Origin: a virus
DNA length: 64,000 nucleotides
Virus record (IMG/VR): IMGVR_UViG_3300009161_006153
Coordinates: 1 to 64,000 of that record
Reading direction: 5' to 3' (one strand)
The notes beneath the pieces are model-generated. The model worked only from the letters and a program-made list of their open reading frames with translations. It was not told where the DNA came from and made no database searches. This document shows positions 1-64,000 of this stretch, piece by piece. Position numbers and translations under genes: made by a program. Numbering within the stretch: position 1 is the stretch's first letter; each line of letters opens with the position of its first letter.

Positions 1-792
1 ATTATAAATCTATGCAATTCTTGTAATCCTGATGTTGTCCATGTCCAATATGATGAGCATTTCATGGTTGGTGATTATTTCAATTGCGATAATGTTGTAA
101 TGACAACATATTTTGCTTATGCAGACCAAACGTATAAGCACGATGATTATTATAGAAGGATATTTGAGGGTATGCTATCCCTAAAAAAAGCTAGAATGTT
201 TGTGATATCACCTTCGATAAGAGACAGATATCTTGAAAGAGGTTTTGATAAAAATAGAATAGAAGTTGTTCCAAGTGGAGTAAGAGATGATCTTTTTTTG
301 TTTAAAGAGGAATGCGAATATCCCGATAGATCTATTTATTTAGCTAAAATAGACTATAGAAAAAGACAACACTTATTCCACAATATAGAAGATTTATATT
401 TTGCTGGAAATATAGCTGACGAAAGGTATAATAAAAACAACTATCTCGGTGAATGGAGTAAGGATTATCTCTATAAAAACTTAACGAGTTATGCAAATTT
501 AGTTCTTTTGAGCGATGGAGAGGCTCATCCATTAGTTTGTATGGAAGCTATGTCGGCTGGATTGGGATTAGTAATATCAGAATTTGCTACAGCTAATTTA
601 AATCTATCTTTACCTTTTATAGACGTGATTCCAGAATCGAGAATGAATGATATAGAGTATATTTCTGAGATAATAAAAAAGAATAGAGAAAAATCAATCC
701 CGTTAAGAAAAGAGATAAGGGATTATGTAATATCAAATTTTAGCTGGGAAAGTATAATAAAAAATCAATATTTACCTAAACTAATTAAATAA
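1..792 (+). CDS. Glycosyltransferase, GT4/GT1-like (5' end outside window)
   Basis: The reading frame is open from base 1, so the gene begins upstream of the window; the internal Met at 64 is not a convincing start because the 21 codons before it read as normal protein. The visible part is the C-terminal half of a GT-B fold transferase. It has a segment 'VVPSGV' where the acceptor/nucleotide cleft begins, and the sequence 'EAHPLVCMEAMSAG', matching the E-x7-E sugar-nucleotide binding motif of GT4 enzymes. The donor sugar cannot be told. The gene is followed after one base by the next glycosyltransferase, so it belongs to the same operon. Family assignment is fairly sure; substrate is unknown. 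Confidence 0.8.
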   Translation: MINLCNSCNPDVVHVQYDEHFMVGDYFNCDNVVMTTYFAYADQTYKHDDYYRRIFEGMLSLKKARMFVISPSIRDRYLERGFDKNRIEVVPSGVRDDLFLFKEECEYPDRSIYLAKIDYRKRQHLFHNIEDLYFAGNIADERYNKNNYLGEWSKDYLYKNLTSYANLVLLSDGEAHPLVCMEAMSAGLGLVISEFATANLNLSLPFIDVIPESRMNDIEYISEIIKKNREKSIPLRKEIRDYVISNFSWESIIKNQYLPKLIK

Positions 793-793
793 T

Positions 794-1603
794 ATGGACT
801 TTGGAGTTTTTTACACATGTTATACTGAAAAAAAAGCAGTAGACTATTCTTTAGAAGTTTTATATGGAATATACCCGGAGGTTCCAGTTTATCTTATCTC
901 AGATGGCGGAGATGATTATTCAGACTTAGAAAAAAAATATTCAGGTCTTGGATTTAATATAAAGACATATATCGAGGAGGATTCTAGAGGTCTTATACCC
1001 ACATTTGGACATAGGGAAGATTTCCACACAGAAGAGATTCAAAAGGCGGTACTATCCTCTGTTATGACATTTATGGAAAGGGTAAAAAGAGCGATAGATT
1101 ATAATAAGAAAGAATTTCTTCTTGTAATGGAGCCAGATGTTTTGGTCAGAGGGAAAATAACTAATTCAAATAAACATAAATTATTGGGATCTAGAGTTAA
1201 TTCGGGGATGACTGATGAAATAAGGGATATAGTTAGAAATTACCCTGGATCTATTGATGTTAATACCTGGGGAATTACTCCCGCAATATTTGAATGCTCG
1301 TCATTTCTAAAGGTTTATGATATTATCAAGGATGATAATCTTTTACTTAAAAAATTATGCTACTCCGATAGAAGGTTTGCAAATTATGATTTTATGTTTG
1401 CAGTATTGTTTGCACTCATAGGGGTACACGAATCGATTAACCCTGAAATAGTCGAGTGCTTTAGAAATCCACATTGGGAGAATAGCTGGCATCCTTTAGT
1501 ACATCAATACAGAGCTAAGTATCCTCTTTCTTCAGAAGGATATAACGGGACTCATATAATTAATAACAATGGAATGGGGGATCAATGGCAATGGAAAAGA
1601 TAG
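794..1603 (+). CDS. Putative GT-A-like glycosyltransferase
   Basis: The 269-residue protein has the layout of a small GT-A nucleotide-diphospho-sugar transferase. An N-terminal beta strand leads into 'YLISDGGDDYSD', and a hydrophobic strand ends in 'MEPDVLVRG', which could supply the metal-binding acid of a DxD-type site. It is related to the next gene: 'VYLISDGGDDYSDLEKKY' lines up with 'VILVCDGGSDFTEESIKY'. This suggests a local duplication. The start is the ATG one base after the upstream stop. The 3' end overlaps the next gene by 19 bases. Donor and acceptor are unknown, and the transferase call rests on fold-like features rather than a full family signature. Confidence 0.6.
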   Translation: MDFGVFYTCYTEKKAVDYSLEVLYGIYPEVPVYLISDGGDDYSDLEKKYSGLGFNIKTYIEEDSRGLIPTFGHREDFHTEEIQKAVLSSVMTFMERVKRAIDYNKKEFLLVMEPDVLVRGKITNSNKHKLLGSRVNSGMTDEIRDIVRNYPGSIDVNTWGITPAIFECSSFLKVYDIIKDDNLLLKKLCYSDRRFANYDFMFAVLFALIGVHESINPEIVECFRNPHWENSWHPLVHQYRAKYPLSSEGYNGTHIINNNGMGDQWQWKR

Positions 1604-2292
1604 GAGCATATTATCAGTGCTACATGAATAGAAATAGTCTGAATTTTGTTTTGGAAAATTATAGAAAAAAATATCCAGAATCAAATGTAATTCTAGTGTG
1701 TGACGGCGGATCCGATTTCACGGAGGAATCTATTAAATATAAATGTAATTACATACATGACAGTAAAATAGAAACAGAAAAAAATTTAATATTTAAAAAT
1801 ATTGATTCTGCTAAAAGATTTATTTCTAGGATATCGAATAATATACATCTTATCACGGAGGATTTTTTTATTCTATTAGAGGATGATGTTTATATAATAG
1901 AAAAAATAAATTCGCCTTTAGAAAACGATATTAATGGATGCAATAAGAACGAGTTTTTTTCTAATGAGATTTCTGAAGTAATAAGAAATAGAAACAGTAA
2001 TATAAGGGGTAAGGTTTACTATGGAGGGTTTGGCGGATGTATACTTAGAACTGTTTTTTTTAAACATATTTTAAAAAATTTAGATTTAGTTAATCTAGAT
2101 CTTAAAATATATTTTGAGAGGTCAAATCCATCCGAATGGGCATCAGATAAAATAATCACATATCTTTGTCTTATCAACGGAGGATCGATAGGACACTACA
2201 CTGGATTATGTGAAACTTGGTATCCCGATCTCGGCGAAAGATTAGAATTAAAATCAGTTGAGGTTTTACATCAATATAAAGAATATTATTAA
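1585..2292 (+). CDS. Putative GT-A-like glycosyltransferase, paralogue of preceding gene
   Basis: This 235-residue protein shares the N-terminal 'CDGGSDF' strand-loop with its upstream neighbour. It has 'FILLEDDVYII' near residue 95, a typical acidic DxD-like position in GT-A transferases. A later 'YYGGFGGCILR' and 'SDKIITYLCLI' resemble the substrate-binding half of such enzymes. Two in-frame ATGs occur at 1585 and 1591 and either could be used; the overlap with the upstream gene suggests coupled translation. Substrate is unknown. Confidence 0.55.
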   Translation: MAMEKIGAYYQCYMNRNSLNFVLENYRKKYPESNVILVCDGGSDFTEESIKYKCNYIHDSKIETEKNLIFKNIDSAKRFISRISNNIHLITEDFFILLEDDVYIIEKINSPLENDINGCNKNEFFSNEISEVIRNRNSNIRGKVYYGGFGGCILRTVFFKHILKNLDLVNLDLKIYFERSNPSEWASDKIITYLCLINGGSIGHYTGLCETWYPDLGERLELKSVEVLHQYKEYY

Positions 2293-2301
2293 AAAAAATA
2301 T

Positions 2302-3126
2302 ATGCAATTTAATCAAGTAGAATTAGAAAAGGTAAAAAAATATTGGAACGATAGACCTTGCAACATAAGGCATTCTGATAAAGAATTAGGGACGATGGAA
2401 TATTTCGAAGAAGTTGAAAGTAGAAGATATAAGGTTGAACCTCATATCCTTGAATTCGCTGACTTCCCTTCTTGGAGGGGTAAAAAAGTATTCGAGATAG
2501 GGTGTGGTATAGGGACTGATTCTATATCATTTCTTAAAAACGGAGCTGAACTAACATCTGTGGATTTATCAGATGAAAGCTTGAAGTTAACTGAAAAAAG
2601 AGTGTCAGTTTATGGATTTAATGCTGATTTAAGATACGCAAATGCTGAAAATTTATCCGAATATATCAATCCTACAAAATTCGATTTAATCTATTCGTTC
2701 GGTGTTCTCCATCATACCCCAAATCCAATAGATTCCTTTAGAGAGGTTACAAAATATATGGATAAGGATTCAGAATTTAGAGTGATGGTTTATCATAAAG
2801 GTGCGTTTAAGGTTTTTCAGATATTAGAACAATATGATTACGAATACGGAAGAGCTAACGAATTAATAGCTAAACATTCTGAGGCACAAACAGGATGTCC
2901 AGTGACTTATTCATACACTCCTAAAGAAATAACAGATCTTCTCAATGAGGTAGGTCTCGAAGTTACCGAAATAAAAATTGCCCATATTTTTCCCTATAAA
3001 ATAGAAGAATATAAGAGATATGAATACGTAAAAGAGCCTATTTGGGAAATGCCAGAATCCACATTTAACGAATTTCAGAGTAAGTATGGATGGCACTTAT
3101 TAGTTACATCAAAATTAAAAGCTTAA
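2302..3126 (+). CDS. Class I SAM-dependent methyltransferase
   Basis: The 274-residue protein carries methyltransferase motif I 'VFEIGCGIGTDSISFL' at about residues 56-71, followed by 'LTSVDLSDESL' (the acidic residue that would hold the ribose of SAM). Motif IV-like 'FDLIYSFGVLHHTPNP' comes near residue 127. This is the pattern of the UbiE/COQ5-type small-molecule methyltransferases. Because it lies inside a glycan operon, a sugar or glycolipid O-methyltransferase is likely, but that is inference. The ATG is preceded by an A-rich leader with no Shine-Dalgarno motif. Confidence 0.8.
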   Translation: MQFNQVELEKVKKYWNDRPCNIRHSDKELGTMEYFEEVESRRYKVEPHILEFADFPSWRGKKVFEIGCGIGTDSISFLKNGAELTSVDLSDESLKLTEKRVSVYGFNADLRYANAENLSEYINPTKFDLIYSFGVLHHTPNPIDSFREVTKYMDKDSEFRVMVYHKGAFKVFQILEQYDYEYGRANELIAKHSEAQTGCPVTYSYTPKEITDLLNEVGLEVTEIKIAHIFPYKIEEYKRYEYVKEPIWEMPESTFNEFQSKYGWHLLVTSKLKA

Positions 3127-3128
3127 AA

Positions 3129-3845
3129 ATGTCTAAAATATACATAGATTGTGGAACCCATTTAGGGGAGGGACTAAAGAAACATATAGAAGATTTAGGT
3201 ATAGATCAGAATTGGGAAATATTCACTTTCGAAGCAAATAGATACACCTATGAATTATTTCAAGAGACTATAAAAAAAGAATATCTCCCACCTAAATATC
3301 AATGGGCAAAATGGGATAATATAAAATATTACAACAAAGCTGTATGGACAGAAAACGGGGAGATAGATTTCTACTGTTCAACTACTGCTGATATATCTGA
3401 GATAAGAAAGGGTATGCCAGAATTCATGGAGATGCATGATCGAATGGTAGAAAATGGAGATTTACTTATACCTCATCAAAGAACTGACTTTCCTGTTGAT
3501 GGGTCTTCAACCATACTTCCAGAACACCTTAAAAGCACTATATCAGAGGGTGGTAATTTCATACAGAAAACATTAGATTGGTCCAATAAAACAAAGATCG
3601 AATGTTTTGATTTCTCAGAGTGGCTTTCAAAAAATGTGAGGGAATCAGATTATGTAGTATGTAAGATTGATATAGAGGGAGCAGAATTTGAAGTGCTTAA
3701 AAAATGTATCGAAGATGACACTTTGAGGCTTATAAATTCTCTAGATGTCGAATTTCATCATTTCTCAAATCATGAATATACGAAGGATTACAATTACATT
3801 ATGTCCGAGATAAACCGTCTTGGAATTAAATTTAAAATCTGGTAA
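3129..3845 (+). CDS. FkbM-family methyltransferase
   Basis: I place the start at the ATG at 3129, two bases after the preceding stop, rather than at the in-frame ATG at 3090 inside the upstream gene; the protein then begins 'MSKIYIDCGTHLGEG'. The 238-residue product has a SAM-binding opening 'YIDCGTHLG', 'IFTFEANRYTYELF' as motif II, and the FkbM hallmark 'CKIDIEGAEFEVL' followed by a strand 'LDVEFHHF'. FkbM enzymes O-methylate sugars and other small hydroxyl groups. A middle segment of about 60 residues is longer than usual. One of three FkbM-type proteins in the window (also 6929 and 33726). Confidence 0.8.
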   Translation: MSKIYIDCGTHLGEGLKKHIEDLGIDQNWEIFTFEANRYTYELFQETIKKEYLPPKYQWAKWDNIKYYNKAVWTENGEIDFYCSTTADISEIRKGMPEFMEMHDRMVENGDLLIPHQRTDFPVDGSSTILPEHLKSTISEGGNFIQKTLDWSNKTKIECFDFSEWLSKNVRESDYVVCKIDIEGAEFEVLKKCIEDDTLRLINSLDVEFHHFSNHEYTKDYNYIMSEINRLGIKFKIW

Positions 3846-3847
3846 AC

Positions 3848-4891
3848 ATGAACATACAAGAAATAAATGAAAATTTTCATTTTCCTAAATTCAATCTAGA
3901 TAAGATTGACATAAGAAACGAGCTAATTTCCGCTAAAAAAAGAATTTACGAGGTACAAAATTCAGGAAGAGGGACACAGGAATGTTTTCTTAGCTTTTAT
4001 CCTGTAGCAAAAAATATAAGATTCGTATCCTCTCATTTCTATAATTCAATTAAAAATAATAGAATTCCCATATTATCAGATACAGCTAGAAGCGGAGAGG
4101 ATTCTTTCTGGATGAACATGACATCAAGATCTTGGTACCCGTGGCTTTGGATTAGATATTTTAAAGATATAGATACCGGAGAAGGAAATAGAAAATCCTG
4201 GGAAAGATTATTCAGACCTATAGAGGATCCATGTATCAAAGAAGTAACAGGGTATAATGATGTTAATCCAGGATCTTTTTTCCTTTATATTGCATGCCTT
4301 TCCCATGTATTTAGATTTAATCAAATCTTCAAAAACCTTATTTTTGAAAAATACAAATCAGAATTTCCCGAAGGACCTGTTTGTGGATTGCAGATAAGAA
4401 GAGGTGAGATAGTACCAAAAGACGGCGATATAAATAAATCCTGGAAAATAAGGGAGTTATTTACCCTTGATGACTATATGGTCGGGGCAAAAGAAATCTG
4501 CGATAAATTAGGAACTAAAACAATCTTCGTTTCGAGCGATTCAAACGAGACGTTAGAGTATTTGAAAGAAAACTACACAGATTACAATTTCATAGTAAAT
4601 AAATATGATAGAAGTTTATTTGTAAGATTCCAGGGGGATCCTAGCAAGGTTAATCTTGAAAGAGATCTTCAACTAAATCCTAGTCTAATAGAGCATTACA
4701 CGGAAACATGTTTAATAGATCTTTATATGTTATCGCAATGTCAAGGCTTCGTTGGCGGTATGAGACATTCAGAATATGGAGTTTGTGGATGGTTCTTACA
4801 AATGGCAGAACAAGAGCACATAACCCCCTATTATAACTTAGAAGGAAATTTTGAACTTGATGGATTTCCTGTAGGTATGTTATTAAAATAA
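3848..4891 (+). CDS. Fucosyltransferase-like protein (GT23, NodZ/FUT8-like)
   Basis: The 347-residue protein shows the C-terminal donor-binding half seen in alpha-1,6-fucosyltransferases. 'CGLQIRRGE' (residues 179-187) matches the 'HVRRTDK' motif of FUT8/NodZ, 'TLDDYM' aligns with 'PIEEYM', and 'IFVSSDSNETL' with the 'YLATDD' strand. 'IDLYMLSQCQGFVGGMRHSE' fits the 'ILDIHFLSQADFLVCTFSS' region. These parallels are from memory of the family, not an alignment. Transfer of L-fucose from GDP-fucose fits the GDP-mannose dehydratase and GDP-fucose synthase genes further along the operon. The acceptor is unknown. Confidence 0.7.
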   Translation: MNIQEINENFHFPKFNLDKIDIRNELISAKKRIYEVQNSGRGTQECFLSFYPVAKNIRFVSSHFYNSIKNNRIPILSDTARSGEDSFWMNMTSRSWYPWLWIRYFKDIDTGEGNRKSWERLFRPIEDPCIKEVTGYNDVNPGSFFLYIACLSHVFRFNQIFKNLIFEKYKSEFPEGPVCGLQIRRGEIVPKDGDINKSWKIRELFTLDDYMVGAKEICDKLGTKTIFVSSDSNETLEYLKENYTDYNFIVNKYDRSLFVRFQGDPSKVNLERDLQLNPSLIEHYTETCLIDLYMLSQCQGFVGGMRHSEYGVCGWFLQMAEQEHITPYYNLEGNFELDGFPVGMLLK

Positions 4892-4895
4892 AAAT

Positions 4896-5627
4896 ATGAG
4901 AGTAGCTTTATGCCTTTACGGTCAACCCAGAAATTTTACACAAAACTGGAACTTTATCCAGAATAATATAATCTCTCCAAATAATGCGGACGTATTTTTT
5001 CATACATGGTATGATGAAAATAATCTAGGGTTTAATAAAATGACCCCAGGACATGAATCTAGATTAGCTGAATCTGGACTTATGTCAATGCTTCCTCAGA
5101 GAACTAATGCTAGAGAATTTATTATAGAAAAACAAATTCCATTCTATAGGAAAGAAGTTTATTGCAGTGATGAAAATTTTCATGCATGCTGGCCATGGGC
5201 GAATATTTATGATAGGGACTCGTTCTTGAAAGATAGAGTTTTTTCTCATTATAGCATGTGGTACAGCATTAATAGATCTTTACTTTTAAAGGAATTATAT
5301 TCACAAAAGAATGGATTTATTTATGACTGTGTTATGATATTAAGATTTGACGTATCCCCAAAAAATATAGTAAATGCGGAATCTTTTGATTTGAATAAGA
5401 TAGTAAGCGGATATCAACCTTTACCTAGGGGGGAGGTTAACGACTGGTTTATTATTTCTAATAATAGTAACTCCAATATAATCTCTAGCGTTTTTTACGC
5501 TATAGATTACCACAGGGACAATATAATAAAAGAAGGTGGCATATGGACAAATGAAGCTTATTTAAGAGATCAATTGAAAATCTATAATTTATCAGTAGAT
5601 TATAAAGATCTAAGTGTAACTTTTTAA
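4896..5627 (+). CDS. Glycosyltransferase-like protein of the 'GQPR' type
   Basis: The 243-residue protein begins 'MRVALCLYGQPRNF', continues with 'DVFFHTWYD' and later has 'CVMILRFDVSPKN', ending in a region with 'WFIISNNSN' and 'NEAYLRDQL'. The gene at 7646 has the same layout ('GICISGQPR', 'NIYMHLWWD', 'LLRTRFDVILTKD', 'CDWFFCGSP'), so the two are paralogues. 'R-x-R/L-F-D-V' plausibly stands for the DxD-type site of a GT-A enzyme. I recognise this only as a family common in viral and bacterial glycan clusters; the sugar is unknown. Confidence 0.55.
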   Translation: MRVALCLYGQPRNFTQNWNFIQNNIISPNNADVFFHTWYDENNLGFNKMTPGHESRLAESGLMSMLPQRTNAREFIIEKQIPFYRKEVYCSDENFHACWPWANIYDRDSFLKDRVFSHYSMWYSINRSLLLKELYSQKNGFIYDCVMILRFDVSPKNIVNAESFDLNKIVSGYQPLPRGEVNDWFIISNNSNSNIISSVFYAIDYHRDNIIKEGGIWTNEAYLRDQLKIYNLSVDYKDLSVTF

Positions 5628-5660
5628 TCAAAAACGGTATAATAAAATAAAATAATAATA

Positions 5661-6914
5661 ATGAAAATAGGATTTATTGGTTTAGGAAAACTTGGTCTTC
5701 CTTGCGCTTTGGCCATAGATTCAAAGGGACATAGTGTATATGGGTATGATCTAAACTCTGATGTTAAAAGAATTTTAGAGGAAAAAAAATTACCTTACCG
5801 GGAGGAAGGTGCTGATGATTTATTACAAACACATAATATAAAATGGGGATCTATAAAAGATGTTGTAGAAAATTCAGATATAATCTTCGTCCCTATTCAA
5901 ACGCCTCATTTACCGAAATATGAGGGAGATACGAGAATACCCTCCGAAAGAGCTGATTTTGATTACGAATGGTTAAAAAGTGGTATTAAAAATTTATCGG
6001 AAGAAATAGGAAAGCAGGAAAAGGAAAAAATAGTTATCATTATTTCAACGGTTCTACCAGGAACAATTAGAAGGGATATTAAACCACTTCTTAATGATAA
6101 AGTAAAATTATGCTATAATCCATTTTTTATTGCAATGGGGACTACGATAAAGGATTTTACATCCCCTGAATTTGTTTTATTCGGGGTAGATAGCGATGAG
6201 GCTTATCATAAAGCTAAAGAATTCTATTCCACCCTACATAATAAACCGGTATACAAGTGTACTATAGAAGAATCCGAAATGATTAAGGTTACTTACAATA
6301 CTTACATAACTATGAAAGTTTGTCTGGCCAATACTGTTATGGAGCTTTCGCACAAGTTAGAAAACATTAATTGTGATAATGTGATGAAAGGTCTATTCTT
6401 AGCTAACGAAAGATTGATTAGTCCTAAATATTTACTAGGTGGAATGGGGGATGGCGGTGGATGCCATCCTAGGGATAATATAGCTTTATCTTGGTTATCC
6501 CAGAAAGTTGATTTGAGTTTTGATTGGTATGATAATCTGATGAAATGTAGAGAAGATCAAACAGAATGGCTGTCGAATTTAATACTGGAAAGTAAAAAAG
6601 AAACAAACTTACCTATAATTATCCTAGGTAAGACATTCAAGAAAGAAACAAACTTAGTTACAGGTAGTCCTTCTATATTGCTGAGAAACATATTAAAAGA
6701 GAAGGGTCAAGAGGTAGACATGTTTGATCCGTGGATAGACCAATCCAAATCTCCACTCTCTGAGAGAGCTATATTTTTTATAGGTACCAATCATGATATT
6801 TTTACGGAGTACCAATTTCCAAAGGGGTCTATAGTAATAGATCCATGGAGATTCATAAAAGAACAAGAGGGAGTTAAATTGATAAGAGTCGGGGATTCCA
6901 CAATAAAAAAATAA
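5661..6914 (+). CDS. UDP-glucose/GDP-mannose dehydrogenase family protein
   Basis: The 417-residue enzyme opens with an NAD-binding Rossmann motif 'GFIGLGKLGLP' (residues 4-14). It continues with 'VPIQTP' and 'STVLPGT', both standard in nucleotide-sugar 6-dehydrogenases, and has 'GGMGDGGGCHPRDN' with Cys268 at the place of the catalytic nucleophile (family 'GGxCxPKD'). The C-terminal domain ('ILGKTFKKETN', 'GSPSILL') matches the substrate-binding third domain. It would oxidise a nucleotide sugar to a uronic acid using two NAD+. His-Pro-Arg in place of the usual Phe-Pro-Lys after the Cys, and an insert around residues 87-105, set it off from textbook members. The ATG follows an unusually A/T-rich 33-base leader. 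Confidence 0.8.
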   Translation: MKIGFIGLGKLGLPCALAIDSKGHSVYGYDLNSDVKRILEEKKLPYREEGADDLLQTHNIKWGSIKDVVENSDIIFVPIQTPHLPKYEGDTRIPSERADFDYEWLKSGIKNLSEEIGKQEKEKIVIIISTVLPGTIRRDIKPLLNDKVKLCYNPFFIAMGTTIKDFTSPEFVLFGVDSDEAYHKAKEFYSTLHNKPVYKCTIEESEMIKVTYNTYITMKVCLANTVMELSHKLENINCDNVMKGLFLANERLISPKYLLGGMGDGGGCHPRDNIALSWLSQKVDLSFDWYDNLMKCREDQTEWLSNLILESKKETNLPIIILGKTFKKETNLVTGSPSILLRNILKEKGQEVDMFDPWIDQSKSPLSERAIFFIGTNHDIFTEYQFPKGSIVIDPWRFIKEQEGVKLIRVGDSTIKK

Positions 6915-6928
6915 TTAAATAGCTAAAT

Positions 6929-7645
6929 ATGAATAATTACGTTGAAAATTTTTCTAAAAACAAGTTATCAGAATTACATTATGCAATAATGAAAGTATGG
7001 GATAGTGAATATGAAATTTTAATTAAAGAAATTTTCGAGTCTGAGAAAATTAAAAGCTTTTTGGATCTTGGAGCTAATACTGGATGTGTCATAGAATATC
7101 TTCATGATTTTTTTGATGATGATGTTACTATTATAGGATTCGAGCCGGCGGAAGAAAATTTTAATTTTTTAAAAGAAGTCGTTGCAAAAATAAACAGGAA
7201 CAATAGATCAAAACTATACAAAAAAGCTGTTTTTTATGGTTCTAAAAAACTTAGAGCCTTCGGAGTAGGAGACAGTAGTACTGCAGGTCTTTTTTTAGAG
7301 GGGACACTATCTATAATTAATCCAAATGATCATAGAAAACCAGTACCAACAGAGTATGTTTTTGATTGTACAACTTTAGAGGATGAATTATTTGATGTCG
7401 ATTCTATAGATCTTTGTAAAATAGATGTTGAGGGGAGCGAGTATAATATAATAGAAAATAGTTCATTTTTAAAAGAAAAAGTAAAAAATATTCTATTAGA
7501 ATATCACTGGAAAAACGAAAAAGAAATTATGGATTGGCTTACATTGTATCTTCCTTCGCATAAAATTTTTAAATTAGGATATGATAAAAATGACAGTACG
7601 AATGGAAAGGAGTGTTCAATGATCTGGTTAAAAAAAATATTATAA
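6929..7645 (+). CDS. FkbM-family methyltransferase
   Basis: The 238-residue protein has 'FLDLGANTGCVIEYL' as SAM motif I, 'IIGFEPAEENFNFL' as motif II, and the family hallmark 'LCKIDVEGSEYNII' followed by 'ILLEYHW'. This is a standard-length FkbM methyltransferase, expected to O-methylate a sugar hydroxyl. Its stop codon abuts the ATG of the next gene, so translation is probably coupled. It differs clearly from the FkbM protein at 3129, so the two are not a recent duplication. Confidence 0.85.
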   Translation: MNNYVENFSKNKLSELHYAIMKVWDSEYEILIKEIFESEKIKSFLDLGANTGCVIEYLHDFFDDDVTIIGFEPAEENFNFLKEVVAKINRNNRSKLYKKAVFYGSKKLRAFGVGDSSTAGLFLEGTLSIINPNDHRKPVPTEYVFDCTTLEDELFDVDSIDLCKIDVEGSEYNIIENSSFLKEKVKNILLEYHWKNEKEIMDWLTLYLPSHKIFKLGYDKNDSTNGKECSMIWLKKIL

Positions 7646-8521
7646 ATGAAAATAGGTATCTGTATTTCGGGGCAACCTAGAATATCCGATGATGTTTACA
7701 ATCATAACAGGAATTTTTTTGTCTCACCAGAAACAAACATCTACATGCATCTGTGGTGGGATAACAGCCACAGGGGTAAGGTAATTCGTTATCATTCTTC
7801 CGAAAGATTTCAAGACGAAGATCTCGGGAAAAAAGCTTTAGATCTATATTCACCTAAAAAATTTTTACTTGAGGATTTTAAAAAATTTGACTTAACTTTT
7901 ATAAAATCTTTTAGCAAGGATATGTGGACTGATCTTCCTAAAAAATTTATCAAAATATTTACCCCCTGGGCAATATATTCATATATGTGTCAAGCTTATT
8001 CTGTTTGCGAATCAATTAAACTAGCAAAAGAAGATAATACATGCTCTTTTCTACTAAGAACTAGATTTGATGTTATTCTCACCAAGGATATAAAAAGCAT
8101 AATTTATACTTTAAATCCAGATGATGATAAGATCTATTTTCAATCTTCTATGGAGGGTGGACATAAATATAGTGGAGAACCTCCTAACAATCCCTGCGAT
8201 TGGTTTTTTTGTGGATCCCCGATCGCTGTTTCAAAGTTCAGTGATTATTGGTTTAAATCATTTCCTCAATTATATACTAACGGAATAATAGAAGCCAGAG
8301 ATAACTTGAAGCGTACTGCGGAACTTGCCGGATTACAAATTATCCTAGTTGATTTTGGAGCTATTGTTAATCGTCAGTTACATCAGGAAAAAAATTTCGT
8401 CCATTGGCAAAAGTATTTAGATGATTTTGATGAACAAACAGGAGAAATTATATCTAATAAAGAAGATTGGCCACACTGGGTTGAATATGTTGATTTTAAA
8501 CATGTAAAACATTTTGATTGA
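7646..8521 (+). CDS. Glycosyltransferase-like protein of the 'GQPR' type, paralogue of the gene at 4896
   Basis: The 291-residue protein begins 'MKIGICISGQPRISDD' and keeps the family layout seen at 4896: 'NIYMHLWWD', 'SFLLRTRFDVILTKD' and 'CDWFFCGSP'. The acid pair in 'RFDVILTKD' is a candidate metal/nucleotide site. It starts directly after the upstream stop and its own stop overlaps the next ATG in TGATG. This coupling argues that it works with its neighbours in one glycan pathway. Donor sugar is unknown. Confidence 0.55.
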   Translation: MKIGICISGQPRISDDVYNHNRNFFVSPETNIYMHLWWDNSHRGKVIRYHSSERFQDEDLGKKALDLYSPKKFLLEDFKKFDLTFIKSFSKDMWTDLPKKFIKIFTPWAIYSYMCQAYSVCESIKLAKEDNTCSFLLRTRFDVILTKDIKSIIYTLNPDDDKIYFQSSMEGGHKYSGEPPNNPCDWFFCGSPIAVSKFSDYWFKSFPQLYTNGIIEARDNLKRTAELAGLQIILVDFGAIVNRQLHQEKNFVHWQKYLDDFDEQTGEIISNKEDWPHWVEYVDFKHVKHFD

Positions 8522-9375
8522 TGAATATTTATTTTTTATCATTTTATACGGAAGGACCGGAGATAGACGGCGGATATAACTTGAGTAATGTTGTGAAAAA
8601 AATTAAAGAAAGATTATCCCCATTTTTTTCTGATATTTTTTTATTTAATAAGAGCGATTTAAAAGATATCGACGGAAGTGAACTATTTTGTAATTCTTAC
8701 GATGAAGAACTTGAAATGAATCCGAATGCTAATAAAATAGGTTATTTTGATTTCAAAGGATTCCTAATAAGTCATACGCTAAATAAAATTCCAGAGGGAT
8801 CCATACTAATATACCATGACGGGAATTTTGAAAAAAATTCACAGTACTGGGAAAGTGATTGGGAAAATATAGTGGGATTGTCTAATAAATTATTAAAAGA
8901 TAATAACAGCGACATGTTTTTCCAATTTGAAAGAGAGGGTGTATACGTAAAAGAATACGTAAAGACATACACGATAGATAAAATATTTCCAGACCCTACA
9001 GAAAACTTGATCGTTAAAGACTGTATACTAATAAATGCAGCCAGGATGATAATGAGGAATACTGATTTCAGTAGAAACTTCATAAAAGAATATACTAATT
9101 TGTGCATGGATAAAGAACTTGTTGCAAAAACTCCTAATCCAAATCCACACCCAGATTTCAAATGGTCTTGCGGTGATCAGGATGTTCTGAATTGTCTAAT
9201 CTACCGGTATATATTAGATGGGAAATTCCCACCGACATTTCCGATTTATTCCTTCATATACAGGATTATGAGAATTGAAAATAGACCTTTTATGTGGGAG
9301 GTCTATAATAAGGTCCATAATACTGGTATATCTTCCCATTATAACCACAATCTTATACAACATTTAAACAGATAA
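8521..9375 (+). CDS. Putative GT-A glycosyltransferase
   Basis: I choose the ATG at 8521, overlapping the previous stop as TGATG; an in-frame TTG at 8518 is less likely. The 284-residue product has 'GSILIYHDGNFEKN' near residue 100, like a DxD site, and 'CGDQDVLNCLIYRY' near residue 219, which resembles the 'DQDVLN' segment of GT8/GT32-type transferases. Hydrophobic strands alternate as expected for a Rossmann-like GT-A fold. No close family name can be given and the sugar is unknown. Confidence 0.55.
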   Translation: MNIYFLSFYTEGPEIDGGYNLSNVVKKIKERLSPFFSDIFLFNKSDLKDIDGSELFCNSYDEELEMNPNANKIGYFDFKGFLISHTLNKIPEGSILIYHDGNFEKNSQYWESDWENIVGLSNKLLKDNNSDMFFQFEREGVYVKEYVKTYTIDKIFPDPTENLIVKDCILINAARMIMRNTDFSRNFIKEYTNLCMDKELVAKTPNPNPHPDFKWSCGDQDVLNCLIYRYILDGKFPPTFPIYSFIYRIMRIENRPFMWEVYNKVHNTGISSHYNHNLIQHLNR

Positions 9376-9377
9376 GA

Positions 9378-10607
9378 ATGAATAAAATAAAAGAATTGTT
9401 TAGTCTAGGTGACATTTACGTTTCAGATTTCATAAAGGATGATGAATCCCCAAGAGGTGATAGGGTAGATCTAAAAATGATGCTAGAAGAATCAACTGGG
9501 GCAGTTAGATTAGAAAAATGTGCTCCGTTAGATTCCATGTACGGAAAATATTGGTATCGATCTGGAATCAATCAAACAATGACTAAAGAGCTTTCCGGAA
9601 TAGTAACAAATATATTAGATCTCGTTAAGCTTAACGAGAATGACGTATGGGTAGATATAGCATGTAATGATGGAACACTATTAAGTTATCTTCCAAAAAA
9701 GATTATTAGAATAGGAATAGATCCTGTTGACGATTCATTTAAAAAAGAATCCGAAAAACACGCAGATCTAATTATTCAGGACTATTTCACTTACGAGGAA
9801 TTTGCTAAGTCAAGATTTGGAAATTCCAAAGCTAAGGTTGTTACCTCTATTGCGATGTTTTATGACCTGGAAAATCCGGATAAATTTATAGATGACGTGA
9901 ATAAAATTCTAGATGATGATGGTCTATGGGTACTTCAACTTTCATACACCCCTCTGATGATAAAACAGATGGCATTTGATAATATATGTCACGAGCATAT
10001 TTATTATTATTCTCTATTTAACATGAAAAATCTACTAGAGAGGAGAGGATTTAAAATAGTCGATTGTCAGCTTAATGATATTAACGGGGGATCTTTTAGA
10101 ATCTACGTTATGAAGGAGAATGGTAATGCCAGTAAGTTTTCAACTCAACCAAATAGAGATGTTTGTGAATTTAGGGTAAATTCTATACTTGAATACGAAA
10201 GAACATTAAATCTCGATTCGGTTGAAACATGGACTAAGTTCTACGAGGACATAAAAGAGCTAAGAGAAAAAACTGTTAGTTTCATAAAGAGAGAAAAAGA
10301 GAAGGGTAAAAAGATATGGGGATATGGTGCTTCAACAAAAGGTAACACCCTGCTGCAATACTTTAACTTAGATAATACACTGATAGACGGAATAGCAGAG
10401 AGAAGTTTTTATAAATGGGGTCTTAAAACAGTTGGAACAAATATTCCTATTTACTCTGAAGATGATATGAGGAAAGAAAATCCAGATTATCTTTTAGTTC
10501 TTCCGTGGCACTTTATTAATGAATTTAAAGAAAGAGAATCAGAATTTCTCAAGAGAGGCGGTAAATTTATAGTTCCATGTCCTAAGTTTGAAATTATAGG
10601 TATCTAA
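9378..10607 (+). CDS. Sugar C-methyltransferase (NovU/TylCIII-type, Methyltransf_13/14 family)
   Basis: The 409-residue protein has the SAM motif 'VWVDIACNDGTLLSYL' at residues 90-105, the middle signature 'FDNICHEHIYYYSL', and a C-terminal domain with 'GYGASTKGNTLLQYF' and 'DYLLVLPWHF'. Together these are the distinctive architecture of NDP-deoxysugar C-methyltransferases. The family's usual N-terminal zinc-binding segment with two CxxC-like pairs is reduced here: only one Cys is visible in 'RLEKCAPLDSMYG', and the first pair is missing. This suggests a methyl-branched sugar in the phage-made glycan. The stop overlaps the next ATG by one base (TAATG). Confidence 0.85.
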   Translation: MNKIKELFSLGDIYVSDFIKDDESPRGDRVDLKMMLEESTGAVRLEKCAPLDSMYGKYWYRSGINQTMTKELSGIVTNILDLVKLNENDVWVDIACNDGTLLSYLPKKIIRIGIDPVDDSFKKESEKHADLIIQDYFTYEEFAKSRFGNSKAKVVTSIAMFYDLENPDKFIDDVNKILDDDGLWVLQLSYTPLMIKQMAFDNICHEHIYYYSLFNMKNLLERRGFKIVDCQLNDINGGSFRIYVMKENGNASKFSTQPNRDVCEFRVNSILEYERTLNLDSVETWTKFYEDIKELREKTVSFIKREKEKGKKIWGYGASTKGNTLLQYFNLDNTLIDGIAERSFYKWGLKTVGTNIPIYSEDDMRKENPDYLLVLPWHFINEFKERESEFLKRGGKFIVPCPKFEIIGI

Positions 10608-11392
10608 TGAATATAGTAATAGGTAACACCTCACAGCAATCGAATTATTATCCGGATGACTATATTAGGATATCTTCCAGAAATATTGACTTTGATTATA
10701 TCTCTAGTGAAAGATTCGAATCCGCTTTTTTAACTTTTGCAGAGCAAAGGATATACGAAGAAAATATAGATTACATAGGTCCTAATTTTAGATACACTCT
10801 GGAGGTAATAGAGAAGCTTCTTGATAAAACTGACAAGGTAGTTATCTTTACTAGCTGTGAGCTTTGGTCAAATACCTCGGGGGTTATAACAAATCACACC
10901 AACCCTGATTTTAATATCTCCAATCAATATGCTCTATCTAAATTATTGCTTTTTAATGAAATTAAAAGATTGAGAAATTTAGACAGCAGGTATAATAAGG
11001 TTGTTATTGTTCATCCGTTTTATTTTAATTCTGTATACAGGAGTAAGTACTTTTTATTCGGAAAAATATTTGACTCCATAGTGAATAAGAAAAAAATCGA
11101 GGTAGGAAATCTCAATTTCTACAGAGATATGGTGCACACTAAATTTCTCGTAAAAAAATCCATAGAACTCGATAAAGATTCAATGCTTGGATCTGGTAAA
11201 CTTTTTAATGTTAGAGATTTTGTTATAGATCTATATGATAGTTTTGGAATGAACTATGCTGAGTATGTAAAAGAAAATCCTAATTTAATACCCAACGATA
11301 AATTAATTAGAGCTGATGTTAACTGGGATTATTCTTACCAAAATTTATTGGAAGATACTATAGAAGATTTAAAAAATAAGATAAATGGTTAA
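10607..11392 (+). CDS. NAD-dependent epimerase/dehydratase-like (extended SDR), divergent
   Basis: The 261-residue protein looks like a shortened extended-SDR enzyme. 'VVIFTSCELWSN' corresponds to the Ser-containing catalytic strand, 'NQYALSKLLLF' to YxxxK, and 'FYRDMVHTKFLV' to the 'RDWVHVRD' segment of GDP-mannose dehydratase-like enzymes. The N-terminal glycine motif is degenerate ('VIGNTSQQSNYY' instead of GxxGxxG), so cofactor binding may be altered or lost. It is about 50 residues shorter than usual. The role is probably sugar-nucleotide modification, possibly with the C-methyltransferase upstream. Confidence 0.6.
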   Translation: MNIVIGNTSQQSNYYPDDYIRISSRNIDFDYISSERFESAFLTFAEQRIYEENIDYIGPNFRYTLEVIEKLLDKTDKVVIFTSCELWSNTSGVITNHTNPDFNISNQYALSKLLLFNEIKRLRNLDSRYNKVVIVHPFYFNSVYRSKYFLFGKIFDSIVNKKKIEVGNLNFYRDMVHTKFLVKKSIELDKDSMLGSGKLFNVRDFVIDLYDSFGMNYAEYVKENPNLIPNDKLIRADVNWDYSYQNLLEDTIEDLKNKING

Positions 11393-12131
11393 AGATATAG
11401 TTAAATGGATCAGTGATTATTCAAAGAATAATAATTTAAGACCTCTCGTGGTAGGTATTTCTGGAGGTATAGACTCAGCGTTAGTCTCAACATTATGTGC
11501 TATGACTGGGATCGATACTTTAGTTGTGTCTTTACCTATATACCAAAAGGACGATCAATTATTAAGAGCAAGAAATCACGCTAGATGGCTTTCCAAAAAA
11601 TATGATAATGTTGAATTTATAGAAAAGGATTTATCTGGATTATTTGAAAATTTTAAATTTATATTTTCAGAAAACGAGATGAATGAATTATCTCTAGCCA
11701 ATTCAAGATCCAGATTAAGAATGATTACCTTATATCAGATGGCAGGATCTAAAGGGGGAATGGTTATCGGAACGGGCAATAAGATAGAGGATTTCGGGGT
11801 AGGGTTTTTTACTAAATACGGGGATGGGGGAGTAGATATTTCACCTATAGGTGATTTAACTAAAACACAGGTTAGAAACCTGTCGTCGGAATTGGGTATA
11901 ATAGAGGAAATAATATTAGCAGATCCCACTGATGGGCTGTGGGAGGAAGATAGAACCGACGAGCAACAGTTAGGAGCTACATACGAAGAACTTGAATGGG
12001 CTATGGAATTTTCAGGGAATCCTATAAATCTTAATAAAAGGCAGAGGGATGTTTATGAAATATATAGTAAATTCAATAGAATTAACAAGCATAAAATGAT
12101 CGGGATACCTGTATTTAAAATTATACAATAA
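11385..12131 (+). CDS. nadE: NH3-dependent NAD+ synthetase
   Basis: The 248-residue protein has the ATP-pyrophosphatase P-loop 'GISGGIDSALVS' (residues 24-35). It also has 'GTGNKIEDFGVGFFTKYGD', 'ISPIGDLTKTQVR' and 'RTDEQQLGATYEELE', which together are diagnostic of NadE. It would amidate nicotinic acid adenine dinucleotide to NAD+ with ammonia, since no glutaminase domain is present. The ATG overlaps the preceding gene by eight bases, so it is part of the glycan operon. NAD+ is the cofactor of the dehydrogenase and SDR enzymes around it. A nucleotidyltransferase at 34998 could be a partner in NAD synthesis, which is speculative. Confidence 0.93.
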   Translation: MVKDIVKWISDYSKNNNLRPLVVGISGGIDSALVSTLCAMTGIDTLVVSLPIYQKDDQLLRARNHARWLSKKYDNVEFIEKDLSGLFENFKFIFSENEMNELSLANSRSRLRMITLYQMAGSKGGMVIGTGNKIEDFGVGFFTKYGDGGVDISPIGDLTKTQVRNLSSELGIIEEIILADPTDGLWEEDRTDEQQLGATYEELEWAMEFSGNPINLNKRQRDVYEIYSKFNRINKHKMIGIPVFKIIQ

Positions 12132-12132
12132 C

Positions 12133-12945
12133 ATGAAAATAGGGATAATCACAATAGCTACTGGGAGATACAATCAATACGTTCCCGAATTATTAGAATC
12201 TTGCGAATCTTTCTTCCTCCCTGACCACAAAAAAACTTACTTCGTATTTACAGATGGAGACATCGAGTCAAGATCTAATGTAGTAAAAATACATCAGGAT
12301 AAATTAGGATGGCCGTTTGATTCAATGCTAAGATTTCACATGTTTTTAGAAATAAAAGAGGAGCTTTTAAAAATGGACTATATCTTCTTTATGAACGCAA
12401 ATAATCAGGTAGTCAGCACAGTGGATGATTCTATACTTCCTGTAGATTCAGAGTGCGGAATTGTAGCAACAATACATCCGGGCTTTTTCAATAGAGATAA
12501 AATTTCATATTCCTATGAGAGAAGACCGGAATCTTCCCTGTGTGTTAATTTCGGGTCAGAAAATAATTATTATCAGGGATGTTTTAATGGGGGAAGATCT
12601 AAATCTTTTATAGAAATGTCAGAGTTACTAAAATCAAAAATAGATACAGATTTATCAAATAAAATAATACCCATCTGGCATGATGAATCTGCACTAAACT
12701 GGTATCTTGTAGATAAAGATCCATTGGTTTTAAATCCTAACTATGCATATCCAGAACATTTAACCAAAGATCAGATTATAGATAATTTAGCAGAAAGAGG
12801 CATAACTATAGATAATGAGATGAGTTCAGAGATTATTAGTATTACTTCGGATGATCCTCATTCTTTTGTTAGCCAATTTGGTACTGTGAAGATAATGCAA
12901 AGAAACAAAAATAAAGACGGAGGTAAACCCTATTTAAGATCATAG
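12133..12945 (+). CDS. GT6-family glycosyltransferase (ABO blood-group enzyme family)
   Basis: Several GT6 signatures are plain in the 270 residues: 'FVFTDGD', 'KLGWPFDSMLRFHMFL', 'DYIFFMNANNQVVS', 'GIVATIHPGFF', 'ERRPESS', 'YYQGCFNGGRSKSFIEM' and 'WHDESALNWYL'. The family transfers Gal or GalNAc in alpha-1,3 linkage, often onto fucosylated galactose. Vertebrate enzymes carry a DxD motif at this position; here it is Asn88-Ala-Asn90. NxN is known from bacterial GT6 enzymes such as the metal-independent Bacteroides ovatus BoGT6a. The length equals a catalytic domain with no membrane anchor. Family membership is very sure; Gal versus GalNAc is not decided. Confidence 0.93.
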   Translation: MKIGIITIATGRYNQYVPELLESCESFFLPDHKKTYFVFTDGDIESRSNVVKIHQDKLGWPFDSMLRFHMFLEIKEELLKMDYIFFMNANNQVVSTVDDSILPVDSECGIVATIHPGFFNRDKISYSYERRPESSLCVNFGSENNYYQGCFNGGRSKSFIEMSELLKSKIDTDLSNKIIPIWHDESALNWYLVDKDPLVLNPNYAYPEHLTKDQIIDNLAERGITIDNEMSSEIISITSDDPHSFVSQFGTVKIMQRNKNKDGGKPYLRS

Positions 12946-12963
12946 TGAATAAAAATAAAAACA

Positions 12964-13800
12964 ATGAAGGATTTAACAAAAACAACATTCATAATTCCAA
13001 TAAAAGTAGAGCATTTCGATAGGTACAGAAATGCTAAGACGGTTCTCAGTTTTCTTAATCACCATTTCAAAACTAATGTATTTATTTACGAATCATCAGA
13101 TTCGGGTATTAAATTAGATTTTCTGGATGAGCTTAAATCCCTTAATATCAAGCATTGGCTGGTTGAACCAGAAGAGATGTTCCACAGAACTAAATATCTC
13201 AACATAATGCTAGATGAAGTAGAAACACCGGTGGTTGTTAATTATGATATTGATGTTATACTAGATCCTGACTTATATCTAGAATGCCAATCTGATATAA
13301 TTAATGGCGACTCAGATGTTGTTTATCCATACCATTACGGATATGATTTTCATGGACAGAAAATGGTTTTGGCAAATATAGACTTAGAAGCCTTCAGGGA
13401 GTCAGGATTTAAAACAGATTATATAACGGAAAGGCCAAATGTTTTTAATAACTTCTATTCTGAATATGGTCATTGTATATTTTTTAACACCGATGTTTAT
13501 AAAAAATACGGAGGGGAGAATGAATCTTTTATCAGTTATGGCCCGGAAGATAAAGAAAGAGGGGAGAGGTTTTTAAAGCTTGATAAAAAGGTTTTTTGGA
13601 AAAAATTCAGATCTGTGTATCACTTTGAACATTTTAGAGGTAATGATAGCTCTCCTGGAAATAATTACTATACAAATAACTGTAAAGTGTACGAGTCAAT
13701 ATCTTCTTTAAATAGAGAGGGGCTTTTGGTGTATTACTCTACCCAAGAGTATTTAAAAAAATATAAAACGATAGGTAATGAAAATATTAATAACGGGTGA
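12964..13800 (+). CDS. GT-A glycosyltransferase, galactosyltransferase-like
   Basis: The 278-residue protein reads as a GT2/GT7-type transferase. A strand leads to 'VVNYDIDVILDPDL' with a DxD at Asp95/Asp97. 'YGHCIFFNTDVYKKYGGEN' is followed by 'SYGPEDKERGERFLKLDKKV' and 'VYHFEHFRG', matching the '(W/Y)GxEDxE...R' and HxxH segments of beta-galactosyl or chondroitin-polymerase type enzymes. An inverting hexosyl or N-acetylhexosaminyl transfer is likely. Its 3' end overlaps the next gene by 23 bases. Confidence 0.75.
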   Translation: MKDLTKTTFIIPIKVEHFDRYRNAKTVLSFLNHHFKTNVFIYESSDSGIKLDFLDELKSLNIKHWLVEPEEMFHRTKYLNIMLDEVETPVVVNYDIDVILDPDLYLECQSDIINGDSDVVYPYHYGYDFHGQKMVLANIDLEAFRESGFKTDYITERPNVFNNFYSEYGHCIFFNTDVYKKYGGENESFISYGPEDKERGERFLKLDKKVFWKKFRSVYHFEHFRGNDSSPGNNYYTNNCKVYESISSLNREGLLVYYSTQEYLKKYKTIGNENINNG

Positions 13801-14593
13801 TAAAGGATTTATAGGGGGTAACTTATCCAAAAGATTTATAGATTTAGATGATACTGTATATCAGATTGACATAGATGATTTCTACTCCAACAATGATCAA
13901 TGGACTAATGAGTTAGTATCCACATTAGATGACATTTGTCCCGATGTCATTTTTCATGTAGGAGCGTGTTCAGATACCTTGGAGCAAGACGTTAACCACA
14001 TGATGGAACTAAATTATGAATCAACAAAGATTATAACGGACTGGTCGAAATCTAATTTTAAAAAATTAATATACTCATCCTCCGCAGCTAACTATGGCAG
14101 TGGTAATTATCCGTCAAATTTATATGGATGGAGTAAATATGCGGCTGAGGGTTATGTAATATCTAATGGAGGATTAGCACTAAGATATTTTAATGTTTAT
14201 GGACCGGGTGAATCACATAAAGGTAAAATGAGCTCTGTTGCTTTTCAGGCATATCTAAAAAAACAGAAAGGGGATATCGTTAAACTCTTTCCTGGTGAGC
14301 CTAAAAGAGACTTTGTGTATATCGAGGATGTTATTTCAGCTAACATATTTGCTTTAGAAAATTATGAAGTTTTAAAATACAATTGGTACGACGTTGGATC
14401 TGAATCTGCTAGAACATTTGAGGATGTTTTAGTTAATATGGGGATTTTAAATTGGACTTATTATTCAGAATCAGATATACCTAAAGGATACCAATTTTAC
14501 ACAAAAAGCTCTAAATGGATGCCAGGTTGGAGTCCGAAATATAATATAGAAAAAGGGCTAAAAGAATATATCAAAGTACTAAGCAATGAGTAA
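13778..14593 (+). CDS. ADP-L-glycero-D-manno-heptose 6-epimerase-like (HldD-like)
   Basis: The 271-residue SDR has the Rossmann motif 'ILITGDKGFIGGN', Tyr116/Lys120 in 'LYGWSKYAAE', and segments that are characteristic of HldD rather than of other epimerases: 'HVGACSDTLE', 'SSSAANYG', 'RYFNVYGPGESHKGKMSSVA' and 'KLFPGEPKRDFVYIEDV'. HldD inverts C6'' of ADP-D-glycero-D-manno-heptose. It is about 35-40 residues shorter than the bacterial enzyme. A heptose kinase gene at 61854 and a heptosyltransferase-like gene at 32031 support a real heptose role. Other heptose or hexose substrates remain possible. Confidence 0.8.
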   Translation: MKILITGDKGFIGGNLSKRFIDLDDTVYQIDIDDFYSNNDQWTNELVSTLDDICPDVIFHVGACSDTLEQDVNHMMELNYESTKIITDWSKSNFKKLIYSSSAANYGSGNYPSNLYGWSKYAAEGYVISNGGLALRYFNVYGPGESHKGKMSSVAFQAYLKKQKGDIVKLFPGEPKRDFVYIEDVISANIFALENYEVLKYNWYDVGSESARTFEDVLVNMGILNWTYYSESDIPKGYQFYTKSSKWMPGWSPKYNIEKGLKEYIKVLSNE

Positions 14594-15497
14594 GATATTA
14601 GTAACAGGGGGAAGCGGATTGGTAGGTAGTCAATTCAAGGGTAGCCAATTTGAAAGGATCTCAACTAAAAACGGGGATTTGAGGGATAGAAAATTTGTAT
14701 CACGATTAATGCAAAATTCTAATTATGAAGGGGTAATTCACTGCGCAGGTAAGGTTGGAGGGGTATTAAGTAATTCTCAAAAACCTGCAGAGTTCTACCA
14801 TGATAACATTATGATCAATACAAATGTTATTGATCAGTCGATGAAAAATGGAATAAAGAAACTTGTGTTTTTTTCTTCTACCTGTGTGTTCCCAGATAAA
14901 GTTGAATATCCACTAAGTCCAGATAAAATACAGCTAGGACCACCACACCCTACTAATTATGCCTATGCATATGCTAAAAGAATGGGACAGGTTCAAATAC
15001 AAGCATATAAACAACAATACGGGGTTGATTATTTCACGGTAATCCCGTGTAACATATACGGACCTGGAGATTTTTATAATCTGAATGACGGCCACGTGAT
15101 TCCGTCTCTGATTCATAAAATGTATCTTGCGCATCAAAATAACAGTGACTTTGAAGTTTGGGGTAGTGGAAATCCTTTGAGGGAATTCATATTCTCTGAG
15201 GATGTTGCTACTATCACAATGAAACTATATGAAGATTATAAAGGGGAGGACCCTGTAATAATATCAACATCAACCGAAATATCCATTAAGGATATAGTTT
15301 ACACCATGTCTAAAATATTTGGATTTAAGGGGAGAATAGTTTTCGATTCAAGTAAGCCTGATGGACAGTTAAGAAAACCAAGTGATAACTCAGTACTTAA
15401 GTCGATGTATCCAGAATATAAGTTCACGGCATTTGAAGAGGGACTTGAAAAGTCTATCGACTGGTTTATTAAAAATTACCCAAAAATTAGGATATAA
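14586..15497 (+). CDS. fcl: GDP-L-fucose synthase-like (WcaG/Fcl)
   Basis: The 303-residue SDR has 'ILVTGGSGLVGS' (residues 4-15), 'GVIHCAGKVGGV', 'LVFFSSTCVFP' (Ser/Cys of the catalytic strand), 'PTNYAYAYAKRMG' with Tyr127 and Lys131, and 'NIYGPGDFYNLNDGHVIPSL'. These match GDP-4-keto-6-deoxymannose epimerase/reductase in order and spacing. It would turn the product of the dehydratase at 16080 into GDP-L-fucose with NADPH. It overlaps the upstream gene by 8 bases and the downstream gene by 1 base. Similar 3,5-epimerase/4-reductases for other sugars exist, so the product is assigned with good but not full confidence. Confidence 0.85.
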   Translation: MSKILVTGGSGLVGSQFKGSQFERISTKNGDLRDRKFVSRLMQNSNYEGVIHCAGKVGGVLSNSQKPAEFYHDNIMINTNVIDQSMKNGIKKLVFFSSTCVFPDKVEYPLSPDKIQLGPPHPTNYAYAYAKRMGQVQIQAYKQQYGVDYFTVIPCNIYGPGDFYNLNDGHVIPSLIHKMYLAHQNNSDFEVWGSGNPLREFIFSEDVATITMKLYEDYKGEDPVIISTSTEISIKDIVYTMSKIFGFKGRIVFDSSKPDGQLRKPSDNSVLKSMYPEYKFTAFEEGLEKSIDWFIKNYPKIRI

Positions 15498-16075
15498 TGG
15501 AAAATAATCAAATTTTTAAAAGAGAATATAGCGAAATCTTAGTTCTAGGTGATGGGGTAACAGAGGTTATCAATCCAAAAAATTTTTTATGGTTCTCAGA
15601 TACTATAATAGAAACTGGGACATGTTCGGGAGCAGGAATAGATAGATTTTTAGAAGCTGGATATGGTGACATAAGGAGCGTAGAACTAGACCGGAATTGG
15701 TTTGAAATTTCATCTAACAGATTTAGATCTAATCAAATGGTTAAGATATTGTTTGGAGATTCTAGAGAAAAAATGAAAGATATGCTTCCAGATAAACCTG
15801 CAGTTGTTCTTCTAGATGCACATCCGGCTGGACCTGGAACTGCGGGGCATGAAGATTTCATCAAACATCAGAGTTCTGGTACTTTGGATCAGTGCTCATT
15901 TCTACAAGAAAAAATAATATACGAGGAGATCTCTATTGTATCTAAAAGCGATCATAAGCATTTAATAATAGTGGATGATCAACATTCTACAGATCCTAAT
16001 ATAATTAATCTTTTACCCGGATATCAGTTTGAATTGGTTAATAAAAAATACTTAGTTTGCATCCCTAAAAATTAA
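15497..16075 (+). CDS. Putative SAM-fold methyltransferase-like protein
   Basis: The 192-residue protein has 'DTIIETGTCSGAGIDRFL' and 'DIRSVELDRNWFEISSNRF', looking like SAM motifs I and II of a Rossmann methyltransferase. 'AVVLLDAHPAGPGTAGHEDF' follows at motif IV. It ends with 'HLIIVDDQHS' near residue 155, like the motif of the capsular-glycan methyltransferase-like families whose 'DAHW' or 'DAHP' follows the fourth strand. A sugar modification role is likely from context. It sits between the two GDP-fucose pathway genes and overlaps the first by one base (ATAATG). Confidence 0.5.
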   Translation: MENNQIFKREYSEILVLGDGVTEVINPKNFLWFSDTIIETGTCSGAGIDRFLEAGYGDIRSVELDRNWFEISSNRFRSNQMVKILFGDSREKMKDMLPDKPAVVLLDAHPAGPGTAGHEDFIKHQSSGTLDQCSFLQEKIIYEEISIVSKSDHKHLIIVDDQHSTDPNIINLLPGYQFELVNKKYLVCIPKN

Positions 16076-16079
16076 AAAA

Positions 16080-17063
16080 ATGAATAAAAGAGCTCTTATT
16101 ACTGGGATTAATGGTCAATCTGGAAGTTATTTAGCTGAGTTCCTCCTTAAAAAAGGATATGATGTATACGGAACAATAAAGAGAAACTCGGTTTCTGAAA
16201 ATCAAACATCAAGGCTAGACGAGGTTTATGATCAGATAAAAGGTAATTTAATATACGCAGATCTTTTGGATGTACCATCGCTTATACATGCTTTAAAGAT
16301 ATCAGATCCACACGAGATCTACAATTTAGCAGCTCAGTCGCATGTTAGAATCTCTTTTGATCAGCCGGTTTACACCGCACAATCAACAGGTATAGGTGCC
16401 CTTAATTTAATAGAGGCGGTGAGAATCCATAATCCTGAAATCAAAATATATCAGGCATCATCATCAGAGATGTTTGGAAATTCTATAGACCCTGATGGGT
16501 ATCAAAGGGAGACAACCCCGATGAATCCTGTCTCCCCGTATGGGTGTGCTAAGGTCTTTGCTTATAACATATCTAGGAATTATAGAAATTCATACAATAT
16601 GTTTATTAGTAACGGGATTCTATTTAACCACGAATCTCCGCGTAGGGGCGTTAATTTTGTCACTAACAAAGTAGTAAAGGGAGCGGTAGAGATTAAGATG
16701 GGATTATCGGATAAGCTCGTTTTAGGCAATTTAAAAGCGTCTAGAGACTGGGGACACGCCAGAGACTACGTGAAAGCAATGTGGATGATACTTCAACAGG
16801 AAAATCCAGGCGATTTTGTTTGCTCCACCGGGATAAGCCACACTGTAGGGGATTTAGTTGATTATGTTTTTGATAGATTACAATTAGATCAGAGCAAGCA
16901 CGTAATTACAGATGAAAAATATCTTAGGCCTGAAGAATTGGAGCATTTAAAAGGGGACTCAAGTTATTTAAGAAAAGTTACAGGATGGGAACCAGAGTAC
17001 ACTTTTGAATCTATGTTAGATGAGATGATTGATTATTGGGTCTTGTATTACTCCACTAAGTAG
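16080..17063 (+). CDS. gmd: GDP-mannose 4,6-dehydratase
   Basis: The 327-residue protein carries 'ALITGINGQSGSYLAEFL' (NADP-binding motif TGxxGxxG), 'IYNLAAQSHVRISFDQPVYT', 'QASSSEMFGN' (catalytic Ser and Glu near 127-130), 'PVSPYGCAKVFAYN' with Tyr154/Lys158, 'NGILFNHESPRRGVNFVTNK' and 'SRDWGHARDYVKAMW'. Each is a signature of Gmd. It converts GDP-D-mannose to GDP-4-keto-6-deoxymannose, the first committed step to GDP-L-fucose, and partners the synthase at 14586. Length is slightly below the usual 340-370. It is the last gene of the glycan operon; a terminator follows within 20 bases. Confidence 0.95.
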   Translation: MNKRALITGINGQSGSYLAEFLLKKGYDVYGTIKRNSVSENQTSRLDEVYDQIKGNLIYADLLDVPSLIHALKISDPHEIYNLAAQSHVRISFDQPVYTAQSTGIGALNLIEAVRIHNPEIKIYQASSSEMFGNSIDPDGYQRETTPMNPVSPYGCAKVFAYNISRNYRNSYNMFISNGILFNHESPRRGVNFVTNKVVKGAVEIKMGLSDKLVLGNLKASRDWGHARDYVKAMWMILQQENPGDFVCSTGISHTVGDLVDYVFDRLQLDQSKHVITDEKYLRPEELEHLKGDSSYLRKVTGWEPEYTFESMLDEMIDYWVLYYSTK

Positions 17064-17082
17064 AAAGAATTCATACAAAGTT

Positions 17083-17110
17083 AAAAAGTCCATTTATATG
17101 GACTTTTTTT
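17083..17110 (+). terminator. Rho-independent terminator after the glycan operon
   Basis: A perfect inverted repeat AAAAGTCCA / TGGACTTTT surrounds a six-base TTTATA loop and runs into a T tract. It lies 20 bases after the gmd stop and directly before a late-promoter-like element, so it separates the sugar operon from the next transcription unit. Confidence 0.85.
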
Positions 17111-17114
17111 GTGG

Positions 17115-17121
17115 ATATATA
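17115..17121 (+). promoter_or_regulatory. Late-promoter-like ATATATA element
   Basis: The sequence GGATATATAC lies directly after a terminator and 18 bases before the ATG at 17140. It is one of about a dozen such elements placed 13-31 bases ahead of structural genes here. T4 late promoters are a lone TATAAATA box read by gp55; the match in position and the presence of a gp55-like gene support this reading. Confidence 0.55.
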
Positions 17122-17139
17122 CAAGAAAAAGTTTTTACC

Positions 17140-18405
17140 ATGAAAGTTTTAGATTTCAGATCTTATCATAGATTGAACGAGGATTTATCCGCTTCTACTG
17201 GCGCAGTAGACCAAATTTTAAATCTTTTTTTCCAGGCTTACGGAAGTTTAGTTACAAAAATAGGTGACTATCCAGATGCAGTTAAGGATTTAATGGATAT
17301 AGCTAAAGAGAAAGACCCAGCTAAAGCTGGACAGCTTTTCTTGAATACCTTAAATAAGCTTGCCTCTAAGGTTGATGCCAAGTATAAAGAAGCAGCGGAT
17401 CAAATAGTCTTGGCTGGTAAGAAAATGAAAGAGGCATACGATTCTGCACTGCAAACAGAAGAGGGTAAGAAGGATTTAGAAAAAGTGAAAGAGGGGGTAT
17501 ACGATAGAATTATTGGTTATCTCGATTCACTTAAAAAAGTGGCAGCAGAAGCACCTAAGCCAAAAGAAGATTCTGCGGATACCAATGAAAGCTGGGAATA
17601 CGAAGAACAGTCACACCTCTTTCTTTTTGAGAAGAACACCTTCTCTGAATCAAGAGAGGAGATAATAGCTGACATAACACCTCAGTTAACTTTAGCTAAG
17701 GATTTATCTAAAAATCCTGCAACTTCTGGTCTAGGATCTAAATTCAAAAAAATAGCTTCTGATCTGGAGAATCTTCAGAAAGAACTTTCACAAGAAAATG
17801 AGGTTAGCTGGAAGAAAATGAAGCGTAGAGAAAGAAAGGACAGAATAGAAGAAATAAGGGATCTAGTTAAAACAGCAAAAGATGATCTGATAGCAACTTC
17901 ACTTGAAGGTGTAAAGTCTCTAGGAATAGATAAAAACGTTTTGTCAAAAATTAAAGAAGCCTCTGATCTTGTAACGGATTCTGTAAAATTAATAGATGCT
18001 ATAGATAAAGAGGAAGCGGTGAAAAACGAAGAAGAGAAGAAAAAAGAGAAAGAGAAAGAAGAGGCGGATAAGAAAGATAAAGAGGAGGTAGAAGAAACTT
18101 TCACTGAAATTAAAAGTGGAAACTCTGAAAAAGAAAACCTGACTAAAAAAGGTAAAAACAAAGAGGTTATTATGAAAGCTCAGGAAATGATAAATTCACA
18201 TCTTCCGGAGAAAGAAAGAATAAAGGCAGATGGCCTTTATGGTAATAACACAGAGAAAGCCATTAAAAAAGTAGCAGATATGTACAGTAATCTTGCTCCT
18301 GATTTATTAAAGAGCGTAGATGGTAAATCAATGACCCCTGATTTTCAAAAATTCCTTTCGAAGATGGAGAAAAACAAGGATAAGGTAAAAGAGCTTTTTA
18401 AATAA
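17140..18405 (+). CDS. Putative internal head/virion protein with PG-binding-like C-terminus
   Basis: I start the gene at the ATG at 17140, after the terminator and promoter element, not at upstream in-frame codons that overlap gmd. The 421-residue product begins 'MKVLDFRSYHRLNED'. This resembles T4 capsid-targeting peptides (T4 internal proteins begin MKTYQEFIAE), with Leu-Asn-Glu at the place of the LxE prohead-protease site. The middle is highly charged and helical, with a long K/E-rich tract near residues 300-330. The end has 'QEMINSHL' and 'IKADGLYGNNTEKAIKK', like a peptidoglycan-binding-1 domain. A scaffold or internal head protein fits best; function is otherwise unknown. Confidence 0.55.
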   Translation: MKVLDFRSYHRLNEDLSASTGAVDQILNLFFQAYGSLVTKIGDYPDAVKDLMDIAKEKDPAKAGQLFLNTLNKLASKVDAKYKEAADQIVLAGKKMKEAYDSALQTEEGKKDLEKVKEGVYDRIIGYLDSLKKVAAEAPKPKEDSADTNESWEYEEQSHLFLFEKNTFSESREEIIADITPQLTLAKDLSKNPATSGLGSKFKKIASDLENLQKELSQENEVSWKKMKRRERKDRIEEIRDLVKTAKDDLIATSLEGVKSLGIDKNVLSKIKEASDLVTDSVKLIDAIDKEEAVKNEEEKKKEKEKEEADKKDKEEVEETFTEIKSGNSEKENLTKKGKNKEVIMKAQEMINSHLPEKERIKADGLYGNNTEKAIKKVADMYSNLAPDLLKSVDGKSMTPDFQKFLSKMEKNKDKVKELFK

Positions 18406-18414
18406 TTATACTTA

Positions 18415-20214
18415 ATGCCTGAGAATATACTTAAATTTAATTCCTTCACAAACGGCACTTCTATGTTTATGCTGGAAGAAAACGGGGATAAAAATCCTCG
18501 GTCGGATGACTCTGCTTTTTCCTCGCAGGGGCATTCTTTATTTTTTACAGAGGTATTAAATTCATTAGATTCTTTGTTCTCTATAGTGTTAAGCGTGGAG
18601 GAAGATGAGGGCAATAAGCAAAAAGAGATACTAAAGTATTCTAATGCTCTAAAGGGTTTGGCCACTAAGGCTGATGGGACTTTAGAGGGGATTAAAGAAG
18701 TGTGGGATACTATCCAAATTTTAGCTTCAAATATGCTTCCCTCCTCGAGGAAAAAAATAGAAGGAAGTGGGCCTATACTTACGTTAAGAAAAGAGGTAGA
18801 TGATTTAAAATCCAAAAAAGATGCTGGAGATATTACGGAGGAGGAATTCAAGGAATTACTTTCAACAGCTAAAAAAGATGCTATCGAAGCGTCAAAGATG
18901 GATCCATCCCTTATAAACTTAAATGATTATGCTCAAGCGAGTAAACTTTTTGATCAATCAATAAGTAAGTTTAAATCTGGAGCTTTTAAGGAGCTAGAGC
19001 GTGTGAAAGAAGCTTCTGAGAAAGATAAAGATTTTTATCTATCACAAATATCAGATTCTATACAAGGAATTTTAAGAAAAGAAAGGTCAGTAGAAACAAC
19101 TAAGGGAAAAGCAGCGAAAAGAAGATCTGAGGAAAAGGAGAAGGCTAGTGCAGAAGATAAAAAAGGATCTGGAGATATTCAAAGCTTAATAAAAAGCAAA
19201 GGCGGGTCTACAGAAAATAATAAACCAGCAGAAACAATCAAGGAAAAAAGATTGGTAGAGGATTTTGGTGGATTTCTTCAATCTGCAGGTGGATTTTTAA
19301 CTGGTGTTAAACAAGGATTAAAAGGCGCGGTAGATAAAACAGTATTCGGTTCTAATCCTAAAGATGAGGTCACTGCTAATACATTAATCTCAGCTGCTGA
19401 GTCGCTTAAGTTTTCAGTTATGGCTATTGCAACTGAAATAGATAATGTTATCGCTTTTGAGAAGAATCTCACGAATGAACTTGGCAGCGGGACATCGCAA
19501 AGGGAGATCTCTGCTAAAGAAGACGCTAAGGCGATGAGTGATTTTTTAAGGGAAGTGTTTAAGTATGTTTTACCAGAGAATATTAAGACAGAAATAAAGT
19601 CACAGCCATTATCGAAGATTAAGAAAAAAATAGACACTTATTCCAAGGATTTACAAATTATGGTTCGTCCAGGGGGTCAGCTCGATCAATTTAAGGATAG
19701 GGTAATGGGCAAGAAAAGGGAGTCTGTTATTGCAACAGGATTTCTAGACGCAGGTCTTAAATTACAAGGGGAAGCAAAGGGAGTTTTGGCAAAGATCACC
19801 GATCGTAAATATTTATTAGACAGAACCAAGGAAAGAGAGCCAGGAAATCTTATAGGTAGCGCGGTAAAAGCTCTAACAGGTAAAAAGGAAGAGGGTCCAA
19901 AAGAAACTCTGATTAAAACAAAGAAACCTAAAGATTATCAAACATTTCCTGATAATCCAACGGCCAAGGATAAAGATAAGATAAAGGAATTCCAGGATAG
20001 ACTTCAAAAGATGAAATATCTTAGTGGGTCTTTTAAAGGTGGAGAGTACGACCAGCAAACTAAAGATGCCTCAAGTAAAGCTATGCCGTACATATCAAGC
20101 ATTACCGGAAAAACATACGGGAATGCTGGAGATGCATTTAAGTCATTTCAACAGGATTTCTCCTTTTATAGCGACAATGAAGATGAGATTAGAAAAAATA
20201 TTGGGGTAAAATAA
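18415..20214 (+). CDS. Putative internal head/virion protein, large helical
   Basis: The 599-residue protein starts 'MPENILKFNSFTNGTSMFML' and then 'EENGD', so an LxE-type site (Leu-Glu-Glu) ends a short N-terminal peptide, as in the upstream gene. Most of it is Lys/Glu/Ser-rich and likely alpha-helical. The last 80 residues ('KIKEFQDRLQKMKYLSG', 'GGEYDQQTKDASSKAM', 'FKSFQQDF') resemble the PG-binding-like end of the protein at 17140, so the two genes may be distant relatives. It follows ten bases after its neighbour in the same unit. No enzyme motif is seen. Prohead core or packaged internal protein is my inference. Confidence 0.5.
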   Translation: MPENILKFNSFTNGTSMFMLEENGDKNPRSDDSAFSSQGHSLFFTEVLNSLDSLFSIVLSVEEDEGNKQKEILKYSNALKGLATKADGTLEGIKEVWDTIQILASNMLPSSRKKIEGSGPILTLRKEVDDLKSKKDAGDITEEEFKELLSTAKKDAIEASKMDPSLINLNDYAQASKLFDQSISKFKSGAFKELERVKEASEKDKDFYLSQISDSIQGILRKERSVETTKGKAAKRRSEEKEKASAEDKKGSGDIQSLIKSKGGSTENNKPAETIKEKRLVEDFGGFLQSAGGFLTGVKQGLKGAVDKTVFGSNPKDEVTANTLISAAESLKFSVMAIATEIDNVIAFEKNLTNELGSGTSQREISAKEDAKAMSDFLREVFKYVLPENIKTEIKSQPLSKIKKKIDTYSKDLQIMVRPGGQLDQFKDRVMGKKRESVIATGFLDAGLKLQGEAKGVLAKITDRKYLLDRTKEREPGNLIGSAVKALTGKKEEGPKETLIKTKKPKDYQTFPDNPTAKDKDKIKEFQDRLQKMKYLSGSFKGGEYDQQTKDASSKAMPYISSITGKTYGNAGDAFKSFQQDFSFYSDNEDEIRKNIGVK

Positions 20215-20384
20215 AAAAATATTGGCATTTCTGAAACTTTTCTGCTAAAACATGCTAAGATTATTATCTTAAGGGACCCGGGGGTGAAATCTAATTCTAT
20301 CTAAGACCCCAAACTTTTAATCTTATTCCCCAATACCCCAGTTTTTAATTTCTTAGAGATATATAGGTCAAACAATAACAAGTC
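20215..20384 (+). other. Non-coding gap with GC-rich inverted repeat and late-promoter-like element
   Basis: These 170 bases hold no convincing gene. There is an unusually G/C-rich stretch for this genome (GGGACCCGGGGGTG near 20273-20286), with GGGGT able to pair with ACCCC about 20 bases downstream, then two more CCCC runs. No T tract follows, so it is not a standard terminator. The ATATATA element at 20359 lies at its 3' end. It could be a leader or regulatory structure. Confidence 0.3.
20359..20365 (+). promoter_or_regulatory. Late-promoter-like ATATATA element
   Basis: AGATATATAGG lies 19 bases before the ATG at 20385, after a non-coding stretch, the same position as at other structural genes. 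Confidence 0.5.
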
Positions 20385-20852
20385 ATGTTACATTTATTAG
20401 AATTTAATTTATTTAGTGGAAGCGCTACCCCAGGCTCTGCACCAGCAGGGGTTGAAGTTGCACCTCCTATCTTTGGAACTATCGATTTTAGCATGTCAAA
20501 TGTATCGGATGATGCTATGTCTTTAATAGCTGGATTAATGGCTCAGTCAGTAATAAACTCTGGTGAAGCTGAGAAAATAGTAATGATGGCTAAGACTAAT
20601 CCTAATTCCGCAGCTTCCTATCTACAGAATAAAATAGAGGGGATTCTTTCGCAAGTGCCTGGGACTAAACCAGAGTTTATTCAGCAGGTTAAAGGACAGG
20701 GATCAAATCTGGCTAAATATATGATACAGATAATTCCAGGTCTACTTGGAAATTTAAGCGATCAAGATATTGATTCCCACGAGTTAAAGCAAGATCCATC
20801 GAAGGTGACATTCTTCGATAGATTAGAGAAGTTTATTACTCCAGAGCAATAA
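20385..20852 (+). CDS. Hypothetical protein, probable structural
   Basis: The 155-residue protein begins 'MLHLLEFNLFSGSATPGSA'. It has a low-complexity Gly/Ala/Pro segment at residues 14-30 and then helices ('MSLIAGLMAQSVINSG', 'IQIIPGLLGNLSDQDID'). I do not recognise a family. It has its own late-type promoter and terminator, so it is a single-gene unit next to two head-type genes. A virion or head-assembly role is likely by context only. Confidence 0.6.
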   Translation: MLHLLEFNLFSGSATPGSAPAGVEVAPPIFGTIDFSMSNVSDDAMSLIAGLMAQSVINSGEAEKIVMMAKTNPNSAASYLQNKIEGILSQVPGTKPEFIQQVKGQGSNLAKYMIQIIPGLLGNLSDQDIDSHELKQDPSKVTFFDRLEKFITPEQ

Positions 20853-20879
20853 GTTACCCATATAATACTCTATAAATAA

Positions 20880-20909
20880 AAAGGTCCAAATTTACTTGGA
20901 CCTTTTTTT
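20880..20909 (+). terminator. Rho-independent terminator
   Basis: AAAGGTCCAA and TTGGACCTTT form a ten-pair stem around a six-base loop, followed by TTTT. It lies 27 bases after the stop of the gene at 20385 and ahead of uvsX, which is transcribed in the same direction. Confidence 0.88.
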
Positions 20910-20976
20910 ATTATCAAATGCTGGAAACTAAAGTCATGTTTACAGCTAAAAGATGTGTATAAAACAATTGAATACT

Positions 20977-22173
20977 ATGGCTAAATCTACTAGCGGATTT
21001 TCTTTTCTATCTTTAGATAAAGAACTGTCTAAAATAACTGGGTTTGAAACTGGGTCTATCCTTGCTAATAATACTTTTAGCGAGGTTGATGAATGGATTC
21101 CTACTGGAAATTATCTTCTAAATGCACAGATCTCTGGGACACTTTTCGGGGGCGTCCCAAATACAAGGTCTTTTGGAGTTATGGGCGATCCAGGAACAGG
21201 TAAATCATTCTTCTGTCTCAATGTGGTTAGAGAGGCCCAAAAAATAGGGTATGATGTTATCTACTGTGACACAGAGGGAGCGATAGATAAAAATAGCGCT
21301 GAAAAATTTGGAATAGACCTTCAGAAAATTAGATATCAGCCGATCCAAACAGTTTCACAATTCCAAACATTTGTTGCTAATGTTTTGGATATAGTCAAGA
21401 AGTCTAAATCTGAGGGGCAAAATCCTAAAATACTATTAGTTCTAGATTCACTAGGTATGCTCTCAACGGATAAAGAGCTTAATGATGCTATCAAAGGACA
21501 TAACGCTGCTGATATGGGGGCTAAAGCGAAGGAGCTTAGAAAACTATTTAGAGTAATCACACTTGATCTAACCGCTGCTAAAATCCCTCTTATATGCACA
21601 AATCACGTTTATGCTGGTGGAGGATATATGCCGACTAAAGAAAGTTCTGGGGGAGATGGACCTATCTTTGCAATGTCTGTTGTTTCATTTCTTTCAAAGG
21701 CTCAATTAAAGGATGGTGCAGGAACTAAAACAGGAATAATTGTTACATCCACATTAAAGAAAAGTAGATTTACAATACCAGAGCAAGTTAAATTCCATAT
21801 CTCTTTTTCCCATGGGATGAATCCTTATGTTGGATTACAAGATTACGTTTCCTGGGAAGCGTGCGGAATAGAGAGAGGTAAATTTGAAGAAGTAAAAAAT
21901 CCAGAAACAGGTAAAAAAGAATCTATATTCAAACCAAATTCAACAGCACAAAGATGGGGAGTTAAGCATTTAGGAAAAACAGTTGCTTCTACTGAATTGT
22001 TTACTCCTGAGGTTTTCACAAATGATGTTTTAAAGCAACTTGATGAAAAAGTAATTAAAAATAAATTCAAGTTACCCGATCTTGTTGATCACTCGGATAT
22101 CTTGGCCTCTATTGATGATGGAGTTGATTCTAAAAATGAAGATATAGAACAAGATGGACCGGAACAAGATTAA
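20977..22173 (+). CDS. uvsX: RecA-like recombinase UvsX
   Basis: I prefer the ATG at 20977 ('MAKSTSGFSFLSLDKELSK'); an in-frame ATG at 20953 would add eight residues with no family likeness. The 398-residue protein has Walker A 'GDPGTGKS' (70-77), 'YCDTEGAID', Walker B 'ILLVLDSLGML' and 'LICTNHVYAGGG'. This is the T4 UvsX order, and the length matches T4 UvsX (391). It forms filaments on single-stranded DNA for recombination-dependent replication and repair. The acidic tail ('EDIEQDGPEQD') resembles that of UvsX/RecA proteins. The next gene starts 20 bases before its stop. Confidence 0.93.
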   Translation: MAKSTSGFSFLSLDKELSKITGFETGSILANNTFSEVDEWIPTGNYLLNAQISGTLFGGVPNTRSFGVMGDPGTGKSFFCLNVVREAQKIGYDVIYCDTEGAIDKNSAEKFGIDLQKIRYQPIQTVSQFQTFVANVLDIVKKSKSEGQNPKILLVLDSLGMLSTDKELNDAIKGHNAADMGAKAKELRKLFRVITLDLTAAKIPLICTNHVYAGGGYMPTKESSGGDGPIFAMSVVSFLSKAQLKDGAGTKTGIIVTSTLKKSRFTIPEQVKFHISFSHGMNPYVGLQDYVSWEACGIERGKFEEVKNPETGKKESIFKPNSTAQRWGVKHLGKTVASTELFTPEVFTNDVLKQLDEKVIKNKFKLPDLVDHSDILASIDDGVDSKNEDIEQDGPEQD

Positions 22174-22435
22174 GCTTAAGTACTTATTAGGAATTTGGAA
22201 ATCTCTACCAAATTACCCTTGTCATGAGGATGTTATCTACGAAATAAAATCCTTTCTGCTTAAAGAGGATAAATCTGGAGGGGAATTCTCTTATCAAAAT
22301 CTGAAAACAATTTTCGGATCAGACTATGAAAATAAGAATCATGGATTTATTATTAAAGAGATGTTACAGTCTGGTGAGATAGAAGAGAAGATAAAGGGTC
22401 AGCAAAATAAGATCTGGTATAAATTGAAAAATTAA
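22154..22435 (+). CDS. Hypothetical small protein, possibly winged-helix
   Basis: The 93-residue basic protein sits between uvsX and the helicase gene and overlaps the uvsX end. Its second half ('FSYQNLKTIFGSDYENKNHG', 'IIKEMLQSGEIEEKI', 'NKIWYKL') has the helix-helix-wing spacing of a winged helix and ends in a typical wing strand. Position suggests a replication or recombination accessory factor. In T4 the same interval holds gene 40, but I see no likeness. The function is unknown. Confidence 0.6.
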   Translation: MDRNKIKLKYLLGIWKSLPNYPCHEDVIYEIKSFLLKEDKSGGEFSYQNLKTIFGSDYENKNHGFIIKEMLQSGEIEEKIKGQQNKIWYKLKN

Positions 22436-22439
22436 GAAT

Positions 22440-23741
22440 ATGGAGTTATCACATTCCGAGAATATTATTTTAAGATATGTAGTAAATAGTGCGGAATATC
22501 TAGAGTCGTGCAAACCTCATTTTTTCAAAAACGAGTCATTAGGTGAGATCCTCGATTTAGTTAAGGATTTCTGGGATAAGTATCACGAAATTCCCACTCC
22601 AGATCAGATAATAGAATCTTCTAAAATACTAGGAAAAGATGGAAGGATTAGTAATTTAGAGATAAGAAGCATTTATGAAATAGATTTAACTAAATACGAG
22701 GAGGATTGGCTTAAAGAAACCACAGAGTTTTTTATAGAGTATAAAAATCTTACAAAATCTGCTATTGATGCTGTAAAGTATTTACAAACAACCTCTGTCT
22801 CTTCTGAGAATATTAAAAGTGTTATAGATACTTTCAAAAATATTATCATTGAAAGAAATAACATAGATTTCTCTTTTGATGAGGGATTGGATTTTTTTAA
22901 ACCAGATAGTCATAAACAATTAACATCTAGCACTTTTTCGAGTGGATATCCTTTTATAGACACAGTTCTAGGAGGAGGATTTTCTGCTAAAGCACTTTAT
23001 GTTTTTATGGGAATGCCAAAGGTTGGAAAATCTCTATGGCTAGGAAATCTTGCCGCACAGGCTGTTAAAACAGGTCACAATGTTGCAGTCATATCTTTAG
23101 AGATGGGTGATAGAAAGTATGTGAAAAGAATGGGCTCTAATTTATTAGGTATATCAATCTCCGATTACAATGAAACGTCTAGGGATGAGCAATCAATAAA
23201 GAAGAAAATAAATTCTATAACATTTGATAATCTGAGAGTACCTGGACATTTATTAATTAAAGAATTTCCAACCTCTCAGGCTTCTGTAAACGATGTAGAG
23301 AGATATCTTAAAAAAGTTGAGGAGATAAGGGGCATTAAATTCAAAGTGGTAATAGTGGATTATATTAATATCATGAAGAATTGGAGAAATCCAAATACAG
23401 AGAATACCTATATGAAAATCAAGCAAATTGCTGAGGATCTACGAGGTTCAGCTATGTCTAATAATTGGTCTATTATCACAGCAACACAAACAAAACAAGG
23501 TGATTTCGATGCATCGGATTTAAGTATAAACTCTGCAGCTGAATCATCAGGTCTTGTTGCAACTGTTGATGGAATGTTTGGTATTATCCAAGACCCCATC
23601 ATGTATGCAAACAAGGAATACAAACTAAAGATCTTAGCTAACAGAGATGATGGTTACAAGAATGCACATAAGATATTTAATGTTGATTATAGATATATGA
23701 GAATAATGGAGGACTCTTCTATTCCCATGCACATAGAATAA
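22440..23741 (+). CDS. Replicative DNA helicase, DnaB/gp41-like
   Basis: The 433-residue protein has an N-terminal helical domain of about 150 residues followed by a RecA-fold helicase domain. It carries Walker A 'GMPKVGKS' (191-198), 'VISLEMGD', Walker B 'VVIVDYINIM' (about 301-310), and the DnaB motif H4 region 'SIITATQTKQGDFDASDL'. This corresponds to the T4 gp41 hexameric 5'-3' helicase. It lies in the recombination/replication block between uvsX and gp47/gp46. No primase gene is seen nearby. Confidence 0.9.
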   Translation: MELSHSENIILRYVVNSAEYLESCKPHFFKNESLGEILDLVKDFWDKYHEIPTPDQIIESSKILGKDGRISNLEIRSIYEIDLTKYEEDWLKETTEFFIEYKNLTKSAIDAVKYLQTTSVSSENIKSVIDTFKNIIIERNNIDFSFDEGLDFFKPDSHKQLTSSTFSSGYPFIDTVLGGGFSAKALYVFMGMPKVGKSLWLGNLAAQAVKTGHNVAVISLEMGDRKYVKRMGSNLLGISISDYNETSRDEQSIKKKINSITFDNLRVPGHLLIKEFPTSQASVNDVERYLKKVEEIRGIKFKVVIVDYINIMKNWRNPNTENTYMKIKQIAEDLRGSAMSNNWSIITATQTKQGDFDASDLSINSAAESSGLVATVDGMFGIIQDPIMYANKEYKLKILANRDDGYKNAHKIFNVDYRYMRIMEDSSIPMHIE

Positions 23742-23753
23742 AATCCATAAAAA

Positions 23754-24232
23754 ATGCAAGAAAAAAAGAAGACAAGAAGGAAGATAAGAAGGAAGATAAG
23801 AAAGTCTTAGGTGATAAAATATTTGGAGCTCATAATAATCCCACTAAGGAAAACGAATATAGTGAGAATTTTGAAGTAGATGATAGAAATAGAATAATCC
23901 AGGAATCCTATGATGAACAGGATTATCTCTATAAGAAGAAATTAGAGGAAATGGTGTATGATGCTTTCCAAACATCGAGATGGTTTCCATTGAGTTATAA
24001 GAAGAAAATTCCGAAAGATCTCATTCCCCATATTTTTCAAGAAGTTCTAGAAAAACTAGAAAACACTGAATACACCTTTTCAGAGAAATTTGTTTCAATC
24101 TGTGATTATATCCAAGTACCATATTCAAAGGCTTATGAGATAACCCCGATAAAATATAAGGAGTTAATTATTAACGAGCTCGAGGTAAAATTTCAAATAC
24201 TTTCAAAGAAAAAAATAAAGAGGCTTTTTTAA
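23754..24232 (+). CDS. Unknown protein, coding region interrupted by a -1 shift site near its start
   Basis: From the ATG at 23754 the frame reads only 18 codons before a stop. A -1 slip at A_AAA_AAG (23762-23768) joins it to a long open frame giving a 159-residue protein: 'MQEKK', then acidic/basic KKED repeats, then 'VLGDKIFGAHNNPTKENEY' and so on to 24229. That second frame has no ATG, GTG or TTG before 23951, yet its codons from 23768 on look like normal protein. Starting at 23951 would give only 93 residues. Either a programmed frameshift, a homopolymer error or a real mutation explains it. The product has no recognised domain. The stop overlaps the gp47-like ATG. Confidence 0.55.
23762..23768 (+). 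promoter_or_regulatory. Candidate -1 frameshift heptamer A_AAA_AAG
   Basis: In the frame of the ATG at 23754 the codons are CAA GAA AAA AAG, so the heptamer sits in the correct X_XXY_YYZ phase. A_AAA_AAG is the slippery sequence of E. coli dnaX. A seven-A run is also a likely sequencing or replication slip site. Confidence 0.45.
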
Positions 24233-25344
24233 TGTTAACCACTTCTGATAATAATATACTAATTAATGATAGTGCAAGAAGAATTTGGTTTATTACAGAT
24301 ACCCATTTTGGTGTAAGAAATAATTCTAATGACTGGATAGATATTATGAGAGATTATTTCGAGAAATGGTTTATCCCTATGGTCGAAGAAAATTATAAAC
24401 CTGGGGATATCCTGATTCATTTAGGTGATGTTTATGATTCAAGACAAAGCTTAAATATAAAGGTCTTAAATCTCGGTGTTTCTATATTTGAAAGCTTATC
24501 TAAAATTTTTAAAGATGGTATCTATGTTATAGCGGGGAATCACGATTTATGGGGTAAAAATTCAAATGAAGTTAATTCACTTAAATCTATTAAGTGGATA
24601 CCGATGGTTAATGTTATAGAAAATCCGCTAACTTTAAAAATCGGGGATAAGAATTTATTCATGATGCCATGGAGAGCAAACCACGAAGAGGAAGCACAAA
24701 CACTCGAAACTGTTGATCCCCATGATATTCTTTGCTGCCATGCTGATATAAGAGGATTGAAATTTAATAAATACACCACTGTTGAGGAGGGTGCATCTGT
24801 TGAGAAATTAAAAAAGTTTAAATTAGTTTATTCTGGTCATATCCATTACTCCCAGAAAACTCAGAATATTAGAATGCTAGGTTCACCCTACGAGTTAACT
24901 AGATCTGATATAGATAATCCTAAATTTATTCTCCTTCTAGATCTTGAAAATCTTGAGGAGAAAGTTTTTGTAAACGAGTTTTCTCCAAAGTTTAAAAAAT
25001 TATATTTTAATGATATAATAGAAAAAACCCCGGAAGAGCTACTACCTGTTTTTAATAACAATTTCATTGATATTATGATAGATCCTTCGATGTCAATGAA
25101 AACACAGTTAAGCTTATTAACTGAGATTATCACTTCTTATAAGACCCTTAATTTTCATCCGTGGGATCCAAATCAAGCTACAACTTTATCAGACCAAATG
25201 TTTGATTCCGAGGGTAAGCAATTTGACGTTCTTGATTTTATTAAAGATTACATATCATGCTTAGACGAAGAGTCCGCAGTTAAGGATAAGATGATAACTA
25301 GTCTTTCAAAACTATATTCCATAGTCATAAACCAAGAGAATTAA
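24232..25344 (+). CDS. Recombination endonuclease subunit gp47-like (SbcD/Mre11)
   Basis: The 370-residue protein shows the calcineurin-like phosphoesterase motifs in order: 'WFITDTHFG' (D-x-H), 'ILIHLGDVYDSR' (GDxxD), 'IYVIAGNHDLWG' (GNHD), 'DILCCHADIRG' and 'VYSGHIHYSQ' (GHxH). This is T4 gp47, the nuclease partner of gp46, which processes DNA ends for recombination. The ATG overlaps the previous stop (TAATG) and the gp46 gene follows five bases after the stop. Confidence 0.92.
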   Translation: MLTTSDNNILINDSARRIWFITDTHFGVRNNSNDWIDIMRDYFEKWFIPMVEENYKPGDILIHLGDVYDSRQSLNIKVLNLGVSIFESLSKIFKDGIYVIAGNHDLWGKNSNEVNSLKSIKWIPMVNVIENPLTLKIGDKNLFMMPWRANHEEEAQTLETVDPHDILCCHADIRGLKFNKYTTVEEGASVEKLKKFKLVYSGHIHYSQKTQNIRMLGSPYELTRSDIDNPKFILLLDLENLEEKVFVNEFSPKFKKLYFNDIIEKTPEELLPVFNNNFIDIMIDPSMSMKTQLSLLTEIITSYKTLNFHPWDPNQATTLSDQMFDSEGKQFDVLDFIKDYISCLDEESAVKDKMITSLSKLYSIVINQEN

Positions 25345-25348
25345 TTTA

Positions 25349-27013
25349 ATGAAGATAATAAAGGTTGAATGGAAAAACTTCGGTTCGTACGGTAATAGAA
25401 AGCAAGTATTAGAATTTCCTGAAGAATCCAAATTATATCAGGTTGTTGGAAATAACGGGGTTGGAAAAACAACAATATCCCAGGTTATATCTTTTTGCCT
25501 ATTTGGAAAGGTAGAGGGAAAAAAACTTGGTGATATTCCAAATAGAATTAACGGTCATGCTTGGACTAAAATAGAATTTGAGAGCAGAGGCAGAATAGTA
25601 ACTGTAGAAAGGGGGTTAGAGCCATCTATTTTCAATCTATATCTAGATGGTGTTATTTATGATCAAGCTGGAAGTAAAAATGTTCAGGATTATCTAGTTG
25701 ATGAGCTAATAGGTTTACCTTTTTATGTTTTCAACAACACCATATCTTTATCCATAAACGACTTCAAGTCTTTTATTAAAATGAGTCCTCAGGATAAAAG
25801 AGCTATAGTTGATAAGATATTTGGATTTCATATACTTAATCAAATGAGAGAGACCCTGAAATCTGAGATGAAAAGAATCAAAGAGGATGCTGACTCATTA
25901 AAGGGAAGTCTTTCTTCCCTTGAAAGAAGTATAGAGCAGTCTAATAATGAAATGAACAGGCTTTTATCTGAAATAGAAACACAGTCTAAAGATGAGATTG
26001 AAAAACTTAAGGATTCCCTATTAAAATTTAAAGAGCTTCAAAATGTTCATAAAGGAAAAATTGAAGAGTTTATAATAATAGAGAATAATATGAGCTCCCT
26101 AGTTTCAGAGGCTAGTAGATCTCTTATACAAACAAGATCAGAAATACAGGAGTTGGAAAGAAGACTTAAATTATACCAATCTGATAAATGCCCAACATGC
26201 GAATCTGATCTTTCTGGTGATTTTCACAACTCGATAAAAGAAGAGCTTGAATCGGATAAACAAAATAAATCTATAGATCTTAAAAATTTTGATGATAATT
26301 TAAGAGATTTAAGATCTGAGGAGAATGAGCTTAGATTAAAAAAATCGGATCTCACTGAGAAAGGAAATAAAATATCCGGTAAAATCAGAGAGATAAATTC
26401 TCAAATTGATAAGATAAATTCATCTAATCCGGATGCTCAAATAACATCCCTGAAAAGAATAAACGAGGGACTAAATTCAGATAAATTTAATGTTGAGTCT
26501 AAAATGCATTCTAGTCACGAAAGAAGTATCTGGATACAAAAATTAGATTCTGTTCTTGGTGAAAGGGGGGTAAAACAAATGGCGATTAAAACCATACTAC
26601 CCTCACTTAATTCAGAAATCACCGATCTCCTCAGAGAAATGAATCTTGAGTTTCAGATCACATTCGATGATGAATTTAAGGCATCAATTTTTCATATGGG
26701 TGCAGAGATACCAGTCCAATCTTTAAGTACAGGTGAGATGAAAAAAGTAGATTTTGTTGTTCTTATTGCTATTATGAAGCTAATGAAGCTTAAATTCAGC
26801 ACGATAAACCTTCTTTTTCTTGACGAGTTATTCAGTTCCGTTGACCCCGAGGGTGTCCATTCTATTTTAAAAATATTAAAAAAGAACTCAAAAAACATGG
26901 GCCTTAATATTTTTGTTATTAATCACGCTCAAATGCCCCACGAGATCTTCGATCTCAAGTTAGATGTTACAAAAACAAATAATTTCTCCTCTATTCAAGT
27001 GGATACGTTCTGA
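25349..27013 (+). CDS. Recombination endonuclease subunit gp46-like (SbcC/Rad50)
   Basis: The 554-residue SMC-type ATPase has Walker A 'GNNGVGKT' (34-41), a coiled coil broken by the zinc hook 'CPTC' (Cys281, Cys284), the ABC signature 'LSTGEMKK' and Walker B 'LLFLDELFSSVD'. It ends with a switch His in 'IFVINHAQ'. It pairs with the gp47-like nuclease encoded just upstream. The length matches T4 gp46 (560). Confidence 0.93.
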   Translation: MKIIKVEWKNFGSYGNRKQVLEFPEESKLYQVVGNNGVGKTTISQVISFCLFGKVEGKKLGDIPNRINGHAWTKIEFESRGRIVTVERGLEPSIFNLYLDGVIYDQAGSKNVQDYLVDELIGLPFYVFNNTISLSINDFKSFIKMSPQDKRAIVDKIFGFHILNQMRETLKSEMKRIKEDADSLKGSLSSLERSIEQSNNEMNRLLSEIETQSKDEIEKLKDSLLKFKELQNVHKGKIEEFIIIENNMSSLVSEASRSLIQTRSEIQELERRLKLYQSDKCPTCESDLSGDFHNSIKEELESDKQNKSIDLKNFDDNLRDLRSEENELRLKKSDLTEKGNKISGKIREINSQIDKINSSNPDAQITSLKRINEGLNSDKFNVESKMHSSHERSIWIQKLDSVLGERGVKQMAIKTILPSLNSEITDLLREMNLEFQITFDDEFKASIFHMGAEIPVQSLSTGEMKKVDFVVLIAIMKLMKLKFSTINLLFLDELFSSVDPEGVHSILKILKKNSKNMGLNIFVINHAQMPHEIFDLKLDVTKTNNFSSIQVDTF

Positions 27014-27026
27014 TTTATGTTTTCAA

Positions 27027-27033
27027 ATATATA
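27027..27033 (+). promoter_or_regulatory. Late-promoter-like ATATATA element
   Basis: CAAATATATAGAGG lies 13 bases before the TTG start at 27047, at the switch from recombination genes to virion genes. Confidence 0.55.
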
Positions 27034-27046
27034 GAGGAAAAAAACC

Positions 27047-27940
27047 TTGAGAAGAAGGCAAAGAGTCCTAGATAGGATTAAAGAGGATTTACAATTATCC
27101 CCCAGACAAAAAGATCAGGCGGTAAGACAGGTTTTAAATAGTGTCTCCGGAATGAGAAATATACCAGCAAATTATGTTGATCCTGATACTATTGGTCAGG
27201 GATTACTTGGGACTGGTCTTTTCAAACCCAGACCTAATATAGAGCAAACTTATAACGAGCAGATCACAACAAAAGGCAAACCACTTTATATTAATGTTCA
27301 GACCTTCTCCCTGTTTTTTGTGGAATACAACAATTCAAATGTTAAAGGTATTGGACAATATCTTAAATCATTTGCTGTTATAAGAACATTAAGTCCGATC
27401 TCTATTAAAGAATGCTCCAATCTACTAGGTAATCAAGCAAAAAATTTAACAGGTTTAACCGAGCAAACTTATCAGAATGGTACTTTTTCTCATCCATCTT
27501 ATATTAATGACGATGGAACTCCGCTGGTTATTAGGTATGCAGAAATCGGTATAATAACTCAGAGAACCCCAGGAAGACTTGATAATATTCCTCTTGGATT
27601 TCCAGATTTCGATTCTACCCCAGATGGGATTATTACAAGTGTTGGACCGATACCTGGTCCTCCTTATGCTAGATTTGTTACCGCAACAGGAGCAACATTT
27701 CCCATTCAAACACCCCAAGGTGGTACAGTTTATTATATCGATGCAACTCCACAAACACCGTGGCAATTTGCTCCTACAGGGTGGGTTTGGGATTTTGGAG
27801 CAACTGCTTCGCCATCAGGAAGCACTGCGCAAAACCCGCCTATCGTAACATACTCGACAGCTGGAACTTTCACAGTTTCCCTAACCGCATCAAATGCTTA
27901 TGGATCAAACACAACAACCAGTTTTGTTGTAGTAACATAA
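27047..27940 (+). CDS. Virion protein with C-terminal PKD domain
   Basis: The start is TTG at 27047, shortly after a late-promoter-like element; there is no ATG nearby. The 297-residue product has an N-terminal unknown domain of about 180 residues, beginning with an Arg-rich helix. Its last 60 residues form a PKD domain with the typical 'WVWDFGATASPSGSTAQNPP' strand and then 'VTYSTAGTFTVSLTASNAYG'. PKD domains are surface Ig-like folds common in Bacteroidota and in phage structural proteins that touch sugars. It is followed by a gp15-like gene, so a neck or tail-tip position is likely. The N-terminal half is not recognised. Confidence 0.65.
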   Translation: MRRRQRVLDRIKEDLQLSPRQKDQAVRQVLNSVSGMRNIPANYVDPDTIGQGLLGTGLFKPRPNIEQTYNEQITTKGKPLYINVQTFSLFFVEYNNSNVKGIGQYLKSFAVIRTLSPISIKECSNLLGNQAKNLTGLTEQTYQNGTFSHPSYINDDGTPLVIRYAEIGIITQRTPGRLDNIPLGFPDFDSTPDGIITSVGPIPGPPYARFVTATGATFPIQTPQGGTVYYIDATPQTPWQFAPTGWVWDFGATASPSGSTAQNPPIVTYSTAGTFTVSLTASNAYGSNTTTSFVVVT

Positions 27941-27949
27941 AGAACTATT

Positions 27950-28699
27950 ATGTCAGGATTTTTAGAAAAATACAATACAGATGAGGTGTTCCTCAGAGGT
28001 CTTATAGGATCTTTCCTAAGAAGTCTAAATGATAAAGTAAGATACATCCAAATAAATGATCAGCAGCAAATACTGGAGGTTTTTATTCCTTTCTTTTACT
28101 CGATGACAGGTGATGAATCTTTCCTTCAAGATTTCTTTATCCAGTACCGTAACTGTTTAACTGATCATATTATAGCGGAGGGAAACTATGATGTAATACC
28201 TAGAGGAATAGTAACCATGGGTCAATCCCAAATAGACACACAGGCATTGGCTAACAAGTATACCCGGATGTCATACACCCGGGAAACCACGGAGGGAGAA
28301 ATGAAAACATTTTCATCATTCACTAATTCGTTACCCTTGAATATAGGCTTTGATGTAAATATTAAAACTGACACACTCCTTGATGCTTTCAAAATATATC
28401 AGGCTGTCATACAAACATTTTATAAAACATACACTTTTAGTTTTGAGTATGATGGATTTAGAATACCTTGTCAGGTTGGATTTCCCGAGAGTTATGATAT
28501 GACAAAGCAATTAGAATTTAGCTATAACAATTCTCCACAGTTTATAGAATTTAAATTTTCTGTTCAGATAGAAACATATTTTCCGGAAAAAGATCTTACA
28601 ACCGAGAGGTTTAGAGGTAATCTCATGCAAGCTGGGATAAAAATGGAGGACGTGGTGAGTTTAAGATCTTTACCAAAGAAAGACAACAATATACTTTAA
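27950..28699 (+). CDS. Tail completion / sheath stabiliser, T4 gp15-like
   Basis: The 249-residue protein parallels T4 gp15 in layout. It has a first helix ending 'IGSFLRSLNDKVRY', a strand pair with 'EVFIPFFYSM', 'VIPRGIVTMGQSQID' near the gp15 'ILPRINL' segment, and then 'NIGFDVNIKTDTLLDAFKIY'. 'YDGFRIPCQVGFPESYDM' and 'FKFSVQIETYFP' match gp15 'GNDIPFKRDIKIVL' and 'WSLTFEVNGWMYP'. gp15 closes the top of the contractile tail and joins it to the neck. The comparison is from memory, so confidence is moderate. Confidence 0.62.
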   Translation: MSGFLEKYNTDEVFLRGLIGSFLRSLNDKVRYIQINDQQQILEVFIPFFYSMTGDESFLQDFFIQYRNCLTDHIIAEGNYDVIPRGIVTMGQSQIDTQALANKYTRMSYTRETTEGEMKTFSSFTNSLPLNIGFDVNIKTDTLLDAFKIYQAVIQTFYKTYTFSFEYDGFRIPCQVGFPESYDMTKQLEFSYNNSPQFIEFKFSVQIETYFPEKDLTTERFRGNLMQAGIKMEDVVSLRSLPKKDNNIL

Positions 28700-28717
28700 T
28701 CTTCCCCGCAGTTTAGA

Positions 28718-28724
28718 ATATATA
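28718..28724 (+). promoter_or_regulatory. Late-promoter-like ATATATA element
   Basis: GAATATATAAAGG lies 15 bases before the ATG at 28740 in a 40-base gap between virion genes. Confidence 0.55.
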
Positions 28725-28739
28725 AAGGAAAAAACTAAG

Positions 28740-29036
28740 ATGGCAAACATCGACGATGTAAGTATTCCTGGTTTATCCTCCAATATTATAGACGGTAGCA
28801 CAAGTCAAACTAACGATCAGCTCTATTTTGTGGGGACCGGTAGAAACTATGTGAAAAAGGTTGATTCTGCAACAACTGCTTATATCAAACAGACCGGTAA
28901 TTTCTATCAAAACACAAACCCAGTAGGGAAAGATTTTAGTGACATTTTAGATGGCGGAAGCTCCAGCAGAAGCACATCACAGTTCTTAGCCCCTATAGTT
29001 GGAGGGGTATTTCCAACACAGAAAACAGGAGTATAA
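28740..29036 (+). CDS. Hypothetical small virion-type protein
   Basis: The 98-residue protein is Ser/Thr/Gly-rich ('SSNIIDGSTSQTNDQLYFVG', 'GGSSSRSTSQFLAPIVGG') without recognisable motifs. It has its own late-type promoter element and lies four bases before a tail-fibre gene. A fibre adaptor or small virion component is possible but unproven. Confidence 0.6.
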   Translation: MANIDDVSIPGLSSNIIDGSTSQTNDQLYFVGTGRNYVKKVDSATTAYIKQTGNFYQNTNPVGKDFSDILDGGSSSRSTSQFLAPIVGGVFPTQKTGV

Positions 29037-29039
29037 CAA

Positions 29040-31274
29040 ATGGCATTTAGAATACAATTAAGAAGGGACACCTCAGCTTTATGGGAAATAAACAACCCCT
29101 TACTTTTACAGGGTGAAGCTGGTTATGAATCAGACACTAGATATTTAAAAGTTGGTGACGGAATAACATACTGGAATAGTCTGCCTTATTTTGTAGGAAT
29201 GACAGGCCCACAGGGTTCAACCGGCTCGCAAGGTCCAACCGGGTCACAAGGACCAACTGGATCTCAGGGCACAACAGGTCAGCAAGGTCCAACTGGACCC
29301 GCAGGAGGTGTTATAAATCTCACCACAATAGGAACCTCTGGACCTGCCACTTTTTTGAATGATTTTTTAAATATACCGCAGTATCAAAGTGTCATCACTA
29401 ATCCAATAACAGGAACAGGTTTAACCGGTTACATACCCCGATGGTCTACTACCTCCTCTCTTACAAATTCTATTTTATTTGATAATGGTACGAATATAGG
29501 CATAGGTACAACAGGTCCTTCTTATAAACTAGATGTTAACGGGGAAATTAACACTAATATCGGGATAAGAATAGGCACTAATAATGCTAAAACCGGTTTT
29601 TATGGTGGAGCTAATATAGTAGATATGTGGGCAGGAAACGAGAAATTAGCTACATGGGGACTAGCTCCCGCTGGAGGCACACTATATGATCATTTTGCAG
29701 GTTGGGTTTTTACTACAGGTAGTACGGGTACTGCATCTTCCGCATTTAGAATATCCTCTAGCTTAGTATCAACATCTGCAAATAATGCAGGATTAACCCA
29801 ACTTTTAATCAATCCAGGATATAGCCAGCAAACATTTGGTATAGGTACATTAAGAGGCGTATATTACAATCCTAGCTTAGGTAGTGGCGGAATTAACACA
29901 TCTACCCATATAGCTTTCGAAAATACAAGTGGTGATAATTCTTTTAATTCAGGTTCAGGTAAAACTACTTTTTTTGGTCAAGATTTACAAATCCGAAAAA
30001 ATCCATCTGGCTATGCTGGTTTTAATACCATATATTCACAAGTTCCTTTATTTACAGGGGGATTAACCAATTTTAGTGATACTACAAACGCATATATTAC
30101 GCAAGGTGTTTTAGGCGGGAATAATATGGCTACTAACACTGTACTAATAAGAAACTTACTAGGGGACGTATCACAATCATCTGGCACATATACCAATACA
30201 CAAATTTTAGGTAGAGTATTAAGTGCAACTGGAAGTCCTGAACATAGATTCTTACATATTAATCCCAGTTATGATGACAACCAAGTTCTTAATACATATA
30301 CAGGAACTATAAGAGGTGTTTATTACAATCTTACCCAAAGTACTTCTTTTCCAGCCGGGGGTAAAAACATAGCTTTTGAAAATGTAAATGGTGATAACTA
30401 TTTAAACTCTACATCAGGTTCCACCTTAATAGGATACACATCGGGTGCAACCTCTTCCTATGTACTAGATATAAACGGTAGAGCAAGAACTACACTAGCA
30501 CTACAGGCAGGTTTAACAGGTCCTAGCGATGCAAATATAGCTGCTGGCGTTTTGTTTGCTTCTAGTGGAATAATAGCGACAACAAACGGCATTAATATAG
30601 CTTCTATTACAAGCTCGCCTTTTAATAAAAATGGGATATATCCAACTAGTAACGGCATGCTTTTTTTCAACGGAAATAACCAAATTGCTAAAATGCAGTT
30701 GCTAGTTGGTGTTTCCCCAGCCTATTTTGAGATCAATGCTTCTTTTAATCCAGCAAACACGGGTAATACTGGAGACCAGTCAATTTTAAGGATACAGGGA
30801 GGAATTCAGCCAGCCGCTAATGTTAACAATTCTACCAATCAAACACAAATAATAATAGACCCTACTATAGATCAATTCAACGGTCTTACCGCAGGTGGTA
30901 CAGGTAGCGGGACTTTAAGAGGAATCTACTACAACCCAACTGTCACAGATATAGCTGGATCAGCAAACAAACATGTAGCGATCCAAACCGTGAAAGGTGA
31001 TGTCCTTTTTGGAACAGGGACATATGCAACAGGGGAGGGTGGATACGTTGGAATAGGCCAGGGATTTAACCCAACAACAGGAGCCACCGCAGATATGCCA
31101 CAAAGGCCCTTGCACGTCAGGGATATAATGAGATTACAGTCTAGAAATACATTCCCTGCTGGAGCTTCCGCAGGAGATATAATGATGTATACAGATGGAT
31201 CTAGTAATGTCGATTTATATTATTACGGTGCAACTGCTGGCGTTGGCGGATGGAGAAAGGTAAGCTTTATTTAA
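29040..31274 (+). CDS. Tail fibre / receptor-binding protein with collagen-like repeats
   Basis: The 744-residue protein begins with a domain like the N-terminus of Bordetella phage Mtd and other fibres ('IQLRRDTSALWEINNPLLLQ', 'DTRYLKVGDGITYWNSLPY'). A G-x-x collagen-like tract follows near residues 57-84 ('TGPQGSTGSQGPTGSQGP'). The rest has 'GIGTTGPSYKLDVNG', typical of Bacteroidota fibre proteins. A module 'GTLRGVYYNP ... AFEN..GDN' occurs three times (about residues 277, 423 and 623). No intramolecular chaperone is visible at the C-terminus. It likely forms a trimeric fibre that contacts the host surface. Confidence 0.82.
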   Translation: MAFRIQLRRDTSALWEINNPLLLQGEAGYESDTRYLKVGDGITYWNSLPYFVGMTGPQGSTGSQGPTGSQGPTGSQGTTGQQGPTGPAGGVINLTTIGTSGPATFLNDFLNIPQYQSVITNPITGTGLTGYIPRWSTTSSLTNSILFDNGTNIGIGTTGPSYKLDVNGEINTNIGIRIGTNNAKTGFYGGANIVDMWAGNEKLATWGLAPAGGTLYDHFAGWVFTTGSTGTASSAFRISSSLVSTSANNAGLTQLLINPGYSQQTFGIGTLRGVYYNPSLGSGGINTSTHIAFENTSGDNSFNSGSGKTTFFGQDLQIRKNPSGYAGFNTIYSQVPLFTGGLTNFSDTTNAYITQGVLGGNNMATNTVLIRNLLGDVSQSSGTYTNTQILGRVLSATGSPEHRFLHINPSYDDNQVLNTYTGTIRGVYYNLTQSTSFPAGGKNIAFENVNGDNYLNSTSGSTLIGYTSGATSSYVLDINGRARTTLALQAGLTGPSDANIAAGVLFASSGIIATTNGINIASITSSPFNKNGIYPTSNGMLFFNGNNQIAKMQLLVGVSPAYFEINASFNPANTGNTGDQSILRIQGGIQPAANVNNSTNQTQIIIDPTIDQFNGLTAGGTGSGTLRGIYYNPTVTDIAGSANKHVAIQTVKGDVLFGTGTYATGEGGYVGIGQGFNPTTGATADMPQRPLHVRDIMRLQSRNTFPAGASAGDIMMYTDGSSNVDLYYYGATAGVGGWRKVSFI

Positions 31275-31332
31275 TTAAAAATAGTAATAAAAATTAACTG
31301 GTTATAATTAAAATATCATATAAATCTATAAA

Positions 31333-31899
31333 ATGGCATTCAGAGTACAAGTTAGAAGAGATACAGGTCAGAGATGGAGTTTAAATAATCCAATTTTGCT
31401 TAATGGTGAAATGGGATTCAACACTGACACCAACCAATTTAAGATAGGTAACGGTACAACCACGTGGAACTCCCTTTCCTATTGGACTGGAGGTGTAGGA
31501 CCAACTGGACCAACAGGTCCTATAGGTCTTATAGGCCCAACCGGCCCAACCGGACCTGGAAGTTCAGTTAGTTATAAAGTGTATACTGCTTTATTAACAC
31601 AAACAGGTCAAGATGCTCCTGTAGCTATTGTATTAGAAAATACTATTGGGACTATTGTATGGACAAGAAACAGCGCGGGCTCTTACACAGGAACGTTAAA
31701 TAACTCATTTCCTGAAAATAAAACATTTATCACATATACCCATGATGGTATTAACGGAAACACAGGATATCCTGGAGGCGTTAGATGGAACAACAACGAG
31801 GTTGAGTTATCGTTTAATGATGGTATTATGAACCCTGGGCAGTTCATTGATATAGGAGACGATGCTATTGAATCAATAGAAATAAGAGTTTACAATTAA
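31333..31899 (+). CDS. Short collagen-like fibre protein, paralogue of the preceding gene's N-terminus
   Basis: The 188-residue protein repeats the N-terminal module of the fibre at 29040 ('MAFRVQVRRDTGQRWSLNNP', 'FKIGNGTTTWNSLSYW'). It then has a Gly-Pro-Thr collagen-like tract ('GPTGPTGPIGLIGPTGPTGP') and a different 110-residue C-terminal domain. A second, shorter receptor-binding or decoration fibre is likely. A weak TATAAAT-like element (CATATAAATC, 31316-31325) precedes it. Confidence 0.75.
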   Translation: MAFRVQVRRDTGQRWSLNNPILLNGEMGFNTDTNQFKIGNGTTTWNSLSYWTGGVGPTGPTGPIGLIGPTGPTGPGSSVSYKVYTALLTQTGQDAPVAIVLENTIGTIVWTRNSAGSYTGTLNNSFPENKTFITYTHDGINGNTGYPGGVRWNNNEVELSFNDGIMNPGQFIDIGDDAIESIEIRVYN

Positions 31900-32030
31900 A
31901 TTAGTTTAAACTGTCAATACCAAATAGACAAATAGAGTGTGCTAAAGAGATTAAATAAAGGAAAGAAACAACTTTTATATTACCCTATATAAGTATCTGA
32001 AAACTTATAATCAAAACAAATATTCTCTAG
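31900..32030 (+). other. Non-coding gap between fibre gene and sugar-modification island
   Basis: These 131 bases hold no gene. A ten-base perfect palindrome AGTTTAAACT lies just after the fibre stop. A CTATATAAG element at 31985-31993 and a TTATAATC further on could act as a promoter for the next gene, 38 bases downstream, but the spacing is longer than elsewhere. No terminator hairpin is seen. Confidence 0.35.
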
Positions 32031-32912
32031 ATGAATTTAATTTTTCAGATCTCAGGAGGAATAGGTAAATGTGTCATGGCTACTGCAATTTGCGAAGCTA
32101 TGAAGAAGAAATATCCAAATTCTAACCTTATTGTAATATCAGGATACCCTGAGGTTTTTCTAAATAATAAACATGTACATCGGTCTTATTCATTTAATAA
32201 CCTAAGTTATTTCTACGAGGAGTATATCGAGGATAAGGAGATCAAAGTTTTTGCTCATGATCCTTATCTTGAAACAAGCCACATCAAATCAGAGAAACAT
32301 TGCATAGAAACTTGGTGCGATCTATTTGGACTGGAATATTCTGGCGAAGTTCCACAGATTTATCTAACAGATAGAGAGCTTAATTTCTTTGGAAATAGAT
32401 TCGTTTCAGATAAACCTATTTTTCTTATTCAGTCTAACGGAGGAGCTCAGAGCGATCTCAAATATTCATGGGCTAGAGATATACCTAGATCAGTGGTTGA
32501 ATCTGTGATAGAAGAATTCAGGGAAACCCATAATATAGTACACATAAAAAGGGAGGATCAGCTAGGATTTCAATTCACCACAGCTGTTTCTGATTCTTTC
32601 AGAGCCCTTTGTGTTTTAATTATGATGAGCGATAAGAGACTAATGATGGATAGTTTTGGGCAACACGCAGCTTTTGCATTAAACAAGCCTTCTGTTGTTT
32701 GCTGGGTCTCTAATAAGCCAAACGTTTTTGGTTACCCAATACACACAAATATAGTTTGTAATCCATTTACGGTAAAACCTGAATTAAGAAGTTCAGTTTT
32801 TTCTAAATTTAATATAAGTGGAGACCTATTAGAATTTCCATATAATAACGAAAACGAGATATTTAACACAGAACACATCATTGGATCATTGAAAAATTTA
32901 AATAATGGTTGA
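32031..32912 (+). CDS. GT9 heptosyltransferase-like protein
   Basis: The 293-residue protein starts with 'IFQISGGIGKCVMATAICEA' and then 'MKKKYPNSNLIVISGYP', the N-terminal GT-B pattern of ADP-heptose:LPS heptosyltransferases ('GDlGDvllttPalraLrrryP'). The second half has 'FLIQSNGGAQSDLKYSWARD' and 'LMMDSFGQHAAFALNKPSVV', matching the donor-site 'GasxxxKxWP' and the 'D(S/T)GxxHxAaAl' motif of GT9. Heptose as donor fits the HldD-like and HldE-kinase-like genes elsewhere in the window. Its end overlaps the sulfotransferase gene by eight bases. Confidence 0.65.
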   Translation: MNLIFQISGGIGKCVMATAICEAMKKKYPNSNLIVISGYPEVFLNNKHVHRSYSFNNLSYFYEEYIEDKEIKVFAHDPYLETSHIKSEKHCIETWCDLFGLEYSGEVPQIYLTDRELNFFGNRFVSDKPIFLIQSNGGAQSDLKYSWARDIPRSVVESVIEEFRETHNIVHIKREDQLGFQFTTAVSDSFRALCVLIMMSDKRLMMDSFGQHAAFALNKPSVVCWVSNKPNVFGYPIHTNIVCNPFTVKPELRSSVFSKFNISGDLLEFPYNNENEIFNTEHIIGSLKNLNNG

Positions 32913-33726
32913 TAAAATATTCTATCAAAGCAGCCTTCCTAGATCGGGATCAACACTTTTACAAAACATACTTGGACAAAACCCAGATTTCTATGTCACA
33001 CCAACATCCGGTGTTTTAGAACTTGTGTTTGCTGCCAGAGGTAATTACACAAACTCCCCAGAATTCAAGGCACAGGATACAGGACAAATGCAAGAAGCTT
33101 TTATCTCTTTTTGTCGGGGTGGAATGCAGGGTTATTACAACTCCCTTACCGACAGAAAATATGTTATAGATAAAAGTAGAGGATGGGGAATTCACTATGA
33201 TTTTTTAAACATGGTTTATCCACAGCCTAAGATAATCTGTATGGTCAGAGATCTCCGTGATGTGTTTGCCTCAATGGAGAATAATTTTAGAAAAAACCCA
33301 GATAAACAGGATCCGGTATTAGATTGGTCTAAAATGCAAGGAACCTCTGTTCCGAAAAGAATTGATATATGGGCTCAAAACCCTCCTGTCGGGATGGCTT
33401 TAGAAAGACTCTCAGAGATATTTAGAATGGGTATAGATAAGAAAATGCTCTTTGTTAAATTTGAGGATCTCTGTTTATATCCTGATACGGAAATGCAGAG
33501 GATATATCAATATCTAGATCTCCCTTATTTTGAGCACGATTTTGATAACATAGAGCAAATAACAAAAGAGGATGACGTTGTTTATGGCGTTTTCGGGGAT
33601 CATAATATTAGAAAAAAATTAGAGCCTGTACAGTCTAAAGCAAAAACACTTTTAGGTAAAGATGTCTGTGATTGGGTTTATAATAATTACCGTTGGTTTT
33701 TTGATCAATTCAGATATTCAAAATAA
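32905..33726 (+). CDS. PAPS-dependent sulfotransferase
   Basis: The 273-residue protein has the 5'-phosphosulfate-binding loop 'SSLPRSGSTLLQN' at residues 9-21 and the 3'-phosphate-binding segment 'KIICMVRDLRDVFASM' near residue 107, the two defining motifs of the sulfotransferase family. The APS kinase gene at 34571 could supply its donor PAPS. Acceptor is probably a sugar hydroxyl, judging from neighbours. Overlaps the FkbM gene by one base (TAATG). Confidence 0.85.
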   Translation: MVDKIFYQSSLPRSGSTLLQNILGQNPDFYVTPTSGVLELVFAARGNYTNSPEFKAQDTGQMQEAFISFCRGGMQGYYNSLTDRKYVIDKSRGWGIHYDFLNMVYPQPKIICMVRDLRDVFASMENNFRKNPDKQDPVLDWSKMQGTSVPKRIDIWAQNPPVGMALERLSEIFRMGIDKKMLFVKFEDLCLYPDTEMQRIYQYLDLPYFEHDFDNIEQITKEDDVVYGVFGDHNIRKKLEPVQSKAKTLLGKDVCDWVYNNYRWFFDQFRYSK

Positions 33727-34532
33727 TGAAATCCAAATTTCATACACAAATCTACGAGGTAGAAAGGCCTAATCTTTTCCAAATTTTTAAACCACATAGT
33801 AGGAAGTACTGCTTATTTCCTAAAGATAATGCGGTCACGAGTTCTCTTATAAACGGAACTATATACGAGCCATATCTTTTTTACTTTATCAGAGATAATG
33901 ATATAAATTTAGAAGGAACTGATATCATAGATATTGGTGCGAATAACGGTAATTTTACTATAGAATTCTCAGAGATTACAGGTGATACGGGTAGAGTCTT
34001 TTCTTTCGAGCCACAAAGAATCGTTTTCCAACAACTCTGCGGTAATGTTTTCATGAACGGTATCGATAATGTTTTTGCATATAATTTAGCAATAGGAGAT
34101 ACTACGGGTAAAACCCAAATAAATAGGCCTGATTATTTTTCAGATGACTTTGTTAACTTTGGCGATGTTTCTATAGAGAGCGACAAATCTAAAAATTCTG
34201 AATCTGTAGAGGTTAGAGAATTGGATTCTTTTGAATTTAATACCGTTAAACTTATAAAGATAGATGTTCAAGGTTACGAGGTTTTAGTTATTAAAGGAGC
34301 TATCGAGACCATTAATAAACATAGACCTATTATTTTTATAGAGGTTGAGGATCACCAGTTAAGAAAGTTTGGACATTCAGAGAGCGATTTATTAAAAACG
34401 ATAGAAGATCTTGGGTATACTATAAAGAGATTTCAGGAAGGAATTCCTTATCAAACATATAGTGGTGAATGTCTAGACTGCGTTTGCATCCCTAATGAGC
34501 TACTTCAGAATCAATCCTTTATTATCAGATAG
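33726..34532 (+). CDS. FkbM-family methyltransferase
   Basis: The 268-residue protein contains 'IIDIGANNGNFTIEF', 'VFSFEPQRIVFQQL', and 'LIKIDVQGYEVLVIKG' followed by 'IIFIEVEDHQL', the complete FkbM pattern. It would O-methylate a sugar or a similar small group using SAM. An N-terminal stretch of about 60 residues precedes the fold, longer than in the copy at 6929. It is translationally coupled to the sulfotransferase. Confidence 0.87.
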   Translation: MKSKFHTQIYEVERPNLFQIFKPHSRKYCLFPKDNAVTSSLINGTIYEPYLFYFIRDNDINLEGTDIIDIGANNGNFTIEFSEITGDTGRVFSFEPQRIVFQQLCGNVFMNGIDNVFAYNLAIGDTTGKTQINRPDYFSDDFVNFGDVSIESDKSKNSESVEVRELDSFEFNTVKLIKIDVQGYEVLVIKGAIETINKHRPIIFIEVEDHQLRKFGHSESDLLKTIEDLGYTIKRFQEGIPYQTYSGECLDCVCIPNELLQNQSFIIR

Positions 34533-34570
34533 GAAAGAAACCAAATAAAGTATTCATAGTATAATACATT

Positions 34571-35014
34571 ATGATTTTAGTATTTTTTGGACAGCCACAT
34601 AGTGGCAAAACAACATTATCTAATGAGATTTTAAACGACGGGTTTGAATTCTCGATAGATGGTGACGATCTTAGAGAAATGTTTTCGAATAAGGATTTTT
34701 CTAGAGACGGAAGAATTAAAAATTTAAACAGAGCTAGCGATATAGCAGCTTTCCTAAATAAAAAAGGTAAAAATGTTGTGATGTCTTTAGTTTATCCTAT
34801 TAAGGAATGCAGGGATTATTTAAACAGTTTAAACCCAAATGAAGTTAATTGGGTGTTTTTAAAATACCAAGGTGAGAGGGGGAGAGAAAAAAACCATGTT
34901 ATTGATTTTGAATTCCCAGAGGCTAATGAGAAATACCTTGAACTTGATACGTCTGAATTATCTATTTCCGAATGCTTAGAAAAAATAAAAGAATTATATG
35001 GAAGATCAAAATAA
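34571..35014 (+). CDS. cysC: Adenylylsulfate (APS) kinase-like
   Basis: The 147-residue protein has a P-loop 'FFGQPHSGKTT', 'SIDGDDLREMF' (family 'DGDNLR'), and 'FSRDGRIKNLNRASDIAAFL' (family 'FsxedRxeNirR'), then 'GKNVVMSLVYPIKECRDYL'. This is CysC in order, shortened by about 30-40 residues at the C-terminal lid region. It would phosphorylate APS to PAPS, the donor for the sulfotransferase just upstream. No ATP sulfurylase is seen, so APS would come from the host. Confidence 0.8.
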   Translation: MILVFFGQPHSGKTTLSNEILNDGFEFSIDGDDLREMFSNKDFSRDGRIKNLNRASDIAAFLNKKGKNVVMSLVYPIKECRDYLNSLNPNEVNWVFLKYQGERGREKNHVIDFEFPEANEKYLELDTSELSISECLEKIKELYGRSK

Positions 35015-35405
35015 ATCTTGGGAAAAAATATACCATATGAAATCATCGATGAGTAACTCAGATTCTGGGTTCTCTATGTTTCTAGGAAGATGGCAGCCAC
35101 TTCATGAGGGTCACAAAGAATTATTTAATCAGGAGTTTAGTTTAGGCAAGAATGTTTGTATCATGATAAGAGAGATGGACAAAGATTCAAAAAATCCTTT
35201 TAGCCCGGAAGATGTAATGAAAAATATCATGGATGAATTCCGTGATTTTTATGATTCCGGAAGGCTTAAAATTCTAGTAGTTCCAAATATAACTTCTATA
35301 AACTTTGGAAGATCAGTCGGATATGATATTATAGAACACGTCCCTCCTCAAAGTGTAGCAGAAATATCTGCCACTAAGATTAGGGAAAAAATGAAAATAG
35401 GTTAG
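34998..35405 (+). CDS. Nucleotidyltransferase (HxGH family; NMNAT/cytidylyltransferase-like)
   Basis: The 135-residue protein has 'MFLGRWQPLHEGHKELF' with the HxGH motif and 'EISATKIREKM' like the C-terminal ISxTxxR. These define the nucleotidyltransferase superfamily that includes NMN adenylyltransferase, pantetheine-phosphate adenylyltransferase and the HldE adenylyltransferase domain. 'GRWQP' is closest to NMNAT-type proteins. In-frame ATGs at 34998, 35037 and 35049 are all possible; the last starts 14 residues before the fold, and the first overlaps cysC. With NadE in the window, an NAD role is possible; sugar activation is the alternative. Confidence 0.7.
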   Translation: MEDQNKSWEKIYHMKSSMSNSDSGFSMFLGRWQPLHEGHKELFNQEFSLGKNVCIMIREMDKDSKNPFSPEDVMKNIMDEFRDFYDSGRLKILVVPNITSINFGRSVGYDIIEHVPPQSVAEISATKIREKMKIG

Positions 35406-35406
35406 A

Positions 35407-35634
35407 ATGTCTAAAGTAAAAATACAAAGACATATTTATAAAAGCATATCCTATAGGATTATAGGGACACTTCAGACTTGTATCATTGGCTATATTCTCA
35501 CTGGGAATTACAAGATAGCTTCATCACTTGGAATAATAGAGCTAGTTGTAAAACCGATTATTTATTTTTTTCATGAAAGAATATGGTATAAATGGATAAA
35601 AATTGGTATAATAAAAGACGAAAATAAAAAATAA
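35407..35634 (+). CDS. DUF2061 membrane protein
   Basis: The 75-residue protein matches the DUF2061 pattern: 'HIYKSISYRIIGTLQTCIIG' then 'GNYKIASSLGIIELVVKPII' and 'YFFHERIWYKW', with two predicted membrane segments and a conserved C-terminal HERxW. The function of the family is unknown. It comes two bases after the nucleotidyltransferase stop and within the APS kinase/sulfotransferase group, so I infer a role linked to sulfation or its substrates at the membrane. Confidence 0.75.
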   Translation: MSKVKIQRHIYKSISYRIIGTLQTCIIGYILTGNYKIASSLGIIELVVKPIIYFFHERIWYKWIKIGIIKDENKK

Positions 35635-35642
35635 AAAAAAAC

Positions 35643-35918
35643 ATGGAAAATCAAACCAAACTACCAGAAGAACTATTGCTTGAAATTCAACAGCTTAGAG
35701 ATGAATTAACAGAGAATGTTTTAAAAATCGGGAGGCTTAACGTGCAGGTCTCTTTTTATGAGAAAGACTTAGAGATCTTCAGAAATGAGCTTAAAAAATT
35801 ATACGAAGAGGCCGCTAAGATATCTATCAAAGAGGAGGAGATGCAGAATAAGGTTACTAAAGAATACGGAAACGGTAAACTTGATTTTGAGACTGGGTTA
35901 TTCCATTTGAATAGCTAA
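35643..35918 (+). CDS. Hypothetical coiled-coil protein
   Basis: The 91-residue protein is almost entirely charged helix ('LLLEIQQLRDELTENVLKIG', 'DLEIFRNELKKLYEEAAKIS') with heptad-like spacing, ending 'YGNGKLDFETGLFHLNS'. No family is recognised. It is the last gene before a strong terminator. Confidence 0.6.
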   Translation: MENQTKLPEELLLEIQQLRDELTENVLKIGRLNVQVSFYEKDLEIFRNELKKLYEEAAKISIKEEEMQNKVTKEYGNGKLDFETGLFHLNS

Positions 35919-35940
35919 GTTTTATAATCAATTAGTTACG

Positions 35941-35968
35941 AAAAGCTACCATATCAGGTAGCTTTTTT
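35941..35968 (+). terminator. Rho-independent terminator
   Basis: AAAAGCTACC and GGTAGCTTTT form a ten-pair stem with a six-base loop ATATCA, followed by T residues. It ends the sugar-modification island just before the neck/packaging genes. Confidence 0.9.
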
Positions 35969-35995
35969 GTTGATTTTAGGCTCTATCCTACTTCG

Positions 35996-36005
35996 ATATA
36001 TAAAT
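35996..36005 (+). promoter_or_regulatory. Late-promoter-like ATATATAAAT element
   Basis: CGATATATAAATG lies right after the terminator. It contains both the local ATATATA consensus and a seven-of-eight match to T4 TATAAATA. The next in-frame start codon after it is TTG 36021, 15 bases downstream. Confidence 0.6.
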
Positions 36006-36020
36006 GAAAAAGAAATTAAC

Positions 36021-38504
36021 TTGTCTTTTTATCCAGAAAATAAATTCCCAAAAACAGGAACGCCAGTTTTTAATGGCAACGGGGAGCAGTATGATCTAAG
36101 TGATCCTAGATATAATTATCACGACGGATTACAAAACACTCAAAAATTTCCAGAATCCTCTGTTGGCAATTTATTCTCTACAAAAGAAGCTGCACAGGCC
36201 AGATCCCTTCAAATAGGTTGCGGGGGTTACCACTCTGTAACTATTGATGGTGAAATTTTTTACAAACCTTGTGAAACTGCAGAATACTACTCAGTAAGGA
36301 TTGAGCAATTAGATAGCGCTTTAAACTTCACATATATTGGAAGTTATCGTGTCTTAACTTGGGATAAGCCATATTTGGATGTAGAGGTGTGTAACGGGTG
36401 GATTATAGATGCAGCAAATAGTTTAAACATAGGTTCCCCCTTAAATGGTGATATCTCTATTGATTTTAGATATAGCATAGATGGAAAAACATGGTCTCTT
36501 TGGTCTAATGTTGGATCTGTAAAAAACGGTCTAACCGGTCAGGGAGCGGAGATTTTTCCTATAAATTTAAATCCGCAGAATAAATTTTATCCTGAATTTA
36601 GATTCACTTCTGTCCTCGTAAATGATAACGGCACACTTATTTATAACACAGATGAACCTATAGATCCAAACGTAGTTATTGTTGATTTTCAGCTAGATCT
36701 TGAATATGGTGATCCAATCGAAGTAAAAATAGTAGCTCCAGCCCCGGTTTGTTCTAACGAGGTATCAACACGTCCAGTAATATTTTCTGATTGCAAATTC
36801 ACATTTAACCCATACGCTGTTAATAAAGCTTTAAATCTTTATCAGGATTTAAGTCTCATTGTCAATAAAGTATTTGGACTTGAATCAAATTATTATTCTG
36901 TACAACCACAGGGAAGAGGGAAAGATGTGATACTCAAGGAATACACACTCTTCAATGTTGTAGCAGAAAAATGTGTAAAGATACTAGTACCACAAAATCA
37001 ATTTCCTGATAATAAAATCAACTTCGACCCGTTTGGATTACAGTTCGAGGAGCCATTTGAAATACAAATAGACAAAAGATATTTTGAAAGCATTTTTGGA
37101 AAGGGATCACAGCCAAGAAAAAGAGATATACTTTATTTTCCAATATCAAATAGAATTTATGAAATAAACTCAACTTACCTCTTTAGGGATTTCATGAATT
37201 CTCCTGTTTATTTCAAGGTAGAGCTCAGAAAATATTCTCCAAAAAGCAACACTTACTTCTTGGATCCTGAATACAAAGAGCAATTAGACGGAATTGCATT
37301 GACCACCCCTGAACTTTTTGGTGAAGAGGTTAAAGCAGAGGAAGAGAAATATTCTAAGCCTCAGCAATTTGCTACAACAATAACACAATTGATTCAGGAT
37401 CCAATTAGATCTTATATCTACACAGGCTTACCTATCATAGGGTATGACTTAAACAACAACTGGACTATCGTCCTGAATAATTATTATGATTTATCAGCAG
37501 CATTCGATGAAGTCTCTGAATTCCAACAGGAGCAGCAGAGGTATAGAAATGCAATAAGATACAAGGTTTTACCATTATTAACTTCAACCGGAGAACTTTC
37601 ATTTACTTGTTGGTTTAATTTGAGAGATTTTTACGACCCGGCCAAGCTTGTTCCAAAACCCTTTTCTGTTATTAATATCACTTTAGAGTCTTACGATAGT
37701 AATTATATAATTTTTAGTTCGTACCCAGCAAAGCATAAATTGCAGGTTTGGGCATCGTACGCTTCAAACCCAGAGGGATATGTTTCAATACAAGGTGATT
37801 TCAATCACTCTGGTGGATACACAGTGGAGGAAGTGATAGACGAGTATAGATTTAAAATAAAGAATTTAAATACAACATTTTCTGAAGGGACCATCGTTTG
37901 GAAAATGCAAAAGGCACAAGCACGTAATCTGATAAGTGGCCTATATGAGGAGTTTTATGAAACCTATGGATTTAGAGTTGATCTCGTGCATTCCGGTGTC
38001 ACCGACTCTGACGGAAATCTATTCATCCAGCAAGGAAGTTTTATAGTTAGAATAAACAATGATATAATAAATTCAAAATTACAGTTCACCCCTGTTGACG
38101 GGGATTGGTATGGATTCGTTGTTAACGTATCAAATGTTTACAAACAGATATCAATAAATGCTTGGGGCCTAACTTATGACCCTACAAATCCTTCCGATCA
38201 GTCATCTAATTTACAAAAACTCCATGAGGATATTAGATTCTTTGATACGGTGAAAGTATTCTCCGCCCCTGCTGATGAGGAAACCGATCCTAATAATATT
38301 TTTTACGGTACAGACAATAACTCATATAAGATATTTACAGGTCCTGCTTTCTTAAGTAACGTCAGATTGTTCAAAAACATGATAGATATAGATAATCAAT
38401 CAATAGTTCTGAATCAGAACATAGTTAGGGATAACCAACTTGCTTACATAATAGACAATGCTAAGCCATTACTTAACACTCCAAAATTCGCTAGAAATAG
38501 ATAA
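36021..38504 (+). CDS. Large neck/structural protein: gp14-like segment plus LamG-like C-terminal domain
   Basis: I start at TTG 36021 because transcription from the element at 35996 would begin after any upstream start; the open frame itself extends back to 35967. The product is about 827 residues. Near residue 360, 'PRKRDILYFPISNRIYEINS' and 'YFKVELRKY' resemble the T4 neck protein gp14 ('[20 protein letters not shown]'). The C-terminal 280 residues ('LSFTCWFNLRDFYDP', 'GFVVNVSNVYKQISINAWGL', 'SNVRLFKNMI') look like a LamG/concanavalin-type jelly roll. T4 gp14 is only 256 residues, so this would be a fusion. It stands before the terminase genes, as gp14 does in T4 (13-14-15-16-17). Confidence 0.5.
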   Translation: MSFYPENKFPKTGTPVFNGNGEQYDLSDPRYNYHDGLQNTQKFPESSVGNLFSTKEAAQARSLQIGCGGYHSVTIDGEIFYKPCETAEYYSVRIEQLDSALNFTYIGSYRVLTWDKPYLDVEVCNGWIIDAANSLNIGSPLNGDISIDFRYSIDGKTWSLWSNVGSVKNGLTGQGAEIFPINLNPQNKFYPEFRFTSVLVNDNGTLIYNTDEPIDPNVVIVDFQLDLEYGDPIEVKIVAPAPVCSNEVSTRPVIFSDCKFTFNPYAVNKALNLYQDLSLIVNKVFGLESNYYSVQPQGRGKDVILKEYTLFNVVAEKCVKILVPQNQFPDNKINFDPFGLQFEEPFEIQIDKRYFESIFGKGSQPRKRDILYFPISNRIYEINSTYLFRDFMNSPVYFKVELRKYSPKSNTYFLDPEYKEQLDGIALTTPELFGEEVKAEEEKYSKPQQFATTITQLIQDPIRSYIYTGLPIIGYDLNNNWTIVLNNYYDLSAAFDEVSEFQQEQQRYRNAIRYKVLPLLTSTGELSFTCWFNLRDFYDPAKLVPKPFSVINITLESYDSNYIIFSSYPAKHKLQVWASYASNPEGYVSIQGDFNHSGGYTVEEVIDEYRFKIKNLNTTFSEGTIVWKMQKAQARNLISGLYEEFYETYGFRVDLVHSGVTDSDGNLFIQQGSFIVRINNDIINSKLQFTPVDGDWYGFVVNVSNVYKQISINAWGLTYDPTNPSDQSSNLQKLHEDIRFFDTVKVFSAPADEETDPNNIFYGTDNNSYKIFTGPAFLSNVRLFKNMIDIDNQSIVLNQNIVRDNQLAYIIDNAKPLLNTPKFARNR

Positions 38505-38507
38505 TTT

Positions 38508-39293
38508 ATGCCCAGAAGAAAACCAAAACCTGAAAAAGTAATCCAGGAAAAAATAAAGGAAAGCTTGGACTCTATTATTATGGAGGAGTCTTTAGATTCT
38601 TTAGTTCTGAACACTGATGAGCTACCAAGATTAAAGACGACTGAAATGATGAATTTCCTGGAGGAGAAAACAACAGCTTTAGCAGATGCACAGGCTCTTC
38701 TTGATTCTATATCTAAATTTTACGTGGATCCTGATGTTTATGGAAACACTAGTCATATTGATCTGAAGAAGAAAATAGATGCTACTAATTTATCTGCAAT
38801 GATGTTCCAATTAAAATCTGCACAGCATGCTATCGTAAAGCTCTTAGAGGAAATAGATCTGGGTAATGTACAACCAAGATTATTTGAAGTTCTAGCACAG
38901 TTGCAATCGCAGATCATGCAAATGCCTAAAGACCTCCAGCAGTACCTTGATAAAATGGAGGGAAGCTATAAGAAAACAAAAATGGAGGTTGAGGAGAAAA
39001 GACTCTCCGGTGGTGTGGTAATGGAGCAGGAAGGATCTGATGGAAACTTCTCACCCGGAAAGATCTCAAATGTACCAGGCGGATTAAAATCTAGAGGAAC
39101 TAAGGGACTGATGGAGGGATTGAGAGATATATTGGGGTCTGAAATAGTAGACGTAAAGCCATTAGAGGAAAATCCTAATTCAATAGTAAACGCCAGATTA
39201 AAAAAAGAGATGAATCAAACCAAAGAATCTGACTATGATAACGATGATAACGGAACTTCAGATTTTACCTTAGAAGATGAAATTTTAGAATAA
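38508..39293 (+). CDS. Small terminase subunit, gp16-like
   Basis: The 261-residue acidic protein directly precedes the large terminase and overlaps its ATG by one base (TAATG), as T4 gp16 precedes gp17. Its helical centre ('LKSAQHAIVKLLEEI', 'QPRLFEVLAQLQSQIMQM') resembles T4 gp16 ('SPRHMEVFATLMGQM'). Ends are charged and probably disordered, and the protein is longer than T4 gp16 (164). It would recognise DNA for packaging and regulate gp17. Assigned mainly by position plus this short likeness. Confidence 0.65.
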   Translation: MPRRKPKPEKVIQEKIKESLDSIIMEESLDSLVLNTDELPRLKTTEMMNFLEEKTTALADAQALLDSISKFYVDPDVYGNTSHIDLKKKIDATNLSAMMFQLKSAQHAIVKLLEEIDLGNVQPRLFEVLAQLQSQIMQMPKDLQQYLDKMEGSYKKTKMEVEEKRLSGGVVMEQEGSDGNFSPGKISNVPGGLKSRGTKGLMEGLRDILGSEIVDVKPLEENPNSIVNARLKKEMNQTKESDYDNDDNGTSDFTLEDEILE

Positions 39294-41143
39294 TGCAAGA
39301 TTTTTTAGAAGAAGAAATAGAATACTCTCAGGATTCCAGTTACTGGTCAACCGAGAGAATTGACGATTTACTCAGAAGAGTTGACGAGGAGGGACTCGAT
39401 TATAAAAGCGTAGAGAATCCTTTTTACGATAACAATCCTGATTTAAAAAGAGCAAATCTTTTATGGGAGTACACTAGTGAGGAGATAATAGAAATGAAGA
39501 AATGCGCTCAGGACGTAATATATTTTTCTAAGTATTGTCAAGTGATGACCGATAACGGGCTCAACTTTTTAGACCTTAGAGACTACCAGCAATCTGTTCT
39601 TAGAGAATATCAATCCCATAGATTCAATGTTTTCCTTGCTCCTAGACAAGTAGGTAAATCGATAATATCCTCAGTTTTTCTAGTTTGGTATTTACTCTTC
39701 AATCACGATAAAAACGCTATGATCCTTGCAAACGTCGGGGACACCGCTGAAGAGCTAATGGACAAAATTAAAACAATAATAAAGGGATTGCCATTTTTTC
39801 TCAAACCGGGGATGCTTGTGAATAACGTGATGTCTATGAGATTTGATAACGGGTGTAGAATATTAGCTAAAACAACAACTAAAACATCTGGTATTGGTTT
39901 TACCATCCATTTTTTGTACATGGATGAGTTTGCTCACATCAATCCAAATTTTATAGAGGCTTTTTTCAGATCAACATACCCCACGGTGTCTTCGTCTAAG
40001 GTTTCTCGGATTATTGTAACATCTACACCTAATGGGTTAAATAAATTTTATGAGATCTATCAAGGTGCTCTAGATTCGACTAACACGTTCAACCCAATAC
40101 GTGTTGATTGGTGGCAAGTTCCAGGAAGGGATGAAGCATGGAAACAGGCAGAGATCGGAAACCTTGGAAGTGAGGAGCTTTTTAATCAAGAATATGGTAA
40201 TCAATTCCTTAGCTCCTCCTCTTTGTTATTAGGATCAAACGAGCTTAAGAAAATAAAGTCAATAGAAACTGAATATTTCTGGAGAGAGCTAAGTCCCCTA
40301 CATGATCTCGATCTCAACTATGAAAATCTTATTTGGCACCCTAAGTTTCAAATAGATCTTGCTAATTCTGGTGGTAAAAAATTTGTGTTGAGCATAGATC
40401 TGAGCGGGGGAGGAAAAGGTGATTTCACTGTGATTAATATTTTCAAAGCAACACCACTTCCGATGTCGATAATTGAAAAAATAACAACTTTCGATAATGA
40501 GACTGATTTTTTTGGCCTTGTGCAGGTAGGTGTTTTTAGAGACAATGAGATCAAATTAGAGAATTTAGTAGAACTTGTAAATTCCTTAGTAGTAGACGTT
40601 CTTGGCTTAGAAAGAACAAAGCTTGTAATAGAGATGAACTATAAAGGAGAACTCCTTTATGATAAGTTGTGTCAGAATGATGATTTTTTTGACGGGATGT
40701 TTCTGTTTACGAAACACACAGAAAGCGCAAAAACATTAAAACCTGGTATTAAGTACAACCAAAAAAACAAAATGCAGTATTGCGAATTGCTAAGAGGCCT
40801 AGTGAAAGAAAATAGGATCATGGTGAATGAAAAAAAATGGACAGTCCCTGAATTATTTACTTTTGGCTTAAATAATAGTGGAACCTACTCAAGCCAAACT
40901 GGACATGATGATGTGGCTATGACTCTAGTTAATCTATCGCCCTTATTTGAAGGTAGGGACTTTTCAGATTTAGTTGGGGAGCTTTATGATGAAATGGAGG
41001 GACCTTATAAAGAATTAATGCAGAAGAAAATAGAAGGAAGCGACCAATCTAATTCAGGATATAATCCAATGGATCCTTTTTCTAGAAGAAGTGTATCAAC
41101 AAAAGAGGGAAAAAGCTATACAGATTTCAGTAAGCTCATTTAG
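39293..41143 (+). CDS. Terminase large subunit, gp17-like
   Basis: The 616-residue packaging motor has Walker A 'APRQVGKS' (116-123), Walker B 'FLYMDEFAH' (207-215), the coupling motif 'IIVTSTPNGLNKF', and the nuclease domain with 'VLSIDLSGGGKGDFTVI' and the C-terminal 'TGHDDVAMTLVNL'. Length equals T4 gp17 (610). It cuts concatemers and drives DNA into proheads through the portal. The C-terminal 60 residues are low-complexity. Confidence 0.95.
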   Translation: MQDFLEEEIEYSQDSSYWSTERIDDLLRRVDEEGLDYKSVENPFYDNNPDLKRANLLWEYTSEEIIEMKKCAQDVIYFSKYCQVMTDNGLNFLDLRDYQQSVLREYQSHRFNVFLAPRQVGKSIISSVFLVWYLLFNHDKNAMILANVGDTAEELMDKIKTIIKGLPFFLKPGMLVNNVMSMRFDNGCRILAKTTTKTSGIGFTIHFLYMDEFAHINPNFIEAFFRSTYPTVSSSKVSRIIVTSTPNGLNKFYEIYQGALDSTNTFNPIRVDWWQVPGRDEAWKQAEIGNLGSEELFNQEYGNQFLSSSSLLLGSNELKKIKSIETEYFWRELSPLHDLDLNYENLIWHPKFQIDLANSGGKKFVLSIDLSGGGKGDFTVINIFKATPLPMSIIEKITTFDNETDFFGLVQVGVFRDNEIKLENLVELVNSLVVDVLGLERTKLVIEMNYKGELLYDKLCQNDDFFDGMFLFTKHTESAKTLKPGIKYNQKNKMQYCELLRGLVKENRIMVNEKKWTVPELFTFGLNNSGTYSSQTGHDDVAMTLVNLSPLFEGRDFSDLVGELYDEMEGPYKELMQKKIEGSDQSNSGYNPMDPFSRRSVSTKEGKSYTDFSKLI

Positions 41144-41184
41144 AAGTATCCCAAATCTCCCCCAATATTCATCTAGGTATTTTG

Positions 41185-41191
41185 ATATATA
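41185..41191 (+). promoter_or_regulatory. Late-promoter-like ATATATA element
   Basis: TGATATATACTT lies 31 bases before the sheath ATG at 41223, in an 80-base non-coding gap; the longer spacing leaves a leader of some 20 bases. Confidence 0.5.
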
Positions 41192-41222
41192 CTTTAAGAA
41201 GAAAAAAACATCTTGAGTAATA

Positions 41223-44200
41223 ATGGCAAATAAGATAAAGATAGACTATTCCCAGTTTAAAGCATCTGGTGTCTACACGCTTGAGTTTGATGCCTCGCAA
41301 AATGTCATCCTGACATCACAGACTATTAGACTAGTCGTAGGATTTTCAAACAAAGGACCGTTTAACACACCTGTTTACATCCCAGACGCAACAACTCTGT
41401 TACAAGTCTACGGTGACATTGATCGGTCACTTGAAAATATGGGAAGCTTTTTCCAGAGATCAATCCTAACCTGTTTAAATACTGGACCTGTTTTTGGACT
41501 TAATTTATTGAAATTAAATGACGATTTAGATTCTTCTAATCCCGATATAGACACATATTTTTCATACTCATTAGATACTGAGCAGTCTAATGGTGTTTTA
41601 ACAGAAGTACTTTATTCATCTTTCTATAATAAGGAAAGATTCTGGTTTGCTGACCCTAAGTATTTTTTAGCAACATTAAGCGTTCCTGATACAGGAAGAT
41701 TGTTTAGCTTAACTAATTTAGGAAGAACCTCTGTAAGTGTTATTACTAGGAAATCAACCGATTCTTCTAGACCTCTTACTGGCTTTGATATCTTTGCTAT
41801 AGATTGGTATGGTGCGGATAATGTTCCTACTTTTATGCACCCCTATGATTACATATCAGATTACTTTATTGATGTGATAGCAGTATCAGGTAATTGGACA
41901 GACTACGCCTCTTTATCTGTTGATCCAAAGTGGGCATTTTGGTTTACCCCTAATGGTTTTATAAAAGACAGGATCGATTCCTTTTTAAATCAACAAGATG
42001 TGAATATAATCGCATCTGTTACGGGGTGTATCATTCCTGATTTCGTTAACTTAAATGGTGTTAATCAGTATATCCAAACACTTGTAAATGCTCAGACCCC
42101 AACAACTGGATTATTCTGCGCTATAGACGAAAACGCTTTTGAAGACATTTGTAACAATCCTTTCAAGATAGATCTAGTTGGAAATAATCTAATTGATGAG
42201 CTTTCTGGGGATCGTGATTTAGCTAACCCGCAGCTTAATTTCTTAAGCTACGATCAACCCCTTGTAACTGACCAATTATACACACAGAATGTGATAGGTG
42301 TAACAGGAAGTACTGGATACATCAGCCCTAATGGTGCCTCTGGATCCTATTCAGGCGGTAAAGTCGGTACGCTCTTCACTATAAATTCAGGAGCCACAGC
42401 TGGTGTTATATACCAATCATTTCTGCCGTATAACTCCTCTTTATTTGATGGGGGATTACACTATTTAGAGACAAGCGGTACTACCTCTGCAAATGGTGGT
42501 ATATCTTCTGCTGCTCAAAAAAATGAGCTTAAATCATTTCTTACAGTAAACACATCATCTGATCAAAAGTTTGTTTTAGGGGTAGTTACTGGACTTTCTG
42601 GAGCAACTGGATCTTTAATATCCCAGTTTTCTGAATATGATTTGGTAAAGCTTAAAGTAACAGGAACAAGAGATGTTAGTGGTGAGCTTAGAATTATTTG
42701 GAGTCATCCTTTAGATACGGCAACATACAGAGCTCAAGGAATTGTTATCGCTCCTACATATACATTGACTTCTTATAATACAGGTGCATCGGGAAGTAAC
42801 AAGCCATTCTGGACGGATGCTTATCAATTTGGAGACTCTGACTTTGTTGATGTAGTAAACACACAAACACCAGCAGGGGTAACTGGACCTAATGCTCCTA
42901 TAGGTTATTCAAATGTTTTACAAGGGTATATCAATACGACACTATACTCTGATGTTGAATATGAGGTTTTAGCTGACGGCGATGAGATTTGGCTGAATTC
43001 TGCCGGGTCATCAGTTCAGTATTTAAGTTTTGAAAAACAAGTAGATAAGGATCAGTTTAACTATGTAAACTCAAGAGCTCATACAAGTAACTCTCTAACA
43101 GGTGTTTCCATCACTAACGTACCTTCTTTTGGGTCGATGTACGCAAGTGACAACATAGGATTCACGGTGTCATATAATAAATTTGATATTGTTTCTGCTA
43201 ACGGTAATATAAACGATTTTATAGATTGTACAAGAGAGGATGTTACAACCTTCTTAGTAAGCGAGCTTCCTGATGGATCAGTACCTTTCTCTGTTGGCGA
43301 TTTGGTTGTTTCTACCGATTTAAACATATGTACTCCAACTACAGGAAATAGACAAAACAGATTAGCTAAAATTACCGTAGTTTCAAGAACAACAACTTCT
43401 GGAGTTTATAGAGTAATATCAGCTAGACCTGTTTTATACTACTCTGGAGATGGCGGGGGATTAAGAGTTCAGAAATTTTTCTCTATTGCTCAATTTACAA
43501 GATCTTTTGATTTCACATACCTTGCTGGATTTACCTTGCAAGATACACACAAGCCAAATGGATCGGATGCTAGAGTTGAACAGATCTTAGATGTTCTTTA
43601 TGATACAAATCTTGCTAAGACCCTTGCACAGAAGGATGTTATCTCCTTCCGCTACATAATAGATTCGTTTAACGGAATAATCGGGCCTAGCTCTAAATTC
43701 CAATATAGCAGATTGGCACAATTGAGACAACAGGCTTTGGCAATAATAAATGCTCCATCTATGGCACAGTTCCAGGAGAGCACAGATCCTAGATTTACAA
43801 ATGCACCTACTGCGACGAATCCGTACCCTACTTTAAACACAGCCTACATAGCCTCTGGCGGTAATCTTTCACTAAATCCAAGCTATACCTTTAGTTTACC
43901 TACAGAAGGCGATGGAGCTAAGTTTGCAGCCTTTTATGCACCCTACATAACTATCAGGGAGAATAATAAAAACATAAACGTTCCTCCTTCGGCTTACGTT
44001 TCGAACAACTTCGTAAGAAAATTTGCTAACGGAGAACCTTATGCAATTGTTGCAGGGCAGAAAAGAGGAGCTATAAGCGGGGGAAGTATAGTAGGACTTG
44101 AATATGATTTTAGCACAGAAGATAGAGAAAATTTAGAGCCTTTTGGAATAAATCCAATCATTAAGAAGAGAGGTATAGGAGTAGTTATCTTTGGAAATCA

Positions 44201-44567
44201 GACAGCATACCAAACTGTAAATTCTGCTTTCAATCTTGTTCATGTTAGAGATTTATTGATAAGCATTGAAAGTGATGTTGAAACGATATTGGCTAACTAT
44301 TTGTTTGATTTTAACGATGACTCAATTAGACTTGAAATTAAAACACTTGTTGATAATTATCTAGATGGTGTAAGATCGGGAGGGGGAGTTTACGCCTACC
44401 AAACAATAATGGATGCATCTAATAATACCCCTGCTATCATTGATATGAATATGGGTGTAATCGATGTAATAATAGAACCAGCTAGAGGAATACAGAAGTT
44501 CATAAACAGAGTAACAGTAACAAGAACTGGGGGAATAGCAGCGGGTGGATTCGTACAGTTCGTTTAA
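41223..44567 (+). CDS. Tail sheath protein, gp18-like, oversized
   Basis: The 1114-residue protein is identified by its C-terminal part: 'FAAFYAPYITIRENNKN', 'NVPPSAYVSNNF', 'NPIIKKRGIGVVIFGNQTAY' and 'FINRVTVTRTGG', the conserved core of contractile sheaths. It also has 'LRLVVGFSNKGPFNTPVYI'-like N-terminal strands after residue 30. T4 gp18 has 659 residues, so about 450 extra residues lie in the middle, rich in Ser/Thr/Gly and beta-like, probably domains exposed on the sheath surface. It is followed by the tube genes as in T4. Confidence 0.9.
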   Translation: MANKIKIDYSQFKASGVYTLEFDASQNVILTSQTIRLVVGFSNKGPFNTPVYIPDATTLLQVYGDIDRSLENMGSFFQRSILTCLNTGPVFGLNLLKLNDDLDSSNPDIDTYFSYSLDTEQSNGVLTEVLYSSFYNKERFWFADPKYFLATLSVPDTGRLFSLTNLGRTSVSVITRKSTDSSRPLTGFDIFAIDWYGADNVPTFMHPYDYISDYFIDVIAVSGNWTDYASLSVDPKWAFWFTPNGFIKDRIDSFLNQQDVNIIASVTGCIIPDFVNLNGVNQYIQTLVNAQTPTTGLFCAIDENAFEDICNNPFKIDLVGNNLIDELSGDRDLANPQLNFLSYDQPLVTDQLYTQNVIGVTGSTGYISPNGASGSYSGGKVGTLFTINSGATAGVIYQSFLPYNSSLFDGGLHYLETSGTTSANGGISSAAQKNELKSFLTVNTSSDQKFVLGVVTGLSGATGSLISQFSEYDLVKLKVTGTRDVSGELRIIWSHPLDTATYRAQGIVIAPTYTLTSYNTGASGSNKPFWTDAYQFGDSDFVDVVNTQTPAGVTGPNAPIGYSNVLQGYINTTLYSDVEYEVLADGDEIWLNSAGSSVQYLSFEKQVDKDQFNYVNSRAHTSNSLTGVSITNVPSFGSMYASDNIGFTVSYNKFDIVSANGNINDFIDCTREDVTTFLVSELPDGSVPFSVGDLVVSTDLNICTPTTGNRQNRLAKITVVSRTTTSGVYRVISARPVLYYSGDGGGLRVQKFFSIAQFTRSFDFTYLAGFTLQDTHKPNGSDARVEQILDVLYDTNLAKTLAQKDVISFRYIIDSFNGIIGPSSKFQYSRLAQLRQQALAIINAPSMAQFQESTDPRFTNAPTATNPYPTLNTAYIASGGNLSLNPSYTFSLPTEGDGAKFAAFYAPYITIRENNKNINVPPSAYVSNNFVRKFANGEPYAIVAGQKRGAISGGSIVGLEYDFSTEDRENLEPFGINPIIKKRGIGVVIFGNQTAYQTVNSAFNLVHVRDLLISIESDVETILANYLFDFNDDSIRLEIKTLVDNYLDGVRSGGGVYAYQTIMDASNNTPAIIDMNMGVIDVIIEPARGIQKFINRVTVTRTGGIAAGGFVQFV

Positions 44568-44575
44568 TCGAATTT

Positions 44576-44582
44576 TATAAAT
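44576..44582 (+). promoter_or_regulatory. Late-promoter-like TATAAAT element
   Basis: TTTTATAAATCT matches seven of eight bases of the T4 late box TATAAATA and lies 25 bases before the first tail tube ATG. Confidence 0.4.
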
Positions 44583-44607
44583 CTAGAGACAAAAGATAAA
44601 TAAACAA

Positions 44608-45162
44608 ATGGCAGGCTTACCACACTATCAAAATTCGCTATCAGCGATTAATAAATTTGAACCGGTTTATTTAAACCAGTTCGAGATTACTATCTTACCC
44701 CCAGCTGCTGTTGTTGGTGGTGAGATTCTTTTGCAACATGTTACAAAGGTTAGTGGTCTTTCTCTAGATAAAAATCCAGGTTTAGCTACTCAGAAATACA
44801 AATTTGCCAAAAGAAATTATGCTGGGGCTAAACCAGATAACACATACATGGATTTAAGTTTAACTTTTACCGTTAACTTGAACGATGCCAACTCTATGTA
44901 TGTCTTTAAAACATTAAGACAATGGTCTGATTTGGTCTACAATCCTTTAACTGGTGCTATGGGCTTAAAAACGGATTACACTGGAACTATAGTGGTCTCG
45001 ATATTTAATAAGACCGGCGACGTTTTTAGAAGAATAACTTGCAGGGACACTTATCCGACCAAACCGATAACAGCGATGAACCTTAATTATACCTCGGCAG
45101 ATATTTTTAAGATAACTGATATGGTCTGGGCAGTAGATTACTGGGATGATCAATTCCTTTAA
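44608..45162 (+). CDS. Tail tube protein, gp19-like, copy 1
   Basis: The 184-residue protein follows the sheath gene, as gp19 does in T4. It ends 'DMVWAVDYWDDQFL', matching T4 gp19 'VTLALDYWE', and has the beta-rich layout of tube proteins. It is clearly paralogous to the next gene: 'FEPVYLNQFEITI' and 'NLNDANSMYVFKTLRQWSDL' recur there with few changes. It would polymerise inside the sheath to form the DNA channel. Confidence 0.85.
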   Translation: MAGLPHYQNSLSAINKFEPVYLNQFEITILPPAAVVGGEILLQHVTKVSGLSLDKNPGLATQKYKFAKRNYAGAKPDNTYMDLSLTFTVNLNDANSMYVFKTLRQWSDLVYNPLTGAMGLKTDYTGTIVVSIFNKTGDVFRRITCRDTYPTKPITAMNLNYTSADIFKITDMVWAVDYWDDQFL

Positions 45163-45178
45163 AAAAGCAATATAAAAA

Positions 45179-45754
45179 ATGGCTGGTTTACCACATTATA
45201 CAAATTCTAGGGCAGCAATAAACAACTTCGAACCTGTTTATTTAAATCAATTTGAGGTTTTAATAAACCCTCCCTCTGGCATCGTAGATTCTAGTTTATC
45301 CTTTAGAGGTGAACAGATCTTAACCCAACAGGTGAAAAGTATAACTGGTTTAGCTGTTGATATCTTACCAAATGATTCAGTTACTCAGAATTATAAATTT
45401 GCATCTAGACGTTATGCAGGGGGTGAACCATCTACATCTGATATGACCCTAGCTATTGAGTTTGAGATAAATCTAAATGATGCAAACTCGATGACTGTTT
45501 ATAAAATTTTAAGGCAATGGTCTGATTTAATATACAATCCTCTAACTGGTGCAATGGGACTAAAAACAGATTATGTTGGTTCAATGCTCATCTCGATTTT
45601 CAATAAAAGAGGGGACGTTTTTAGAAGGATCAGAATACCTTCTTGTTTTTTAAGCCAGGCCATAAATTCCATGGAGCTCGACTATGAGAATGCTGGAATC
45701 TATACAGTAACAGGTAATTGGATCTGTGACTACTGGGAAGATACTTTTCTCTAA
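45179..45754 (+). CDS. Tail tube protein, gp19-like, copy 2
   Basis: The 191-residue protein starts 16 bases after copy 1. It shares 'FEPVYLNQFEVLI', 'NLNDANSMTVYKILRQWSDL' and 'YNPLTGAMGLKTDY', and ends 'WICDYWEDTFL'. The central core is nearly identical while the N-terminal loop ('SGIVDSSLSFRGEQI') and middle ('AVDILPNDSVTQNYKFA') differ. One copy may be the main tube and the other a specialised ring or tube-like baseplate component. Confidence 0.85.
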   Translation: MAGLPHYTNSRAAINNFEPVYLNQFEVLINPPSGIVDSSLSFRGEQILTQQVKSITGLAVDILPNDSVTQNYKFASRRYAGGEPSTSDMTLAIEFEINLNDANSMTVYKILRQWSDLIYNPLTGAMGLKTDYVGSMLISIFNKRGDVFRRIRIPSCFLSQAINSMELDYENAGIYTVTGNWICDYWEDTFL

Positions 45755-45780
45755 TTTTTGACTACTTTTCCATTTTTTGG

Positions 45781-45787
45781 TATATAA
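45781..45787 (+). promoter_or_regulatory. Late-promoter-like TATATAA element
   Basis: GGTATATAATAC lies 18 bases before the ATG at 45806 in a 51-base gap after the tube genes. Confidence 0.5.
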
Positions 45788-45805
45788 TACATAAAATCTA
45801 AATTT

Positions 45806-46873
45806 ATGTACGACAATTTTTTGTCCCCCGAAGAGATTCTAAGAAAAAAAGAAATGGACGGAGGATTTATTTACGATGATTTATCCGAGGATAAATCACA
45901 AGGATCTGCCAATGATGAAACCTCGCAAGATCCTGTAAAAAATAATCTGGGTAACCCTGATCCTAAACCTTTGATTAAGGAGAAGCAAATACCAAATCTA
46001 GGTAAGGCAGTTTCTGCAGCACCACACATAGCATCTGATGGCGGGTGGAAAAATCTACCTATTAGTATTATACCTACTGGTGGAATTTTTTATCCTGATG
46101 AAACAACTATGGCTATACGAGCTGCAGAGGTTAGGGAGATAAGGCATTTCTCCACCGTTGATGAGGACGATCTATTAGACCTTGAAGAAAAATTAAGTTT
46201 TATATTAGACCGATGTTTAAGAATTAAATTTCCAAACGAGGGAGTTTTATCTTATAAAGACCTGAAACAGGAGGATAGGTTTTTTATCATTATGGCTATC
46301 AGAGATTTGACCTTTGTGAAAGGTGAAAATTCTATATTACTTAAATCTAAGAAAGGATGTAATACAGCGGATTGTCCATTTAAAGATGGAATAGAATTAA
46401 GGACTGGTGTATTAACATCGTACAAATTGGACGAAAAAATTCTTACTTGCTATAATAAAAATTCTCTCTGCTTTGATTTCACAATTAAAAAGACAGGCAA
46501 AACTGTAAAAATGTTTATTCCTAGTATTGGTGTAACCCAAGAAATCACTAAGTACATAAAGGAAGCATCGAAGAAAAATATTCAGCTTGATGATGGATTT
46601 TTAAGAATAGCACCTTTCATTTTCGAAGATTGGAGGGATTTAACTTTTGAATCATTTGTAAACAGAATGAGGGAAAGCGATTACTGGAGTAAGGAAGAAT
46701 ACAACGTTTACTTTGAGCTTTCAGAGAGGATAAAAGTTGGAACTAAAATGCATGTCAGTCAAATCTGTCAAGTGTGCGGTGGAACGGAGGTCACCGCAGA
46801 TATAACATTTCCCGGAGGGATCAGATCTCTTTTCCTTGTTTCAGATATCTTTGGGGAACTTCTTCGACCTTAA
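45806..46873 (+). CDS. Baseplate hub / assembly protein, T4 gp26/gp51-like
   Basis: The 355-residue protein has a disordered acidic N-terminus of about 75 residues. It then has 'LPISIIPTGGIFYPDETTMA' and 'IRAAEVREIRHFSTVDEDDL', the opening of the T4_baseplate (gp26/gp51) family as I know it. It carries cysteine pairs in 'GCNTADCP' and 'CQVCGG' that could bind zinc. Its last 68 bases overlap a second frame that continues for 58 codons past its stop. Its place between the tube and a tape-measure-like gene is also that of tape-measure chaperones. Confidence 0.65.
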   Translation: MYDNFLSPEEILRKKEMDGGFIYDDLSEDKSQGSANDETSQDPVKNNLGNPDPKPLIKEKQIPNLGKAVSAAPHIASDGGWKNLPISIIPTGGIFYPDETTMAIRAAEVREIRHFSTVDEDDLLDLEEKLSFILDRCLRIKFPNEGVLSYKDLKQEDRFFIIMAIRDLTFVKGENSILLKSKKGCNTADCPFKDGIELRTGVLTSYKLDEKILTCYNKNSLCFDFTIKKTGKTVKMFIPSIGVTQEITKYIKEASKKNIQLDDGFLRIAPFIFEDWRDLTFESFVNRMRESDYWSKEEYNVYFELSERIKVGTKMHVSQICQVCGGTEVTADITFPGGIRSLFLVSDIFGELLRP

Positions 46874-47048
46874 ATTTAGGCTCTGGAACGAGCACGGGTT
46901 AAATCCCGATTGGATTGAAAGTATTCCTTTTTATGAATATCAAATTTGGATAGAGAAGCTTAATGATGTTATAGAAAAACAAAACGAGGAATCCCTTGAG
47001 GGCGAGGGTAAAAAACAACTTTTCAGTTTTAGTAAGAAGGGAAGGTAA
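46836..47048 (+). CDS. Small protein overlapping the gp26-like gene; possible frameshift extension
   Basis: This 70-residue frame lacks an ATG; in-frame TTG codons occur at 46836 and 46851. It is open from 46806 and lies in the +1 frame relative to the gene at 45806. The unique part ('DLKFRLWNEHGLNPDWIESI', 'PFYEYQIWIEKLNDVIEKQN') reads like the C-terminal unit of tail assembly chaperones ahead of tape measures. It could be made from TTG or by a +1 (or -2) shift, for example at TTT GGG G (46850-46856). Both are inference. It ends 27 bases before the tape-measure-like gene. Confidence 0.55.
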   Translation: MFQISLGNFFDLKFRLWNEHGLNPDWIESIPFYEYQIWIEKLNDVIEKQNEESLEGEGKKQLFSFSKKGR

Positions 47049-47055
47049 ATATATA
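47049..47055 (+). promoter_or_regulatory. Late-promoter-like ATATATA element
   Basis: TAAATATATACA lies 20 bases before the ATG at 47076 and spans the end of the preceding small gene. Confidence 0.5.
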
Positions 47056-47075
47056 CAAAAAGACTTTAAACATAG

Positions 47076-48791
47076 ATGGCCAGTGATATCAATTCTAAAG
47101 TTGCTTCACAATTATTAGATCTTAATAGAAATTTAGATAAGCTTACTGCTGAGGTAAAGAAAAACACACAGGCTACAAAAGAATATGCTACACAGCAGGA
47201 AGGAACCCCACCAGAGAATGAAAATATTAAATCCATTGCAGATTCTCTTAAAGGATTAGATGGTTTAAAGGAAATAGCGGATAATTTAAAAAAATTAGAT
47301 TTGGCTGGTATATCTGAGAAGTTATCTGGTATACCTAAATCCTTTGATAATATTTTAGGAGGTGGTAAATTTAATCTAGGCGATATAGCCCAAAAATTTA
47401 CAGAAAATAAAAAATCAGGATTTGATGTTAATAAGATACTTGGTGCATTTGCTGAAGGTGGTGTAGCAAAGAAAGAAGGGAATTATCTTGTTGGTGAGAA
47501 AGGTCCGGAGATAGTGAAACTTGATGCTGGCTCAGCTGTTATACCTTTAGATTCTAAAGATCTGATCAATGGTCTTTCTGAGATTCCTGAGATTGCAAAG
47601 TCTATAAAATCTAAGGAGATCAATCTTTTCGGGGATCTGGATAAACCTGGAATTATTCTCGGTGGAATAGAGAATATTAAAAATAGAATTTCGCTAAATA
47701 AGCTTAGAGAAAAATACGAGGAGGATTTAATAGACCAAGAGGGGTTAGAAAAAGATAAGCAAAATCCAGAGGTGCTTAAGAAGCTTGAGAAACAAAATGA
47801 TATTATACAAAAAATAATAGATTATAGTGGTAATAAAGTTCAGAATGAACTAAACGCTACTAATAAAGAGTATTACGATTTATACAAAAAAGAACTGCCG
47901 AATGGACTATCGAAAGATGATCTAGTGTCTTTTAATAAAATATGGGATTCGATTTTAGGAGGATTGCCCCCTGGATCTGTAAACGATCTAACCACATCTA
48001 AGGGCCGTTTATTAGCAACCAAGATGCTTCTCAATGACAAGAAAAATGCATCTTCCTCTGTGGAATCCTCCGATGGTTCTACGGCTAAAGGTCAGCTTGG
48101 TGACAAATCAGAAGACACGAAAAAAAGCTCAGGTGATGTTTTACCTGGTGGGGAATCTGCAGTTAAAAATACTCCCGACGGACTTTTAAAATCTGAAAAG
48201 ATTGTTACTGGTGGGGTACCCAAAGTTTCTTCACCAGAGCAAGGGGATTCGTCTTCCCCTAAAAAAACTGGTTCAGATATAATCTCAGATTCTGGTGGTA
48301 ATGAGGCAGGTGATTCCCTTAAATCTATAGTAAAAGGTCAAGCTGACAAATTGATTTCTAAAATAATTCCAGGTGAAAAAACAAGAGGAATTGTCTCTGG
48401 AGGTTTAGATGAGCTACTTTCATCTGGAGGTTCAGAAAATAAGAAGAGTCTAACCAATCTTGCCACAAAAGCACCTTCTCCAAAACCACCAGATCTATCT
48501 GGTGATCTTAAAGGCCTGACTAGTGAAATATCTGGTCTTGTCAAGTCAAATGTAGAAACAGTGAAATCTAAAATTTCAGATAAAGTTTCGGGATTGGGCG
48601 GAAAAATATCTGAGAAAATTTCGGGGGGATCGAAACAAAATGTTTCGGAGGGAGATACAACTCCTATGAACTTAAACGAATCGATGGAGCAAATAAAAAG
48701 CTTACTTTCTAGAATGGCTGTTTCTTTAGAAGGGCCTTTAGAAGTAACCCCGTTAGATTCTCCTTTTAGACCAAATTCAAGAAAGGTTTAA
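47076..48791 (+). CDS. Tape-measure-like tail protein
   Basis: The 571-residue protein has an N-terminal coiled coil. Near residues 127-158 it has 'AFAEGGVAKKEGNYLVGEKG' and then 'PEIVKLDAGSAVIP', the 'GG-x-x-VGE-x-GPE' module common in tail tape measure proteins. The C-terminal half is Ser/Gly/Lys-rich with helical segments. It follows the tube and chaperone-like genes, as tape measures do. At 571 residues it matches T4 gp29 (590), which suggests a tail of similar length. No lysozyme or peptidase domain is seen. Confidence 0.65.
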   Translation: MASDINSKVASQLLDLNRNLDKLTAEVKKNTQATKEYATQQEGTPPENENIKSIADSLKGLDGLKEIADNLKKLDLAGISEKLSGIPKSFDNILGGGKFNLGDIAQKFTENKKSGFDVNKILGAFAEGGVAKKEGNYLVGEKGPEIVKLDAGSAVIPLDSKDLINGLSEIPEIAKSIKSKEINLFGDLDKPGIILGGIENIKNRISLNKLREKYEEDLIDQEGLEKDKQNPEVLKKLEKQNDIIQKIIDYSGNKVQNELNATNKEYYDLYKKELPNGLSKDDLVSFNKIWDSILGGLPPGSVNDLTTSKGRLLATKMLLNDKKNASSSVESSDGSTAKGQLGDKSEDTKKSSGDVLPGGESAVKNTPDGLLKSEKIVTGGVPKVSSPEQGDSSSPKKTGSDIISDSGGNEAGDSLKSIVKGQADKLISKIIPGEKTRGIVSGGLDELLSSGGSENKKSLTNLATKAPSPKPPDLSGDLKGLTSEISGLVKSNVETVKSKISDKVSGLGGKISEKISGGSKQNVSEGDTTPMNLNESMEQIKSLLSRMAVSLEGPLEVTPLDSPFRPNSRKV

Positions 48792-48847
48792 AAAAAGATT
48801 TTTTTAGTTCAAATTTTTTTTTTACATTTATTTCTTAATCCCTAAGA

Positions 48848-49474
48848 ATGTCATTTTCCCCAGCTTCAGGAAGCATTTATTTATCAATTTCTGATTTTTT
48901 GGATAATATATCCGGTCATGATTTTTCTAAATTTTTAGAATTTAGAAATTGGAGAATTCAACAAATTTATAATACTCAGAATGACACTAATGACATATTA
49001 ATTTCTTGGGATAAATCAGAATTAAATAAAGATTCAGAATTTTTCTATACCAATTCCAAGGATCAGAGAATGGATTCCATTTATCTTAGAATGGCAAAGG
49101 TGTGGGGAGAGAATTCCTATTGCACAAGAATGAAAGTCGGATGTCTTGTTGTTAATCAAAAATCTATAATATCGGACGGATATAACGGATCCCCATCTGG
49201 ATTTCTTAATCAATGTGAGAGCGAGGATAATATTACCCTCCCCCATATATTACATGCAGAAGCTAATGCTATAACAAAAATTGCAAAAAGTACACAGAGC
49301 TCTTACGGATCAACTTTATATGTTACTCTTTCCCCTTGTTTTGAGTGTTCAAAACTTATAATTCAATCGGGCATAAAAAGGGTGGTTTTTAACGAACTTT
49401 ATAGAAAAACAGATTCAATTCCCTTTTTAGTCAGAGGAGGGGTTGAGATCTTAAAAATTGAACCAATGGAGTAG
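48848..49474 (+). CDS. dCMP deaminase-like cytidine deaminase
   Basis: The 208-residue protein carries the zinc-dependent deaminase motifs 'LHAEANAI' (His and catalytic Glu) and 'SPCFECSKLI' (PCxxC), with 'MKVGCLVVNQKSIISDGYNG' and 'SPSGF' before them, as in T4 cd/dCMP deaminase. It would convert dCMP to dUMP for thymidylate synthesis. An extra N-terminal domain of about 75 residues, helical and charged, is not part of the catalytic fold and I do not recognise it. The upstream gap has T-rich runs but no clear promoter. Confidence 0.87.
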   Translation: MSFSPASGSIYLSISDFLDNISGHDFSKFLEFRNWRIQQIYNTQNDTNDILISWDKSELNKDSEFFYTNSKDQRMDSIYLRMAKVWGENSYCTRMKVGCLVVNQKSIISDGYNGSPSGFLNQCESEDNITLPHILHAEANAITKIAKSTQSSYGSTLYVTLSPCFECSKLIIQSGIKRVVFNELYRKTDSIPFLVRGGVEILKIEPME

Positions 49475-49503
49475 AATAATAGTAAAAAACAAAAAGAAAT
49501 ATA

Positions 49504-50115
49504 ATGCTGAAACAAAAAGAAAAAAACATCCAGAATCTGGCAGAGGACTTTATTGTCAAAAAATGCGACATCTCCTTCAAAAAACTCTTCGAAAGACTAA
49601 AGCCAGGAGTCTCAAATCATTGTTTACTTATTCTCAAAGATCCAGATCTTGCAGAAGATGCTTTCCTTAACACCATGTCTAAGATCTGGACTAAAATAGA
49701 TCAGTATGATATGGAGAGAGGAAACTTCTCTACCTGGTGTTATAATATCGCCAGAAATGAATCTCTCCTTTTAATAAAATCAAGAAAGAAAGTTCTAAGC
49801 TTTTCTGACAGTGATTTAGAATTTCTATGCTCCACCAATTCTCTAGGTGATTACGGGGGTAATTATCAAATGGATGATGATCCATCATTTAATTTATTTT
49901 GTGAAAAAAATAAAACCGATGACGTTTACGAATTGGTTTTAGAAGAAATCAAAGCTCTACCCGAATTATATAGAGATATAATGATTGATCGGGAAATCAA
50001 TGGAATGAAATACAAGGATATTGCTGAGAAGTATAATATCAAAAAAAGATCAATTGCTACTCGGATTAGAAGAGCAAGGGGTAGGATACGTAAAAAAATG
50101 AGTGGGAAACAATAA
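49504..50115 (+). CDS. ECF-type sigma-70 family RNA polymerase sigma factor
   Basis: The 203-residue protein has sigma region 2 ('PDLAEDAFLNTMSKIWTKID', 'GNFSTWCYNIARNESLLLIK') and region 4 with a helix-turn-helix ('ALPELYRDIMIDREINGMKY', 'IAEKYNIKKRSIATRIRRAR'), separated by an acidic linker. This is the two-domain layout of ECF sigmas. It differs from the gp55-like protein at 57072, so the phage codes for two sigma-type factors. It may direct a middle set of genes or assist late transcription; its promoter sequence is not known. Confidence 0.85.
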   Translation: MLKQKEKNIQNLAEDFIVKKCDISFKKLFERLKPGVSNHCLLILKDPDLAEDAFLNTMSKIWTKIDQYDMERGNFSTWCYNIARNESLLLIKSRKKVLSFSDSDLEFLCSTNSLGDYGGNYQMDDDPSFNLFCEKNKTDDVYELVLEEIKALPELYRDIMIDREINGMKYKDIAEKYNIKKRSIATRIRRARGRIRKKMSGKQ

Positions 50116-50142
50116 TACTAATTTTTAATATAAAAAAAGATT

Positions 50143-50571
50143 ATGCTCAGATTATTTAAAGTCTTAAGGGAAATTAAGGTATATCGGGACTATTTAAAAA
50201 TTGTCAAAAACGAGTCTTTAAACTCCCCTCTGTGGACTAGAAGAAATTTAAGGAGTGATTGGGTTGGCCGGATTTATACTGTTATAAATTTACCCCCACA
50301 AGTTACTCAATCCCCAGATCTTCCTAGAGAGGCTAGACCTTCTTTTGTTGTTAATGAGATTAAGCCTATAAATGACTATTTAAAATCTTTAAATCTCGAG
50401 GAGATTATTACAGTAGGGATTAAACCTGTTGAAGGCACAACGGAGGAATCCTATCTGGTTGTTTATCAATATGTTTTCAAGCATCTTACCCTGCTTTGGA
50501 TTCTGAGATTTATTGTTGAGGTGGTTGCTTTAACCCTAATCTCTATTAAATTGTATAATTACTTTATATAA
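50143..50571 (+). CDS. Hypothetical protein with C-terminal membrane segment
   Basis: The 142-residue protein has a basic N-terminus, a middle with 'IYTVINLPPQVTQSPDLPRE', and a hydrophobic C-terminal helix ('LTLLWILRFIVEVVALTLIS') likely to span the membrane. No family is recognised. It lies between the sigma factor and the nuclease gene with 4-27 base gaps, so it is part of that transcript. Confidence 0.6.
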   Translation: MLRLFKVLREIKVYRDYLKIVKNESLNSPLWTRRNLRSDWVGRIYTVINLPPQVTQSPDLPREARPSFVVNEIKPINDYLKSLNLEEIITVGIKPVEGTTEESYLVVYQYVFKHLTLLWILRFIVEVVALTLISIKLYNYFI

Positions 50572-50575
50572 AAAT

Positions 50576-51379
50576 ATGCGTGATGCTTTAGAATTATATA
50601 AGATTGATATAGATGAAAAATTAAAGATTTTTTCAGATCCCAAATTCGTTTTTCATTCGGATGCCCATATTTATGAGTATGATGGTAGAAAATTCGAATC
50701 TGTAACTACCTTTATAAAAAATTTCAAGATCCCGTTTGATCGTGAATATTGGTCTAGAAAAAAAGCTATAGAAAGAGGAGTTGATCCCTCTGTGATACTT
50801 GAGGAATGGAACCAAAAATCATCTAAATCTTTAGTCTTAGGTAGAGAAGTTCATAAATATATTGAAGATTTTTGGATGGGACAAAATCCAGAAATGCCAC
50901 AGGATGAAACTATAAAAGAAAGAGTCGAAAAATTTTTGGATTTCTATGAAAAGAAGTTAAAATATTTTTTACCCCTTAAATCAGAGCTTAAGATATTTTC
51001 AAAAAAATGGAGGATCTCTGGAACTATAGACCAGCCTTTCCTTTTTTGGGATGAAAAACAAAATCTTCCTCTCCTTGTGATTGGTGATTGGAAGACGAAT
51101 GGCGAGTTTAAAGATGACGAGCATCCCAAAGGCAGATATAAAAAACTTCTTAGGCCTTTTTCACATCTCTGGGAAAACAGCCATAATGAATATTCAATAC
51201 AGGTTAGCCTATATAGACTTATTTTGGAGGAGGAAGCTAATATAGTAACAGGCGGAGGATTTCTTTGCCATATTGGACCGGACGGACCTGCAAAATTTTA
51301 CCCTGCTAAGGATTTAAGAGAGCCGCTTAGGGCATACCTCGAAAATAACAGATCAGAATCCGATATCTTTGATATTTAA
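50576..51379 (+). CDS. PD-(D/E)XK nuclease, RecB/Cas4-like
   Basis: The 267-residue protein shows 'LGREVHKYIEDFW' near residue 89, 'ISGTIDQPFLF' (GxxD), 'LLVIGDWKTNG' (the D/E-x-K strand) and 'NEYSIQVSLYRLIL' (the QxxxY motif). These are the core of RecB/Cas4/AddB-type PD-(D/E)XK exonucleases. It has no four-cysteine iron-sulfur cluster as in Cas4. It probably acts in recombination or host DNA breakdown. Starts at ATG 50576, four bases after the previous stop. Confidence 0.8.
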   Translation: MRDALELYKIDIDEKLKIFSDPKFVFHSDAHIYEYDGRKFESVTTFIKNFKIPFDREYWSRKKAIERGVDPSVILEEWNQKSSKSLVLGREVHKYIEDFWMGQNPEMPQDETIKERVEKFLDFYEKKLKYFLPLKSELKIFSKKWRISGTIDQPFLFWDEKQNLPLLVIGDWKTNGEFKDDEHPKGRYKKLLRPFSHLWENSHNEYSIQVSLYRLILEEEANIVTGGGFLCHIGPDGPAKFYPAKDLREPLRAYLENNRSESDIFDI

Positions 51380-51422
51380 TAGGGAACAAAAAGATATAAA
51401 CAAACTAAAAAAAATAAAAAAT

Positions 51423-51971
51423 ATGTCAATTCAAAAAGTTAATCAAGAAGAAATTATTTTATCTGGTCCAGAATCATCTGATGTCACAGATTTTGAAACA
51501 CAAGAGACAACAGAAGTTCCTGAGAGTGATTTTATGTCTACGATTGATCAAGCAAAAATATCTGAGATCGAGTCTAAAATTCAGGAGAAGAAAGAGGAGA
51601 TCAAGAATAAGGTTTATGCAGTTAATATGTCAGAGGCCACTTTTAATAAATTTTGTGATTTTATGTCAACCAAAGCAGAATGGTCTGGCACAGAGGCATT
51701 GGGTATTAAAGAGGTGAATAAGCAGCTTGAAAAAATTAACAAGGATGGTGGTGTTAAAAATTCTGTTATATACTTAGGAGCTTTACCCCTTGAAGCTAGC
51801 CACTATTTCCTTTCTAAATCAAAAGGAGCTGGCTTAAAATCGGCTGAGGATTTTCTAACCATATATAAAGCTCTAGATCAAGCTCTAAACGATGCTAAAA
51901 ACGACGCGGTAGAGATAAAGAATTTAGAGAAGGAATTAAATGCATCTCTTCAAGGTATAGACCTTGCGTAG
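51423..51971 (+). CDS. Hypothetical protein, acidic and helical
   Basis: I place the start at ATG 51423 after an A-rich leader; the frame is open back to a TTG at 51369 inside the nuclease gene. The 182-residue protein has an acidic N-terminus rich in Ser/Thr/Glu, a coiled segment ('AKISEIESKIQEKKEEIKNK'), and a helical body ('ATFNKFCDFMSTKAEWSG', 'EASHYFLSKSKGAGLKSAED'). No domain is recognised. A terminator follows 25 bases after its stop. Confidence 0.65.
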   Translation: MSIQKVNQEEIILSGPESSDVTDFETQETTEVPESDFMSTIDQAKISEIESKIQEKKEEIKNKVYAVNMSEATFNKFCDFMSTKAEWSGTEALGIKEVNKQLEKINKDGGVKNSVIYLGALPLEASHYFLSKSKGAGLKSAEDFLTIYKALDQALNDAKNDAVEIKNLEKELNASLQGIDLA

Positions 51972-51995
51972 TAATAACCTCTATTAAAAATACTG

Positions 51996-52020
51996 GCCAG
52001 GATAATTCCTGGCTTTTTTT
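51996..52020 (+). terminator. Rho-independent terminator
   Basis: GCCAGG and CCTGGC pair around a six-base loop ATAATT and are followed by seven T. It closes the transcript that carries the sigma factor and nuclease. Confidence 0.85.
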
Positions 52021-52035
52021 GTAGTTTGTTTTCAA

Positions 52036-52044
52036 ATATATATA
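52036..52044 (+). promoter_or_regulatory. Late-promoter-like ATATATATA element
   Basis: CAAATATATATAGAT sits 16 bases before the ATG at 52061 and directly after a terminator. Confidence 0.55.
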
Positions 52045-52060
52045 GATAAATCATTTAGCT

Positions 52061-52372
52061 ATGAAGATAATTGAAAAAATGCAACAAAACATTTGGGCCA
52101 TCTTGCTTTTCTTTGTTATTGTTGTATTTCTTAAGCAATGCTCTATAACTAGAGAGCAGAATAAAATATCAAAGGATATCAAGTCCATAAGAACACAAAT
52201 AGACTCATTAGCGAGTAAGAGAGATGTTATAAGGGAAATCAAAATTGAAGGCCTAAAAACGTCAAAAAGAACATTGTACGATTGGAATTCTGTCATAAGG
52301 ACAACAACTAGACCCGATGATAGAATGAATGAATATGACAAAGAAATAGAGGTGTTAGAAAAAACTAAATAA
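52061..52372 (+). CDS. Hypothetical membrane-anchored coiled-coil protein
   Basis: The 103-residue protein has a single N-terminal membrane segment ('IWAILLFFVIVVFLKQCSIT') followed by a charged coiled coil ('QNKISKDIKSIRTQIDSLAS'). This topology is that of inner-membrane spanins (Rz-like), which is a possible role, but nothing specific supports it and no partner outer-membrane lipoprotein is seen nearby. It has its own late-type promoter and is followed by a multi-spanning membrane protein. Confidence 0.6.
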   Translation: MKIIEKMQQNIWAILLFFVIVVFLKQCSITREQNKISKDIKSIRTQIDSLASKRDVIREIKIEGLKTSKRTLYDWNSVIRTTTRPDDRMNEYDKEIEVLEKTK

Positions 52373-52377
52373 ATTAG

Positions 52378-53112
52378 ATGAAAAAAGGGTTAGTCCATTG
52401 GTTTATAATTTCCACATTTATCTCGTTGTATTTGATAGTTTCGATTATCTCTACAATACACGTTATTGAATTTTTTAGTCTTTCAAATCCATATTGGTTA
52501 TCAGTTTCCCTAGCTATAGCTTTCGAGGTTGGAGCTGCTGCATCCCTAGCATCTCTTATAGTCTTGGATAAAATGAATAAACTGTTAGTTTGGGTACTTT
52601 TTATCACCCTGACTTTTATGCAGGCAATGGGAAATACCTACTATGCTTTCACCAATCTACACGATTACCAATCATGGATAGAATTATTTGGATTGGTTGA
52701 CGAGGATGTAATATACCAAAAAAGAATGCTTTCCCTTATAAGCGGTGCTATACTTCCTCTTATAGCACTAGGTTTTATAAAATCATTAGTTGATTATATA
52801 AAACCATCGTCTGAGATTTTAGAAAAAAGTAAAGATGCACAGAAAAATGTAGAAATCTCGGACAATGAAACTGAAAAATCTGAAACACCTGTTTTTATTG
52901 AGAATCCCGGACGTGAAGAAAAACAGGAGAACGCCGTGATTGAAGATTTTAAACCCGATGAAATATCCGATCCCTTTGTAATCCAAGAAGATCTATCCCA
53001 GATTAATGATCAAAGTATCGGGGGGAACCAAATACAACCTGGGATACAGCACATTAATATGAAAAGAATAGAAGACCCAGTCTTACGTTATAGAGAGTCT
53101 CTAAAAAAATAA
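52378..53112 (+). CDS. Hypothetical multi-spanning membrane protein
   Basis: The 244-residue protein has about four membrane helices in its first 145 residues ('WFIISTFISLYLIVSIISTI', 'YWLSVSLAIAFEVGAAASLA', 'LLVWVLFITLTFMQAMGNTY', 'LISGAILPLIALGFIKSLV'). A cytosolic acidic tail of 100 residues follows, rich in Glu/Asp/Pro. No family is recognised. Pairing with the single-span gene upstream suggests they act together in the membrane, perhaps in lysis or superinfection exclusion, but this is not shown. Confidence 0.6.
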   Translation: MKKGLVHWFIISTFISLYLIVSIISTIHVIEFFSLSNPYWLSVSLAIAFEVGAAASLASLIVLDKMNKLLVWVLFITLTFMQAMGNTYYAFTNLHDYQSWIELFGLVDEDVIYQKRMLSLISGAILPLIALGFIKSLVDYIKPSSEILEKSKDAQKNVEISDNETEKSETPVFIENPGREEKQENAVIEDFKPDEISDPFVIQEDLSQINDQSIGGNQIQPGIQHINMKRIEDPVLRYRESLKK

Positions 53113-53122
53113 TATAAATTAA

Positions 53123-53809
53123 TTGAACGAGCAAGACCCAAATATATCTAACACCTTAAATTTTGACGGTGGAAATTCTTTAGGTGGTGGCATAGATTTA
53201 CCCGGGGGTAATTCAACCTATGCGCAAAACCCTCTTCAGGGATCACCGACTGGTGGATTGTTTATTACCCAATACACAAATATAGCTAGGACCCAAGCTC
53301 AATTCACAAGAATAAATGCAACTTTTAGGGACTTTAATATCCAGCCTTCCCTCAGATTTTCTGGGGAAAAAATAAGGGTTACACAAAGGGCTGAAACTTT
53401 GGACTTTCTCGACCTTGCTTCTTTTTTTCATCCTATACAATCTTTTTCAGAGTTTCAAAAACAGACTTTCGTTATTAACCCAAGAAGTACCATTAATTTA
53501 GATCCTTTTAGTTTTACGACAACTAACGGGGAAGTATCTTTAATAATGGCTAGAGCATACTATCTTCCTGAGGCAACCCCGGAGTCAATGCTTCTTTTCT
53601 GGGATTATCAAGGGAATGATAGAAATGTTATGGGACAAATAATGGTCCTTAGTGGAGCTGTGAAAAACAGCTCAGCCTGGGAGGGATGGGACCTAAATCC
53701 TTTTACCGATGTAAATCACACTGATCCGGCAAACATCTCATTAGGTGGATTATCTTTTACTAATCCAACTGATCTGAATGTCAAGCTTTCAATATTAGTT
53801 TCTAGCTAA
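53123..53809 (+). CDS. Virion-type protein, paralogue of the next gene
   Basis: The start is TTG 53123; no ATG is near the beginning. The 228-residue beta-rich protein begins with a Gly/Asn/Pro-rich segment ('GGNSLGGGIDLPGGNSTYAQ') and ends 'SLGGLSFTNPTDLNVKLSIL'. It shares an order of motifs with the next protein: 'INPRSTINL', 'GQIMVLSG', 'AWEGWDL', 'NPTDLNVKLSILVSS' against 'VRPSSCILL', 'GELLILSG', 'IYEGWFL', 'NPHTDITIKMEILVAL'. No known domain. A decoration or fibre-associated role is guesswork. Confidence 0.6.
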   Translation: MNEQDPNISNTLNFDGGNSLGGGIDLPGGNSTYAQNPLQGSPTGGLFITQYTNIARTQAQFTRINATFRDFNIQPSLRFSGEKIRVTQRAETLDFLDLASFFHPIQSFSEFQKQTFVINPRSTINLDPFSFTTTNGEVSLIMARAYYLPEATPESMLLFWDYQGNDRNVMGQIMVLSGAVKNSSAWEGWDLNPFTDVNHTDPANISLGGLSFTNPTDLNVKLSILVSS

Positions 53810-54295
53810 ATGGCAACACAACCAATTATATGCCCGTATGAAGAGGTACCTGGATTTAGATTTTTCAGGGGTAATCTTGTTCTTGATGATGGGAAAACAT
53901 CATCACCCCCAGTTTACATGTATCTCTCTGATATAATTTCTGAGGTTACCTCCTTTTCAAAATCTAGCGTGACAGTAAGGCCGAGTTCTTGTATACTTTT
54001 ATCCCAAACAGATATAGGTGATAGTTTAGGTTATGTGAGCTTTATAGCTATCAGAGCTAATTTTGTCGGAGCTGGATACGAGACTAAAAAATATTACAAC
54101 TGGACGTACGACGAGGTAACCTATACTTCCGGGGAGTTGCTAATACTTTCAGGCCCAAGCCTTTCAGCAACAACATCAATTTACGAAGGATGGTTTTTAT
54201 CTAAGCCTGGGGTCTATTCACAGAGCGGGGGTATTCTATTATGCAATCCACATACCGATATTACTATAAAAATGGAAATTCTGGTTGCTCTTTAA
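53810..54295 (+). CDS. Virion-type protein, paralogue of the preceding gene
   Basis: The 161-residue protein starts immediately after the upstream stop (TAA ATG). It is a beta-rich domain ('YMYLSDIISEVTSFSKSSVT', 'YEGWFLSKPGVYSQSGG') with the same core strand order as its neighbour but without the long N-terminal segment. The tandem arrangement suggests a duplicated small structural domain. The function is unknown. Confidence 0.6.
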   Translation: MATQPIICPYEEVPGFRFFRGNLVLDDGKTSSPPVYMYLSDIISEVTSFSKSSVTVRPSSCILLSQTDIGDSLGYVSFIAIRANFVGAGYETKKYYNWTYDEVTYTSGELLILSGPSLSATTSIYEGWFLSKPGVYSQSGGILLCNPHTDITIKMEILVAL

Positions 54296-54314
54296 TTTAT
54301 TGGGCTACCGTTAA

Positions 54315-54321
54315 ATATATA
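54315..54321 (+). promoter_or_regulatory. Late-promoter-like ATATATA element (first of two)
   Basis: TTAAATATATACAT lies 52 bases before the ATG at 54374. A second copy follows 22 bases downstream, so this gene may have tandem late promoters. Confidence 0.45.
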
Positions 54322-54343
54322 CATAAAAGTTAGTCCGGAAAAG

Positions 54344-54350
54344 ATATATA
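54344..54350 (+). promoter_or_regulatory. Late-promoter-like ATATATA element (second of two)
   Basis: AAGATATATAACT lies 23 bases before the ATG at 54374, in the usual position. Confidence 0.55.
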
Positions 54351-54373
54351 ACTAGTTAAAAAAATACGAAACC

Positions 54374-56803
54374 ATGGATCTTATAAATCAAGTTAGACTT
54401 TTAAAGCAGCAAACTAATTCGGAGGAGGTCAAAAACCTATGTGAAAGTTTTCTGAAAGGTGAAATTCAAATTTCAGAAAGTCAACTAAACGAGATGACTT
54501 CCGATCTTCAAAATATTGGGGCATCTTACAACCCTCCTAAGGACCTAAGAGAGCAAATCAGAGACGAGGAGATTTCAGCATCCAAGAGAATAGCTGAATC
54601 TTTGATGAACAATTGGGAGGTAGGTAAAATTAAATCCCTTAACAACTCAGGCTCATATCTTTCATTGGAAAAGGAGATAAAGGAAAATGAATCAAACCTA
54701 GTTGAGTCACTGTCTCAGCATATATCTGATCCTAGTGCAAGATCCTTTGTTGAAACACAGGGACTAAACAATCTTGGAATACTTGAAGGATTGGATACCT
54801 TAAAAGGATGCGGGATAAATCAGCATCCAGGTTTTAAAATGATGGCTGAAAAATATTCCGGCTTAATCAAATATAAAAATATACCAGAAACGAGATTAAT
54901 CCATGGATTTATTCACGAGTGCTCTGCTTTCAAATGGGACAGCGACGTAGAACAAGTTGTTGAATCAATTCAGAATAGGGCTGAGAAATACTCAAGAGAA
55001 ATAGAGATAATCAAAGTTTTAGAATCAATACAAAATAGCGCTAATAGATCTTTTTATTCTGAACTTAGCGATTCTTTGAACGAGTGGATAGTTTCAAATG
55101 ATAAATCCTCGGCTCTTTTAGCAAAAAATATTCAAAAATGGTCTTTTAATCCAGTTGTTAAAAACCTAATTAATTTTTTAACAATAAACGAATCAAAGGG
55201 AACAGGAAAACTTGAACTTCCTATTGTAAATCAGGGAGAATCTAGAGTGGAAAGAATTTATACTGCGGCTCACATCTCTGAAGGAGTTTCTATTTTCTTA
55301 ATAGGAAACACCCTTTTTGAAATGAGCGACAACGGCTTAACAAAATTAGGATCTAACGGCATTAAAGGTCTTCCCAATGATTATGTAAATTTAATTTCAG
55401 CTCTAGCCAAGACTTATGTAAAAGTAAATGAGGATGGAGTTTTTGTAAATCTAGGAAGAAGCACAGTTAGATTAATAGAAGAGGATTTAGAAAAAAGTGT
55501 TTATTTTAATAATAAAAAAATTAAATTCAATACTTTAAATGAGCTTGGAAAATACCTCTCAATGGAAATCGGTTCTTTTATTGGAGGTGTGAATGAAAAT
55601 GCAGTGGTTAAGGATGTTATTGAAATTTACAAAGGACTAGAAAACATCGTGGAACTTGATTTTGCTAAATCGATAGTTTCTAATATTTATGAAGGTGTTA
55701 GTATAAATCTTTTAAAGCACAATAATGAAATATACTTAAACCGCGTTAACGAATCAATGAGAGAGAATTCACTGTATAAAGTGAACGGAACTCAGGCTGT
55801 TCAAGCGGTGAAAGAATTTTTAAGATACGATATCTCTGAAGGATTAACCGAGTTTTTAGAAGGAGATCATAAGGTAAAATCAATAATGGTTAACGATAGA
55901 ACCAAGGTTTTAGAAAATATCTCTAAGGTTGAATTAGAGATTGATAAGATAGAGTCATTGATAGAGTCAAGCACAGAATATGCACAATCAGAACAAATAA
56001 AATCTGCTCACAGATTGCTAAGTAATGAATTGGGCATTCTTAAAGAGAAGTGGAATCAAATAAATAACGAATTAAAAAAATTAGATTTCGGCATATCTCA
56101 ATCTTGTGATTTGAACGAGGATAGCGCTTTTGATATTGGAGACTATATAAAAGTTAAAGAATCTGGTGAAACCGGAAAAATCATTTCGATCGACGGAACC
56201 TCTGGAAGATATACTGTTTTGTTAGATAATGGAAAAACATCTGATTTTATCGTAAATGAAATAGTTGATTTGGATACTGCTTTAAGTCAAGCAGCAGATA
56301 AAAATTCAGAAGAAAATCCAGAAGATTATGATGGTGAAGAGGAAGTTAAAGAGAATACTTTGAACAAATCAACTCTGTCTGTGGAAGAGCAGGTGAAGAT
56401 ATTAAAAAATCTTGCTAGCGGTCATGGATTCTCAAAAGCTCCTGGAACGAAAAAAGGAGATATAGATATTAAGGTAAATGATCTTCAGGGTTACAACCTA
56501 ACAATGAATGAAACTTCAAAGAAGGAAGCAAGTTCTCAAGATACCTATGCTAAAGCACCAGGGGATAGCAAAATGGGAAGCCAAAAAAATGCTAATCCTA
56601 AAGGAAACCTATCATCTGCTCCGGTAGCTAAGGGAATGGTAAATGGAAAAACTGAGGGTAAAGATTCATTCCCAACAAATGCGCCAGAAACTAAGGGTAA
56701 ATCTGATTTTGAAGCGGGAGATGAAACTGGATCTGACTATGAAACAGGATACAATTTAAGAGAGGGAAACATTGACGAGGATAACGATTTAAAAAAAAAC
56801 TAA
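54374..56803 (+). CDS. Large unknown protein with KOW-like domain and AP-motif repeats; frameshift extension likely
   Basis: The 809-residue acidic, mostly helical protein has tandem late-type promoters, so high late expression is expected. Around residues 590-634 a short beta domain ('GDYIKVKESGETGKIISIDG', 'GRYTVLLDNGKTSDF') resembles a KOW/Tudor-like fold. A coiled coil precedes it. The last 150 residues are low-complexity with repeated units centred on Ala-Pro: 'GFSKAPGTKKG', 'TYAKAPGDSKMG', 'LSSAPVAKG', 'FPTNAPETKG'. The final codons TTA AAA AAA AAC TAA contain a slippery heptamer, and the -1 frame continues with the same repeat. Function is not recognised; a structural or head-associated role is possible. 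Confidence 0.7.
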   Translation: MDLINQVRLLKQQTNSEEVKNLCESFLKGEIQISESQLNEMTSDLQNIGASYNPPKDLREQIRDEEISASKRIAESLMNNWEVGKIKSLNNSGSYLSLEKEIKENESNLVESLSQHISDPSARSFVETQGLNNLGILEGLDTLKGCGINQHPGFKMMAEKYSGLIKYKNIPETRLIHGFIHECSAFKWDSDVEQVVESIQNRAEKYSREIEIIKVLESIQNSANRSFYSELSDSLNEWIVSNDKSSALLAKNIQKWSFNPVVKNLINFLTINESKGTGKLELPIVNQGESRVERIYTAAHISEGVSIFLIGNTLFEMSDNGLTKLGSNGIKGLPNDYVNLISALAKTYVKVNEDGVFVNLGRSTVRLIEEDLEKSVYFNNKKIKFNTLNELGKYLSMEIGSFIGGVNENAVVKDVIEIYKGLENIVELDFAKSIVSNIYEGVSINLLKHNNEIYLNRVNESMRENSLYKVNGTQAVQAVKEFLRYDISEGLTEFLEGDHKVKSIMVNDRTKVLENISKVELEIDKIESLIESSTEYAQSEQIKSAHRLLSNELGILKEKWNQINNELKKLDFGISQSCDLNEDSAFDIGDYIKVKESGETGKIISIDGTSGRYTVLLDNGKTSDFIVNEIVDLDTALSQAADKNSEENPEDYDGEEEVKENTLNKSTLSVEEQVKILKNLASGHGFSKAPGTKKGDIDIKVNDLQGYNLTMNETSKKEASSQDTYAKAPGDSKMGSQKNANPKGNLSSAPVAKGMVNGKTEGKDSFPTNAPETKGKSDFEAGDETGSDYETGYNLREGNIDEDNDLKKN
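56794..56800 (+). promoter_or_regulatory. Candidate -1 frameshift site A_AAA_AAC
   Basis: The heptamer lies in correct phase directly before the TAA stop of the gene at 54374. Slippage would re-pair both tRNAs on AAA codons. The nine-A run here also makes an indel possible. No strong downstream stem-loop is evident within the next 30 bases. Confidence 0.55.
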
Positions 56804-56964
56804 GTCGTAACTTTTACTTTGCTCCAAAGGCTGAGAATCAGAACGAGCCAGGAAAGAAATTTATAGATTCTCCTGACGGAAAATTTAGTAAAGCACCAAC
56901 AGGTCAAAGTCCAATAAAGAAATATACAGAATACCAGGGGGAAGAGGAAGAGGAGTCTAAATAG
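56800..56964 (+). CDS. -1 frame C-terminal extension of the gene at 54374
   Basis: After a -1 slip the frame reads 54 more codons to TAG 56962-56964. It begins 'LSRNFYFAPKAENQNEPGKK', then 'DGKFSKAPTGQSP' and an acidic 'QGEEEEESK' end. 'KFSKAP' repeats the 'GFSKAP' unit of the main protein, so this stretch belongs to the same repeat family. It has no start codon of its own. The fused product would be 863 residues. The alternative is that the real genome has a different number of A residues and the gene is continuous. Confidence 0.6.
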   Translation, partial: LSRNFYFAPKAENQNEPGKKFIDSPDGKFSKAPTGQSPIKKYTEYQGEEEEESK

Positions 56965-56980
56965 GGAAAAAACAATACAC

Positions 56981-57013
56981 AAAAAGAACACTATTCGTAG
57001 TGTTCTTTTTTTT
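56981..57013 (+). terminator. Rho-independent terminator with TTCG tetraloop
   Basis: AAGAACACTA and TAGTGTTCTT form a ten-pair stem closed by the stable tetraloop TTCG, preceded by A residues and followed by a T tract. It lies 16 bases after the stop of the -1 frame extension, which supports 56964 as the true gene end. Confidence 0.95.
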
Positions 57014-57071
57014 GAAATATTATCATACATCTAATCTAAAAAGAATATCATTCCAAATAACCCAAAACTAA

Positions 57072-57431
57072 ATGGCAAAAGACTATGTAAGAAATCCGGA
57101 CCTCCTTGTGGCGGTAAAAGAATCCAAAAATCAAGGTAAGTTAACCCCTGAAACAATAAGGATGTTTAATTTAATGATACAAGGTATTTCAAAAAAAATG
57201 GCTTACAAAGATCAAGATGACAAAGACGATTGCATGGCTTTTGCAATGGAGGATCTTTGTAAATACTGGGATAGATTCAATCCTGAGAAATCTAATAACC
57301 CGTTTGCGTATTTCACTCAAATAGCTAAAAATGGTTTTGCAAAAGGATGGAAAAAGCTCCATCCCCCGAAAAATCCAAAGACTATTCCTTTTAGTTACAT
57401 AACTGGCGATGATAACAGCTATAATGTTTAA
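57072..57431 (+). CDS. Late-transcription sigma factor, T4 gp55-like
   Basis: The 119-residue protein aligns by eye with T4 gp55: 'NPDLLVAVKESKNQGKLTPE' against '[20 protein letters not shown]', 'GISKKMAYKDQD' against 'GLSKRFNFSGYT', and 'NPFAYFTQIAKNGFAKGWKK' against '[20 protein letters not shown]'. gp55 replaces the host sigma and reads the late TATAAATA box with the sliding clamp as activator. It is shorter than T4 gp55 (185) and lacks most of the C-terminal tail that binds the clamp. The ATATATA elements across the window are its likely targets. Confidence 0.78.
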   Translation: MAKDYVRNPDLLVAVKESKNQGKLTPETIRMFNLMIQGISKKMAYKDQDDKDDCMAFAMEDLCKYWDRFNPEKSNNPFAYFTQIAKNGFAKGWKKLHPPKNPKTIPFSYITGDDNSYNV

Positions 57432-57439
57432 TCATTACC

Positions 57440-57925
57440 ATGACAGATATAAAAAAAATAAAGCCTAGTGGCGAGTATAAATCTGGAAAATTTGAGCCTA
57501 GCAATCCCCAAAAATATATTGGAGACATCCACAATATAATTTACAGATCTTCGTGGGAGTACAGATTTTGTGTCTATTGTGATACAAATGAAAGCATACT
57601 AAAATGGTCCTCCGAGCCAATTGCTATAAAATACGTTAATCCCTTGGATAAAAAGGAGCATGATTATAATGTCGATTTTTATATAAAGGTTCAAGCTATC
57701 TCAGAGATCCAAGAGTGGATTATAGAGATCAAGCCTGAAAAACAAACTAAAAAACCTATATTCGAAGGGTCCAATGCAACACTACAAAAGCTAAAATCTT
57801 ATAACAGGAACATGCAGATCTGGATAACGAATCAAGCTAAATTTAAAGCAGCAAAACACTGGGCGGAAAAAAGAGGTTTTAAATTCGGTGTAGTTGGTGA
57901 AAATTTTCTATTTAGAAGTAAATAA
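57440..57925 (+). CDS. Head completion protein, T4 gp4 (gp50/gp4)-like
   Basis: The 161-residue protein parallels T4 gp4: 'NPQKYIGDIHNIIYRSSWEY' with gp4 'NISKYRGDPKKITYRSNWEK', 'ILKWSSEPIAIKYV' with 'IIAWGSETAVIPYF', 'EWIIEIKPEKQTKKP' with 'EFFIEIKPKKETQPP', and 'FKAAKHWAEKRGFKFGV' with 'WKAAQSLAEKRGIKFRI'. The IEIKP segment has the D/E-x-K nuclease-like strand. It completes filled heads before tail joining. Its stop overlaps the next ATG by one base. Confidence 0.9.
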   Translation: MTDIKKIKPSGEYKSGKFEPSNPQKYIGDIHNIIYRSSWEYRFCVYCDTNESILKWSSEPIAIKYVNPLDKKEHDYNVDFYIKVQAISEIQEWIIEIKPEKQTKKPIFEGSNATLQKLKSYNRNMQIWITNQAKFKAAKHWAEKRGFKFGVVGENFLFRSK

Positions 57926-58524
57926 TGAGCTATAAATCACTAGTAGAATCTTATAAGAATGAGTTTAAAAGCCAAGCTGATCTGGTTAAATCCACGGATA
58001 AAACATTCATGGACAAATATTCTAATGGGGATTCAGGATTTAGACCACCTTTCATTACTGGAACAATTTATTACTTTAAATACAATACTACAACAGAAAT
58101 ATCTAAGGATCGTAGTTTTATTAACAGGAATCCCCTTTTACTTTGCACAGATTATATGAGAGGAAGTAATGGAACTATAGTAATTGGGATAGATCTTATT
58201 ACCGTGCCACCTTTTGAGAGAATAGAGATAATTTCTAGGGTTTATGATACCTTTAATAATACTATAGAATCTAACGAGAGCTCTTTAAATAAAGGGGGAA
58301 AGCAAACCCCTATCCAGTTTAGAAATGGTGTACTGGAGAGGTTGATGCGGGGGACTGGATATTCTAAATCCTTATTCGGATTTAAACTTGATTTTATAGA
58401 TTCTGTTGTTGAGATAAAACTAGAGGATTGGTCTAAAATACCTTATTTAAGATCATCCTCCATAGAAGGGAAGAGCGTAGAAGAAATATATAAAGAATAT
58501 AAAGTGAAATTAAAAGGCACATAG
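57925..58524 (+). CDS. Conserved T4-like phage protein of unknown role
   Basis: The 199-residue protein has 'RPPFITGTIYYFKYNTTTEI', 'RSFINRNPLLLCTDYMRGSN' and 'VIGIDLITVPPFERIEII', a strand order (G-x-x-Y-x-F-x-Y ... N/F-P-L-L-L ... G-I-N/D-L ... P-P-x-x-R) that I have met in many marine T4-like phages near structural genes. No function can be assigned. Coupling to gp4 and its place before the portal genes suggest head or packaging. Confidence 0.65.
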   Translation: MSYKSLVESYKNEFKSQADLVKSTDKTFMDKYSNGDSGFRPPFITGTIYYFKYNTTTEISKDRSFINRNPLLLCTDYMRGSNGTIVIGIDLITVPPFERIEIISRVYDTFNNTIESNESSLNKGGKQTPIQFRNGVLERLMRGTGYSKSLFGFKLDFIDSVVEIKLEDWSKIPYLRSSSIEGKSVEEIYKEYKVKLKGT

Positions 58525-58542
58525 TGACTAAAAACATTTAAA

Positions 58543-60138
58543 ATGGCAGGTTTTAACGATAGCACACCACAAGGATCTCCTGTAGTACAGAGGATAAGGG
58601 ACTCCCTTAAAAGAATTAGTACTTTTGGAATGAAATATGACGATATGGTCATAAGAAATTCGCAGGCTGTTGGTGTAACGGAGGCTGCTTTTCTAAACAA
58701 AAATAAATCCAATGTAGAGGACGAGGCTATGCTTTGGACTCTTGCCAAGCAGGATATTGCAACAAAGCAATTTATCTCTTACTTTGATAAGGATTATAAG
58801 GGTAAACGTGATTATCTCAGAAAATTTTCACTTAATCCCGAAATAGAATGGGTTCTTGATACCTTATGTGACGAATCAGTTTCATACGATCCATCTAATT
58901 TCTTTGCATACCCTGATTTTTTAGACCTAACAGATATCAACGAAAAAATAAGGGATGAGATAAATGACACGTACAAGAGGATTTATGATATCTGGGGATT
59001 CACAGATGATATTACGGCTTGGCAATATTTTAGACAATTTCTTGTTGACGGATTTCTTTGCTTTGAAATAATTTACAATAATATTGGTGATGAAATTATA
59101 GGGTTCAAAGAGCTTGACCCCGTAACTATTATACCGTCAGTAGAAAAACAAGCAGATGGGTCTTTTCTTAGCACATGGATGCAATATCCTCAAGATCCTA
59201 GGAGAAGAAGAGTTCTATATGATCCCCAGATTATCTACATATCTTATGCAAAGGGTAACTCTGTTTCCCGTGTAAGTTATGTTGAAAGACTGATTAGACC
59301 TTATAATATACTTAGAATCATAGAATACACGAGAGTGATCTGGTCTGTTATGAATGCATCTTTTAAAATGAAGATGACCGTTCCGATAGGAACTAAATCA
59401 CAACAGAAGGGAATGCAAACTCTAGGTGAACTGATGAGTATCTATAAAGAGGATATCCAGATGAACGATGACACCGGTGAATTGCTAGTTGATGGTAGAC
59501 CCAAAATACAGTTCTATAAAAATTATTTAATGCCTTCAGGAGTAAACGGTACTCCACAGATAGAACCACTTACTATGGATGGTCCAAATTTGAACGATAC
59601 AACTCCATTGAACTATTTCTTTGATAAATTCGTTCAAGAATCTAAAGTCCCAGCTTCTAGATTTCACGGACCTGACGGGGGAAATACATCAACTTACACT
59701 AATGCTGGGGACGGGTTAGATAAGGAGGAGATAAGATTTCAAAAATTTATTTCTAGGCTTAGATCTATATTTCAAGAGGTAATGACAAAGCCTCTTTGGA
59801 TACAAATGATAAAAAAACATCCGAGCTTAGAAAAAGATTTCATGTTTAAAAGTCAGCTTGGTCTAAAATACTTTTCAGATAATCCATTTAAACTTAATCA
59901 AGAAATGGACATCATTAATAACAGGAAAGAATCACTTACCTCTATGATTTCACTAACTGGTGATGAGGATAAGCCTTATTTTTCAGTTCCTTTTCTTGTT
60001 GAAAACTTCTTAGGAATATCTCGACAGGATTTAACAGCAAATGCAGAAGCTATTAAAAGAAAGAAGAAAGAGAAAGAAAAGGAAGAGAAGAAAGGAAAGG
60101 GTAAGGATAAAAAAGACGAAGGTGAAATAACTTTATAA
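58543..60138 (+). CDS. Portal vertex protein, gp20-like, copy 1
   Basis: The 531-residue protein has the T4 gp20 pattern: 'DYLRKFSLNPEIEWVLDTLC', 'GFKELDPVTIIP', 'QIIYISYAKGNSVSRVSYVE', 'RPKIQFYKNYLMPSG', 'VPASRFHGPDGGNTS' and 'FQKFISRLRSIFQEVM'. Length matches T4 gp20 (524). Twelve copies form the DNA entry ring at one head vertex, which the terminase binds. The C-terminus is a Lys/Glu-rich tail ending 'DEGEITL'. It is followed four bases later by a second full-length portal gene. Confidence 0.93.
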   Translation: MAGFNDSTPQGSPVVQRIRDSLKRISTFGMKYDDMVIRNSQAVGVTEAAFLNKNKSNVEDEAMLWTLAKQDIATKQFISYFDKDYKGKRDYLRKFSLNPEIEWVLDTLCDESVSYDPSNFFAYPDFLDLTDINEKIRDEINDTYKRIYDIWGFTDDITAWQYFRQFLVDGFLCFEIIYNNIGDEIIGFKELDPVTIIPSVEKQADGSFLSTWMQYPQDPRRRRVLYDPQIIYISYAKGNSVSRVSYVERLIRPYNILRIIEYTRVIWSVMNASFKMKMTVPIGTKSQQKGMQTLGELMSIYKEDIQMNDDTGELLVDGRPKIQFYKNYLMPSGVNGTPQIEPLTMDGPNLNDTTPLNYFFDKFVQESKVPASRFHGPDGGNTSTYTNAGDGLDKEEIRFQKFISRLRSIFQEVMTKPLWIQMIKKHPSLEKDFMFKSQLGLKYFSDNPFKLNQEMDIINNRKESLTSMISLTGDEDKPYFSVPFLVENFLGISRQDLTANAEAIKRKKKEKEKEEKKGKGKDKKDEGEITL

Positions 60139-60142
60139 AAAA

Positions 60143-61792
60143 ATGGCAGGATTTTTAGATGGGTTTAAACCCAATCAATCAGCGTTAGGTAACATCTTAA
60201 GAAGTTTGGGAAAAATCTCAAAGTTTGGGATGGAGTATGATGACATGGTTGTAAGAAACTCCCAAGCCATTGGAAAAAGCGAATCCCAATTTTTCAACCA
60301 GCAGGGAACTGGGTTTACTGAAAATGATGCTTTTTATTGGACCCTTTCCTATCAGGACACGAGAGTAAGAAAATACATTGCATACTTCGACAAAGATTAT
60401 ATTGAGAAAAGGAATTACCTCAGAAAATTTTCATTGAACGGAGAGATTGAATTTATACTTGACACAATAACTGACGAGTGTGTATCGTATAGTGATCGTA
60501 ATTTTTTTGCTACACCCTCTTTTGTAAATATAGGGGACATGAAGGATAAAGTGAAAGAAAAAATTACTGAACATTATAATAGAATTTATAACGTTTTTGG
60601 ATTTCAAAATACTATTCTAGCTTGGCAAGTATTTAAGCAATTCTTAATAGACGGCTTTCTTTCTTACGAGATAATTTATGACAGCAAGGGAAAGGAAATA
60701 ATAGGTTTCAAGGAATTAGATCCAACATCACTTCAACCAGCTGTAGAGAAGATAAGTGAAACTGAATATAAGCAATTCTGGATTCAGTATCCTAAAAACC
60801 CACAAATGACAAGAAGACTCACTAATGAGCAGGTCATTTATATTTCGTATGCAAAAGGAAATGCTGTTTCAAGGGTTAGCTATGTCGAAAGATTAATAAG
60901 GTCTTATAACATACTTAGGATAATGGAAAATTCTAGGGTTATCTGGAATGTTATGAATGCTTCTTTTAGATTAAAATTTATTATCCCTACAGGAACACAA
61001 TCACCACAAAAAGCTCTTCAAACTCTTGGTCAGATAATGTCTAACTACAAAGAGGAGTATTCTATTAATGATACATCTGGCGAATTAACTATAAACGGAA
61101 GGCCAAAAATACAGTTCTATAAAAATTATTTATTTCCTGAGCAAAACGGGCAAAGCCCAGAGGTATCTACCTTAAATCCAAGTGGTCCTGATTTTAATGT
61201 CATGGATAACGTTCTGTATTTTTTTAATAAGCTCAAAATGGATTCAAAAATACCTTATGCGAGGTTTGCATCTAGAGGAGCAACGCCAATTAATTCTCAG
61301 ATTAGTATAGATGCATTGGAAAGAGACGAGATTAGATTTGAGAAGTTTTTAAGAAGACTTAGATCTATTTTTCAGGAGATATTAGTTAAGCCTCTCTATA
61401 TCCAAATGTGTCTCGAATTCCCTGAATTATCAAAGGATAGAGCTTTTAAAACTAATCTTGGACTTGATTTTTATAGGGAGAGCGAATTTGAAGAACTCGT
61501 TCAACTTTCAAATTATAAAAAGAGAGCAGACTTTGTTACTGGACTAGGCGAATATAAAATGAAAATAGGTGAAGAAGAGGTACCATATTTTGACAAGGAT
61601 TTCTTGGTTCAAAGGTTTATGCAATTAAGTCCGGACCAATTCAAACAAAATGCAGATTACAAAAAGAAAGAATCTGCAGAGGCGGAAAAAGCATCTAAAG
61701 AAAAAGAAGGTGGTGAAGAAGGTGGAGCGGAGGGAGCAGAGGGAGCAGCGGGAGCAGCTGAGGGGGAAAAAGAAGGCGGAGTAACACTATAA
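60143..61792 (+). CDS. Portal vertex protein, gp20-like, copy 2
   Basis: The 549-residue protein parallels copy 1 throughout: 'FGMEYDDMVVRNSQAIG', 'NYLRKFSLNGEIEFILDTIT', 'GFKELDPTSLQP', 'QVIYISYAKGNAVSRVSYVE', 'RPKIQFYKNYLFPEQNG', 'IPYARFASRGATP' and 'FEKFLRRLRSIFQEIL'. No stop or frame break is present, and all blocks are kept, so both copies look functional. The tail differs: Gly/Glu/Ala-rich, ending 'EKEGGVTL', with the same TL terminus as copy 1. Whether one 12-mer mixes both proteins is unknown. Confidence 0.92.
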   Translation: MAGFLDGFKPNQSALGNILRSLGKISKFGMEYDDMVVRNSQAIGKSESQFFNQQGTGFTENDAFYWTLSYQDTRVRKYIAYFDKDYIEKRNYLRKFSLNGEIEFILDTITDECVSYSDRNFFATPSFVNIGDMKDKVKEKITEHYNRIYNVFGFQNTILAWQVFKQFLIDGFLSYEIIYDSKGKEIIGFKELDPTSLQPAVEKISETEYKQFWIQYPKNPQMTRRLTNEQVIYISYAKGNAVSRVSYVERLIRSYNILRIMENSRVIWNVMNASFRLKFIIPTGTQSPQKALQTLGQIMSNYKEEYSINDTSGELTINGRPKIQFYKNYLFPEQNGQSPEVSTLNPSGPDFNVMDNVLYFFNKLKMDSKIPYARFASRGATPINSQISIDALERDEIRFEKFLRRLRSIFQEILVKPLYIQMCLEFPELSKDRAFKTNLGLDFYRESEFEELVQLSNYKKRADFVTGLGEYKMKIGEEEVPYFDKDFLVQRFMQLSPDQFKQNADYKKKESAEAEKASKEKEGGEEGGAEGAEGAAGAAEGEKEGGVTL

Positions 61793-61853
61793 TTCCAAAA
61801 ACCTAAATCATTTATAACCAAGAGGAAAGTATATTTCTCCAAAATTTTTAAAA

Positions 61854-62861
61854 GTGGAAAAGAAAGTAAAGGATCTTTTAGCTGAAAGAAACCATTTTTC
61901 AGATATCAGAATTCTAGTTATTGGAGATGTTATGTTGGATCATTATCTCTACGGTAATGTTGAAAGGATTTCCCCGGAGGCTCCTGTACCTGTAGTTGTA
62001 AAATCCGATGAAAAGTTTTTCTTAGGTGGTGCGGGTAATGTTTTCTCTAATATTATTTCTTTAGGCGGAAAATGTGATTTGATATCTGCTCTAGGTGAAG
62101 ATCAGAATTCTAGTTATATTAAAGATCTCGTGGTAAAGCATAGCTCTGGTAGTTTTTTATTCCTAGACTCATCAAGAATAACTACTGTAAAACAAAGGGT
62201 GATGTCGGGTCACCACCAGTTATTAAGAGTAGACTCTGAAACGACCCTCGATATAGATGGGTCGGTACAATCAAACATAATTCAGAAGGTAAAAGAAATA
62301 GCTAAAAAATATGACTGCATAATATTGTCTGATTATAACAAAGGAGTTTTAACCCCAGAAGTTATAAGGACTGTAATAATGGAATGCAGAGAATTAAATA
62401 TACCTGTTATAGCAGACCCGAAGATTAAATATCTTGATTTTTATTCAGGATGTACTATCATAAAACCTAATTTTAAAGAATTTTTAAATCTGTGTGAAAC
62501 CACTATCTCTCCTGACGATTTAGATTCGATAAGATCTTATGCAATAAAAATAAAAGATAGGTTCAGACTGGAAGCGGTTGTTATAACACTTTCTGATAGG
62601 GGAATATTTTATCTAGACCAGAATGAAAATTTCATGGGAGAAGCTTTTAAAATACCAGTCTCGGATGTTTCTGGCGCTGGTGATACTGTCCTTGCAGTGC
62701 TTGCACTTTGCTATTCTATAGGATTAGAAAAATCTTTTACTGTGGATCTGTGTAACATCGCCGGGTCTATTGCTTGTCAAAGAGTAGGATCAGCTTGTGT
62801 TACCCTGGATGATCTCAATTCACATCCTCATCTGAGAGAGAAATATTCATTCAAAAAATAA
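61854..62861 (+). CDS. Heptose-7-phosphate kinase-like PfkB protein (HldE/RfaE N-terminal domain)
   Basis: The start is GTG 61854. The 335-residue product has 'ILVIGDVMLDHYLYGNVERI' and 'SPEAPVPVV', which is the opening of HldE kinase domains. It also has 'LGGAGNVFSNIISLGGK' (PfkB signature 1) and 'VSDVSGAGDTVLAVLAL' (signature 2 with the catalytic Asp). It matches the kinase half only; the adenylyltransferase half of HldE is absent. It would phosphorylate D-glycero-D-manno-heptose 7-phosphate at O1. It lies 62 bases after the portal gene, far from the other heptose genes. Another sugar kinase specificity is possible. Confidence 0.82.
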   Translation: MEKKVKDLLAERNHFSDIRILVIGDVMLDHYLYGNVERISPEAPVPVVVKSDEKFFLGGAGNVFSNIISLGGKCDLISALGEDQNSSYIKDLVVKHSSGSFLFLDSSRITTVKQRVMSGHHQLLRVDSETTLDIDGSVQSNIIQKVKEIAKKYDCIILSDYNKGVLTPEVIRTVIMECRELNIPVIADPKIKYLDFYSGCTIIKPNFKEFLNLCETTISPDDLDSIRSYAIKIKDRFRLEAVVITLSDRGIFYLDQNENFMGEAFKIPVSDVSGAGDTVLAVLALCYSIGLEKSFTVDLCNIAGSIACQRVGSACVTLDDLNSHPHLREKYSFKK

Positions 62862-62880
62862 TCTTTTCGAGATTAATTTT
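62859..62880 (+). terminator. Weak terminator-like hairpin
   Basis: TAATCT and AGATTA pair around TTTCG and are followed by ATTTTATTT. The stem is only six A/T-rich pairs and starts within the stop codon of the kinase gene, so this is a tentative call. Confidence 0.35.
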
Positions 62881-62936
62881 ATTTCCATCCGTTTTCCTAG
62901 GATATTTTTTTTAATTTTAGTTCTATAATTATTTTT

Positions 62937-64000
62937 ATGCTATCAGAATTAAAATTTCTCAGAACTCTTGAATCTTTAACTGGCGAAGGATCGCAGAAAA
63001 AGAAATCTTCAATGCTTAAGGATTGTCTAAATCATAGATTAGAATACATCCTTGATATTTGTTTTAATCCCTTTGTAACAACTAAATTACATAAGATTTC
63101 TATTCCAGGAACAAGCACCGATTATACAGGTGATATCTGGGAGGATTTTAAACAACTATTAGAGGAATTAAAAAAAGCTCCAGCTGCAACATTATTATTG
63201 AGGGAAAGGGCAGAGAGATTGCTCTCTGTAAAACTAACTGATAACCCTGAGGAAGATCTGGAGTTAAGAAAAACTCTTATGAAGATTCTAACTAAAAGAA
63301 TGAATATAGGGATCGGGGCTAAAATTATAAACAAAGCTATCGGGAGAGAGCTGATCCCAGACCCATCTTTAATGCTTGCTACTGATGATCCGGATACCCT
63401 TAATTTGTGGAGTGAAATATTCTGTGAAGAGAAATACGATGGCGTGAGAGTGATAGCTCTTTACAAAAACGGGGAGATCTCTTATTTTACTAGAGCTTTT
63501 AATGAATTAGATTCATCATGCTTCCCTAAAATAAGCTTTGATCTTAAAACTTGTATGATAAATAGCGGACTTAAGGGTGATTGGTTTTTTGATGGCGAAC
63601 TTACTGATCTAAACCGAAAATCTGTTAGTGGTAAGGTTACCCAGATTCTTAAAGGAACAGTTGATGAAAAAATAGAATCTGGAATAATTTTTAATGTTTT
63701 CGATTTAGAGGAAGCTGAAACACTTAATAACAAAATAGGGTTAATTAAATATCTGGATAGAAGACAAAATTTAGAATCTGTTTGCAGATATCTCCCAGGA
63801 GGATCCCCCGTCCAAATAGCTAGAATGTGGCAGCTTGATGAACCCTCACAGATAACTCCAATTTACAAGAATATAGTAAATCTAGGCGGTGAAGGTGTTA
63901 TATGCAAAAACAACTCCCCGTATGAGTGTAAAAGATCTAAATCATGGGTTAAATTTAAAGAGGTGTCTGAGTGTGATCTTGTTATTACCGGATGGTTTCC
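62937..64000 (+). CDS. ATP-dependent DNA ligase, T4 gp30-like (3' end outside window)
   Basis: The frame runs from ATG 62937 off the end of the window, 354 codons so far. It shows the nucleotidyltransferase motif I 'FCEEKYDGVRVIALYK' with the Lys that is adenylylated, motif III 'DWFFDGEL', motif IV 'LGGEGVICKNN', and motif V-like 'SKSWVKFKEVSECDLVI'. The N-terminal 155 residues ('LKDCLNHRLEYILDICFNPF', 'RKTLMKILTKRMNIGIGAK') match the helical DNA-binding domain of T4 ligase. It seals nicks in replication and recombination. The 75-base leader is very T-rich with TATAATTA close to the ATG. Confidence 0.93.
   Translation, partial: MLSELKFLRTLESLTGEGSQKKKSSMLKDCLNHRLEYILDICFNPFVTTKLHKISIPGTSTDYTGDIWEDFKQLLEELKKAPAATLLLRERAERLLSVKLTDNPEEDLELRKTLMKILTKRMNIGIGAKIINKAIGRELIPDPSLMLATDDPDTLNLWSEIFCEEKYDGVRVIALYKNGEISYFTRAFNELDSSCFPKISFDLKTCMINSGLKGDWFFDGELTDLNRKSVSGKVTQILKGTVDEKIESGIIFNVFDLEEAETLNNKIGLIKYLDRRQNLESVCRYLPGGSPVQIARMWQLDEPSQITPIYKNIVNLGGEGVICKNNSPYECKRSKSWVKFKEVSECDLVITGWF

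Follow-up and report, generated by a model that had tools for sequence, protein, structure and literature searches.

The window, a stretch of 64,000 nucleotides comprising positions 1 to 64,000 of the IMG/VR virus record IMGVR_UViG_3300009161_006153, carries two full-length, tandemly arranged genes of the T4 gp20 portal family, in the following designated A and B (531 and 549 amino acids, respectively). All complete loci of the clade to which this virus belongs harbour two full portal genes in place of the usual single one. The two-portal phages constitute a T4-related group of uncultured viruses of very large size. Both paralogues are under strong and about equal purifying selection and neither of them is decaying. 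In addition, we newly found that the tail tube gene is doubled in exactly the two-portal genomes. While the portal family is familiar, the paired architecture is new. The sequence comparisons described below make it, in our judgement, an even chance that A and B co-assemble as one heteromeric portal ring at a single packaging vertex.

Table 1. Position of the portal genes, of their parts and of associated structural genes within the window.
Feature	Position	Strand	Profile matches (E values)
Terminase large subunit, single copy	39293..41143	+	phrog_5989 4e-57, PF03237 3e-18
Tail sheath, single copy	41223..44567	+	phrog_34521 3e-117
Tail tube paralogue 1, 184 aa	44608..45162	+	phrog_3629 tail tube 2e-7, phrog_32623 3e-38
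Tail tube paralogue 2, 191 aa	45179..45754	+	phrog_45/3629 tail tube ~1e-6, phrog_32623 3e-31
Late sigma factor, gp55-like	57072..57431	+	phrog_234 6e-15
gp4-like head closure protein	57440..57925	+	phrog_218 2e-47
gp2-like DNA end protector	57925..58524	+	phrog_429 1e-5
Portal paralogue A, gp20-like, 531 aa	58543..60138	+	PF07230 5e-58, phrog_213 2e-55
Clip domain of A, ~residues 272-352 (aligned to T4 279-358)	59356..59598	+	
C-terminal tail tip of A, KDEGEITL	60112..60135	+	
Portal paralogue B, gp20-like, 549 aa	60143..61792	+	PF07230 2e-66, phrog_213 3e-64
Clip domain of B, ~residues 273-353	60959..61201	+	
C-terminal tail tip of B, EKEGGVTL	61766..61789	+	

Identity of the tandem portal genes

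The open reading frames and the matches to PF07230 and phrog_213, which span the length of both proteins, bear out the claim of an earlier note on this DNA that two full-length gp20-like genes lie four bases apart. Both genes are read from the same strand and the four bases separate the stop codon of A from the start codon of B. With PF07230 scores of 197 bits for A and 225 bits for B, compared to a curated cut-off of 22.9, both proteins belong to this family over the portal core. Over 517 aligned residues they are 49% identical and 69% similar to each other. A profile search against the PDB ranks T4 gp20 first for A (1e-29) as well as for B (3e-32), and a Foldseek search with AlphaFold2 monomer models of low to moderate confidence (mean pLDDT of 56 for A and 62 for B) yields gp20 chains of T4 as top matches (E values of 7e-17 and 4e-20). 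The models hence point to a portal fold in both A and B. There is no third portal gene in the 74,949-base record that contains the window.

The two proteins had been described as differing in their middles. Indeed, divergence is strongest in the region of clip, stem and tunnel loop as well as in the tails, yet the alignment of A with B is continuous throughout. The terminal TL which A and B had been said to share forms the C-terminal end of both. Within one genome the tail tips of A and B are more alike than across genomes, mostly with different synonymous codons. This matching is not significant after phylogenetic correction and, since the corrected test comprised too few independent pairs, we treat the within-genome likeness of the tips only as a hint. 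Gene conversion as the source of the similar tips was rejected on the grounds that the synonymous codons differ in most pairs; a single locus (L051) looks converted.

Distribution of one- and two-portal phages

That one portal gene is the rule, as the earlier note had presumed, is confirmed by a search with A as query, which matches 1,947 of 50,697 public phage records at 1,949 places. The two surplus places are second matches in LR756501 and LR756503, both 735 kb in size. A second full portal gene in LR756501 was rejected, since the profile search reveals one full portal and a mere 186-base fragment in this genome.

The loci obtained by separate scans overlap in part and their numbers are therefore not those of independent genomes: the IMG/VR scan with A as query returned 79 loci, a scan started from a member of the second two-portal group found two portal genes in 78 of 79 newly fetched loci, the exception (L331) stopping right after A, and all loci (80/80) of a scan with a one-portal query carry one portal. 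Among the loci of the scan with A, those down to an identity of ~53% (L003-L062) contain A followed by B, with the exception of one contig which stops after A, and the more distant ones (L063-L081) contain one portal each. A profile search of whole records gave two PF07230 matches in all of the 18 clade members examined, the contigs of which reach 430 kb, and one match each in LR756500, LR745206, Lak-B5 and five outgroup records of IMG/VR. The idea that A and B of group II form a single recoded or fused frame, which an “open frame” of 1,119 codons had suggested, was rejected, since the DNA reads TAATAA between A and B, which are thus separate genes. One of the one-portal relatives (L409) is located on a 606-kb contig binned as a SAR324 bacterium MAG and possibly represents a huge phage contig.

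The portal pair is present in contigs from many metagenomes and no clear loss of a portal is found among the sampled loci of the two-portal clade. An assembly artefact or a recent duplication was rejected in view of the 49% identity, of the presence of the pair in independent contigs and of its occurrence in every untruncated relative. A single gene in related genomes, combined with an assembly duplication in the present one, had been named as an observation which would speak against the tandem pair; instead, the untruncated relatives in two deep groups carry A and B.

Age of the duplication and selection on both copies

In our trees, which are quick trees with SH-aLRT as the only support measure, A and B form sister clades whose inner order is mirrored; the clade of A has a support of 98 in the first and 96 in the wider tree, that of B one of 89 and 96. 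The wider tree contains both copies in both deep groups, namely that of the window and that of L058, L337 and L350, and its two stem branches are nearly equal (0.17 and 0.18). The sister relationship along with the mirrored topologies indicates a single duplication older than the split of the two deep groups. A short MAG contig of 3.3 kb with one portal (L410) appears to branch near the base of the tree.

Calculated after Nei and Gojobori for 32 close genome pairs, median dN/dS amounts to 0.025 for A and 0.024 for B, and the median dN ratio of A to B is 0.93 over all pairs. In most genomes the codon usage of both genes is alike. The presumption that the tandem pair is kept by selection thus stands, as dN/dS is ~0.025 for both copies and the pair is retained across two deep groups. 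A further suggestion, namely that one copy has turned to another role, finds no support because both copies are about equally constrained and symmetrically degenerated.

Among the residues which a set of 28 diverse one-portal proteins conserves, 25 are lost in A only and 24 in B only, and this makes the symmetry apparent. Such an outcome would be predicted for two copies that have shed different features, so that neither can be dispensed with any longer.

Changes in the clip and in other domains

Domain limits were taken from the T4 structure (PMC4493910) and projected by alignment; as the identity to T4 gp20 is ~20%, the mapping of single residues outside the conserved blocks is approximate. 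In most domains conservation of A closely resembles that of B, exceptions being the short second stem segment (0.64 in A, 0.83 in B) and the tail. There are no more than six columns in which A is set apart from B in both deep groups, among them positions T4 336 and T4 341 of the inner clip loop, which adjoin the DNA-facing residues R338 and K342 of T4, and T4 362 of the stem. The paralogue-specific residues of the inner clip loop are M330 and N335 in A and F331 and G336 in B. In one group, fixed differences between A and B are concentrated in clip, stem and tunnel loop; over both groups this enrichment is not significant (p 0.19).

Of the 49 clip residues that are conserved among one-portal relatives, 17 are replaced in A as well as in B, compared to 25 of 182 elsewhere (Fisher p 0.0015). 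Six replacements in the clip are identical in A and B, three of them concerning the positions of T4 R295, K296 and H300. In T4, the clip domain docks terminase and neck, with N291, M292, R295 and K296 being probable terminase contacts (PMC4493910) while R295, K296 and H300 sit on the neck-facing clip surface (PMC12270204). As the identical changes occur in both copies, the clips of A and B seem to face the same changed partner. Part of the shared changes may, however, predate the duplication.

Gene neighbourhood and single-copy partners

The portal genes lie in a neighbourhood of head completion and prohead genes. In two-portal phages A and B follow the genes for the late sigma factor, gp4 and gp2, and the upstream order, consisting of an 809-residue protein, late sigma factor, gp4, gp2 and portal, is common to one- and two-portal phages. 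The closest one-portal relatives are huge phages (LR756500 with 462 kb, Lak phages and IMG/VR contigs), the portal of which reaches an identity of 42-46% with A or B. They share the upstream gene order and differ in possessing one portal gene, one tube gene and a prohead protease gene which directly follows the portal (gp4, in part gp2, portal, protease). In two-portal phages, B is followed by other genes, including ligase, clamp loader and, in some of them, a PfkB kinase; in the record containing the window a protease-like gene begins ~12 kb after B. Although the gene after B varies, there is no insertion between A and B in any of the two-portal loci examined.

Some further observations were made in this region. 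The gp4-like gene (57440-57925) matches the N-terminal domain of TnsA endonucleases. The gene right after B (61854-62861) encodes a PfkB-family carbohydrate kinase, which occupies this position in part of the clade only. At positions 17564-18949 of locus L120 (record ~73563-74948) a prohead-protease-like gene leads into many in-frame SYSEYLAENLDN-like repeats; the gene with its repeats, possibly a fused scaffold, runs off the end of the record.

The terminase large subunit, a partner which both portals would have to share, is single in all genomes but one of 430 kb, which shows a partial second match. The sheath is encoded by one gene in each genome tested, the PF11649 neck match is present in one copy wherever it was detected, and there is one full gp23-type capsid gene, accompanied in some genomes, including a one-portal one, by partial gp23-like extras. 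Apart from partial gp23- or terminase-like extras, which occur in one-portal genomes, too, a search of these genomes revealed no second copy of terminase, sheath, PF11649 neck or main capsid. In LR756500 (L240, positions 180001-200000) the terminase matches fall into several separated pieces, as if introns, inteins or insertions were present.

The tail tube pair

Both tube genes are arranged in tandem directly downstream of the sheath gene and their products are 56% identical (BLASTP). Matches to phrog_3629 and phrog_45 with E values of 1e-7 to 3e-6 assign them to the gp19-like tube proteins, and the profile of tube 1 weakly matches the T4 tube-junction protein gp54 (0.003). In the genome set, every two-portal genome with a tube match has two adjacent tube genes, whereas one-portal genomes with a tube match have one (6/6); one genome of either kind gave no tube match in this search. 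A tube-based scan revealed two tube genes in 83 of 88 loci, the five others being two loci cut by the contig end and three one-portal controls which had been added. Among the full-length tandem paralogues of the 373-kb relative G003, the portal pair and the tube pair stand out as the strongest. The two tubes are similar in their rates of evolution, with a mean identity of 0.83 for tube 1 and 0.81 for tube 2. A codon bias separating an abundant from a rare tube paralogue was rejected, the difference being inconsistent over six genomes. The co-distribution of portal and tube pairs is striking, yet it is an unreplicated association: since each gene duplicated once, on the same stem branch, it amounts to one coincidence in time.

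Further features of the window

About 20 consecutive genes for proteins of 190-420 residues (64-17063) form a large glycan-modification island. Those tested encode FkbM and other methyltransferases, GT6, fucosyltransferase-like enzymes, a UDP-sugar dehydrogenase and a GDP-mannose dehydratase. A fibre-like protein with an Mtd N-terminal domain and collagen-like domains is encoded at 29040-31274, followed by a short gene (31333-31899) with a similar start (MAFR.Q.RRD). Two adjacent genes of unknown family (53123-53809 and 53810-54295), present in the group of the window only, are alike in their C-termini and possibly represent distant paralogues.

Discussion

T4 gp20 (PF07230, phrog_213; PDB 3JA7, 6UZC, 9LU6) resembles A and B in family over nearly the whole protein, shows the same domain plan by alignment and resides in a related context, with gp4, gp2 and the late sigma factor nearby. 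In contrast to T4, where one gene gives rise to a homododecamer, the phages studied here possess two paralogues, each ~20% identical to T4 gp20 and with a remodelled clip. To our knowledge, all characterised phage portals are rings of a single protein, and no mixed one is known to us. Within the open-access literature, to which our search was confined, we found no relevant paper on duplicated, paralogous or heteromeric portals.

Judged by their sequences, A and B both look like working portal subunits with the same partners, neither a relic nor a decoy. With terminase, sheath and main capsid each encoded by a single gene, it is economical to assume that both copies enter one ring. We propose that the ancestral portal gene of a T4-like lineage, the members of which are huge, was duplicated in tandem and that A and B may then have become mutually dependent subunits of one ring at a single vertex. 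In the simplest form, six A would alternate with six B, leading to a C6 ring which would still direct 12 wings toward the capsid, while terminase and hexameric neck would face A-B pairs, six in number and all alike, rather than twelve equivalent subunits. In T4, the portal-neck complex was solved in C6 and the C-terminal arm of gp13 inserts between the clip helices of neighbouring portal subunits (PMC12270204). Given this arm, the clefts of an alternating ring would be of two kinds, and the A-B pairs of the ring would match the 6-fold neck. The tube would be a parallel case, namely a two-subunit tail tube. In this model, the joining of A and B in one ring, their alternation, their stoichiometry and the argument from symmetry are what we infer.

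In favour of a mixed ring we count the equal constraint, the symmetric loss, the joint remodelling of the clip, the uninterrupted adjacency of the genes and the co-distribution with the tube pair. Against it we count that two homomeric rings with the same partners would likewise account for the equal constraint and for the changes common to both clips, and that every portal known to us is a homo-oligomer. Heteromeric rings born by gene duplication, the subunits of which are demonstrated to co-assemble, exist in cells, such as the V-ATPase c-ring, CCT and MCM. They share the proposed mechanism, in which ring subunits become mutually dependent after losing different features, but are not of phage origin, and for A and B co-assembly is so far a proposal. 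T4 itself keeps duplicated structural paralogues in one virion, gp23/gp24 in the capsid and gp19/gp54 in the tube. These occupy different positions, whereas A and B retain full portal features and equal constraint. A wider version of the mixed ring, which we put forward tentatively and hold to be rather less probable than the ring itself, is an obligate two-subunit channel from head to tail tip, in which an alternating A/B portal (C6, not C12) and an alternating two-subunit tube (C3, not C6) would have arisen on the same ancestral branch.

It appears unlikely, albeit worth considering, that the paralogues are specialised for stage or position along one axis, one of them being the portal proper and the other one forming a second ring or being swapped in at another step, with tube 2 acting as a tube-initiator or terminator ring in the manner of T4 gp54. 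Contractile tails do have paralogous end-ring proteins, the tube profile weakly matches gp54, and a Bacteroidales injection system is reported to have two tube genes (PMC7394362). A ring with other neighbours should, however, lose constraint in clip and wing, while conservation is near-equal in nearly every portal domain; likewise, the tubes evolve at similar rates and reveal no consistent difference in codon bias.

Slightly less probable still are two homomeric rings, with A and B building separate dodecamers. These might belong to different types of virion or occupy different vertices of a single head, of which one might serve packaging and the other tail attachment, for instance, and the tubes would form two kinds of tail. 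The retention of all portal domains and of full constraint in both A and B would fit this arrangement, as would the doubled tube. Terminase, sheath and main capsid genes, however, are not doubled, the divergence of A and B in wing and clip is not asymmetric, and the same new residues appear in the clip of both.

That the copies are interchangeable and kept by dosage or drift, for the sake of expression level and with labour undivided, we regard as improbable. Though the genes adjoin and are alike in codon usage, fixed A/B differences persist in both deep groups, and interchangeable copies would be lost or homogenised while no clear loss occurs in the sampled loci.

Finally, a second portal and a second tube might evade host sensors, either as decoys or by virtue of an altered surface in mixed assemblies. 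Portals trigger bacterial defence, Avs4 being a sensor of them. The tail tube does so as well, being sensed by DSR2 (PMC10981675). Nevertheless, a role in counter-defence is very improbable, since a decoy should not match the constraint of the working copy in all structural domains and the retention of the pair by all members despite their deep divergence is more in line with a role in assembly.

The 12-fold symmetry of the portal has long been puzzling, given that it faces a capsid of 5-fold symmetry, a motor of five subunits and a 6-fold tail. If A and B do co-assemble, and the tube paralogues likewise, a phage portal of heteromeric composition would be seen for the first time, and symmetry would be lowered stepwise along the whole DNA channel. 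The two-portal clade with its doubled tube provides a natural experiment on which portal surfaces two subunits can divide between them, and it allows the role of an exactly 12-fold symmetry to be put to the test.
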